Below are positions 1-36,117 of a stretch of 36,117 bases of DNA, one piece after another. The stretch covers positions 1 to 36,117 of the forward strand of contig CACXIM010000072.1 of assembly GCA_902767725.1 (NCBI GenBank). The letters are read 5' to 3'. The notes beneath the pieces are model-generated. The model saw only the letters and a list, made by a program, of their open reading frames with translations, ran no database searches and was not told the DNA's origin. Each line of letters opens with the position of its first letter. Position 1 is the first letter of the stretch. The stretch comes from an uncultured Bacteroidia bacterium (GTDB lineage Bacteria > Bacteroidota > Bacteroidia > Bacteroidales > F082). A program made the position numbers and the translations under genes.

Positions 1-1
1 C

Positions 2-853
2 CGCGAAGGCAAGAAGATGACCTACCTCCGTCCCGACGCCAAGTCGCAGGTGACGGTGGAATACGGCGAAGGCTGGAATCCCCTCCGCATCGACACCATC
101 GTCATCAGCACACAGCATGACGACTTCATCAAACCTGCCGACAACAGCAAGAAAGCCCAGCATGAGGCAGACGTACGCATGGTCGAAAAAATCGAGGCCG
201 ACGTACGCGACATCCTCATCCCAAGGGTGAAGAAGCAACTGCCTGCCCGCGTGAAGAAACTCTTCGGCGACGACATGAAGCTCTACGTGAACCCGACGGG
301 CAAGTTCGTCATCGGTGGGCCTCACGGCGACACAGGCGTGACGGGCCGTAAAATCATTGTCGACACCTATGGTGGTCGCGGTGCCCACGGTGGCGGTGCC
401 TTCTCGGGCAAGGACAGCTCGAAAGTTGACCGCTCGGCTGCCTATGCCGCTCGCCACATCGCCAAGAACCTCGTGGCCGCTGGTGTCTGCGACCAAGCCT
501 TGGTGCAGATCGCCTACGCCATCGGCAAGGCTGAGCCTGTGGGCTTCTACATCAACACCGATGGCACCTCACACGTCAAGATGAGTGACGCTGAGATTGC
601 ACTCAAGGTTAAAGAGCTCATCGACCTGAGACCTTATTTCATCGTGAAGCGCTTCGGCCTCACCAACCCCATCTTCGAGGAAACGGCTTCCTACGGCCAC
701 TTCGGTCGCCAACCCGAAACACGCAAAGTGGAGGTCTACTACGAGGACAAGGACACCTTCCGCGAAGGCGAACAAATCTTCAAGAACGTGGAGTTCTTCG
801 CTTGGGAGAAACTTGACTTGGTTGAAAAAATGAAGAAAGCTTTCAACTGCTAA
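2..853 (+). CDS. metK: S-adenosylmethionine synthetase, C-terminal part (5' end outside window)
   Basis: This enzyme makes S-adenosylmethionine from methionine and ATP in the cytoplasm. About 283 codons are visible and the frame is open to the left edge, so the N-terminal part lies outside the window; a full-length family member has about 400 or more residues. Family hallmarks are the segment [20 protein letters not shown], followed by [20 protein letters not shown], which carries the phosphate-binding glycines, Lys and Asp. The ATG at base 17 is an internal methionine, not the start. The gene ends at a strong hairpin terminator shared with the convergent lipoprotein gene. Identification is secure because several conserved blocks match in order. 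Confidence 0.97.
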
Positions 854-858
854 TCAAC

Positions 859-892
859 AAAAAAGCCAGCAGATATATGCTGGCTTTTTTTG
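859..892. terminator. Bidirectional hairpin terminator between metK and the TPR lipoprotein gene
   Basis: The stem AAAAGCCAGCA (861-871) pairs with TGCTGGCTTTT (879-889) around a 7-nt loop. It is flanked by A and T tracts, so it can terminate transcription from both sides. It fills the 45-bp gap between convergent stop codons. Confidence 0.9.
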
Positions 893-898
893 TTACCT

Positions 899-1429
899 TT
901 ATTCTTCTTCAAACTGTGACATCAAAAAGTGATTCATGATTTGCTCTGGGGTCCAGCCTAGGAACCCAATGGCTTGTTGGGCATCGTCAACAAGCTTGTC
1001 ATCAGGATACTCGTCGATCAGCCTTTGGTAAGCGGCATGTGCCTTGGCCGTGTCATTGAGTTGCTCATCATAAACGTAGTTCCCCATGAGAAACAAGCTT
1101 ATAGGTGCCCAATGCGATTGGGGATACTTTTTAAGCAACTGGTCACAAAGTTCCTCGCTTTTCTGAGCATCCTTCAACATCACGTTGATCTCCAAAGCGT
1201 GATACAGCCATTCGTCAGCTAAGCTGTCCTTCGGGTTCTCATCAACAAATTGGCAGTACTTCTCCGCCACATCTGGAGCCACTACTTCGTTCAGCGATTG
1301 GTCGGCATTGAACAAAGTCTTTTCGGCATCTTTCAAATCATAGTATGTCAATTTCTTTTCCGTTTCGCCACAAGCCAACAGGCCAACGGTCAGCAGGGCG
1401 AAAGCCATCAATTTCAAAGTCTTTTTCAT
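899..1429 (-). CDS. TPR-containing lipoprotein (BamD/YbgF-like repeats)
   Basis: A 176-residue predicted lipoprotein. The signal peptide ends in a lipobox (GLLAC, Cys20) followed by GETEKK. The mature part has tetratricopeptide-like helices, for example LCDQLLKKYPQSHWAP and AYQRLIDEYPDDKLVDDAQQ, the pattern of TolA-binding or outer-membrane lipoprotein TPR domains. It starts 9 bp after the def stop, so it is probably the last gene of a ruvX-def-TPR operon ending at the hairpin at 859-892. TPRs usually scaffold protein complexes; the partner cannot be told from sequence. Confidence 0.85.
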   Translation of the reverse strand: MKKTLKLMAFALLTVGLLACGETEKKLTYYDLKDAEKTLFNADQSLNEVVAPDVAEKYCQFVDENPKDSLADEWLYHALEINVMLKDAQKSEELCDQLLKKYPQSHWAPISLFLMGNYVYDEQLNDTAKAHAAYQRLIDEYPDDKLVDDAQQAIGFLGWTPEQIMNHFLMSQFEEE

Positions 1430-1438
1430 CTTATTCGG

Positions 1439-2008
1439 TTATCTATGTTTCTTCTTGTGTGGGAAAATCATGCGGTAGTCCACATCACACTTACCTTCTG
1501 AAATAGCGCGCAACTTGCTTTGAAGCAAAGTCTTACGTATCGGGGCAATGCGATCGACATGGACATGACCTTCCAGATGGTCATACTCGTGTTGGATGAT
1601 ACGGGCACGGATGCCTTCAAACACATCCTCGTGTTCCTGGAAGTTCTCGTCGAGATACTTGATTCGTATCTTTTCGGGACGCATCACCTCTTCGTAAATG
1701 TTGGGCAGGCTGAGACAGCCTTCCTTGAACGGCACCATCTCGCCAAAGGTCTCAAGGAGTTGGGCATTAATGAAAACCTGCTTGAAGCCCTTGCCTTCCG
1801 GATAGTCGGGATAGAAGGGGTTACCGTCAACGACGAACAGGCGGATGGACTTGTTGACTTGGGGCGCTGCCAAACCGACACCTTCGGAATGGGCCAGCGT
1901 CTCCCACATGTCCTTCAAAAGGGTGTCCAATTCAGGATAGTCGGGCGTGATAGGTTGGGCGATGGCTTTCAGCGTGGGATGACCGTATGCTACTATTGGT
2001 AATATCAT
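1439..2008 (-). CDS. def: Peptide deformylase
   Basis: This enzyme removes the formyl group from N-terminal formylmethionine of new proteins in the cytoplasm, using a bound metal (usually Fe2+). All three family motifs are intact in 189 residues: GVGLAAPQ (43-50), EGCLSLP (96-102) and QHEYDHLEG (139-147). The metal ligands would be Cys98, His140 and His144, with Glu141 as catalytic acid/base. It lies 17 bp downstream of ruvX, and the gap is filled by a CTGAA(C/T)AA-type repeat. No Shine-Dalgarno is visible, as is normal in Bacteroidota. Confidence 0.98.
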   Translation of the reverse strand: MILPIVAYGHPTLKAIAQPITPDYPELDTLLKDMWETLAHSEGVGLAAPQVNKSIRLFVVDGNPFYPDYPEGKGFKQVFINAQLLETFGEMVPFKEGCLSLPNIYEEVMRPEKIRIKYLDENFQEHEDVFEGIRARIIQHEYDHLEGHVHVDRIAPIRKTLLQSKLRAISEGKCDVDYRMIFPHKKKHR

Positions 2009-2010
2009 AT

Positions 2011-2038
2011 TCAGTTATCAGTTGTTCAGTTATTCAGT
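2011..2038. repeat. Short octamer-type repeat (GTTATTCA/GTTGTTCA words) between ruvX and def
   Basis: The words TCAGTTATCA, GTTGTTCA and GTTATTCA follow each other here. The same words form larger arrays at 9130-9176 and, inverted, at 9557-9575. The ruvX stop codon (2026-2028) and its last residues (LNN) are encoded by the repeat, so the repeat probably arrived at or expanded over the 3' end of ruvX. Confidence 0.75.
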
Positions 2039-2496
2039 GGTCGCTCCGCGTCATCACGAGGCACGAAACGATCTAGAGATTGGTTTTTTATGGATTCCAT
2101 ATAGGACTGCAGGATGATGGTGGCGGCAATGGTGTCAACGAGTTCCTTGTCCTGACGTTTCGATTTGCTAAGGCCTGCGTCAATCATGGTCTGGTGCGCC
2201 ATCACCGAGGTGAAACGCTCGTCGTAACGCACGATTTTCATGTCGGGCAGGAGCTTCTTCAAACGGTTGACAATAGGCTCAATGTACTTGGAACAATCAG
2301 AAGGGTTGTTCTTCATGTCCTTGGGCTCACCGATGACGATTTGCTCCACCTCCTCCGTCTTCACGTAATTCAGCACAAAGTCAACAAGCTTGTGCGACTC
2401 CACCGTAGTCAGCCCGTTCGCGATGATCTGCAAAGGGTCGGTGACGGCGATGCCGCTGCGTTTGCGTCCAAGGTCGATTGCCATGATTCGTGCCAT
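2026..2496 (-). CDS. ruvX: RuvX/YqgF-type putative pre-16S rRNA nuclease / Holliday junction resolvase homologue
   Basis: A 156-residue RNase H-fold protein of the YqgF/RuvX family, implicated in 16S rRNA 5' maturation and sometimes named a Holliday junction resolvase. Family motifs are present: IDLGRKRSGIA with Asp8, IGEPK (55-59), YDERFTS (91-97) and Asp121 in LVDTIAA. The open frame extends upstream to 2628, but that part runs through the tRNA-His gene and its terminator. The ATG at 2496, directly before the first beta strand, is the sensible start. A TAnnTTTG element at 2515-2522 lies just upstream. It is the first gene of the ruvX-def-TPR operon. Confidence 0.95.
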   Translation of the reverse strand: MARIMAIDLGRKRSGIAVTDPLQIIANGLTTVESHKLVDFVLNYVKTEEVEQIVIGEPKDMKNNPSDCSKYIEPIVNRLKKLLPDMKIVRYDERFTSVMAHQTMIDAGLSKSKRQDKELVDTIAATIILQSYMESIKNQSLDRFVPRDDAERPLNN

Positions 2497-2514
2497 ATCC
2501 TTCAAATTGAGGTG

Positions 2515-2522
2515 CAAAAGTA
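2515..2522 (-). promoter_or_regulatory. Bacteroidota-type -7 promoter element for ruvX-def operon
   Basis: On the minus strand this reads TACTTTTG, matching TAnnTTTG. It lies about 20 nt upstream of the ruvX ATG. No clear -33 element was seen; the palindrome at 2529-2547 covers that area. Confidence 0.65.
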
Positions 2523-2528
2523 CACATT

Positions 2529-2547
2529 TTTCCGCAAATTGCGGAAA
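2529..2547. promoter_or_regulatory. Perfect palindrome, possible operator for ruvX operon
   Basis: TTTCCGCAA-A-TTGCGGAAA has two perfect 9-bp arms around one central base. It sits immediately upstream of the ruvX -7 element, where a repressor or activator could act. It is separate from the tRNA-His terminator hairpin. The regulator is unknown and the role is inferred only from position and symmetry. Confidence 0.45.
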
Positions 2548-2552
2548 CCAAC

Positions 2553-2580
2553 AAAAAAAAGAGGCTCTATCGAGCCTCTC
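2553..2580 (-). terminator. Terminator downstream of tRNA-His
   Basis: On the minus strand GAGGCTC-GATA-GAGCCTC is followed by a run of T residues. It lies 9 bp downstream of the 3' end of tRNA-His and upstream of the ruvX promoter, so it separates the two transcription units. Confidence 0.85.
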
Positions 2581-2588
2581 TTGCTTTG

Positions 2589-2663
2589 GGTGGGAGATGG
2601 GATTCGAACCCACGACCCTCGGAACCACAATCCGGTACTCTAACCAGCTGAGCTACACCCACC
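2589..2663 (-). tRNA. tRNA-His (anticodon GTG)
   Basis: The minus strand folds as a tRNA: acceptor GGTGGGTG, D arm with AGCTCAGCTGG, anticodon loop TTGTGGT (GTG reads His), and T arm GTGGG-TTCGAAT-CCCAT. A leading extra G, typical of tRNA-His, is present. The 3' end reads CAC-C-CAA, so CCA appears not to be encoded. One acceptor pair (T6-T67) is mismatched in my fold. Confidence 0.95.
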
Positions 2664-2680
2664 ATCTGTGTTTGCGGCTG

Positions 2681-2688
2681 CAAAAATA
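2681..2688 (-). promoter_or_regulatory. -7 promoter element for tRNA-His
   Basis: On the minus strand this reads TATTTTTG, matching TAnnTTTG. It lies 18 nt upstream of the tRNA 5' end, an appropriate distance for initiation just before the tRNA. Confidence 0.65.
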
Positions 2689-2743
2689 CTACTTTTTTCC
2701 AAAATGGCCATCAAAATCCGCCAAAAATTTCATTTTTTTCATT

Positions 2744-2779
2744 TTTGGCTTAAAAACAGGGGCGAATTCCGTATTTTTG
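2744..2779 (+). promoter_or_regulatory. Promoter for oppC
   Basis: TATTTTTG at 2772-2779 matches the -7 consensus TAnnTTTG, and TTTTGG near 2744-2749 is a plausible -33 element. The ATG of oppC follows 23 nt downstream. Confidence 0.7.
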
Positions 2780-2801
2780 ACGGCGCAAAACAAGGCACAT
2801 C

Positions 2802-3974
2802 ATGGACGGCAAGCCACAACAAAACCAATCGCCCAAGGCACTGGCGTGGAAACGGTTCCGCAGCAACAAGCTCGGAATGGTTTCTCTCGGCTTCGTCATC
2901 CTATGGGCTTTGCTAGCCATTTTTGCCTATGTCATCATCCCCGACAAGACTCCCAACGCCAACCGCCAAATCCTTGAAATAAGTACCAAGAAACCAGGCT
3001 TTGAAGTCGACATGCTGATGGTGCCTAAGGAGACGCCACCAGTCAAGACGTCTTTCCTCGACTTCCTGCTCAACGGCCGGCCTGACGACTGCATTTATTT
3101 GCCTTTCGACAGTCTACATATTAATAAGGAAACGACGACGGTTTATCTCTATCAGGCCGAAGGGGCATCAAGTGTTAGGACCGAGATTGTTGATAACACA
3201 GAACTTTTGGCCAATAATAACGGCCCTTCGACGGGCTCAGGGACCTGTTTTTCTTCTAAAGAGGAGGCTGAAAGTTATATCAGGAGCCACTGCGTGAAGC
3301 ATCGTAAGTTCCTACTTGGCACTGACCAATTTGGACGAGACTTCCTCAGCCGACTGGTGTTGGGCAGCCGCATCAGTCTCACTGTGGGTTTCATCGCAGT
3401 GCTGCTCAGCTTAATGATCGGCATCGTGATGGGTAGCTTGGGCGGCTTCTTCCGTGGCAAGGTCGACGATGCTGTGGTGTGGTTCATCAACGTGGTGTGG
3501 TCCATCCCTACCCTGCTCTTGGTCATCGCCATCACCTTCGCCTTGGGCAAGGGCATCGCACAAGTCTTCATCGCTGTCGGCCTGACCATGTGGGTGGAGG
3601 TGGCACGTATCGTGCGCGGACAGATTCTCTCCATCCGCGAGACTACCTTCGTAGAGGCAGGTCGTGCTTTGGGATTCAAGGACTTACGTATTATCTTTAG
3701 GCACATCCTGCCCAACATCCTCAACCCCATCATCGTGGTGTCGGCGGCCAATTTCGCATCGGCCATCCTACTTGAGGCGGGTTTGAGTTTCTTGGGTATC
3801 GGCGTGCAGCCCCCCATGCCATCATGGGGCAGCATGATCAAGGAAAACTACGCCTTCATCATCCTCGACGCGGCCTATCTGGCCATCCTGCCTGGTATTG
3901 CCATCATGCTTTTAGTTTTGGCGTTTATGCTTATCGGCAATGCGTTAAGAGAGGCTCTTGATGTGAAGAACTGA
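2802..3974 (+). CDS. oppC: Oligopeptide/dipeptide ABC transporter permease, OppC type
   Basis: Inner-membrane permease subunit of a peptide-type ABC importer, 390 residues. A first membrane helix spans about residues 24-46, followed by a long non-membrane extension (about 47-165) and the LLGTDQFGRDFLSR motif that opens the permease domain. The EAA loop that contacts the ATPase is EAGRALGFKDLRIIFRHILP (about 286-305). The extension is longer than in typical OppC proteins of about 300 residues and contains GPSTGSGT (141-148), encoded by a palindromic repeat at 3222-3245. Codon use around it is more AT-rich than in the rest of the gene. Neither OppA nor OppB is adjacent; the ATPase is at 16321-18105. 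Confidence 0.94.
   Translation: MDGKPQQNQSPKALAWKRFRSNKLGMVSLGFVILWALLAIFAYVIIPDKTPNANRQILEISTKKPGFEVDMLMVPKETPPVKTSFLDFLLNGRPDDCIYLPFDSLHINKETTTVYLYQAEGASSVRTEIVDNTELLANNNGPSTGSGTCFSSKEEAESYIRSHCVKHRKFLLGTDQFGRDFLSRLVLGSRISLTVGFIAVLLSLMIGIVMGSLGGFFRGKVDDAVVWFINVVWSIPTLLLVIAITFALGKGIAQVFIAVGLTMWVEVARIVRGQILSIRETTFVEAGRALGFKDLRIIFRHILPNILNPIIVVSAANFASAILLEAGLSFLGIGVQPPMPSWGSMIKENYAFIILDAAYLAILPGIAIMLLVLAFMLIGNALREALDVKN
3222..3245. repeat. Palindromic CCCTTCGAC(A/G)GGCTCAGGG element inside oppC
   Basis: GGCCCTTCGACGGGCTCAGG continuing to ACC is an imperfect palindrome (GGCCCT pairs with AGGGACC). It is read in frame as GPSTGSGT. Related copies are at 16698-16722 and 17662-17691 in the OppDF gene. 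Confidence 0.8.
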
Positions 3975-3991
3975 TTAACCTCCTTCTTCTT

Positions 3992-4086
3992 TTACCCTCA
4001 TGGCGGAGGCACATCCGCCATCTCCTTAGCCTAAGGATGTTTCCTTATGCCTAGGAGATTGCGGGTCAAGCCCGCAATGAGGGTAA
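3992..4086. repeat. Hairpin-forming dispersed element, copy 1 (GGCGGA family)
   Basis: An inverted structure of about 95 bp: outer arms TTACCCTCAT and ATGAGGGTAA, an inner hairpin GGCGGAGGCACATCCGCC, and a second inner hairpin GCGGGTCAAGCCCGC, with CTCCT/AGGAG pairing between them. It begins 18 nt after the oppC stop. A second copy lies at 19684-19771 with a nearly identical left half. It is REP/MITE-like, with no coding capacity. Confidence 0.85.
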
Positions 4087-4151
4087 AGGAGAAGTTTGTC
4101 CCAAAATGAAAAGCACATTAATAAAAGGTGAAGATATTCCCAAAAAAGTTG

Positions 4152-4159
4152 TATCTTTG
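4152..4159 (+). promoter_or_regulatory. -7 promoter element for tRNA-Leu and probably tig
   Basis: TATCTTTG matches TAnnTTTG and lies 24 nt before the tRNA-Leu 5' end. No convincing -33 element was seen. The 31-bp gap from the tRNA to tig suggests a common transcript. Confidence 0.65.
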
Positions 4160-4183
4160 CGCCCTCAAAAACGCATCTTACTT

Positions 4184-4265
4184 GCGGGTGTGGCGGAATT
4201 GGTAGACGCGCTAGACTTAGGATCTAGTTTCTCACGAAGTAAGGGTTCGAGTCCCTTCATCCGCA
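4184..4265 (+). tRNA. tRNA-Leu (anticodon TAG)
   Basis: Acceptor arms GCGGGTG and CATCCGC pair with one G-T wobble. The D arm contains GGCGGAATTGGTAGACGC, typical of leucine tRNA. The anticodon stem CTAGA/TCTAG encloses CTTAGGA (anticodon TAG), there is a long variable arm, and the T arm is AGGG-TTCGAGT-CCCT. CCA is not encoded. Confidence 0.97.
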
Positions 4266-4296
4266 CAAGTTTAAGATAATCAATAGTATACAAGAA

Positions 4297-5655
4297 ATGA
4301 ACATCACACAAAGCTCGAAAGGAGATAATTTGGTCTCCATTAAAATCAATGTTGAAAAAGCCGACTACGAAGGAATGGTCGAAAAGACGCTGAAGCAGAT
4401 GCGCCAAAAAGCCAACGTGCCTGGTTTCCGTCCCGGCATGGTGCCCATGGGCATGATCAAGAAGATGTATGGTGCCAGCGCCAAGATGGAAGCTCTGAAC
4501 ACGATCGTTTCCGATAGTCTCAACAAACATATCGTCGACAACAAGCTCGACCTCCTGGGTTATCCGCTCAACGACACTGAGCAGCAACAGCCCACCGACC
4601 TTGAAAAAGATGACAGCATCGACTTCTATTTCGAAGCCGCCCTGCGTCCCGAAATCAATGTCGACTTCACCAACACGATGGTCGACTTCTATCATATCGT
4701 CCCCACCGACGAGGAAGTGGACAAAGTCGTTGAAGACCTCCAACAGCGCAACCCCGATACGAGCCATCCCGAGACCGTAGGCGAGGACGACCGCCTCGAA
4801 ATCAAGATTCGCGAAGCCAAGAACGGTAAGGAAGTGGAAGGTGGTTACGAGAAAGACGGTGTCTTCTTCAACATGAGCCAAATCAAGAACAAGACCCAAC
4901 GCAAGAAATTCATTGACAAGGAAGTGGGTTCCGAGTTTGTCGTCAACTTCGCTAAGGTATTCGGCTCGGAAGAGGAAGCTGCCAAGGTTTTGGGCAACGA
5001 CGCCCCCGTGGCCGGTGACTTCAACATCATCATCGACGACGCCATCCGCAACGAGAAACCCGAGCTCAACGAGGACTTCTTCAAGAAGATTTTCCCCGAC
5101 AAGGAAATCAAGGACCTCGACGCCTTCAAGGTTGCCGTCAAAGCCGAGATGGAGAAGCAGCATGAGGTCGAAACCGACCCCATCCTCTTTAACAAGATGA
5201 TTGACGAATTGGTGGCTGCAGTGCATTTCGATCTGCCCGACGCATTCATGAAACGTTGGATTGTGGAGAACAGCCAAGGCAAGATCACCGCAGAGGATGC
5301 CGAGAAGAACTACGAAAAAGACTACGTGAAGGGTCTGCGCTGGCAGCTCATCGAAGACAGCATCGTGAAGGCCAACCCCGAACTCATCATCAATGACGAA
5401 GAGGTGAAGAACTTCGTGCTGAGACAAATCTTCCCCGGCATCGACTACGCCACCCTCGAAGACGACATGAAGGCCAACCTCGACAAGATTGCCGCCAACT
5501 ACCTCAAGGATGAGCAACAAGTGAACGGCATCAAGAACCAACTCGCCGACATCAAGATGACGCAGTTCTTGAAAGGTAAGATGAACATCAACTTCGCCGA
5601 GACCACCGCCGCCGACTTCATGAAGAAACTGGAAGAGGAACAGAAAACCAAATAA
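4297..5655 (+). CDS. tig: Trigger factor (ribosome-associated chaperone)
   Basis: Binds the ribosome exit tunnel and shields nascent chains. The 452 residues are a usual length for the family. The ribosome-docking loop is GFRPGMVP (43-50), matching the GFRxGxxP signature in an N-terminal domain that starts at the chosen ATG. The rest is Lys/Glu-rich and helical (for example DEEVKNFVLRQIFPGIDYAT), fitting the C-terminal chaperone arms. The central prolyl isomerase domain is divergent. The order tig-clpP-clpX is the classical one. A large inverted repeat begins directly after the stop codon. Confidence 0.96.
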   Translation: MNITQSSKGDNLVSIKINVEKADYEGMVEKTLKQMRQKANVPGFRPGMVPMGMIKKMYGASAKMEALNTIVSDSLNKHIVDNKLDLLGYPLNDTEQQQPTDLEKDDSIDFYFEAALRPEINVDFTNTMVDFYHIVPTDEEVDKVVEDLQQRNPDTSHPETVGEDDRLEIKIREAKNGKEVEGGYEKDGVFFNMSQIKNKTQRKKFIDKEVGSEFVVNFAKVFGSEEEAAKVLGNDAPVAGDFNIIIDDAIRNEKPELNEDFFKKIFPDKEIKDLDAFKVAVKAEMEKQHEVETDPILFNKMIDELVAAVHFDLPDAFMKRWIVENSQGKITAEDAEKNYEKDYVKGLRWQLIEDSIVKANPELIINDEEVKNFVLRQIFPGIDYATLEDDMKANLDKIAANYLKDEQQVNGIKNQLADIKMTQFLKGKMNINFAETTAADFMKKLEEEQKTK

Positions 5656-5657
5656 AC

Positions 5658-5736
5658 TATGGCTTATGACTATGGCCTATGGCTCATTTCAATTTCGTCG
5701 AATTGTGCCATAGGCCATTTGCCATAAGCCATAGGC
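5658..5736. repeat. Long inverted repeat between tig and clpP
   Basis: The left arm (5658-5683) is built of TATGGC words and the right arm (5707-5733) is its near-perfect reverse complement (about 26 nt with a few differences). The loop contains a second small hairpin, CAATT-TCGTCG-AATTG. The element begins two bases after the tig stop codon. The rest of the gap, to 5776, is AT-rich with no promoter I can defend. Confidence 0.85.
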
Positions 5737-5777
5737 AACTAAAAGAACTCTTTAACTCAAAAACTATTCTAACAAAA

Positions 5778-5805
5778 TGAACAACGAATTCTGAACAACG
5801 AATTC
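5778..5805. repeat. Perfect 14-bp tandem duplication over the expected clpP start
   Basis: TGAACAACGAATTC occurs twice with no mismatch (5778-5791 and 5792-5805). The first copy shares its TG with the ATG at 5777-5779. The duplication puts TGA in frame after ATG AAC AAC GAA TTC. Confidence 0.95.
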
Positions 5806-5832
5806 TTCAAGTATGCTACCAAGCACCTGGGG

Positions 5833-6471
5833 ATGAATACCTTAGGTCTTGAACAATACATCTCTAAGATTAACAACACGAGCTACATCTCGCCTACCGT
5901 CATCGAAGAGCGTCAACTCAACGTGGCCCAGATGGACGTGTTCAGCCGCCTGATGATGGATCGCATCATCTTCCTCGGCACCGCCATCGACGACTATGTA
6001 GCCAACGTCATCCAAGCCCAGCTGCTTTTCCTTGAGTCGACCGACTCGAAGCGCGACATACAGGTCTACCTCAACTCGCCTGGCGGCAGCGTCTATGCTG
6101 GCTTGGGCATCTACGACACCATGCAGTTCATCATGCCCGACGTTGCCACCATCTGCACTGGCATGGCCGCTTCGATGGCTGCCGTGCTGATGTGTGCCGG
6201 CACTAAGGGCAAGCGTTCCGCCCTGCCTCATTCGCGCATCATGATCCACCAGCCTATGGGCGGTGTGGAAGGTCAAGCCACCGAGATAGAGATCACGGCA
6301 CGCGAGATCCAAAAGCTGAAGAAGGAACTGTACGAAATCATCGCCAAGCACTCGGGCCAGACCTACGACAAGGTGTGGGCCGACAGCGACCGCGACTATT
6401 GGATGACCGCTGCCGAAGCCAAGGAATACGGTATGATCGACGAGGTGCTCATCAAGAACAAACAGGCATAA
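5833..6471 (+). CDS. clpP: ATP-dependent Clp protease proteolytic subunit (N-terminal leader disrupted)
   Basis: Serine peptidase that forms the barrel degraded-protein chamber docked by ClpX. The catalytic triad is intact: Ser114 in GMAASMA, His139 in MIHQP and Asp188 in DSDRDYW. The downstream in-frame ATG gives 212 residues. In-frame codons before it encode NNEFFKYATKHLG, which matches the leader of related ClpPs, so the ancestral start was probably the ATG at 5777. A 14-bp tandem duplication separates that ATG from the frame by a stop codon. The leader corresponds to the propeptide removed in well-studied ClpPs, so function may survive if translation starts at 5833 or at a rare start codon upstream. 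The clpX gene follows after 3 bp. Confidence 0.95.
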   Translation: MNTLGLEQYISKINNTSYISPTVIEERQLNVAQMDVFSRLMMDRIIFLGTAIDDYVANVIQAQLLFLESTDSKRDIQVYLNSPGGSVYAGLGIYDTMQFIMPDVATICTGMAASMAAVLMCAGTKGKRSALPHSRIMIHQPMGGVEGQATEIEITAREIQKLKKELYEIIAKHSGQTYDKVWADSDRDYWMTAAEAKEYGMIDEVLIKNKQA

Positions 6472-6474
6472 TTC

Positions 6475-7700
6475 ATGGCAAAGAAGTCAGGCGTTTGCGC
6501 GTTTTGTGGCAGGAAAGCCTCCGAAGTACGGCTGCTCATCCAAGGCATAGATGCCGAGATTTGCGACAGCTGCGCCGAGCAGGCTCATCTCATCGTCAAG
6601 GAACAGTTTGGCAGCAACGACAAGAGCTATACCCCTTCGGGTTTGGCCTTGAAGAAGCCCGCCGAGATCAAGAAGTTCCTTGACGAGTATGTCATTGGGC
6701 AAGACGAAGCCAAGCGCACCTTGGCCGTGGCCGTCTACAACCACTATAAGCGCATCAGCCAGAAAGTGCAGGCCGACGAGGTGGAGATCGAGAAGTCGAA
6801 CATCATCCTCGTGGGTGAGACCGGCACGGGCAAGACCCTGCTGGCCCGCACCATCGCCAAGATGCTCAACGTGCCATCGCCGACGCCACCGTGCTCACCG
6901 AGGCGGGCTATGTGGGCGAAGACGTGGAGAACATCCTCGTCAAGCTTCTGCAAGCCGCCGACTACGACGTGGCTGCCACCGAGCGCGGCATAGTCTTCAT
7001 CGACGAGATCGACAAGATCGCACGCAAGAGCGACAACCCCAGCATCACCCGCGACGTGTCGGGCGAGGGCGTGCAACAGGCCATGCTGAAACTCTTGGAA
7101 GGCTCCGTCGTCAACGTGCCGCCACAAGGCGGACGCAAGCACCCCGAGCAGAAGATGATCGCCGTCAACACGAAAGACATCCTCTTCATCGCCGGCGGCG
7201 CCTTCGACGGCATCGAGCGTCTCATCGCCGCCCGCAAGCGCACCAACGTCATCGGCTACGGCACGGGAGGCAACGAGGCCTTGGACAAGGACAACATGCT
7301 GCAATACCTCTCCCCTGCCGACCTAAAGAAATTCGGTTTGATTCCCGAGATCGTCGGTCGTCTGCCCATCATCACCCACCTCAATCCCTTGGATGCCGAT
7401 GCACTGAAACGCATCCTCACCGAGCCTAAGAACGCACTGGTGAAGCAATTCCAGAAGCTCTTCGCCATGGACAAGATCAACTTGGTCATCAAGGAAGAGG
7501 TGCTCGACTTCGTAGTGGAGAAAGCCATCGAATTTAAGGTGGGCGCGCGCGGACTGCGTTCCATCATGGAAGCCATCCTCAACGACGCCATGTTTGAGAT
7601 GCCTTCCGACATCAACGCCACCGAATTGGTGATCGACCGCGCATACGCAGAAGCAAAACTGGAGAAATCGGGATTGCAGAAACTGCATGTGGGTGATTGA
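6475..7700 (+). pseudogene. clpX: ATP-dependent Clp protease ATPase subunit ClpX, frameshifted
   Basis: AAA+ unfoldase that feeds ClpP. The first frame (6475 to about 6880) has the zinc-binding domain with Cys8, Cys11, Cys30 and Cys33, the linker [10 protein letters not shown], and Walker A GETGTGKT (114-121), up to AKMLNVP. The second frame (from about 6881) resumes with [19 protein letters not shown], Walker [10 protein letters not shown] and the sensor-2 motif GARGLR. Family ClpXs read NVPFAIADAT here. The sequence is consistent with loss of 7 nt between repeated GCC triplets near 6875-6880. As given, translation would yield a truncated protein lacking most of the ATPase domain. Either a true mutation or an assembly or sequencing error is possible. 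Confidence 0.93.
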
Positions 7701-7720
7701 CATAAGGCCCATGGAGCACT

Positions 7721-7752
7721 AAAAACGGCATCGAGTTGATGCCGTTTTTTTT
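7721..7752 (+). terminator. Terminator downstream of clpX
   Basis: AAAAACGGCATC-GAGTT-GATGCCGTTTTTT forms a strong stem with a T tract. It lies 20 bp after the clpX stop and ends the tig-clpPX unit. Confidence 0.9.
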
Positions 7753-7810
7753 ATTTTGGCACAATAGTTGCATTAGTCTGGGCGTTAAACATTCAAAAAG
7801 AGAAAGCACT

Positions 7811-8506
7811 ATGAAAAGAATAGCCTTAGTCGCACTGATAGCCTTGATGAGCATGACCGGATTTGCACAAATGATAGCCAAAGGCGACCCCGCAAAGAAA
7901 AAAGTCAAGATCGTCAAAAGACAAGAAGCGCCAAAACCACAGTCGGCGGTGGTCGACTTCTCCAATCCTGCCGAGCCCATTAGCGGTAGCGTGGTCTACG
8001 GCCGCATTGATGAGAATGGCGACACCACCCTCATCGTCTACCTTCCCGAGGTGGACATCGATCTGATGCAACGCTATCTGCAAATCACTGACACTCGTCA
8101 AGGCCGCCGTTTGGCCAACAACGTGAAGAAGGTGTATCCCTACGCCAAACTCGCTGGCGCTAAAATGCAAGAATACGACTCCATCCTGGCCAACATCAAC
8201 GACAAGTCGGAGCGCAAACGCTTGATGAAACAAGCCGAAGATGAAATCACTGAACAATACACCGAGGAGTTGAAGAACCTCACCTTCTCGCAGGGACTTA
8301 TCCTCGTCCGTCTCATCGACCGAGAGACATCGCGCACCAGTTATCAAGTTGTTAAAGAACTGCGCGGCAAGGTACGCGCCTTCTTCTACCAAGGTTTCGC
8401 CCGCCTATGGGGCTACAACCTCAAGACAGAATATGATCCGCACAACAACCCCGAAGACGACGAGATCGAGACGATTATGACACTGATGGAACGTGGGGTG
8501 ATATAG
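7811..8506 (+). CDS. Exported DUF4294-family protein
   Basis: A 231-residue protein with an N-terminal signal peptide (MKRIALVALIALMSMTGFAQ). The mature part resembles the DUF4294 family of Bacteroidota: RRLANNVKKVYPYAKLAGAK, then KRLMKQAEDEITEQYTEEL, SQGLILVRLIDRETSRTSYQ and a C-terminal GFARLWGYNLKTEYDP. The open frame runs further upstream, but the ATG at 7811 begins the signal peptide and the upstream part is the clpX terminator. The function of this family is unknown to me; it is probably periplasmic. Confidence 0.85.
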   Translation: MKRIALVALIALMSMTGFAQMIAKGDPAKKKVKIVKRQEAPKPQSAVVDFSNPAEPISGSVVYGRIDENGDTTLIVYLPEVDIDLMQRYLQITDTRQGRRLANNVKKVYPYAKLAGAKMQEYDSILANINDKSERKRLMKQAEDEITEQYTEELKNLTFSQGLILVRLIDRETSRTSYQVVKELRGKVRAFFYQGFARLWGYNLKTEYDPHNNPEDDEIETIMTLMERGVI

Positions 8507-8540
8507 AACACAGAGTGTTTTCGAACACGGATATACACGG
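8507..8540. repeat. Short repeat-like words (AACAC/ACACGG) after DUF4294 gene
   Basis: The words GAACACAGAG, GAACACGGAT and ACACGGAGAG follow directly after the stop codon. They resemble degenerate direct repeats. This is a weaker case than the other elements in this window. Confidence 0.4.
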
Positions 8541-8569
8541 AGAGAGGCGCAAAATGCGCCTCTCTCTTT
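8541..8569. terminator. Bidirectional hairpin between convergent DUF4294 and cvpA genes
   Basis: GAGAGGCGC-AAAAT-GCGCCTCTC is a 9-bp perfect stem in the gap between the two convergent stops. The T tract is short (CTCTTTG), so it may terminate or protect RNA ends. Confidence 0.7.
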
Positions 8570-8573
8570 GTGT

Positions 8574-9128
8574 TTAGAAAGATACTGTGTTGGACTTTGG
8601 TGGGGCTGAGCTGTCCTCCTGTTCGGGCAGCATCTCTTGGGCATAGCCTTTCACCAAGTCGAAGCCCTTGTAAAGATACGGCACGGTCTTTTCAACGTAA
8701 GGATATAGGAAGGATTTCTGCCTCACCTCTTCCTTGATGATGCCCGTCCACTGCAAGTTATTGAACACCAGCACAAAGGTGCTGCACAACAGCACGCCTT
8801 TCAGAATGCCAAAAAGGAATCCACCCAACTTGTCGAAGAAGCCTAAATTCAAGGACTTGATAACCCTCGAGACCAAGCGTCCTATCAGGTTGACCAACAC
8901 CACCAGAATAATGAAGGTCAAAACGAAGGCGATGGTATTGAGGTATTTCGGGTTGATTTCCATGAAGTCCTGCAGATGCCCAGCGGTGAAGTCGGAGAAG
9001 TGCATGGCGCCATAGATGCCCACGCCAAAAGCCAGCAGGGTGACCACCTCGATAATGAGCCCCTTGCGAAGCCCCTTGAATCCGAAGACGAGGAGGATGA
9101 TTGCTATTATTATGTCTAGGTAGTTCAC
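8574..9128 (-). CDS. cvpA: CvpA-family inner membrane protein
   Basis: A 184-residue protein of the CvpA family, named after colicin V production. It has several hydrophobic helices: YLDIIIAIILLVFGFKGLRK at the N terminus with the family GLRKGL turn, then VVTLLAFGVGIYGAMHF, TIAFVLTFIILVVLVNLIG and FGILKGVLLCSTFVLVF. The tail is charged and Pro/Ser-rich. The start is GTG at 9126-9128; no ATG exists at a suitable position. An octamer repeat array directly abuts the start codon and forms the whole gap to the upstream IVP-type gene. Exact function in Bacteroidales is unclear. Confidence 0.88.
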   Translation of the reverse strand: MNYLDIIIAIILLVFGFKGLRKGLIIEVVTLLAFGVGIYGAMHFSDFTAGHLQDFMEINPKYLNTIAFVLTFIILVVLVNLIGRLVSRVIKSLNLGFFDKLGGFLFGILKGVLLCSTFVLVFNNLQWTGIIKEEVRQKSFLYPYVEKTVPYLYKGFDLVKGYAQEMLPEQEDSSAPPKSNTVSF

Positions 9129-9129
9129 A

Positions 9130-9176
9130 AGTTGTTCAGTTATTCAGTTATTCAGTTATTCAGTTGTTCAGTTTTT
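9130..9176. repeat. Tandem octamer array (GTTATTCA / GTTGTTCA) between cvpA and IVP gene
   Basis: Read on the minus strand, units CTGAACAA, CTGAATAA (three times), CTGAACAA and CTT follow with an 8-bp period. The IVP stop codon (9168-9170) is part of the array, and the cvpA GTG follows its other end. The array at 9557-9575 has the same words in inverse orientation. Confidence 0.9.
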
Positions 9177-9527
9177 GTTGCCAGAGTTTTTGGTTATGCT
9201 GTTGAATATTTTGTTTAGCTCCTGACATTTTTCGTTGATGTCGTCGTATTCGTCTTGGGTAAGATAATCTGTTCTGTATAGAAGCTTAAGCCAATAGTTT
9301 GTTTCTGCGCATTCTTTTAGCGATATATAGATTTTTGCTACAAAATCCCTATGGCTGATGCCGTTTTGAGCTTCAACAAGATTTGCCCCAATACTTGTAC
9401 CACTGCGAAGCAGTTGCTTTGACAAAACATATTCTTTTTTGTCCTCGCACAGGTGTTTGTATGTGTTTACAACGTCAACGGCAAAATCCAAACATTTTTC
9501 TCTAATATAATCACCAAAATTTTCCAT
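9168..9527 (-). CDS. Four-helix bundle protein, 23S rRNA intervening-sequence protein (IVP) family
   Basis: A 119-residue all-helical protein of the family first seen inside intervening sequences of 23S rRNA genes. Typical features are FAVDVVNTYKHL, the central LSKQLLRSGTSIGANLVEAQ motif (the SxSIGANxxEA core), and KIYISLKECAETNYWLKLL. Here it sits in a protein-coding context, not in an rRNA gene. Its codons are more AT-rich than its neighbours' and inverted short-repeat arrays flank it on both sides, which suggests a mobile or independently acquired unit. Family members fold as pentameric four-helix bundles related to the Avd proteins of diversity-generating retroelements. No molecular role is established for stand-alone copies. 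Confidence 0.92.
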   Translation of the reverse strand: MENFGDYIREKCLDFAVDVVNTYKHLCEDKKEYVLSKQLLRSGTSIGANLVEAQNGISHRDFVAKIYISLKECAETNYWLKLLYRTDYLTQDEYDDINEKCQELNKIFNSITKNSGNKN

Positions 9528-9554
9528 AGTATTCTTTATTTTAACTGTTATCTA

Positions 9555-9616
9555 TTAACTGAACAACTGAACAACTCCCAACTTCCAACTGCAAACTGCA
9601 AACTGCAAACTGCTAA
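9555..9616. repeat. Inverted repeat array upstream of the IVP gene (AACTGAACA and AACTGCA words)
   Basis: AACTGAAC words occur twice (9557-9575), followed by transitional words (CCCAACTT, CCAACTG) and then a heptamer array AACTGCA repeated about four times (9587-9614). It ends at the stop codon of the M64 peptidase gene. The AACTGAACAAC words are the reverse complement of those in the array at 9130-9176. Confidence 0.9.
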
Positions 9617-10888
9617 CTATTTACTATAATAAAGTATCATCCGTTCGATGGCGCGTTGGCAAACGGGGCAGAATTCATGGCCTTTGAAGGTTTTCATCAG
9701 GCAGTCCATGTGGGGGCTGTACATGCCTTTGGGTTCATAGCCGCCACCCTCGAACACACCTATGGTCTGTTCGTATTTTTTCTCACGAGGCGTAGGCACA
9801 GGCGTCTTCTTGTCGAGCATGTCGCCCCATTTGTTGCTGAAATCCACCAACGATGTGATGTTGGGTTCCCATGGCTCGACGGCGAGGTTGTACATGTGGT
9901 CGTAGCCCGTCTCGTCGTTATAGTATTCGTCGGCGAGGCCAGCGAAGCCGTGACCGAACTCGTGGATGATGACATCGCCCGAGAAGCTGTTGCTGCTCGC
10001 GCTGGAGCAATAGAAGTTATAGATGCCGCCTCCCCCGTATTTGTCAGTATTTACAAGGATATAGATCTGGTCGTAGGGCACCTGACCCGCCAGGTCACGG
10101 ATATCGCGGTTGTCAGTGCTCATGCAGTAGCGTTCCGAGTCGAAAGTCCAGAAGCTGAAACGCATGGCCGTGTTCTTGTAGATGTTGTCACCAGGCATGG
10201 TACAGCCGCTCTCTTCTGAAGGCACCATAAGGCCACGCACGTTGAAGCTCTCACGGTAGCGGTCGTAAGGCGCATAATCGAAAAGGCTTTTCACGAAGAA
10301 GTCGCAGTCCTTGATGAACTTGCCCATCTCAGCCTGTGTATAGCCTTCGGGCAGGATGACGATGTCAACAGCATGGGTGATGTCCTTGTTGCCAATCCAA
10401 GCGTCGTAGACGGGTAGGTCGAGCTTGTCGTAGTCGCGGATGAAATAGTCGCTGGGGTTGACGGTGAGACGCATCCCTTCGACCAGTTCACCTTCCCAAG
10501 TCTTTCGGTACAAGGTGATGTCGATCTTCACCTTGGGGAAAGGCACGACGACCGACTCCTCAAAACTCTTGGTCAGTTTCAAGGCCTCGGGCGTGGTGGT
10601 CCACTCGCCGTAAAGGTTCTGGTAGCCCTTGGAAAACAGGAGATGGTCAGTGCCCGCCTCAAACACCTTGACGATGTAGTTGCCAAACTCCAGGTCATCG
10701 ATGAGGTTGGTCTTCGATCCGCTCCAATAAGGCTCATGGATGAGTTCCTTGAGCGAGAAGGTGGTCGTCTTGTTGTTGCCCGTCAAGACATAGTCAACTC
10801 GCAGCGACGACTCGGTGAAATACTGGTCAAACTGGGCCAAGGCCATCATTGGCAGCAGGGCGAAAAGGAATAGCAGTCTTTTCTTCAT
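9617..10888 (-). CDS. Secreted M64-family zinc metallopeptidase
   Basis: A 423-residue exported protease. The signal peptide ends near MMALAQ (residue 19). The zinc motif is HEFGHGFAGLADEYY: His309 and His313 bind zinc, Glu310 is catalytic, and Asp320 is in the place of the third ligand in the M64 (IgA peptidase M64) family. Upstream is the family segment AVDIVILPEGYTQAEMGKF with an N-terminal beta-rich domain (about 20-165). The C terminus has a CPVC pair. It starts 6 bp after the gene at 10895, so the two are probably co-transcribed. The natural substrate is unknown; assigning IgA would be over-interpretation. Confidence 0.93.
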   Translation of the reverse strand: MKKRLLFLFALLPMMALAQFDQYFTESSLRVDYVLTGNNKTTTFSLKELIHEPYWSGSKTNLIDDLEFGNYIVKVFEAGTDHLLFSKGYQNLYGEWTTTPEALKLTKSFEESVVVPFPKVKIDITLYRKTWEGELVEGMRLTVNPSDYFIRDYDKLDLPVYDAWIGNKDITHAVDIVILPEGYTQAEMGKFIKDCDFFVKSLFDYAPYDRYRESFNVRGLMVPSEESGCTMPGDNIYKNTAMRFSFWTFDSERYCMSTDNRDIRDLAGQVPYDQIYILVNTDKYGGGGIYNFYCSSASSNSFSGDVIIHEFGHGFAGLADEYYNDETGYDHMYNLAVEPWEPNITSLVDFSNKWGDMLDKKTPVPTPREKKYEQTIGVFEGGGYEPKGMYSPHMDCLMKTFKGHEFCPVCQRAIERMILYYSK

Positions 10889-10894
10889 CGTTGG

Positions 10895-11512
10895 TTAATT
10901 CTTGTAAATGGCGTCAAAAATCACCTTGACATAATCGAAATCTGGAATTGCATAATTGTCGAGTTCTTTCACAACTTCGGGATGGCTCTTTGAGGTGATT
11001 TCCTTCATCTTTCCGTTTTCGTCCATCAGCTTGAAGATGGAACGGATGATTTTGCCGTTTTCATCATAGTAATAGCGAACCTCAAACTCAAATGTATCAT
11101 CTATAGAATTGAGCATCTCCGTAAAATGCGTGAAAAAGAACAATGGTTTTCCGTTGTCATCAAATAGGTATTCTTCCAAATAGTCACGAGCGGCCACATT
11201 ATAGGTGCGGTGCACCATGCGAAGGGCATAGCCATCGGGATAGGGTTCTTCCTCATCATCCCGGAGCTCGTTATAGTAAAACCAAATCGAATCAGATCTC
11301 ATGCCTACGGCCGCCCAGTTTTGATTTCTGACGACAATGGTATAGTTTAAAGGATATTGATCTGCGGAATTTTCGGCAATTAGTGCCAAACCCTCTGAAT
11401 ATTTCTCTCGAGCGAGTTTGATGCGATCGTCTACTTTCTTGTTGTTTTGTGCCAGTATGGGTAGCGACAGACACATCAACAATACCATAAGAAGTGCTTG
11501 TTTTTTCATCAT
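10895..11512 (-). CDS. Secreted protein of unknown function, paralogue of the protein at 12876-13475
   Basis: 205 residues with a signal peptide (ending near LPILAQ). Shared segments with the second copy include LAREKYSEGLALIA, NYTIVVRNQNWAAVG, HRTYNVA, a DDNGKPLFFFT block and YYYDENGKIIRSI. The NGK blocks recall short beta-hairpin repeats of the YD/MORN type, but no family can be named with confidence. Two adjacent ATGs exist at the start. A promoter element on the minus strand lies at 11540-11547. It is the first gene of a unit that continues into the M64 peptidase. Confidence 0.8.
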   Translation of the reverse strand: MMKKQALLMVLLMCLSLPILAQNNKKVDDRIKLAREKYSEGLALIAENSADQYPLNYTIVVRNQNWAAVGMRSDSIWFYYNELRDDEEEPYPDGYALRMVHRTYNVAARDYLEEYLFDDNGKPLFFFTHFTEMLNSIDDTFEFEVRYYYDENGKIIRSIFKLMDENGKMKEITSKSHPEVVKELDNYAIPDFDYVKVIFDAIYKN

Positions 11513-11539
11513 TAGACTATTTTAATGGTTAACATTACG

Positions 11540-11547
11540 CAAAAGTA
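11540..11547 (-). promoter_or_regulatory. -7 promoter element for the secreted protein/M64 operon
   Basis: On the minus strand TACTTTTG matches TAnnTTTG, about 28 nt before the ATG. It is divergent to the element at 11568-11575. Confidence 0.65.
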
Positions 11548-11567
11548 GGCATTTTTCAAGAAATCCG

Positions 11568-11575
11568 TATCTTTG
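11568..11575 (+). promoter_or_regulatory. -7 promoter element for the lipoprotein gene at 11597
   Basis: TATCTTTG matches TAnnTTTG and lies 21 nt before the ATG at 11597. Confidence 0.65.
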
Positions 11576-11596
11576 CCAAGCAAAAAACACCTAATT

Positions 11597-12141
11597 ATGA
11601 AGACAAAAGCATTATTCTTCGCGATGGCCGTGGCATTGGCGGCCTGCAACAACGGCAATCCACAGGACCAAAAGGCCATAGAGCCCGAATCGACAGCCAT
11701 CCAGGCGACAAATGACAATCTCCCCAAAAAAGACATTATCACCGATGACGGTCTTGGCGAGTTCCAGCTTGGCGCTCCGTTGAGTTCAGCAAGGACGGCG
11801 TGGTGCAGTTTACCATCTTCCCCGCCTATATCGATGAGACCGACGCCCAGTCGAACGAAATTGGGGGCATCATGGTGGTGTCTGACCAGTTCACCCACAA
11901 CGGCATAGGTGTTGGGAGCAACGTCAACGACATCCTTAAAAACAACCCCGACCTGAAGGTCGCTTTCGATGACGACCAGTATTTCCGCATCTATGACGGC
12001 GGCATCACTTATCTCATCAGTAGCGATGACTACGATGGCCCACTGCCGGAAGTGCCGTTCGACATCCCTGCACCCGTCGAGAATCCCACTTTCAAACCTG
12101 ACGCCAAGGTGTCGTCCATCTGGATCCTCCCGACATTTTAA
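11597..12141 (+). pseudogene. Lipoprotein gene with internal frame break
   Basis: The ATG at 11597 starts a lipoprotein signal (MKTKALFFAMAVALAACNNG). The first frame runs to DDGLGEFQLGAPLSS near 11788 and then turns into unlike codons. A second frame, clear from about 11782, continues EFSKDGVVQFTIFPAYIDE to SSIWILPTF at 12141. Both parts align with one stretch of the large lipoprotein at 13494-15131 (GLGGLHLNDSMPE ... VFNRDG ... NPKFRHDATVQYIRIY). That comparison suggests about 12-16 codons plus a non-triplet remainder are missing near 11780-11790. Real inactivation and an assembly error both fit. The function of the module is unknown. Confidence 0.75.
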
Positions 12142-12148
12142 AAGCAAA

Positions 12149-12183
12149 CAAAAAAGCCCTGCCTCACAGCAGGGCTTTTTTTT
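12149..12183. terminator. Bidirectional terminator
   Basis: GCCCTGC (12156-12162), loop CTCACA and GCAGGGC (12169-12175) are flanked by A and T tracts. It lies between the convergent lipoprotein genes ending at 12141 and 12199. Confidence 0.9.
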
Positions 12184-12198
12184 GCTCCATAGGTCGAA

Positions 12199-12846
12199 TC
12201 AATAATACTCAATCTCTCTTGACACTTCCGTTTCGTTGACGTATTCGACAACCTGATCCGTGTCCGTCTGCTTTCTACGTGTCCAATTGCCATGATCGTC
12301 GAATTCAAGGTAAGTGTATTCGGTAACCCACATTAGGTTCACCTCTTCGGGCCCATCGGTCTCGACAACTTCATACTGCATTGTCTTCACCAATCGTCCG
12401 TCGGCATCATATTCACGGTCGGTCAACCAAAGTTGCCCTTCATAGCCCGACAAGACTTGGGTCACTCGCCCATCATGCCATCTGTATTCATCCATGTATT
12501 CATAGCAGAGGATAGAGTCGATTTGGCCTTGGGCATCACGAGTCCAACGGCAATAGTCCACCACCTCGCCATCGTCATTCATCTCACGTCGTGGCTCTTC
12601 AAGGGCGAATGGGTCTTGGCCGTCCACCGAAATGATTTTGCCATTACGGTCGAATTCCACAAGGTCGCAGCTTTTCACCGGACCTTGCAGGTCAAAGAAG
12701 ACCAAGTCGGGCGAAGTGGTCACCGTCGTTTCTTGCACGGTTGGCTTAACGTCTTCCTTTGTTGCTTGCTTTTGGCCGTTGTTGTCGCACGCGCCGAAAA
12801 CGAGGAGCATCGCGCAGGCAGCCAGTAAAAGACCATGTTTCTTCAT
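12199..12846 (-). CDS. Lipoprotein with YD-like repeats, unknown function
   Basis: 215 residues. The signal ends in a lipobox (VFGAC, with D after Cys). The mature part has several short strands of the form EFDRNGKIISVDG, EYDADGRLVKTMQY and EFDDHGNWTRRKQ, which resemble loosely RHS/YD-type or similar beta-hairpin repeats seen in surface proteins of Bacteroidota. It is acidic overall. It lies 29 bp after the gene at 12876, as last gene of a minus-strand lipoprotein cluster, and ends at a strong terminator. No function can be assigned. Confidence 0.8.
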   Translation of the reverse strand: MKKHGLLLAACAMLLVFGACDNNGQKQATKEDVKPTVQETTVTTSPDLVFFDLQGPVKSCDLVEFDRNGKIISVDGQDPFALEEPRREMNDDGEVVDYCRWTRDAQGQIDSILCYEYMDEYRWHDGRVTQVLSGYEGQLWLTDREYDADGRLVKTMQYEVVETDGPEEVNLMWVTEYTYLEFDDHGNWTRRKQTDTDQVVEYVNETEVSREIEYY

Positions 12847-12875
12847 AATTTGTTGCTATTTATGGTTTGTTGTGT

Positions 12876-13475
12876 TTAAGGATTAACAGAATAGATGGCT
12901 TGGAAGGCGGCGTTCAAAGCGATGAAATGATCGAAAACCATGGAATAAGCCGATTCCAGCTCTTCATCAAGTTCGCAAGTCTTCATTTCGCCGTTCTTGT
13001 CGGCTCGTTTGCAGATGGTGCGAATGAGTTTCCCATTGGCATCATAATAGCCACGCAACTCTACCATCTCGTCCTTGGCATAGCCGTAACGCGTAAACCA
13101 GAACAAAGGCTTACCGTCGTTGTCATAGACAAATTCTTCAAAATGGTCGGTAGATCCAACATTATATGTGCGGCGCACCATGACTAGGGTGTAGCCGATA
13201 GGATAAGGTTCCATGTCATCCTCAATCTCGGAGTAATAGAACTCCATCTTGTCGACCATCTGCCCTGCCCCAGCCCAGTTTTGCTTGCGCACCACTGTGG
13301 TGTAGTTGACAGCAGGAATTTCATCAGCCTCGTATTGCTTCACGGCCGCGATATTAGCCAATCCTTCGGCGTATTTCTCACGGGCCAGCTGAACGCGAGC
13401 CTCCTCTTTTTTGTTTTGTGCCATCATCGGCAAGGCGAAGCATAGCAACAACGCCATGGCAACTAGTTTTCTCAT
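12876..13475 (-). CDS. Secreted protein, paralogue of 10895-11512
   Basis: 199 residues with a signal peptide (ending near LPMMAQ). It shares the blocks LAREKYAEGLANIA, NYTTVVRKQNWAGAG, RRTYNVG, DNDGKPLFWFT and YYDANGKLIRTICK with the copy at 10895, in the same order and at similar spacing. The two are clearly paralogues separated by other lipoprotein genes. It begins 18 bp after the large lipoprotein gene, so probably lies in the same transcript. Unknown function. Confidence 0.8.
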   Translation of the reverse strand: MRKLVAMALLLCFALPMMAQNKKEEARVQLAREKYAEGLANIAAVKQYEADEIPAVNYTTVVRKQNWAGAGQMVDKMEFYYSEIEDDMEPYPIGYTLVMVRRTYNVGSTDHFEEFVYDNDGKPLFWFTRYGYAKDEMVELRGYYDANGKLIRTICKRADKNGEMKTCELDEELESAYSMVFDHFIALNAAFQAIYSVNP

Positions 13476-13493
13476 GTTTTTTTGTTTTTAGTG

Positions 13494-15131
13494 TTAAAAC
13501 TCATTCTCAAAAAATCCTTCGTTGGTCTTGCGCATCGAGATGCCGTCCCAGGTGTATTCGACGCGGCTTTTCTCGTTGCTTTCGTCTCTGTGGACAATCT
13601 CCATGGCATCGTCCCTGAAATTGACACCAACGACCTTGACAAAGCGGAATCCACCCGCATTAGTCTCATAGTCATTCATGCCTGGCTCAACCTCAGCCCC
13701 GGTCACTTTCCCATCCTTGAACACATAGGTCTCGATAGGCGAATAGCCTGCATCCACTTCGTCGCCCTCATCTCCGGGTTGCCAATCTGTAGTCACATAC
13801 ACCTTGAAGCCACCAGCCTTCAGAGGATAACAATGCAAATAGTATTGGAAGACATCGCAGTAGCCGTCACAACTGCGGTTATACAGCTCCCTGAAATAAT
13901 AGAGCGAGTTGATGTCGTAATAAGCTTTCCCGCAATCGGGATAACCATCGAACAGACTGGCTTCATCCATGGCTGCCTTGAGTGCTTGCATGTCGCAGGT
14001 GTCACTCTCCCAATGGTGGGGCTTGTAGATACGGATATACTGCACCGTGGCATCGTGCCTGAACTTAGGATTCGCGATCTCGCCATCCACGAAGCTGCCG
14101 TCGATGGCATCTTTCGGGCCCACATAATCGATGCGATTTTCTGTGTATTCACTTTCTTCGGTCACGACAAATTCGCCCTCCTTATAGTATGCCTTGTTTT
14201 CGAGTGCACCTTTGTAGAGCAGTCTGTTGAGCGTGTCGCCTATCTTACCGCGGTAATAGGTCAAGTCCTTGGCAAAGACGTCGATGGCCTGAATCTTGCC
14301 TGCCCCATCGGGATGAAGTTTGAGGAAAGGCTCTCCATCGCGGTTGAAGACGAGCACCTCGCCTTCGTAGCGCTTGCTGAGTCCAGGCAACTCTTCGGGC
14401 ATGCTGTCGTTCAGATGGAGGCCGCCCAAACCATCTCGATCGATAAGGTCATAGGTTCGCTCCTCATTGTTGAGGATCGGGACAAAGCTTTCGCCGTTCC
14501 ACACATATCTCCTTTCGGACAGCACGGACAAGAACCTATCGTCATAGTTGAGGCTCTCCACATTCACGAGCAGCGTATCGCCTTTGACTCCGTAGAGCAG
14601 GCGGTCGTTCCACTCCAACTTGAATTCGTTGATTTCGTCGTCACCGATGCCATACAGGAGGAAGGGATAGGGCACCATCTCTTCCATGGTAGGCATGGGC
14701 AACATGCCTGTCACAGGATTCAAGGCGTCATCCTTGTAGATGTAGGTCTTCACAGTCTGGTCGCAGCCGTCGAAGCAGCCCTCGTTGACCAGCATGGCCA
14801 TCCAGCCGCCGTTGTTGAGCGGGAAGCAGTCGACGTTGAACAAGAAGTTGCCTCCTTCCATATACAGTTCCGGGCTACTGTCTTTGCCTTCACTGAAGCC
14901 GAAATGGCGGCGGCAGGAGTCAGGGCAGGTGAAGGTCATGGTTTGAAACCTTTCCTCCAAGTCCCCCTTAGGGATGCGTTCGAAGATCTCGAAGGCGATG
15001 CCCTTGTCGTCGACTCTTGGCGCCTCCACGGGTGTGTCGTCTTTCTTTTCCTTCTTGTCGCCAAAACAGCCGTAGCCGATAAACAGCAAGGCTAATGCTG
15101 TTATGGCTAAATTGTACTTTCTTCTTTTCAT
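13494..15131 (-). CDS. Large lipoprotein with internally repeated modules, unknown function
   Basis: 545 residues. The signal ends GYGC, a relaxed lipobox, followed by FGDKKEKKDD, an acidic/lysine stretch like those that send Bacteroidota lipoproteins to the surface. The N-terminal part (about 88-140) and the C-terminal part (about 415-475) are similar to each other: both have a Cys-rich FPLNNGGW or YPLKAGGF core followed by a TYIYKDD or TYVFKDG strand. The middle (about 235-370) resembles the lipoprotein at 11597. This looks like a protein built by module duplication. No known family could be named. The open frame on the opposite strand is a shadow. Confidence 0.8.
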   Translation of the reverse strand: MKRRKYNLAITALALLFIGYGCFGDKKEKKDDTPVEAPRVDDKGIAFEIFERIPKGDLEERFQTMTFTCPDSCRRHFGFSEGKDSSPELYMEGGNFLFNVDCFPLNNGGWMAMLVNEGCFDGCDQTVKTYIYKDDALNPVTGMLPMPTMEEMVPYPFLLYGIGDDEINEFKLEWNDRLLYGVKGDTLLVNVESLNYDDRFLSVLSERRYVWNGESFVPILNNEERTYDLIDRDGLGGLHLNDSMPEELPGLSKRYEGEVLVFNRDGEPFLKLHPDGAGKIQAIDVFAKDLTYYRGKIGDTLNRLLYKGALENKAYYKEGEFVVTEESEYTENRIDYVGPKDAIDGSFVDGEIANPKFRHDATVQYIRIYKPHHWESDTCDMQALKAAMDEASLFDGYPDCGKAYYDINSLYYFRELYNRSCDGYCDVFQYYLHCYPLKAGGFKVYVTTDWQPGDEGDEVDAGYSPIETYVFKDGKVTGAEVEPGMNDYETNAGGFRFVKVVGVNFRDDAMEIVHRDESNEKSRVEYTWDGISMRKTNEGFFENEF

Positions 15132-15195
15132 AAGGTCATAAGTAACTATTCAAAATCAAACTGCAATAATATAAGCTTTTTAGCTGTAAGCAATC

Positions 15196-15243
15196 AGCCG
15201 TCAGCTTTCAGCTTGGTAGCACCATGGCTGACTGCTGACGGCC
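15196..15243. repeat. Inverted repeat of AGCCGTCAGC words
   Basis: Left arm AGCCGTCAGCTTTCAGC (15196-15212) and right arm GCTGACTGCTGACGGCC (15227-15243) are near-perfect reverse complements around a short loop. It lies in the 161-bp gap between two lipoprotein genes on the minus strand. The rest of that gap is AT-rich and carries only a weak promoter-like TATTATTG before the gene at 15131. Confidence 0.8.
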
Positions 15244-15292
15244 AAATTCTCTTGCCTTTTATGTAAACTAATTTTGCCCATCTACTTATGAA

Positions 15293-16228
15293 TTAATAGC
15301 CTACACTGGCTTGGAACTCCACGGGTTGGTTGAATCCTTGTCCTGACAAGTCGAGACCCTCGATAGGATTGACGACAAACTTGGAGGGATCGTCGCAATA
15401 ACTCAACTCAAACACGCCTTTTTCAGAGATTTCCGAAGTTTTCGGGTCAGTACTGAGGTCGGAGGCGTCAATCAGTCGGGTCAGCTCGTAGCCATAACGG
15501 AACACCATCCCATCCCAATCCATCGCGATGGGCCAAAAACGGCCTTGCTTCTCCACAACAGCCTCTTCCTGTAAACGTTCCTCAACAAATCTCATCTTCC
15601 AATCGGATGAGAGGTTCAAGGTGTAAAGGGTCGTGGGCCACTCCGGGTCGTCGCCGTAAACATAATGCTTCAACCAGTTGTATAATGTGTACTCAACCAC
15701 TTCGTATTCATTGCCCTCCTCATCCAGTCCATAGATGGTGACATAATCGTAGAACACGGTACCGTCCTCGTCCTCCCAAGGACCTCCAGGACCATCTGTG
15801 AAGCCTACAATGTTGTCCATGGGTATCTCAGTAGCTTCCAAATCGCCCGTTGAAACGGTGTTCCAAAGGCTTAGCATCTGCACCTTGCCCTCTTCAGTGA
15901 GCACGCAGAGGATGGGGTTATAGTCCTGACCCATGTCGGCAATGATGAAGTTTTTCGGTGCACCTTTCAGCCCTTCCACTTTGACAGGCTCATCAGGCAA
16001 ACGATACGAGTCGTCGTCGACGATGCCAGTAGGCAGGATCTGGTCCTTGTGGAAGGTGAGCCACATACCACCATCTTTGATTTCACCCGAGATGGCGGGC
16101 TGGTCGTCAGATATGGTGACGTAATCCTGCGACAGCTCCGTCGTATCTTCATCTACAGGTTGGTTGTTTGTGCCACATGAGGCAAAGAGAAGAAATGCCA
16201 AGGATAAGGCAAGGTAAATGTGTTTCAT
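15293..16228 (-). CDS. Acidic lipoprotein, unknown function
   Basis: 311 residues with a lipobox (LLFASC, Cys19 followed by GTNNQPVDEDTTEL). The mature protein is acidic, rich in Asp, Glu and aromatic residues, with no membrane segment. Segments such as DGTVFYDYVTIYGLDEEGNE suggest a beta-rich fold. It is first in the minus-strand lipoprotein cluster and is preceded by a TAnnTTTG element at 16258-16265, divergent to the OppDF promoter. I do not recognise the family. Confidence 0.78.
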   Translation of the reverse strand: MKHIYLALSLAFLLFASCGTNNQPVDEDTTELSQDYVTISDDQPAISGEIKDGGMWLTFHKDQILPTGIVDDDSYRLPDEPVKVEGLKGAPKNFIIADMGQDYNPILCVLTEEGKVQMLSLWNTVSTGDLEATEIPMDNIVGFTDGPGGPWEDEDGTVFYDYVTIYGLDEEGNEYEVVEYTLYNWLKHYVYGDDPEWPTTLYTLNLSSDWKMRFVEERLQEEAVVEKQGRFWPIAMDWDGMVFRYGYELTRLIDASDLSTDPKTSEISEKGVFELSYCDDPSKFVVNPIEGLDLSGQGFNQPVEFQASVGY

Positions 16229-16257
16229 GGCGTGATGTTTTAATGTGTTTGATTCTA

Positions 16258-16265
16258 CAAAAATA
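16258..16265 (-). promoter_or_regulatory. -7 promoter element for the lipoprotein cluster
   Basis: On the minus strand this reads TATTTTTG, about 30 nt before the ATG at 16228. Confidence 0.65.
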
Positions 16266-16296
16266 CTAAAAAACCAATAAACCGATAAAAAAAGAC

Positions 16297-16304
16297 TATT
16301 TTTG
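16297..16304 (+). promoter_or_regulatory. -7 promoter element for the OppDF gene
   Basis: TATTTTTG matches TAnnTTTG, 16 nt before the ATG at 16321. It is divergent to the element at 16258-16265. Confidence 0.7.
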
Positions 16305-16320
16305 CACGAAATACCACAAA

Positions 16321-18105
16321 ATGACCGAACCCTTACTCTCCATAAGGAACCTCAAAGTCGCCTTCAAGCACGAAAACCAATGGGTGGAAGCCGTCCACGG
16401 CATCGACCTCGACGTGATGGCGGGTCGAACCTTGGGCCTCGTTGGCGAGTCGGGATCAGGCAAGTCGGTGAGCTCGTTGGCGGTGATGCGCCTGCTCAAC
16501 GAGCGGGTGAGCCGCATCGAGGCCGACAGCATCTGCATCGAAGGCGAGGAAATCAAAGACTTCACCGAGAGCCAGATGGCCGAGGTGCGCGGCAAGCGCA
16601 TCGCCATGATCTTCCAGGAGCCCATGACATCGTTGAATCCGGTGTATAAATGCGGGTATCAGGTTAGTGAGATGATATTGCAACATGAGGGGAAATCGGC
16701 CCTTCGACAGGCTCAGGGTCCTAATTCTGTCAGCAAGAAGGCAGCCAAGGAGCGCGTCATCGAGCTCTTCAAGCAGGTGATGCTACCACGGCCTGAGGCC
16801 ATCTACGACAGCTATCCGCACGAGCTCTCGGGCGGACAGAAGCAGCGCGTGATGATCGCTATGGCCATCGCCTGCCATCCACAGCTGCTCATCGCCGATG
16901 AGCCGACAACGGCCTTGGACGTCACCGTGCAGTTGGAAATCCTGAAACTGCTGCGCAAGCTACAGGCCGAGACGGGCATGGGCATGATCTTTATCACCCA
17001 CGACCTCGGTGTGGTGGCCGAGATCGCCGATGACGTCGCGGTGATGCACAACGGCGAAATCCTCGAACGCGGCACGGTCGGCGAGATAATGAGCCACCCC
17101 AAACATCCTTACACACAAGGTCTCCTCGCCTGTCGTCCGCCCATGGACGTGCGCCTCAAGCGCCTTCCTATCGTCAAGGAGTTTCTCGACGGACAGTGGC
17201 AAGGCGGCAAGGCGCAGATTCTGCACGACCTTCAGATCACCAAGGCGGAACGCAAGGCACACCTCGAACGGCTCTATAGCAAGCAGCCCCTGCTGAAGGT
17301 GGAACAACTGAAAACCTGGTACCCCCTGCGCAAGGGCGTGTTCAGCCGTGTCTATGACCACGTGAAGGCCGTCGACGACGTCACGCTCGACGTCTACGAA
17401 GGCGAGACCCTCGGTCTCGTGGGCGAGTCGGGCTGTGGCAAGACCACTTTAGGGCGCAGCATTCTACGCCTAGCCGATCCTACAGGCGGCAAGATTTGGT
17501 TTGACGGCGTGGAAGTGACTGCGCTAAAGGGACAAGCCCTGCGCGACTTCCGCAAGCAGGCGCAAATCGTGTTTCAAGACCCTTACTCAAGCCTCAACCC
17601 ACGCATCACCATCGGTGAGGCTATCGCTGAGCCCATGCGGGTGCATCATTGTGAGACTGTAGGGCCTTTGACGGGCTCAAGCACCCTCAGGAACGCAGTA
17701 TGTGAGTTATTGGAGCAAGTGGGACTGAAGGCTGAGCATTACGACCGTTATCCGCATGAGTTCTCTGGCGGACAGCGACAACGCATCTGCATCGCGCGCG
17801 CCTTGGCGGTCAACCCAAGGTTAGTCATCTGCGACGAGTCGGTGTCGGCCTTGGACGTGTCGGTACAAGCGCAGGTTCTCAATTTGCTCAATCGATTGAA
17901 GGAAGAGCGTGGACTGACTTACATATTCATCTCACACGACCTCAGTGTGGTTCGTTTCATGAGCGACCGCGTCGTGGTGATGTATAACGGTAAGCCTGTA
18001 GAAATAAACGAAGCGGATGCTCTCTTCGAACATCCGCTTAACGCTTATACCAAAAAATTGATTGATGCCCTACCAGGCAGGGAACATCACTTCAGCAACA
18101 CTTGA
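16321..18105 (+). CDS. OppD-OppF fusion: peptide ABC transporter with two ATPase domains
   Basis: Cytoplasmic ATPase that would power a peptide importer with permeases such as OppC. Its 594 residues hold two complete ABC domains. Domain 1: Walker A GESGSGKS (42-49), Q-loop Gln99, signature LSGGQ (169-173), Walker B LLIADEP (189-195). Domain 2: Walker A GESGCGKT (368-375), signature FSGGQ (481-485), Walker B LVICDES (501-507). The OppD-type linker has [13 protein letters not shown]. Both domains carry a short insert at equivalent positions (127-134 and 448-457), encoded by the palindromic element also found in oppC, and local codon use changes there. Its 3' end overlaps the convergent M49-like gene by 19 bp. 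Confidence 0.95.
16698..16722. repeat. Palindromic CCCTTCGACAGGCTCAGGG element in OppDF, copy 1
   Basis: GGCCCTTCGACAGGCTCAGG continues to GTCCT. It is translated as ALRQAQGP (residues 127-134), a different frame from the oppC copy. It lies between Q-loop and signature motif of ATPase domain 1. Confidence 0.8.
17662..17691. repeat. Degenerate copy of the palindromic element in OppDF, copy 2
   Basis: GGGCCTTTGACGGGCTCAAG continues to CACCCTCAGG. It is translated as [10 protein letters not shown] (448-457), the same frame as in oppC. It lies between Q-loop and signature of ATPase domain 2, the position equivalent to copy 1. Confidence 0.65.
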
Positions 18106-19636
18106 GGGCCCATGTTGTAGTAGATGTCGACAGGGATGCCTGCGGCATTCACACGGTCGAGATCAGCTTGAAGCTCGGGTTTGATAACGCTCATCTCACC
18201 CATCCAAGTTTTGGTGGCTTCATAGTCGCCATCGCCTTGGTGCTTGAGAATGTCACCCGCCAGCTTCTCCACTGCCACTTTCATCTTCTCGAAGTCGATG
18301 GCATAACGACCATCGGCATTGCGGACAAAAGCGCCTTCATTTTGGAAATAATTGAAGGTAAGCATATTGGCTTTACCATGAGCACTGGCAGCGCCGAAAC
18401 GCACTGATCGGAAGATGCCGGCCATAAAAGTGGTGTAGTTGTCTTCCATGGTGGTATTGGTGTACTCGCCCATCTCGGCCAACTTGGTGACAAGGTAGAG
18501 ACCCAGCACATCTGCCTTAGCCTCTTCGAGGGCATTGTACTGGTTACTCAAAGCCTCGCGCACGGTGCCCTTACCCGTGATGGTATTCTTGATACCCATG
18601 CCGTGGGCAGTCTCGTGGAACATCACGTTGGCAAAGAAGGCGTCAAACTTGATGTGTTCCATTGATTCAGGGGTCATCAACTCTTTGGAAATAGGCTCAA
18701 GGATCTTGTCGAACTTGGCCTGCATGGCATTCTTGAGTTGGAGCTTGCGGGTGCCGCGTTGCAGTTGTACGCGCTCGTCGTTAGGCAGGTTGATGGCAAT
18801 GGTCTTGCTGTTGGCGTTGCAATCGCCAGCGTAGTAAACAACATCATAGGCAGCCAAGTCGACATCGCTTCCAGGCACTTCCTTCTTATATTCAGCAGGC
18901 ACGGGAAGCTGCTTCTGAAGTTCAGGCACGAAAGCTGCATAGCGGGCCAACTGCTTGGTCCATTCTTGGTCTTTGATGAGGATGAAGACTGCATGTCACT
19001 CTCAAGGTAGTCATCGGTACGGAGGGCCTTGGCACGAAGGCGGAGATATTCAGCAAACTCTTCATCGCCAGCCAATTCAGAAGCATCGTCAAGCAACGAG
19101 GCAGCCTTCTTGATCTGCTGCTCGAAGTAGTCGTGATACCACACACATTTCAATGCGCCATTTTCGTCGCGAACGATCATGGTGTATTGACTAGTCTTGT
19201 TCGGGTCGTCAAAGGCATTCCATTCCTCCTCAGTCATGTCTGCAGGATAGAAGCGGGCGCCAGCGGGTTTGTCACCAATGCCTTCAACAAAGGGTTTGTT
19301 GCCATCTAGGCCATCCCAAGGGCCGTAGGCGATGGCGGCTAATTTCTTGATGTCGGCGTTGTCGCCAATGCGGGTCATAAGTTCTTCCTTGTCACCGTAG
19401 TTCTCCATCCAAAAGAGGTTGTCCATGATGTCGGCAGCTTCGAAGAGCAGTCCGAGCATCTCGCGCTCGTTGTCGCTGAGATGGTCGATGTTGGTGGTGA
19501 GAGTGTACTCTGCGTATTTGTCAGAGAGCTTTTTGGTTTGCTGAACGGGCTCAGGAGTCGGCTCAGGCTTGGGTGTGTCGCAGGCAGTGGCGATGAGAGC
19601 CACGATTGCCATTAATGGTAAAAGTTTGATTTTCAT
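18087..19636 (-). pseudogene. M49-like (dipeptidyl-peptidase III type) metallopeptidase lipoprotein, interrupted
   Basis: The start at 19636 gives a lipoprotein signal (ALIATAC, Cys19) and a Pro/Glu linker PKPEPTPEPV. The frame continues to RTDDYLESDM near 18995. The rest lies in another frame, from VFILIKDQEWTKQLARY (about 18988) to the stop at 18087, and holds the zinc motif HETAHG and a later EEAKAD, which recall HExxxH/EExxxE-type motifs of M49 peptidases. From memory of related proteins, a segment of about 30 residues (with GPIExYEDQLFGYK) is missing at the junction. The product as given would be a truncated lipoprotein. The assignment to M49 rests on the motif pattern and is moderately sure. 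Confidence 0.72.
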
Positions 19637-19683
19637 ACGATTCTATGTTTAATTATAATACAATGGTCAATACAATCATTCAG

Positions 19684-19771
19684 CCGTCATGGCGGAGGAA
19701 CATCCGCCATCTCCTGAGCAAAGAGGAATCCCCATAGCGTAGGAGATCGCGGATCAAGTCCACGATGACGG
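19684..19771. repeat. Hairpin-forming dispersed element, copy 2 (GGCGGA family)
   Basis: Outer arms CCGTCAT and ATGACGG enclose GGCGGAGGAACATCCGCC and a second arm region with CGCGGATCAAGTCCACG. The segment CATGGCGGAGG(A/C)ACATCCGCC followed by ATCTCCT is shared with the copy at 3992-4086. On the minus strand it starts 11 nt after the stop codon of the acyl-CoA dehydrogenase gene. Confidence 0.85.
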
Positions 19772-19782
19772 TTGCAGCAGGA

Positions 19783-20925
19783 TCAGCATCCAATGGCTCT
19801 CGAAATCACCAAGCGGAGGATTTCGGAGGTGCCTTCACCGATTTGGAGGATGCGTTGGTCGCGATAGAAACGCTCCATGTCGAACTCCTTGAGCAGGCCG
19901 TGACCGCCCATCACCTGTACGGCATTGTCGCAAACCTCTGCAGCCACCTCCGAACAATAGAGCTTGGCCATAGCGGCTTCCTTGCCGAAGGGGCGGTGCT
20001 GATCCTTGAGCCAACAGGCGTGGTAGAGCAGATTCCTCGCGGCCTCAATCTTCATGGCCATGTCAGCCAACTTGAAGCTGACAGCCTGGAATTTGCAGAC
20101 CGGCTTGCCAAACTGCACGCGTTTCTTCGAGTAGGATAAGGCCATCTCGTAGGCGCCTTGTGCACAGCCCAATCCCATGGCGGCGATGGAAAGACGGCCC
20201 GAATCGAGGGTGGCGAGCATGATGTGGGAACCTTCGCCAGGCTTGCCTAAAATGCAATCTTCGGATAAACGGACATCGTTGAATACGAGTTTGCCCGTGT
20301 TGGAAGCACGCCACATCATCTTGTCGTGCATGGGTGTTTGGGTGAAGCCTTCCTTCTTGTTCTCCACCAACAAGGCGGTGAACTCAGGCTTGCCGTCCTT
20401 TTCACCAGAAATCGCTTGCACGGTGGTTCCCAAACTAATTGGGGTAGCGCTGTTAGTGATAAATATCTTGGAACCATTGAGGTGCCATAATGTGCCGTCA
20501 AACTTGGCGGTTGTCTTGGTGCCACGCGAGTCGCTGCCAGCGTCTTCCTCGGTGAGGCCGAAGCCCCAAAGACGGTCTTTGCAAAGTTGTGGCAGGTATT
20601 TGCGCTTTTGCTCTTCCGTACCATAGTCCTTGATGGGACCTATGCCCAAAGAGTTGTCGGCGGCAATAGTGGCCGCGGTGGAACCGTCAACGCGGGCAAG
20701 CTCCTCAACAGCAATTATATAGCTCAAGTTGTCAAGGCCTTGACCACCATATTCTTTCGGAACGGTCATTCCCAAAAGGCCTAGTTCGGCCATTTTTAGG
20801 GTCAAGCCTACATCGAAATGTTGCTCTTCGTCATTTTCGCGGGCGACGGGTTTCACTTCCTGTTCGGCGAAGTCGCGCACACGCTGGCGTAGGGCTTCCT
20901 GTTCTTGTGTGAGGTCGAAATTCAT
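19783..20925 (-). CDS. Acyl-CoA dehydrogenase, short/medium-chain type
   Basis: FAD enzyme that oxidises an acyl-CoA to the 2-enoyl-CoA. Its full length of 380 residues is usual for the family. Visible features are the N-terminal helical domain (LTQEQEALRQRVRDFAEQEV), the FAD-binding GFGLTEEDAGSDSRGTKTTA region, GKPVCKFQAVSFKLADMAM, and the C-terminal YRDQRILQIGEGTSEI. Glu364 in IGEGT occupies the standard catalytic base position, which argues for a butyryl- or similar acyl-CoA dehydrogenase and against isovaleryl-CoA dehydrogenase. It lies 108 bp after the biotin carboxylase gene and may be co-transcribed. No electron-transfer flavoprotein genes are next to it. Confidence 0.95.
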   Translation of the reverse strand: MNFDLTQEQEALRQRVRDFAEQEVKPVARENDEEQHFDVGLTLKMAELGLLGMTVPKEYGGQGLDNLSYIIAVEELARVDGSTAATIAADNSLGIGPIKDYGTEEQKRKYLPQLCKDRLWGFGLTEEDAGSDSRGTKTTAKFDGTLWHLNGSKIFITNSATPISLGTTVQAISGEKDGKPEFTALLVENKKEGFTQTPMHDKMMWRASNTGKLVFNDVRLSEDCILGKPGEGSHIMLATLDSGRLSIAAMGLGCAQGAYEMALSYSKKRVQFGKPVCKFQAVSFKLADMAMKIEAARNLLYHACWLKDQHRPFGKEAAMAKLYCSEVAAEVCDNAVQVMGGHGLLKEFDMERFYRDQRILQIGEGTSEILRLVISRAIGC

Positions 20926-20955
20926 TTTGGTGAGATTTCAGGTTTATTCTTATGT

Positions 20956-21030
20956 GCTACTGGTTTTTGGCCGCTGGCTTCTGGCCGCCCAAACGATGCT
21001 GCCAGAGGCCAGTTGTCAGTTGCCAAAAGC
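20956..21030. repeat. Inverted repeat of TGGC words between biotin carboxylase and acyl-CoA dehydrogenase
   Basis: CTGGTTTTTGGCCGCTGGCT is followed by TCTGGCCGCC on the left, and GCCAGAGGCCAGTTGTCAGT then TGCCAAAAGC on the right. The halves are imperfect reverse complements built of short TGGC/GCCA words. On the minus strand the element starts 4 nt after the stop codon of the biotin carboxylase gene. Confidence 0.75.
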
Positions 21031-21033
21031 TAT

Positions 21034-23025
21034 TTATTCTAACTCGATTAACTGCATTTTATTGTCTACCATTTGGTTTTCCCTGACCAAAACGTGCTTC
21101 ACTTTGGCGGTCCCAGTAGCCACGATATTGTTTTCCATCTTCATGGCTTCCACAACCATCATGATGGTTCCTTCCTTCACCTCGTCACCTTCCTTGACAT
21201 TGATTTTCACCACTTTGCCAGGCATAGGTGAGACCAAACGCGACTTGTCGTTGACCTGCTCCTTGCAGGCATAATCAAGGTTATCGTTGAGTTGATCTGT
21301 GCGGAAACAGGTGAAGTTAAGGCCGTGGAAATTGACGATGGTCTTCTGCTCGTCGTTGACGGAACAGTAGACCGTTTCGGTGCGGCCATTAAGCATGACT
21401 TTCAGCTGACGATTGTCATATTGGATAAACTCTACCGCAAAAGGCGTCTCCCCTACCGTTCCTTTGATTTTGCCCGATTCGGCTGCACAGATACTAACAG
21501 GGACCTTACGCCCTTCCACGTCAACGGTAATCTGCATGTGATAACGCCAATAGCCTATCTCCTCCCACACATTCTCAGGATGCTGCTCCACCTGCTTCTT
21601 ACAGAAATCATACATCAGGAAAGCAGCTACTATATCATTGACGTTCTGCGCGTTGTGACTATCCTCCAAAGCCTTAACCAATGCCTCTTGGTGGGTGGCA
21701 CAGAAGCCCGTATCAATCTTATTATCGACGAAGTCTTCGTTTTTGATTACTTCCCAAAGGTAAGCCTTGTTGGTGGTGAGGCCTTGAATGATGAACTCCT
21801 TCAAGGCACGACGGGCGGTTTCGATAGCGCTCAAACGGTCCTTGGAATGACAGGTGAGTTTAGCGATCATTGGGTCGTAAGCCTCTGTGATTGTGCATGT
21901 GCCATCAATACTGCTGTCGACGCGTGCTCCACGTACCTGTGGCTCATGGTAGGCAGTCACCTTGCCCGGCGTAGGCAGGAAACCATTGTTGGGGTCTTCG
22001 GCGTAGATACGCAACTCTATGGCGTGGCCTTGAGGTTGAATGGATTCTTGCGTCCAGCCCATTTCCTTTCCCCTCGCAATGCGAATCTGTTCCTCCACGA
22101 TGTCAATGCCTGTGCGCATCTCCGTGACAGGATGTTCGACCTGAATGCGGGTGTTCATCTCAAGGAAATAGAAATTCAGGTCCTTGTCGACGAGAAACTC
22201 CACCGTTCCAGCATTGCAGTAGCCAATGGCTTTGCACAATTGGACAGCGGTGTCGCAAATCTGTTGGCGTTTTTCCTCTGTCAACGTTGGCGAGGGCGAC
22301 TCTTCGATGATCTTTTGGTAACGGCGTTGTATGGTGCATTCTCGTTCATGGAGATGAATGACGTTGCCGAAATGGTCGGCAAGCACCTGCACCTCGATAT
22401 GGCGCGGGTTTTCGATGTATTGTTCGATAAAGACGGTACCGTCGCCAAAGTATTTCTCCGCCTCACGAGAGGCGCGTTCCAGCTCGTGCTGGAGGTCATT
22501 CTTTTCCCAGACAATGTGCATGCCTTTACCCCCTCCTCCTGCAGCAGCCTTTATTAAAACAGGATAAGGCAAAGTGTCGGCAGCTTGCAGGATGTCGTCA
22601 TGACTACCCATCATACCAAAAGTAACAGGGATACCATGCTCAACGGCAATCTTTCGTGCTTCAATTTTGTTGCCCATCAACCGCATGGTATTGGCTTCGG
22701 GACCGATGAAGATGAGATTATTAGCTTGGCAGGCTTCGGCCAGTTCGGGACTCTCAGAAAGAAAGCCGTAACCAGGGTGTATGGCATCTGCACCCGAGTC
22801 AAGAGCCGCGTCGATAATTTTTCGGACGTTTAGGTAAGTATCCTTTAAGGAGCCGTTGCCAAGAGGGTAAGCCTCATCGGCCATGCGGCGATGAAGTGCA
22901 TTGGCATCGTTGTCAGCGAAGATGGCAACGGAAACAATGTGCAACTTACGCAACGTCTTGATAATGCGAACTGCTATTTCGCCACGGTTGGCAACTAAAA
23001 CCTTATTAATTCTTTTGCTGTTCAT
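21034..23025 (-). CDS. Biotin carboxylase fused to biotin carboxyl carrier domain (acyl-CoA carboxylase alpha type)
   Basis: Carboxylates its own biotin with ATP and bicarbonate; a partner carboxyltransferase then carboxylates an acyl-CoA. In 663 residues: N-terminal LVANRGEIAVRI, ATP-grasp loop GGGGKGM (163-169), HLHERECTIQRR (225-234 region), catalytic EMNTRIQVEH (289-298), and a C-terminal biotin domain with AMKMEN (biotinylated Lys629). This is the layout of propionyl-, methylcrotonyl- or acetyl-CoA carboxylase alpha subunits. The beta (carboxyltransferase) gene is not in the window. A promoter lies at 23046-23053. Which acyl-CoA is used cannot be decided from sequence. Confidence 0.94.
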   Translation of the reverse strand: MNSKRINKVLVANRGEIAVRIIKTLRKLHIVSVAIFADNDANALHRRMADEAYPLGNGSLKDTYLNVRKIIDAALDSGADAIHPGYGFLSESPELAEACQANNLIFIGPEANTMRLMGNKIEARKIAVEHGIPVTFGMMGSHDDILQAADTLPYPVLIKAAAGGGGKGMHIVWEKNDLQHELERASREAEKYFGDGTVFIEQYIENPRHIEVQVLADHFGNVIHLHERECTIQRRYQKIIEESPSPTLTEEKRQQICDTAVQLCKAIGYCNAGTVEFLVDKDLNFYFLEMNTRIQVEHPVTEMRTGIDIVEEQIRIARGKEMGWTQESIQPQGHAIELRIYAEDPNNGFLPTPGKVTAYHEPQVRGARVDSSIDGTCTITEAYDPMIAKLTCHSKDRLSAIETARRALKEFIIQGLTTNKAYLWEVIKNEDFVDNKIDTGFCATHQEALVKALEDSHNAQNVNDIVAAFLMYDFCKKQVEQHPENVWEEIGYWRYHMQITVDVEGRKVPVSICAAESGKIKGTVGETPFAVEFIQYDNRQLKVMLNGRTETVYCSVNDEQKTIVNFHGLNFTCFRTDQLNDNLDYACKEQVNDKSRLVSPMPGKVVKINVKEGDEVKEGTIMMVVEAMKMENNIVATGTAKVKHVLVRENQMVDNKMQLIELE

Positions 23026-23045
23026 GGAGGTCGGGAATGATAGCG

Positions 23046-23053
23046 CAAAAATA
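23046..23053 (-). promoter_or_regulatory. -7 promoter element for the biotin carboxylase gene
   Basis: On the minus strand TATTTTTG lies about 20 nt before the ATG at 23025. It begins right after the T tract of the upstream terminator. Confidence 0.65.
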
Positions 23054-23059
23054 CAAAAA

Positions 23060-23097
23060 GAAAGACAACCAATAAAGATTGTCTTTCCTTTTTTGCT
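23060..23097 (-). terminator. Terminator of the gene for the type IX-sorted secreted protein
   Basis: On the minus strand AAAGACAA-TCTTTATTGG-TTGTCTTT is followed by CTTTTTG. A-rich bases precede it, so it may also act in the other direction. Confidence 0.8.
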
Positions 23098-23107
23098 GGT
23101 GAATTGT

Positions 23108-23144
23108 GGAGACGTTTCAGAAGACGTTTCAGGAAACGTCTCTA
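23108..23144. repeat. GAGACGTTTC inverted/tandem repeat
   Basis: GGAGACGTTTC, AGAAGACGTTTC and AGGAAACGTCTC occur in sequence; the first two are tandem and the last is inverted, so GAGACGTTTC can pair with GAAACGTCTC. On the minus strand it begins about 9 nt after the stop codon of the secreted protein gene. Confidence 0.85.
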
Positions 23145-23152
23145 CAGTTTCA

Positions 23153-26038
23153 TCAATAAACCATGAACTTCACGGTCTCGTTCTTGGCACCCTGGCTGAG
23201 ACGCAGGATATAAGAACCAGCACTGAGGCTCTCGGCGTTGATGTTGATTTGATGCATGCCTTCGCTCAAGCGGCCCATGTTTTGATTCATCACCATGCGG
23301 CCAGCCATGTCGAACACTTGATAGTTGACATCGCAGCTTTCCATGAGGTCGAAGCTAACGGTAGCTTGGCTGCGAACCGGGTTGGGATAGATGTTCACGT
23401 TGACAACATTGTCGACGCTTGGGGTCTCAGGCACGCTGGCGAAATCTTTCTTATAGTTCTCGCAGCGGAACACGCCACGGCCGTAGGTGGCGGCATAGAT
23501 GATGCCCGTGTTCTTCACACCAGGATATTCTGTGACAAAGTCGCCTTCGCTGGTGTGATTCACCGTAGTGACATCCTCAACATAGTGGCGTTGTTGTTTG
23601 AGTTCCATAACAGGAATTTCGCCCATAGCATCGCCATCGTATGTCCAGGTGCTGAGATTCTTGGATCTGTAGATACCGCGTTCTGTACCGATAATTACAT
23701 CGCCCGTGGTCATGTCAATTAATGAAGAATAGACAGGCATCTTGGGCAGATTGCCTTGTTTGGAGACGAAGGTGGGTTCGTCAGCCATAGCGTCGGTGGT
23801 ATAGAACACATAGTCTTCATTACCATAATTACCGCAGGTGATAAGGACCTTGTTGCCGTCGCGCGGGTCGACACTGACGGAAGTCACGCACTGGCCGTCG
23901 ATGGGCAATGTGATTTGAGTGACGACAGCAGCATACTGATCGCTAGTAATAAGACCAGTAGCTCTATCGATGACGCTATTCAGGCCAGAGATACGGAAGA
24001 ACTTACCATCCTTGAAGCCGACAAACATAGCATCGCCGTCGGGAGTGATATCCATGCTGAGAGGCGTACCCTTGAAGCCAGAGTGATTCTTATCGGCCAA
24101 CTTGTACCAATTGGCACGCTTGTCAAACTGAAGGGGTGTACGAGTCATAAGGAAGGTCTCGGTCGAAGCCACGAAGAAATAAGAAGTGATGGGGTCGTGA
24201 ACTTCAATGGAGTCGCCAGCGGCAAGAGGAGCGGTCAACTTATAATTGAAGGGATAGTTGTTTCTACTCATTACCTGAACGGTAGTACCTGCATCCTGAT
24301 GGTGTCCTGTTTCGTTGAAGTACCAAGCGGTTTCAGGATTCAACTGGTTATTGTAATTCTCATAGAGAAGGACAGGCATACGGAAAGAGGTAGTAGTTGG
24401 TAAATAAGAGGATGTGTCGGAGAAGGCTGCGGTGAAGTTGGTGGAAACCCAGTCTTCGCCTGCGGTTTGGGTACGAGCCAAACCACCTTCCTTATAAGTC
24501 ACGAAGAAGGTGTTGGGGTTCATTGCCGAGATAGCGCAGGACCCAGCGTTGGAAGCGTCAGAGAACATGCCCATGTTGTCGCCCGAAGGATTAATCCAAT
24601 AACCCGTTTCAAGGGTATTGCCTTCTGCATTGCCAGGAATATAAACCGTACCATGGTCGAGACCACCAGCCAAGACGCGGGTATCTTTACCAGAGGGAGC
24701 TACACTAAACATACGGGAAGTGGTGTAATTACGGTTGCAGTTGCTGAAAGTGAATCTGCCCGTGGCCTTATAAACGCCGCCATCAGTACCCACATAGCAT
24801 TCTTGTGAGTTGTTGGGGTTAAAGACCATAGTATGGATGCCAACGTGAATATAGTCTGGCATATAATAGACAGATTGGTTGGTCAACTGGTTGGCGATAT
24901 AATAACCATTACTTGAAGTAGCAGTAAGAGACCAAAGATTGTAGCCAAGCACGTAGACAAGCTCAGCATTTTCAGGATCGACCACAATGCCGTGGTTGTA
25001 TAATCCACGGTCACCATAGACGTTGTGACCCACATTAGCAGTTACTGCAGGAAGTGCAGTACGCCAAGTTTCGCCCTTGTCGTTTGAGACATAAATGCCA
25101 GTGTGAGTACCACTATTATTGATAAAACTGGCATAGATAACATTAACATCCGAGGGAGCAATGGCGAGGTCAACCATGCCATCAGCAGCGGCTTGAGGAA
25201 GGAGGCTGTCGCCTTCAAGATTGCTGGTGGTACCTGAGTGATTCACCATGCGCTCAATCTTACGACCGACATAGACCTGACCATCAACAGCAGCAACGAT
25301 GGTGTTGTCGCTACCGACCTTCACAGAGACAGCATTGCCTTCAATGGCAGTAGTCCAATTCTGGCCGCCATCACTCGAATACATCAAACCTTCGTTGGTA
25401 GCAGCCAAAACTTTACCATCGGCAATAGCGAGGTCATTGACAAACAGCCATGAATCACCAGAGGGGGCCACGACTTGTTCAAACACATCATCGGTGAGAG
25501 TATAGAGACCCGTGCCGATGAAGCTGTTGTCGTAGTTTTGTTGGTCGAGACCATTATAAGCAGCAGCATTGCTACCATCACCTGTGCCAACATAGATGAC
25601 GCCATTGGCATCCTGCGCCATGCAGCTGACCATTAAATTGAGACCTCCCACTTGGTGCCATGTGACACCATGGTTGTAAGTCTTGAAGACACCACCACCT
25701 TTAGAGCCGATGTAAACAATGCCATTGGTGTGGCCATTTTCCAGCCTGTTGTCGTACAATACAGCAGAAGTTTGGCCGCCCATGTTGTCGGGACCCATGT
25801 TAATCCAATATAACGGGTCATCGGAGGCGTTTCTTGTTGCCGGCGTCTGCATGGCCTTAAGCACGTCGGCCGGGTCAATCAAGCCCGTCTGTTGGTTAGC
25901 GCGGAGACTGCCCATAAAGCTTTCCGCATTGTTGGTTTGCTTGCGCGGGACATAGTGCCCTCCTTGGTCAGCGATTACTGACTGACCTAAGATCATGATT
26001 ACCAGAAGTAAACTGAAAGGTAAAAATCTCTTTTTCAT
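23153..26038 (-). CDS. Large secreted beta-propeller-like protein with type IX secretion sorting domain
   Basis: 961 residues. An N-terminal signal peptide (MKKRFLPFSLLLVIMILGQS) is followed by many short repeats of the sialidase/BNR or YCF48 kind: GIVYIGSKGGGVFKTYNHGV, GLMYSSDGGQNWTT, GIYVSNDKGETWRT and GIYRSKN. These predict beta-propeller blades. The last about 80 residues form a type A C-terminal sorting domain (NIYPNPV, AGRMVMNQN, SAGSYILRL, ending KFMVY), so the protein should cross the outer membrane by the type IX system. No catalytic site could be identified, so calling it a sialidase would be unjustified. A terminator and promoter follow at 23046-23097. Confidence 0.88.
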   Translation of the reverse strand: MKKRFLPFSLLLVIMILGQSVIADQGGHYVPRKQTNNAESFMGSLRANQQTGLIDPADVLKAMQTPATRNASDDPLYWINMGPDNMGGQTSAVLYDNRLENGHTNGIVYIGSKGGGVFKTYNHGVTWHQVGGLNLMVSCMAQDANGVIYVGTGDGSNAAAYNGLDQQNYDNSFIGTGLYTLTDDVFEQVVAPSGDSWLFVNDLAIADGKVLAATNEGLMYSSDGGQNWTTAIEGNAVSVKVGSDNTIVAAVDGQVYVGRKIERMVNHSGTTSNLEGDSLLPQAAADGMVDLAIAPSDVNVIYASFINNSGTHTGIYVSNDKGETWRTALPAVTANVGHNVYGDRGLYNHGIVVDPENAELVYVLGYNLWSLTATSSNGYYIANQLTNQSVYYMPDYIHVGIHTMVFNPNNSQECYVGTDGGVYKATGRFTFSNCNRNYTTSRMFSVAPSGKDTRVLAGGLDHGTVYIPGNAEGNTLETGYWINPSGDNMGMFSDASNAGSCAISAMNPNTFFVTYKEGGLARTQTAGEDWVSTNFTAAFSDTSSYLPTTTSFRMPVLLYENYNNQLNPETAWYFNETGHHQDAGTTVQVMSRNNYPFNYKLTAPLAAGDSIEVHDPITSYFFVASTETFLMTRTPLQFDKRANWYKLADKNHSGFKGTPLSMDITPDGDAMFVGFKDGKFFRISGLNSVIDRATGLITSDQYAAVVTQITLPIDGQCVTSVSVDPRDGNKVLITCGNYGNEDYVFYTTDAMADEPTFVSKQGNLPKMPVYSSLIDMTTGDVIIGTERGIYRSKNLSTWTYDGDAMGEIPVMELKQQRHYVEDVTTVNHTSEGDFVTEYPGVKNTGIIYAATYGRGVFRCENYKKDFASVPETPSVDNVVNVNIYPNPVRSQATVSFDLMESCDVNYQVFDMAGRMVMNQNMGRLSEGMHQININAESLSAGSYILRLSQGAKNETVKFMVY

Positions 26039-26088
26039 ATCACGAAATTTTAATTAATTCTTTCTTTTACACGTGAGAAAATACATTT

Positions 26089-26127
26089 TGAGGAAAAAAA
26101 ATTCATTTTTTTCTCAAAAAAATTGTT
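26089..26127 (-). terminator. Probable terminator of the bat operon
   Basis: On the minus strand TTGAGAAAAAAATGAATTTT continues with TTTTCCTCAA, a stem of about 12 mostly A-T pairs. It is less GC-rich than a typical terminator. The gap before the next gene is otherwise AT-rich, with a weak TATTTTCT. Confidence 0.5.
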
Positions 26128-26144
26128 TCAGTACCCTTAAAAGG

Positions 26145-26903
26145 TCAGAAAGAAAGCATTTTATCCGCTTCAAGCCATCCAATGCTACCATTGGCGATTC
26201 GAACCTTATTCCAGCCGTTTGACGACTCCAAAATGGTCACTTTAGTTCCTTCGTGCAAAACGAAAAGATCGACACTGACTTCGGCTGGAGAGCTTTTCAC
26301 TGTCACCGTAGGCGACATAATGATGGCCTGGTCTTGTGTTGTGCTGTTATATTTAAGCTGTGCAGCAAAAACCACCGAAAGTGCAAAAACTGCGAGGAAA
26401 AGAATGCCCATAAAAAAGCCCAACTTGCGCAATCCGATACGACGAGAACGGAAAAACAGGAAGGCACAAACAAGAAGTAGAGCAAAAGCAGCTACCGACC
26501 ACCATGCCCAACGATCACTCGAATAGGACGTCCTCAAGCTGTGCCACCAACGTTCGATGAATGACTGAGGCACCGGCTCAATCTTGTCAACAATGGCAAG
26601 ATTAGCAATTTGAAGATTGGTTTGAACATCCTCGTTCGACGGATCAAGCTTCAAAGCTTTCTCATAATAGTAGATGGCCATGGGATAGTTGCGCATCTTG
26701 TAGTAGGCATTGCCCATGTTGTAATAGACTGGCACCGACTCCATTTCTGTGTTGAGAATCTTCTGATAGAGCTCCACGGCGTTGTCGTAGTTACCAGAGT
26801 TATAGGCTGCATTGGCTTGGTTAAACCATTCGTCGACAGGGCTCTGGGCAAAGGTCCAACCCATCATTACCAACATATATATTAATAAGGTGTATCTTTT
26901 CAT
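26145..26903 (-). CDS. batE: BatE: TPR and SH3 domain membrane protein
   Basis: Last gene of the Bat (aerotolerance) operon, 252 residues. A signal sequence (residues 1-20) is followed by TPR helices (about 24-105; NQANAAYNSGNYDNAVELYQ, then VYYNMGNAYYKMRNYPMAIY), two membrane helices (about 132-151 and 161-181) and a C-terminal bacterial SH3 domain (about 193-251) with GTKVTILESSNGWNKVRIAN and GSIGWLEADK. It sits 20 bp after batD. TPR and SH3 parts would lie in the periplasm. Bat proteins have been linked to oxygen or stress tolerance in several bacteria; the mechanism is unclear. Confidence 0.92.
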   Translation of the reverse strand: MKRYTLLIYMLVMMGWTFAQSPVDEWFNQANAAYNSGNYDNAVELYQKILNTEMESVPVYYNMGNAYYKMRNYPMAIYYYEKALKLDPSNEDVQTNLQIANLAIVDKIEPVPQSFIERWWHSLRTSYSSDRWAWWSVAAFALLLVCAFLFFRSRRIGLRKLGFFMGILFLAVFALSVVFAAQLKYNSTTQDQAIIMSPTVTVKSSPAEVSVDLFVLHEGTKVTILESSNGWNKVRIANGSIGWLEADKMLSF

Positions 26904-26923
26904 TTTGTTATTCCTTTCATTGT

Positions 26924-28795
26924 TCAGATGACTTTTTCCGCTTTCGAAATGACGTCGATGCCACGTTGATAAAGATCGTCCATCTTCTCCTCGGCACTAC
27001 CAGGAGCGAAACGGGCAAACTCGCAGCTGTTAAGTGTGTCCACAAACTGTTGTGTCAACTCATCGGGCACATCCTTGCCCTTCATGGTCTCACTCACCGT
27101 CTCCATCGACAACTTAGAGCGCTCTATGCCAAGCTTATCTGCGATATAACCCCATAAGGCCTGCGACATTTCCTCATAGAACTTCTCCTGGTCTTTGGCT
27201 TTTAAGTGTTGATAAGCATTCTTCAAGCGGCCACGTGCCACCTTGTCGGCCTTGCGGTTGCGGTTGGCGGCTGTGTCCTTTGCCAGATCAGCGCGCTTCT
27301 TCAGGACGAACAGCAAAACGAAGAAGACCACTAATATACCCAACAGGATGGCAAAATAAACCGACGAGGCAAAGAAGCTGGAATGTTTGGGCTTTAAATG
27401 AGAACCGTCATTCATAATATGGCGCACATCGTTGCCCAGATACTTGATGTCTTCCTGATTGGAAGCATACACTCCACCACCATCGCCTTCGCTATCCTTA
27501 CCTTTCTTCACCGAGAGTTCGTATGGCTCAGAAAGCAGTGTTTGGTAGGTTTCCGTATTGGGGTTGAAGAAAGTAAACTCCACAGGTTGGATAGAGAAAG
27601 TGCCGGCACGACGTGGGATGGCCAAATACTCAGCTTTTTTTGTACCCGTCAGACCTTGAGCACCGACATCTGTCGAAGTGGTGATTTTAGGGTCGTACAC
27701 CTCGAAATCAGGCGGGAAAACCGGCTCGGGCATCTGCAACAGCTCCACGTTACCCGAACCAGATACGGTTAAGGTTAACGTAACCGCCTCGTTAGTGCTC
27801 AGTTCCGACTTGTCAATCGACGAGGTGAATTTATAATTTCCCACAGCACCAGCAAACGAATCGGGCTTGCCGTTTTCGGGGAGCGCCTTTACGTCGATAC
27901 TAAGCGACTGCGATGAAAGTTCCTTCTGCACATTGGTGATATTGTTGTTGAAGAAGGGGTCGTTGAAGAAAGCCTCAAAGGGATCCATGCTACGGCGTTG
28001 GCTCCGTTGGGTACGAATCTGTGCAATGCACTCCATCGACATAGGGTCAATAGCTAACTTACCAGAGCGCTGAGGCACGATGATCACCTTTTGGATTTCG
28101 GCGGTCGTGTATTCAATACCATTGACATATTCGCTCGACTGCTTCAGCTTGCCGCTGTTGTCGGAGATGTCTTTTGTCCAGAAGCCAGCATATGACGGCA
28201 TTTTGGAGACAGACACCGACGACACAGGCACCTTGGTGTAAAACTTATAGGTCAGCACGACCTGGTCGCCCAAATATACCGACTTCTTGGAAGGGATACA
28301 CCTGAGGAACAAGTCCTTGCCACTGACTTGCGGGTCGTTGGTGTTTTGCTGCGCTTGTCCTTGATTGGACGATGCTCCTCCTCCACCCGAGGCGGCATAG
28401 CTACCGTCGTCGGGCAGCACCTTGACCTCAAAAGGCTCGCTGCTAACCTTGTTGCCATCAACGGTTAGTGATGCTGCTCCGATTTGGAAGGTACCCTCTC
28501 GGGTAGCCTGTATCGCATAGGTATAGGAATTGCGTGTGGAGCGCGTCACCGTGCCATTGATCAATTGGATGCTCGAGCTTGTGGATGTAAAAGGACCGCC
28601 CACCACATTGAAGCCCTCAAACGAAGGGGCCTGGAAATTACGTCCTTCCGCATTGGCTTCAAACACCACTTGGAAACGTTCGCCCACCACCACCTGTTTC
28701 TTGGCGGAAACTGTCAGGGTCGGGGTGTCCTGGGCCCAAAGGGCCATGGGCAATAAACATCCGAGGATTACAAATAATCTGAATACGCTCTTCAT
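26924..28795 (-). CDS. batD: BatD: periplasmic membrane-anchored protein
   Basis: 623 residues. The signal peptide (MKSVFRLFVILGCLLPMALW) is followed by beta-rich repeats opening with LTVSAKKQVVVGERFQVVFE and SFEGFNVVGGPFTSTSSSIQ, the typical BatD start. There is a Ser/Gly/Gln-rich linker (AASGGGGASSNQGQAQQ) and the segment LFLRCIPSKKSVYLGDQVVL. One membrane helix (about 475-498) separates the periplasmic part from a cytoplasmic helical tail (LKAKDQEKFYEEMSQALWGY). It is normal in length for the family. The gap to batC contains the repeat at 28849-28935. Confidence 0.94.
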   Translation of the reverse strand: MKSVFRLFVILGCLLPMALWAQDTPTLTVSAKKQVVVGERFQVVFEANAEGRNFQAPSFEGFNVVGGPFTSTSSSIQLINGTVTRSTRNSYTYAIQATREGTFQIGAASLTVDGNKVSSEPFEVKVLPDDGSYAASGGGGASSNQGQAQQNTNDPQVSGKDLFLRCIPSKKSVYLGDQVVLTYKFYTKVPVSSVSVSKMPSYAGFWTKDISDNSGKLKQSSEYVNGIEYTTAEIQKVIIVPQRSGKLAIDPMSMECIAQIRTQRSQRRSMDPFEAFFNDPFFNNNITNVQKELSSQSLSIDVKALPENGKPDSFAGAVGNYKFTSSIDKSELSTNEAVTLTLTVSGSGNVELLQMPEPVFPPDFEVYDPKITTSTDVGAQGLTGTKKAEYLAIPRRAGTFSIQPVEFTFFNPNTETYQTLLSEPYELSVKKGKDSEGDGGGVYASNQEDIKYLGNDVRHIMNDGSHLKPKHSSFFASSVYFAILLGILVVFFVLLFVLKKRADLAKDTAANRNRKADKVARGRLKNAYQHLKAKDQEKFYEEMSQALWGYIADKLGIERSKLSMETVSETMKGKDVPDELTQQFVDTLNSCEFARFAPGSAEEKMDDLYQRGIDVISKAEKVI

Positions 28796-28848
28796 TATTT
28801 TCTTTGTTCTTTCGGTTGCAAAATTACATTTTTTCGTTTTTCCATCGG

Positions 28849-28935
28849 CAGGGGTTTACACCCCGTTTGCCACTCTATTATCGGCAGGAGTTACACCGGC
28901 CTGCCTACAATCTGTCGCCCCTACGGGGCTAGGCG
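28849..28935. repeat. Triple-hairpin dispersed element, copy in batC-batD gap
   Basis: On the plus strand GGCAGGGGTTTACACCCCGT, then GGCAGGAGTTACACCGGCCT and GTCGCCCCTACGGGGC. Read with the operon it can form three hairpins: CCCCGTAGGGG, GGCAGGCC...CTCCTGCC and GGGGTGTAAACCCC. It lies soon after the batC stop codon. A second copy is at 34543-34630. Confidence 0.88.
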
Positions 28936-28943
28936 TGACCTAA

Positions 28944-30569
28944 TTACCAGTCTTTATCGGATTTCTTTTTGGGTTGTTGACGGACCTTCTGTTCGTTGAC
29001 CTTTTCCATGGTCTTCTTTTCTTGGTTTTCAAGGGCATCCAGCATGCGTTGGGCATCGTCTTTCGACATCTGCTGGTTTTGCTGCTGCTGTTGTTGCTGC
29101 TGTTGCTGGTCTTGGTTCTGCTGTTGGTCCTGCTGTTGCTCTTGGTCTTGTTGGTCTTGCTGCTGGTCCTGTTGTTGTTGATCCTGCTGCTGGTTGTCGC
29201 CTTCACTCTTTTCAAAGATGGCGGTGACCTCCACATCGAAGTCGGGCATGGTGAAGAAGTTGCCCAACGGCTGCACCTTCACGGCGGTGTCACCCACCTG
29301 ATGGATGACATATTCCTTGAACTTATAACCAGGCTCGGGAGCATTGTCGAGCTTCACCGTCTCGCGGCGTGTGGCCTCGGTCTGGTCAAGAAGCACGTGA
29401 CCACCTTCGATGGTCGTGTCGGCTTCCACCTTGTAATAATCGGTGGCTTCAACAAAAGTGGCCTTAACCGTCACGTCGTTGTCGAGCATCTGGAACATGT
29501 TGTCGTCCGACACAGGCGCCGAATCAGTGGCATCCCTGTCGCTGACCACTCGAAGGTCGCCCAGCTGGTAGCCTTTGTCGGGACGCACAATGATACCGAC
29601 GTTGTCGCCTGGCTTGACGAGGCTGTCTGTCACCGAGATGGTGCCGTTGGCCACACTGTCGATGCTAACTTTCAAGGCACTACGGAAGGTGGCCGTCACC
29701 GTCACGTCGAAGTTGGGCATCTTGAAGTTGTTCTTATTGACCGGCACTGTGTCGTTGCGTTTGCCCGTGCGGTATACGATGAACTTGTCAAGCACAAAGT
29801 CGTTCTCGCCTTGGGCTTCCAAAGTGACCTGCTGGCCTTCGACGGCCTTGCTGCGGTCGGCCTTCACCGCACCGTTTTTGATGTTCTTGTCGATTTCAAT
29901 CTTATGTGCCTGCTTGAACTCAGCCGTCACCAACACGTCGAACTTGGGCATGACGAAGCTGCTACCGCTCACATCCACCGTGACTTGTTGGTTATCGGCT
30001 CGCACTACGATATACTGCGACAAGGCGTAATCCTTGTCGGGCTGAGATTTCAGCGTGATACGCTGACCATTGAAGGCCTCTTTTTCCTTCACCTCCACCC
30101 TACCATGTTCGGGCTGCACCACTTGAATCTTGCTCTTCACCAGATGGGCGCGGCAATACTCGAGGTTGTACAAAGCATTCGCATTCTCAGGGTTCAGCTT
30201 CAGCGACACCTTATATATATTAAAGGCGTCGTAATACTTGTCCCGCGCCAGCAGGCAGTTGCCCATGTTGAACACCGCATCCGACTTCAGTTTGGCATCG
30301 GGCGACATCTCCACCACCTTCTCAAAAGTGTTGTAAGCGCTGTCGTACTGCTGCATGCCGTAGTAGGCGTCACCTAGGTTGAAAATAGCCTTAGTGTTGT
30401 TAGGGCTTGCCTCTATGACTTCCTTGTATTTGGTGATGGCCTCAGCATAATTCGCCTTTTTGTATTGACGGTTGCCTTTTCGGATGACCTTTTCATCATT
30501 CTGTGCCGAAACCGTCAGCGCAGAAGATAGAAAAATTATGATTGTCAGATATTTAACAAGCTTATTCAT
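28944..30569 (-). CDS. batC: BatC: TPR protein with inserted InlB-type beta repeats
   Basis: 541 residues, about twice the length I expect for BatC. A signal peptide (to about 22) is followed by TPR repeats (about 25-145; AEAITKYKEVIEASPNNTKA, AFNIYKVSLKLNPENANALY). Then come four similar modules at about 147-220, 221-297, 298-374 and 375-454, each ending in a pattern like F-x-MP-x-FDV-x-VTA-x-F; this matches divergent InlB B-repeat domains. A Gln/Asp-rich stretch (459-500) and the conserved BatC end (MSKDDAQRMLDALENQEKKT, ending KSDKDW) finish it. The open frame extends upstream to 30725, but the ATG at 30569 begins the signal peptide and overlaps the batB stop by 8 bp. Confidence 0.93.
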   Translation of the reverse strand: MNKLVKYLTIIIFLSSALTVSAQNDEKVIRKGNRQYKKANYAEAITKYKEVIEASPNNTKAIFNLGDAYYGMQQYDSAYNTFEKVVEMSPDAKLKSDAVFNMGNCLLARDKYYDAFNIYKVSLKLNPENANALYNLEYCRAHLVKSKIQVVQPEHGRVEVKEKEAFNGQRITLKSQPDKDYALSQYIVVRADNQQVTVDVSGSSFVMPKFDVLVTAEFKQAHKIEIDKNIKNGAVKADRSKAVEGQQVTLEAQGENDFVLDKFIVYRTGKRNDTVPVNKNNFKMPNFDVTVTATFRSALKVSIDSVANGTISVTDSLVKPGDNVGIIVRPDKGYQLGDLRVVSDRDATDSAPVSDDNMFQMLDNDVTVKATFVEATDYYKVEADTTIEGGHVLLDQTEATRRETVKLDNAPEPGYKFKEYVIHQVGDTAVKVQPLGNFFTMPDFDVEVTAIFEKSEGDNQQQDQQQQDQQQDQQDQEQQQDQQQNQDQQQQQQQQQQNQQMSKDDAQRMLDALENQEKKTMEKVNEQKVRQQPKKKSDKDW

Positions 30570-31614
30570 CTTTCTTCTCAAAAATATTAAACTTCCTCTC
30601 CCAGCCTCTTTTGCCCGCCGAGATAAATATCTCAATGAGCAGGAGGACGATGGCAGCACCCACAAACCATTGGAACTGGTCCTCATAGTCAGTGAAGACC
30701 TTAGCCTCGATCTCCGTCTTGTCAAGTTTGCTGATGTCGTCGTAAATTTTACTTAAGCCCACGTTGGAATTGCTGGCACGGACATATATGCCGTTACCTG
30801 CAGAGGCAATCTTCTGCAACATCTGTTCATCGAGGCGAGTGATGATGGTCGTGCCGTTTCTATCCTTACGGTAGCCTGTCTGATGACCGTACTGGTTGTA
30901 CTCTGGAATCGGGGCACCATCAGGCAGGCCCATACCAATGGTATAGATATGCACACCTTGTTTGGCCGCTTCTTGTGCAGCCTTCACAGCGGCATCGTTC
31001 TCATGGTCTTCACCGTCAGAGATGATGACGATGGCGCGACTGTGTGTCTCATCGGGGAACGACTTCAGAGCCAGATTGATGGCCTCAGCGACGGCCGTAC
31101 CCTGCGACGCCACAAGTTTTGTGTTGATGGTCGAAAGAAACATCTTCGCCGCCGAATAGTCAGTGGTGATGGGCAACTGCACGAAAGCCTTGTCGGCAAA
31201 AACAATGATGCCGAGGCGGTCACCGCGCATATCGCTAATGAGCTTGTTGATAGCCTGTTTAGAGCGTTCCAGACGGCTGGGAACGATGTCCTCGGCATTC
31301 ATTGAGTTCGATACGTCGACAGCGATGTAAAGATCGATGCCTTCGCGCTTCACCTCCTCCATCTTACTACCACTCTGCAAGTTAGCCAAAGCAAAGATAG
31401 AACAAACAATGATAAGAAGGAAAATGATGAACTTGAGCGTTGCACGACGCGAAGAATAACTCGGCACCAATTGTTTGCGCATCTCGATATGTGCAAAACG
31501 CTGAAAACGCCGCTTCTGCCCGAGGCGGAACAGGATATAAATGATGACCAATACTGGGACAATCAACAACCAGTAGAGGTATTCGGGATGTTCGAATCGC
31601 AATACGTTTTCCAT
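30562..31614 (-). CDS. batB: BatB: membrane-anchored von Willebrand factor A protein
   Basis: 350 residues. Two N-terminal membrane helices (about 12-30 and 60-80) and a C-terminal one (about 316-338) flank a periplasmic VWA domain. The metal-ion adhesion site motif is DVSNS (100-104), and the domain continues with LGIIVFADKAFVQLPITTDY and AIVIISDGEDHEND. VWA domains of this kind bind protein partners through a divalent metal. It starts 4 bp after batA ends and overlaps batC by 8 bp, so translation is probably coupled. Confidence 0.95.
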   Translation of the reverse strand: MENVLRFEHPEYLYWLLIVPVLVIIYILFRLGQKRRFQRFAHIEMRKQLVPSYSSRRATLKFIIFLLIIVCSIFALANLQSGSKMEEVKREGIDLYIAVDVSNSMNAEDIVPSRLERSKQAINKLISDMRGDRLGIIVFADKAFVQLPITTDYSAAKMFLSTINTKLVASQGTAVAEAINLALKSFPDETHSRAIVIISDGEDHENDAAVKAAQEAAKQGVHIYTIGMGLPDGAPIPEYNQYGHQTGYRKDRNGTTIITRLDEQMLQKIASAGNGIYVRASNSNVGLSKIYDDISKLDKTEIEAKVFTDYEDQFQWFVGAAIVLLLIEIFISAGKRGWERKFNIFEKKDE

Positions 31615-31618
31615 AGCT

Positions 31619-32620
31619 TTAATCCGTTAAAGTTCTGAAAATAGTTTTACGCAGTAAGAACTCGAGCAGCAACAGGGCGATGGCCCAAGCCACCAATGGA
31701 TAGAACTCCTCGTGGAGGCGGCGGAACTCCGTCACCTCGATCTTTGAGCGCTCCAATTTGTCGATTTCCTGATAGATCTCGTCCAACTTCTTGTTATTGT
31801 TGGCACGGAAGTACTTGCCACCTGTCGAGGTAGCGATGGTGGTCAGCAGCTTCTCATCAATTTCAACCTTCATCTGTTGCATGACCGTTCTGCCGAAGAA
31901 ATCCTGCACGGGATAAGGTGCAGTGCCGTATGTGCCCACACCGATGGTGTAGACGCGGATGCCATACAGCTTGGCGATTTCAGCTGCTGTATAAGGGTCG
32001 ACTGAGCCGGCGTTGTTCATACCATCGGTCAGCAAGATAACTACCTTGGAGACAGCCTCGCTATCTTTGAGTCGGCTGATGGCCGTGGCCAACCCATCGC
32101 CGATGGCAGTGCCGTCATCGATGAGGCCGTTCTTCATTTCGGCCAACATGTTGAGCATCACACCATGGTCGGTGGTCAGAGGCACCTGTGTGAAGGTTTC
32201 TCCAGAGAAGATGACCAATCCCATACGGTCGCCGGGACGGTCTTTCACGAAGTCGGAGGCTACCTGTTTGGCTGCGGTCAAACGGTCGGGCTTGAGGTCA
32301 CGGGCCAGCATGGAACCGGAGACGTCCATGGCCATAACGATGTCGATACCTTCGATGTTGGAGGTCGAGTTGGTCGACGAACTCTGCGGACGGGCCAAGG
32401 CCACGATGAGCAGTGCCAAGGCAGCCATCTTCAAGGCAAAGAGCAGGTGACGGAACCATGCCTTCCATGTCCTCGGCAACTTGACCATACCTTTCAGGTC
32501 GGAGAAGGTCACGGCCGCCTCTTGTTTCTTGTGGCGCAGGATATACCAAATGATAGCCAGCGGCACCAAGAGCAAAAGCCACAGCAACTTGGGATTCGCA
32601 AATTCAATGTTCTCAAACAT
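31619..32620 (-). CDS. batA: BatA: membrane-anchored von Willebrand factor A protein
   Basis: 333 residues with the same layout as BatB: membrane helices near 11-28 and 58-77, a VWA domain with metal site DVSGS (99-103), MGLVIFSGETFTQVPLTTDH and VVILLTDGMNNAGS, and a C-terminal helix near 312-330. BatA and BatB are paralogues, expected to act together at the inner membrane with the MoxR ATPase. Its ATG overlaps the end of the upstream gene by 8 bp. Confidence 0.95.
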   Translation of the reverse strand: MFENIEFANPKLLWLLLLVPLAIIWYILRHKKQEAAVTFSDLKGMVKLPRTWKAWFRHLLFALKMAALALLIVALARPQSSSTNSTSNIEGIDIVMAMDVSGSMLARDLKPDRLTAAKQVASDFVKDRPGDRMGLVIFSGETFTQVPLTTDHGVMLNMLAEMKNGLIDDGTAIGDGLATAISRLKDSEAVSKVVILLTDGMNNAGSVDPYTAAEIAKLYGIRVYTIGVGTYGTAPYPVQDFFGRTVMQQMKVEIDEKLLTTIATSTGGKYFRANNNKKLDEIYQEIDKLERSKIEVTEFRRLHEEFYPLVAWAIALLLLEFLLRKTIFRTLTD

Positions 32621-33641
32621 CTTTCACCTCCTCCTTTACTGCAGGCTCTTCCTGCTTCTGCTTTTTCATCTCGGCGAGTCGCGCTTCTTCCTCTGCTTTG
32701 CGCTGCTTGTATTGCGCATAACTCTCGTTGACGAACTCCGTCATACTCGTCATGGCATTCTCGCTTTCCAGATTGGAGCTCGAATATTTGGCGAACTTCA
32801 CCAAATCGGCGACTTCCATGGTATCCTTCAGCTTGTTGTAGGTCTCTTGCGAGAAATGCAGCGGTTTGACTTCCTCCAAAATGTCATCGGTGGTCATCTC
32901 GACGGCATTCACGCCAAACTGGCCTTCGATGTATTCACGTGCGATGTCGGTCAGCGAGGAGAAATATTCCTTCACCTTGCCCGATTGCCAGAGTTTCTGC
33001 TGACGCAGATTCTCCAAGTCACCCACTGCCTTGTCGTAAGGCGGAATGACAGGACCACGGACGATGTTGCCATCGGCATCCACCTTGGGTTTGCGGTGCT
33101 TCCTCCAATACCAAATGCCAATGACAAGTAAGGCCAACAGCAAAGCACCGAGGATCCAGGGAAACACCTCTTTGAACTTCACAGGCGCGGCAATGGGCTC
33201 CACAATGGGCTTGTAAGCCATGGTGGTGTCGACCGTCATGGTCGTCGAATAAAGACGGATGGGGGCGGTATAGGCATTCAAACGGTTTGGGTCGTCGAAC
33301 GAACGTGCATATTTCAATGCAATAGGCGGCACCTGCACTTGTCCCGTGTCGAACGTCATCAGCGTCAGCTGCTGCTTCACGATGACATTACTGTCGGCAT
33401 CGGCGGTGCGTTCCACCTCGCTGCGCTTGATGATGTCGAGCTGTTCCGACAGCGTGTCAGTGGCGAAATCGTTCCATTCCACAAACCAGCCGTAAGGCAC
33501 CTTGAGACTCAGGTCGAGCGTGAAAGGCTTGCCCACCTGCACATCCGTGCTTTCGACCTTGCCTTCCACCTCCACGTTCTGCGCCTTGAGGCCACCGAGC
33601 AGGGCGAATGTCGCCATCAAAAACATTATGGTTTTCTTCAT
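32613..33641 (-). CDS. Bat-operon membrane protein upstream of BatA (DUF4381-like layout)
   Basis: 342 residues. A signal peptide (ending KAQ at about 21), a beta-rich periplasmic domain (VGKPFTLDLSLKVPYGWFVE and VPPIALKYARSF), one membrane helix (about 160-180) and a cytoplasmic helical part (LENLRQQKLWQSGKVKEYFS; IEGQFGVNAVEMTTDDILEE) ending in a Lys/Glu-rich tail. The layout resembles a half-size BatD. Proteins of this kind accompany DUF58 and VWA genes in Bacteroidota. It overlaps the DUF58 gene by 4 bp and batA by 8 bp. The precise family name is uncertain. Confidence 0.8.
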   Translation of the reverse strand: MKKTIMFLMATFALLGGLKAQNVEVEGKVESTDVQVGKPFTLDLSLKVPYGWFVEWNDFATDTLSEQLDIIKRSEVERTADADSNVIVKQQLTLMTFDTGQVQVPPIALKYARSFDDPNRLNAYTAPIRLYSTTMTVDTTMAYKPIVEPIAAPVKFKEVFPWILGALLLALLVIGIWYWRKHRKPKVDADGNIVRGPVIPPYDKAVGDLENLRQQKLWQSGKVKEYFSSLTDIAREYIEGQFGVNAVEMTTDDILEEVKPLHFSQETYNKLKDTMEVADLVKFAKYSSSNLESENAMTSMTEFVNESYAQYKQRKAEEEARLAEMKKQKQEEPAVKEEVKDV

Positions 33642-34516
33642 CTTCTTGCCTCCCTTTTCTTAAAGAGTTGCATCAAAGGTTTCACATAGTCTTCATCGGT
33701 GTAAATCAGCGAGTTGTCGATACCATGTTTGGTAAACTCGCGATTCAGTTCCGCTGATTTGTATTGGATCATCTGCTGGTAGGCACGGTTCCATGCGCGA
33801 CTTGAGGTGTCGACCCAGCGTTCCTTGCCTGTCTCCGAGTCGCGGAATTTCACCAAGCCTACCTTCGGGATGTCCATCTCGCGGCGGTCGGTGATGCGCA
33901 AGGCGACGAGGTCGTGCTTGTTGGCACAGATCTGCATCTCCTTCTCGAAGCTCTTGTCCGTCATGAAGTCGGAGATGAGGAAGGCTGTGGTGCGGCGCTT
34001 GATGGCCGAGGTCAGGAAGCGCAGGCCCTCACCGATGTCGGTGCCGCGTTCCGTCGGCTTGAAGTCGACAATCTCGCGGATGATGCGCAGGATATGTGAG
34101 CTACCTTTCTTGGGCGGGATGAACTTCTCAATCTTGCTGCTGAAGAAAATCACGCCCACCTTGTCGTTGTTCTGGATGGCAGAAAACGCCAAGACGGCTG
34201 CCAATTCGGCAGTCAGGTCACGCTTCGACTGGCTCTGCGAGCCGAAATCATTGGAACCCGACACGTCGATGAGCAGCATGACCGTCATCTCACGCTCTTC
34301 CTCGAAGATCTTGACGAAAGGCTTGTTGAAGCGGGCGGTGACGTTCCAGTCGATGTTGCGGATGTCATCGCCATATTCGTACTCACGCACCTCGCTGAAG
34401 GTCATACCACGCCCCTTGAAGGCACTGTGGTACTGTCCCGAGAAGATGTGGTTCGAGAGGCCTCGCGTCTTGATCTCGATCTTGCGGACTTTCTTGAATA
34501 TTTCTGTTGATTCCAT
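33638..34516 (-). CDS. DUF58 domain protein of the MoxR-Bat operon
   Basis: 292 residues, cytoplasmic, with no membrane helix. The DUF58 hallmark is YEYGDDIRNIDWNVTAR (46-62). A degenerate VWA-like metal site follows in LLIDVSGSND (DVSGS at 84-88). Later motifs include VGVIFFSSKIEKFIPP and AFLISDFMTD. DUF58 proteins are usually encoded between a MoxR ATPase and VWA proteins and probably link the two. Here moxR precedes it, separated by a 115-bp gap holding a dispersed element. The plus-strand frame here is a shadow. Confidence 0.93.
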   Translation of the reverse strand: MESTEIFKKVRKIEIKTRGLSNHIFSGQYHSAFKGRGMTFSEVREYEYGDDIRNIDWNVTARFNKPFVKIFEEEREMTVMLLIDVSGSNDFGSQSQSKRDLTAELAAVLAFSAIQNNDKVGVIFFSSKIEKFIPPKKGSSHILRIIREIVDFKPTERGTDIGEGLRFLTSAIKRRTTAFLISDFMTDKSFEKEMQICANKHDLVALRITDRREMDIPKVGLVKFRDSETGKERWVDTSSRAWNRAYQQMIQYKSAELNREFTKHGIDNSLIYTDEDYVKPLMQLFKKREARR

Positions 34517-34542
34517 ATTTTAAACCATCATTTTTTCTTTTT

Positions 34543-34630
34543 TCGGCATGGGGTTTACACCCCGTTCGCCGTTTGTCGGCAGGGGTTTACACCGCCTGCC
34601 TACACTGCTGTCGTCCCTACGGGACTTGGT
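34543..34630. repeat. Triple-hairpin dispersed element, copy in moxR-DUF58 gap
   Basis: TCGGCATGGGGTTTACACCC, then GTCGGCAGGGGTTTACACCG, CCTGCCTACACTGCTG and CGTCCCTACGGGAC. It follows the order of the copy at 28849-28935 closely. On the minus strand it starts within a few bases of the moxR stop codon (34632-34634). Confidence 0.88.
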
Positions 34631-34631
34631 T

Positions 34632-35624
34632 TTACGGCACTTCGATGGTATTTAGGATTTCATTAATAATCTCTTCTGTTGTGATGTTTTCAGCTTCAGC
34701 CTCGTAGGTCAAACCGATACGGTGGCGCAATACGTCGGGAGCCACGGCACGGATGTCCTCGGGGATGACGTAGCCACGGTGCTTGATAAAAGCGTAGGCC
34801 TTGGCTGCCAATGCCAGGTTGATGGTGGCACGAGGCGATCCGCCGTAGCTGATCATATTGGCGAACTTCTTCAGTTTGTAGTCAGAAGGATAACGTGAGG
34901 CGAAGACAATGTCAGTGATATAGTTTTCAATCTTTTCATCGAGATAGATTTCGCGGCACACCTCGCGGGCGCGGATGATATCCTCAGGCTTCACTACGGC
35001 GTTGATTTTCGCTCCAGTGCTGGCAATCTGCTGACGCAGAATCAGTTTCTCCTCTTCCTTTTTGGGGTAGTTGATGACCACCTTCAGCATGAAACGGTCT
35101 ACCTGGGCTTCGGGCAGCGGATAGGTGCCTTCCTGCTCGATGGGGTTTTGGGTAGCCATGACCAAGAAAGGATCCGGCAATTTGAAGGTCTCGTCACCAA
35201 TGGTCACTTGATGCTCTTGCATGGCTTCGAGCAAAGCACTCTGCACCTTGGCAGGAGAACGGTTGATTTCATCTGCCAACACGAAATTGGCAAAGATGGG
35301 GCCGCGACGCACCACAAACTCCTCCTTCTTCTGGCTGTAGATCAGCGTACCGATGAGGTCGGCGGGCAGCAGGTCAGGAGTGAATTGGATACGGGCGAAG
35401 TTGGCATCGATGGCGCTAGCCATGGACTTGATGGCCAAGGTCTTGGCCAGACCTGGCACACCTTCGAGAAGAATGTGTCCGTTGGCCAACAGGCCGATCA
35501 AGAGGCGTTCGGTCATCTGTTTCTGTCCGACGATGACCTTGTTCATTTCGAGGTTGATGAGGTCGAGGAATTGACTCTCACGTTGGATTTTTTCGTTCAG
35601 TTCACGAATGTCAGTTTCGATCAT
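34632..35624 (-). CDS. moxR: MoxR-family AAA+ ATPase
   Basis: AAA+ chaperone-like ATPase, 330 residues, cytoplasmic, thought to mature or activate VWA proteins such as BatA and BatB. Walker A is GVPGLAKT (55-62), Walker B is FVLADEIN (114-121), and the sensor region is ATQNPIEQEGTYPLPEAQ (157-174) with RF following in VDRFML. The C-terminal lid domain includes RYPSDYKLKKFANMISYGGS. It is the first gene of an eight-gene minus-strand operon. A promoter element lies at 35757-35764, leaving a leader of about 125 nt that contains a CGGGAC repeat. Confidence 0.96.
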   Translation of the reverse strand: MIETDIRELNEKIQRESQFLDLINLEMNKVIVGQKQMTERLLIGLLANGHILLEGVPGLAKTLAIKSMASAIDANFARIQFTPDLLPADLIGTLIYSQKKEEFVVRRGPIFANFVLADEINRSPAKVQSALLEAMQEHQVTIGDETFKLPDPFLVMATQNPIEQEGTYPLPEAQVDRFMLKVVINYPKKEEEKLILRQQIASTGAKINAVVKPEDIIRAREVCREIYLDEKIENYITDIVFASRYPSDYKLKKFANMISYGGSPRATINLALAAKAYAFIKHRGYVIPEDIRAVAPDVLRHRIGLTYEAEAENITTEEIINEILNTIEVP

Positions 35625-35667
35625 TTTATGTTGAATTGTTGATTGTTTAATCGTTTAATTGTTGGTT

Positions 35668-35700
35668 GACGCGGGACTTCGGGACGCGGGACACGGGACA
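35668..35700. repeat. CGGGAC tandem repeat in the moxR leader
   Basis: The words GCGGGACTTC, GGGACGCGGGAC and ACGGGAC give about four degenerate copies of (G/A)CGGGAC. It lies between the promoter at 35757 and moxR. AT-rich TTTAATTGTTG-like words flank it towards moxR. Confidence 0.75.
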
Positions 35701-35756
35701 AAAACCCTGCCAACAAGTCACTTTTTCATTTCGCGCAGCCTGCGTCAAAAAGCGTG

Positions 35757-35764
35757 CAAAAATA
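35757..35764 (-). promoter_or_regulatory. -7 promoter element for moxR-bat operon
   Basis: On the minus strand TATTTTTG matches TAnnTTTG. No clear -33 element was seen. Divergent to the element at 35840-35847. Confidence 0.6.
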
Positions 35765-35818
35765 GTCGTTATTCAGGTTGAATAACTCCTATTTAATAAT
35801 TTTATTGCAGAAAAAGGG

Positions 35819-35847
35819 TTGCGGCATCGAAAAAAACTGTAATTTTG
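35819..35847 (+). promoter_or_regulatory. Promoter for a transcript running off the right end
   Basis: TTG at 35819-35821 and TAATTTTG at 35840-35847 (TAnnTTTG) are 18 nt apart, close to the usual Bacteroidota spacing. Transcription would start near 35853. Confidence 0.6.
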
Positions 35848-35852
35848 CAGGC

Positions 35853-36098
35853 AGAAAATCCAGTCAGGGGCAGCGTTACAAACTTTTGTGCGGTAACGGA
35901 TTACATGGCTGGTAGAATAATCCGACCATGGATGGTCCAAACCCATTGTGAGGTACTGTGAAACTTGGTCGATCAATACAACCGTCGGACGGGAAATGGC
36001 GACTGCCAAGCCCTTTATAACTCCGACGAACACAAACCGTACACATTCCAATTGAGTAAAACAGGAGGTAATGTAGAGTGCGGTTTTCTTTTTATACC
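35853..36098 (+). ncRNA. Candidate structured RNA or long leader, unknown family
   Basis: The 490 bp right of moxR contain no convincing gene. Downstream of a good promoter the plus strand can form CGGATTA/TAATCCG (35897-35903 with 35918-35924), GACCAT/ATGGTC (35924-35937), and a nested hairpin GTCGGA...GGG...TGGC-GACT-GCCA...CCC...TCCGAC (35984-36027). Near the end, AAACCG and ACATT (from 36035) can pair with AATGT and CGGTTT (to 36086), followed by TCTTTTT, which looks like a terminator. It could be a small RNA of about 240 nt or the leader of a gene beyond the window. It does not match any riboswitch, tmRNA, RNase P or SRP RNA that I can recall. Low certainty. Confidence 0.35.
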
Positions 36099-36117
36099 TC
36101 AACTTTGTTGATGCAGT

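Follow-up and report, generated by a model that had tools for sequence, protein, structure and literature searches.

Inverted arrays of seven- and eight-base words around IVP genes: a candidate minimal mobile element

An IVP gene placed between mutually inverted arms of 7- or 8-bp words forms a unit of about 440-520 bp that is probably a minimal mobile element, or at least one that was repeatedly gained and lost. The feature is real and widespread and, within the open-access literature, it is undescribed as a unit: no recognisable description of IVP genes with heptamer arms was found there. Direct comparison of sequences established that gene and inner arms are homologous across sites, that the sites of congeners are either occupied or empty, and that close relatives have arm words in common. 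These comparisons support mobility of the unit, and from them we infer movement. An earlier note, made from the DNA of the window alone, had already read the unit as a minimal mobile cassette, a reading that synteny, flank and site comparisons largely favoured.

The IVP locus of the window

The window, i.e. the whole stretch of 36,117 nucleotides under study, is an entire contig (G000:C72); the assembly comprises 153 contigs and is about 80% complete. Its relevant features are summarized in Table 1. The 360-bp gene, initially recognised as IVP in the earlier note, was confirmed as such: PF05635 (23S_rRNA_IVP) was its sole Pfam match (E 5.2e-28, 97.8 bits for a curated cut-off of 33.8), and the closest solved structure by sequence was PDB 2rld (E 2e-34; a single entry with five chains). 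Members of the IVP family form a pentameric ring, with which the five chains in 2rld agree.

On the minus strand the gene order is M64 peptidase, IVP and cvpA, and the whole M64-cvpA gap is filled by an array, the IVP gene and an inverted array. Read on this strand, the M64-IVP gap consists of consecutive AGTTNNN heptamers and then of AGTTGTTC octamers, and the IVP-cvpA gap displays the reverse complement, in the form of AACTGAAC/AACTGAAT octamers. Positions 9130-9150 and 9556-9576 constitute an inverted pair with 95% complementarity across 21 nt. The earlier description of inverted octamer arrays on both sides stands for these complementary arms, but the second array, which had been given as 9557-9575, extends to 9618 with changing words. 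On the strand of the gene these outer words are AGTTTGC and AGTTGGA, and the two nearest copies (L125 and L085, see below) have others. The arm downstream of IVP abuts the cvpA start and, as previously noticed, contains the IVP stop codon (9168-9170). Likewise, the gene is indeed more AT-rich than its neighbours (GC 0.364 vs 0.522 in the flanks).

Table 1. Features of the window related to the IVP unit (positions on the forward strand; a dot indicates a feature without strand).
Feature	Position	Strand	Evidence
IVP / four-helix-bundle gene, 119 aa, 360-bp ORF	9168..9527	-	PF05635 match
M64 peptidase, upstream neighbour	9617..10888	-	PF09471 / PF16217
cvpA, downstream neighbour	8574..9128	-	PF02674, E 1.3e-30
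Arm downstream of IVP, AGTTRTTC octamers x5.5 (read on +)	9130..9173	.	TRF score 74, 94% matches
Inner of the two arms upstream of IVP, 2.5 copies of octamer AACTGAAC (read on +), reverse-complementary to the downstream arm	9557..9576	.	TRF and inverted pair I23, 95%
Outer of the two upstream arms, heptamers of AACTNNN type with varying words, into M64 stop codon	9572..9618	.	TRF
Core element (inner left array, IVP gene, right array), homologous to L125 unit at another site	9130..9583	-	blastn HSP, 83.3% identity over 454 nt
Gene-less array with same octamer word, between deformylase and RuvX-like ORFs	2011..2038	.	TRF, word search

Two further observations concern other parts of the window. 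Four successive minus-strand ORFs, each of some 200 aa and with no Pfam match, occupy positions 10895-13475, where stretches 11304-11488 and 13264-13457 are about 70% alike, which suggests tandem paralogues. Low-complexity repeats of TGCTGCTGTTG type were also present at 29070-29197, within ORF 28944-30725.

Flanks of IVP genes

Inversion was scored by aligning the 120 bp upstream of each IVP gene to the reverse complement of the 120 bp downstream, with a threshold of at least 28. The set consisted of 108 IVP genes (four of 112 IVP ORFs were dropped for short flanks), in which a broken gene, L146, counted as two ORFs, neither half passing. The 60 regions from relatives were chosen by hand and nearly all belonged to the same genus; each species was represented by a single genome, and many of the assemblies appear to be drafts. 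Inverted flanks were displayed by 82/108 IVP genes and by only 13/506 other genes in the same loci, the latter being what was left after removing 258 IVP genes or neighbours. Scores above threshold occurred in 162/3240 flank pairs mismatched between loci, in 8/228 mismatched within a genome and in 53/2160 dinucleotide-shuffled pairs. Since true pairs matched far above mismatched and shuffled ones, the matching words belong to the single element and not to the genome as a whole. Genome-wide homogenisation of words was accordingly discarded, the same-genome mismatched pairs showing no excess over those between loci. A reading as direct repeats resulting from target duplication was also discarded: flanks matched in direct orientation in 20/108 genes, against 82/108 in inverted orientation. 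The earlier note had asked whether other IVP genes have the same flanking words; inverted arrays were encountered in most of them, but the words were each gene's own and 26/108 genes fell below the threshold, some with direct arrays only (L004 and L139), which is a minority state.

Periodicity was the second hallmark of these flanks. Its threshold was reached by 101/216 IVP flanks and by 0/216 dinucleotide-shuffled ones. The best period was 7 or 14 in 77 flanks, 8 in 12 and another value in 12, with none in the remaining 115. Among the 13 controls with inverted flanks were, by the look of the sequence, one Y1-like, one GIY-YIG-like and one GxxExxY-like gene, as well as two genes lying between TTTAGAG-type heptamer arrays (L115).

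GC content of IVP was below that of the surroundings in 107/108 genes. Values of dN/dS ranged from 0.02 to 0.08 in five pairs (two further pairs of unequal length were omitted) and were 0.04 for the window gene against both L125 and L085, indicating that the protein is under purifying selection.

Homology of the cassette and sharing of arms

The nearest IVPs found to that of the window, L125 (91.6% aa) and L085 (89.1% aa), both reside at another site, between lpdA and rfbC. The nucleotide match between the window and L125 (83% identity) covered positions -55 to +398, counted from the IVP start; it begins within the left array, stops where the right array ends and does not continue beyond. As dS between the window and its nearest copies was 1.2-1.5, the move would not be recent.

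The 108 IVP genes were distributed over 68 sites, as defined by their neighbours. In pairs from different sites with 80-90% IVP identity (n=22), both arms were shared in a fraction of 0.91, and this sharing was 0.07 or less in every bin below 60% identity. This pattern indicates that arms follow the lineage of the element and drift fast. A terminal inverted repeat common to all copies, as is expected of MITEs or insertion sequences, was not observed, arms being shared by close relatives. Within-site co-evolution of arms is not claimed here: a gene's own arms matched better than arms swapped within the site in 26/43 cases (p=0.057; sites with at least three loci, the cluster of L001, L018 and L108 being omitted because it is covered by the RND set below).

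Gene-less arrays, occupied sites and empty sites

The octamer pair GTTRTTCAGTTRTTCA had 44 matches in the genome of origin, at about 20 places (grouped by hand), and its reversed control had none. Only one of these places, that of the window unit, coincided with an IVP match. None of the 14 places inspected carried IVP, and several were located, by eye, just before an ATG. The gene-less array at 2011-2038, mentioned in the earlier note, proved real by TRF and is one of these places; it may be a relic or a gene-less array that arose independently. As the word is common in this genome without IVP, local arrays could have given rise to the arms.

Matches to M64 occurred in 58/60 genomes of the genus (own genome included), and the best 30 loci were compared. 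All 30 displayed cvpA after M64, an adjacency anticipated earlier, and IVP was inserted between them in one only, that of the window. Conserved synteny of IVP with cvpA, which the earlier note regarded as evidence against a cassette, was thus absent from these loci. In the closest relative (98% aa in M64), the M64-cvpA gap consisted of 46 bp of a different heptamer array. At the lpdA-rfbC site, IVP was found in 2/30 fetched loci. A third site, between RND and MKAILITYNQ genes, carried IVP in 5/30 fetched loci as a unit of about 500 bp; without IVP, the gap measured 5-6 bp in 18/30 loci and 8 bp in one. At L259, another locus of this site, the stop codon is followed at once by the right arm alone of an L240-type element, and this locus was read as a putative deletion relic.

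The 90 loci of the three sites were classed by algorithm. Eight contained IVP and 27 were nearly gap-free; 18 had gene-less gaps that were both periodic and inverted, 20 were periodic in one direction, 8 harboured other palindromes and 9 fell elsewhere. Among the 18, one is L259 and three have a period of 9 (L209, L213 and L224, all at lpdA-rfbC). No target-site duplication was recognised by eye in pairs of occupied and empty sites, whose ends are themselves repeats. The comparison of occupied with empty sites, which the earlier note had in view, thus covered three sites, and the homologous cassette at another site ended at the arrays.

Could the heptamer hairpins pre-exist, the IVP gene alone being inserted into their loops, as in the hairpin loops of 23S rRNA? 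The 18 periodic and inverted gaps devoid of a gene would agree with such resident targets, as would a gene-less hairpin with the window's word elsewhere in the genome (L369) and the outer left words of the window, which are missing from the nearest copies as if they were resident. Yet the RND site offers 5-6 bp and no hairpin in 18/30 loci, its sole periodic inverted gap being the relic L259; moreover, related IVPs at different sites share arms, and the arms lie within the homologous cassette. We consider this scenario unlikely. The scattered occupancy could also arise by loss together with homologous recombination. An old operon gene lost repeatedly, with arrays accumulating as slippage products in AT-rich gaps, would require no mobility at all. 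It would fit the frequency of gene-less periodic arrays in these gaps (38/90 loci) and the over-representation of heptamers in many bacteria, for which slippage has been proposed (PMC4692102). Against such a history stand the matching inverted arms, tied to the two sides of one IVP and not to other genes or loci, the 68 different sites and the homology limited to the cassette, and it appears very improbable. Gain and loss of the unit as a whole remains the reading preferred here.

Placement and pairing of the arms

The 82 units with inverted flanks were preferentially oriented with respect to their neighbours: (+,+) in 55, (+,-) in 21, (-,+) in 3, (-,-) in 2 and (+,?) in 1, the imbalance between (+,+) and (-,-) being significant (p=2e-14). 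The upstream gene was co-directional with IVP in 77/82 units. The paired left arm began a median of 3 nt past the upstream stop (n=77), and the paired right arm finished a median of 9 nt short of the downstream start (n=58).

Such a placement, with arms abutting stop and start codons and an orientation following the upstream gene, would also be expected if the arms paired in the mRNA, folding IVP out and holding the upstream stop near the downstream start, so that the insertion would be tolerated like rRNA intervening sequences. Folding of the window transcript predicted that the arms pair (-121.4 kcal/mol, z -2.97), and predicted pairing was stronger between own arms (median -53.6 kcal/mol) than between mismatched ones (-34.8 kcal/mol). 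Yet the antisense strand was predicted to pair equally well (median -55.0), and the G-U asymmetry test was flat, with 72 sense-compatible vs 75 antisense-compatible mismatches, so that selection on the arms at the RNA level was rejected. In addition, the gene downstream is convergent in 21/82 units, and these have no coupling to preserve. This explanation is, in our opinion, rather improbable. Since the antisense strand pairs equally and G-U bias is absent, recognition or copying of the arms as DNA is favoured.

Distribution and possible partners

The genome of origin contained five IVP matches. Those on contigs C93 and C20 displayed inverted arrays with other words (AGCTRTA and AGTTAGG), the one on contig C2 had arrays on both sides in direct orientation, and no array was seen around a weak match on contig C36. 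Upstream of the C2 gene lies an array of about 16 copies of the 14-mer GAGGGAAGAAGTGA (L004, 1049-1276).

IVP was broadly distributed among relatives (49/60 genomes, own included, with up to 15 matches each) and in Bacteroidota (157/198 genomes, own included and the others at least 90% complete, with up to 16 matches). When 30 of the top hits from across Bacteroidota were sampled, 12/30 had inverted flanks, vs 18/870 mismatched pairs. The scan of named genomes also reached Clostridia, Falkowbacteria/Patescibacteria and Calditrichota records. In eight non-Bacteroidota genomes, 14/23 IVP ORFs had inverted flanks vs 13/506 mismatched pairs; these 23, the ones with full flanks after 6 of 29 were dropped, include seven (three of them passing) that repeat the 108, at loci L139, L141-L143, L145 and L146 (the broken gene, here again two ORFs), and without these seven 11/16 passed. 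Plasmid IVPs, represented by 13 of 25 hits, nine of them cyanobacterial, reached 28 in 8/13 cases and 24 in 11/13 (mismatched pairs: 10/156 at 28), with L267, whose gene end was misplaced, entered as a miss; their arm words include TAATTCG and GTCGGAA. The inverted-array pattern thus recurs in Clostridia, Patescibacteria and cyanobacterial plasmids. Phage records gave 2/50,697 in the IVP search.

Several plasmid IVPs (L267, L271, L272, L276, L278 and L279) were located in or beside defence genes, namely hsdS/hsdR, cas2/cas1, DISARM drmD / BREX pglX and helicase / N-6 DNA methylase. The 1.1-Mb genome of the Patescibacteria record of L146 had 12 IVP matches. Four of these matches clustered within about 4 kb (G091:C19:8534-12855); one of the four contains an in-frame TAG, and the CGTATTT word was common to two copies of the cluster.

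No known recombinase is encoded in the cassette. The accessory protein Avd of diversity-generating systems (DGR) is a four-helix pentamer fold, and IVP resembles it by its own four-helix fold; we take the two folds to be related. The unit might then be moved in trans by a known enzyme: an HUH Y1 transposase or, if IVP acts like Avd, a reverse transcriptase. Genes of the Avd type are found together with the reverse transcriptases of DGRs (PMC8934634), and Y1_Tnp and RVT_1 matches were present in 47/60 and 34/60 of the genomes searched (own included). Against this, one genome with six IVP genes (G027; 91% complete, which limits the absence) had no RVT_1 or Y1_Tnp match, another with five (G011, 100%) had no RVT_1 match and one Y1_Tnp match, and the arms of distant IVPs seldom share sequence that a sequence-specific enzyme could read. 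Both partners were rejected on the basis of these two genomes, and an enzyme of this kind acting in trans seems very unlikely. As to a DGR in the window, no RVT match occurred among the 18 ORFs scanned (899 to 18105).

Other solo-gene families

Inverted flanks are not unique to IVP. In the same relatives, they were observed for solo GxxExxY genes (PF13366; inverted 20/30, direct 13/30) and solo GIY-YIG genes (inverted 14/23, direct 9/23), after exclusion of 7 of 30 GIY-YIG loci (L327, L332, L334 and L336-L338, with frames of 601-652 aa, and L328, with 200 aa). The 45-bp periodicity threshold was reached by 0/60 GxxExxY flanks and 0/46 GIY-YIG flanks. The feature peculiar to IVP is its 7/8-bp periodicity. 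The window unit may belong to a guild of cassettes, each built around a solo gene.

By eye, GxxExxY flanks (L280-L309) displayed words of about 9 bp, of CACGAATTT / AATTCGTG type, and GIY-YIG flanks a palindrome of CCCTGAGCCTGTCGAAGGG type. Solo GIY-YIG genes at L311, L313, L314, L316, L317 and L330 had the inverted palindrome CCCTGAGCCTGTCGAAGGGCC on their flanks. In the window, a related palindrome occurs at 3221-3246, 16697-16722 and 17661-17686, in transporter ORFs 2802-3974 and 16321-18105.

Mechanism and comparison with known systems

The unit occupies the interval that runs from one gene's stop codon to the start region of its neighbour (or to a convergent end), and it reads with the upstream gene. 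The proposed mechanism is as follows. The IVP ring would recognise the arms by their periodic, self-complementary structure, as DNA hairpins, and not by a fixed sequence. With host replication or repair enzymes, it would then place copies of the unit in the gaps that adjoin gene ends. Arrays and hairpins that carry the unit's words but no gene would be its relics or non-autonomous satellites, in the relation that REPs bear to RAYTs. More tentatively, IVP elements may form a new class of their own among minimal mobile elements, with ends recognised not by sequence but by a 7-bp period and by self-complementarity, a pentameric ring and host enzymes alone writing and spreading heptamer arrays into gene-end gaps; the orphan heptamers of Bacteroidota, Cyanobacteria, Beggiatoaceae and Xanthomonas might then be traces of this one protein family, and the rRNA intervening sequences (IVS) a special case. 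If movement is confirmed, this would be a very small mobile element with no recognisable recombinase and no fixed end sequence.

In Coxiella (PMC4990558), the 23S IVS measures 428 nt and encodes an S23/IVP protein, its ORF being reported in reductive evolution, and tandem heptamers whose copy number varies between strains lie just upstream of that ORF. IVP ORFs are also described within 16S and 23S insertions of CPR bacteria (PMC11270868). The window-type unit resembles rRNA IVSs by its protein family (IVP / S23p), a similar insertion size and a low GC, and it too has complementary ends around an ORF. It differs from them in that it lies between protein genes (M64 and cvpA in the window) and not inside an rRNA gene, at many sites, and with inverted heptamer arrays. 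Unlike the Coxiella ORF, IVP in these units is conserved by selection.

Heptamer repeats are known from other bacteria. TAACTGA repeats are present in Beggiatoaceae, Cyanobacteria and Bacteroidetes, often before start codons in Beggiatoaceae (PMC4679880), and GGGAATC repeats occur as inverted pairs in Xanthomonas, with similar repeats in Nostoc (PMC4692102). They share with the present arrays 7-bp words and a mostly intergenic location, and gene-less arrays just before an ATG in the genome of origin resemble the Beggiatoaceae TAACTGA arrays. Tandem 7-bp units (STRR-like) are found in the outer arm of the window, the inner arms being of 8 bp. The term 'four helix' is absent from PMC4679880 and PMC4692102, the terms 'intervening' and '23S' are absent from PMC4679880, and the parts of both papers considered hold no visible link of heptamers to IVP. 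In the literature found, as far as its available parts extend, intergenic heptamer repeats are without a protein partner and IVP is functionally uncharacterised. Most examined IVP genes, across phyla, have their own inverted short-word arrays, which links these two puzzles: IVP is possibly the protein partner of bacterial seven-base repeats.

RAYT/REP systems (BIMEs) combine a solo gene, flanking inverted repeats and many gene-less intergenic copies. The IVP unit likewise associates one solo gene with flanking inverted repeats and gene-less copies in gaps, dispersed copies being recorded for the word only and not for whole arms. Unlike RAYTs, the unit contains no Y1 transposase, and its arms conserve period and complementarity instead of sequence. 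By analogy, it would best be read as a counterpart of RAYT/REP whose ends are set by period and complementarity, and which is accompanied by dispersed gene-less arrays.
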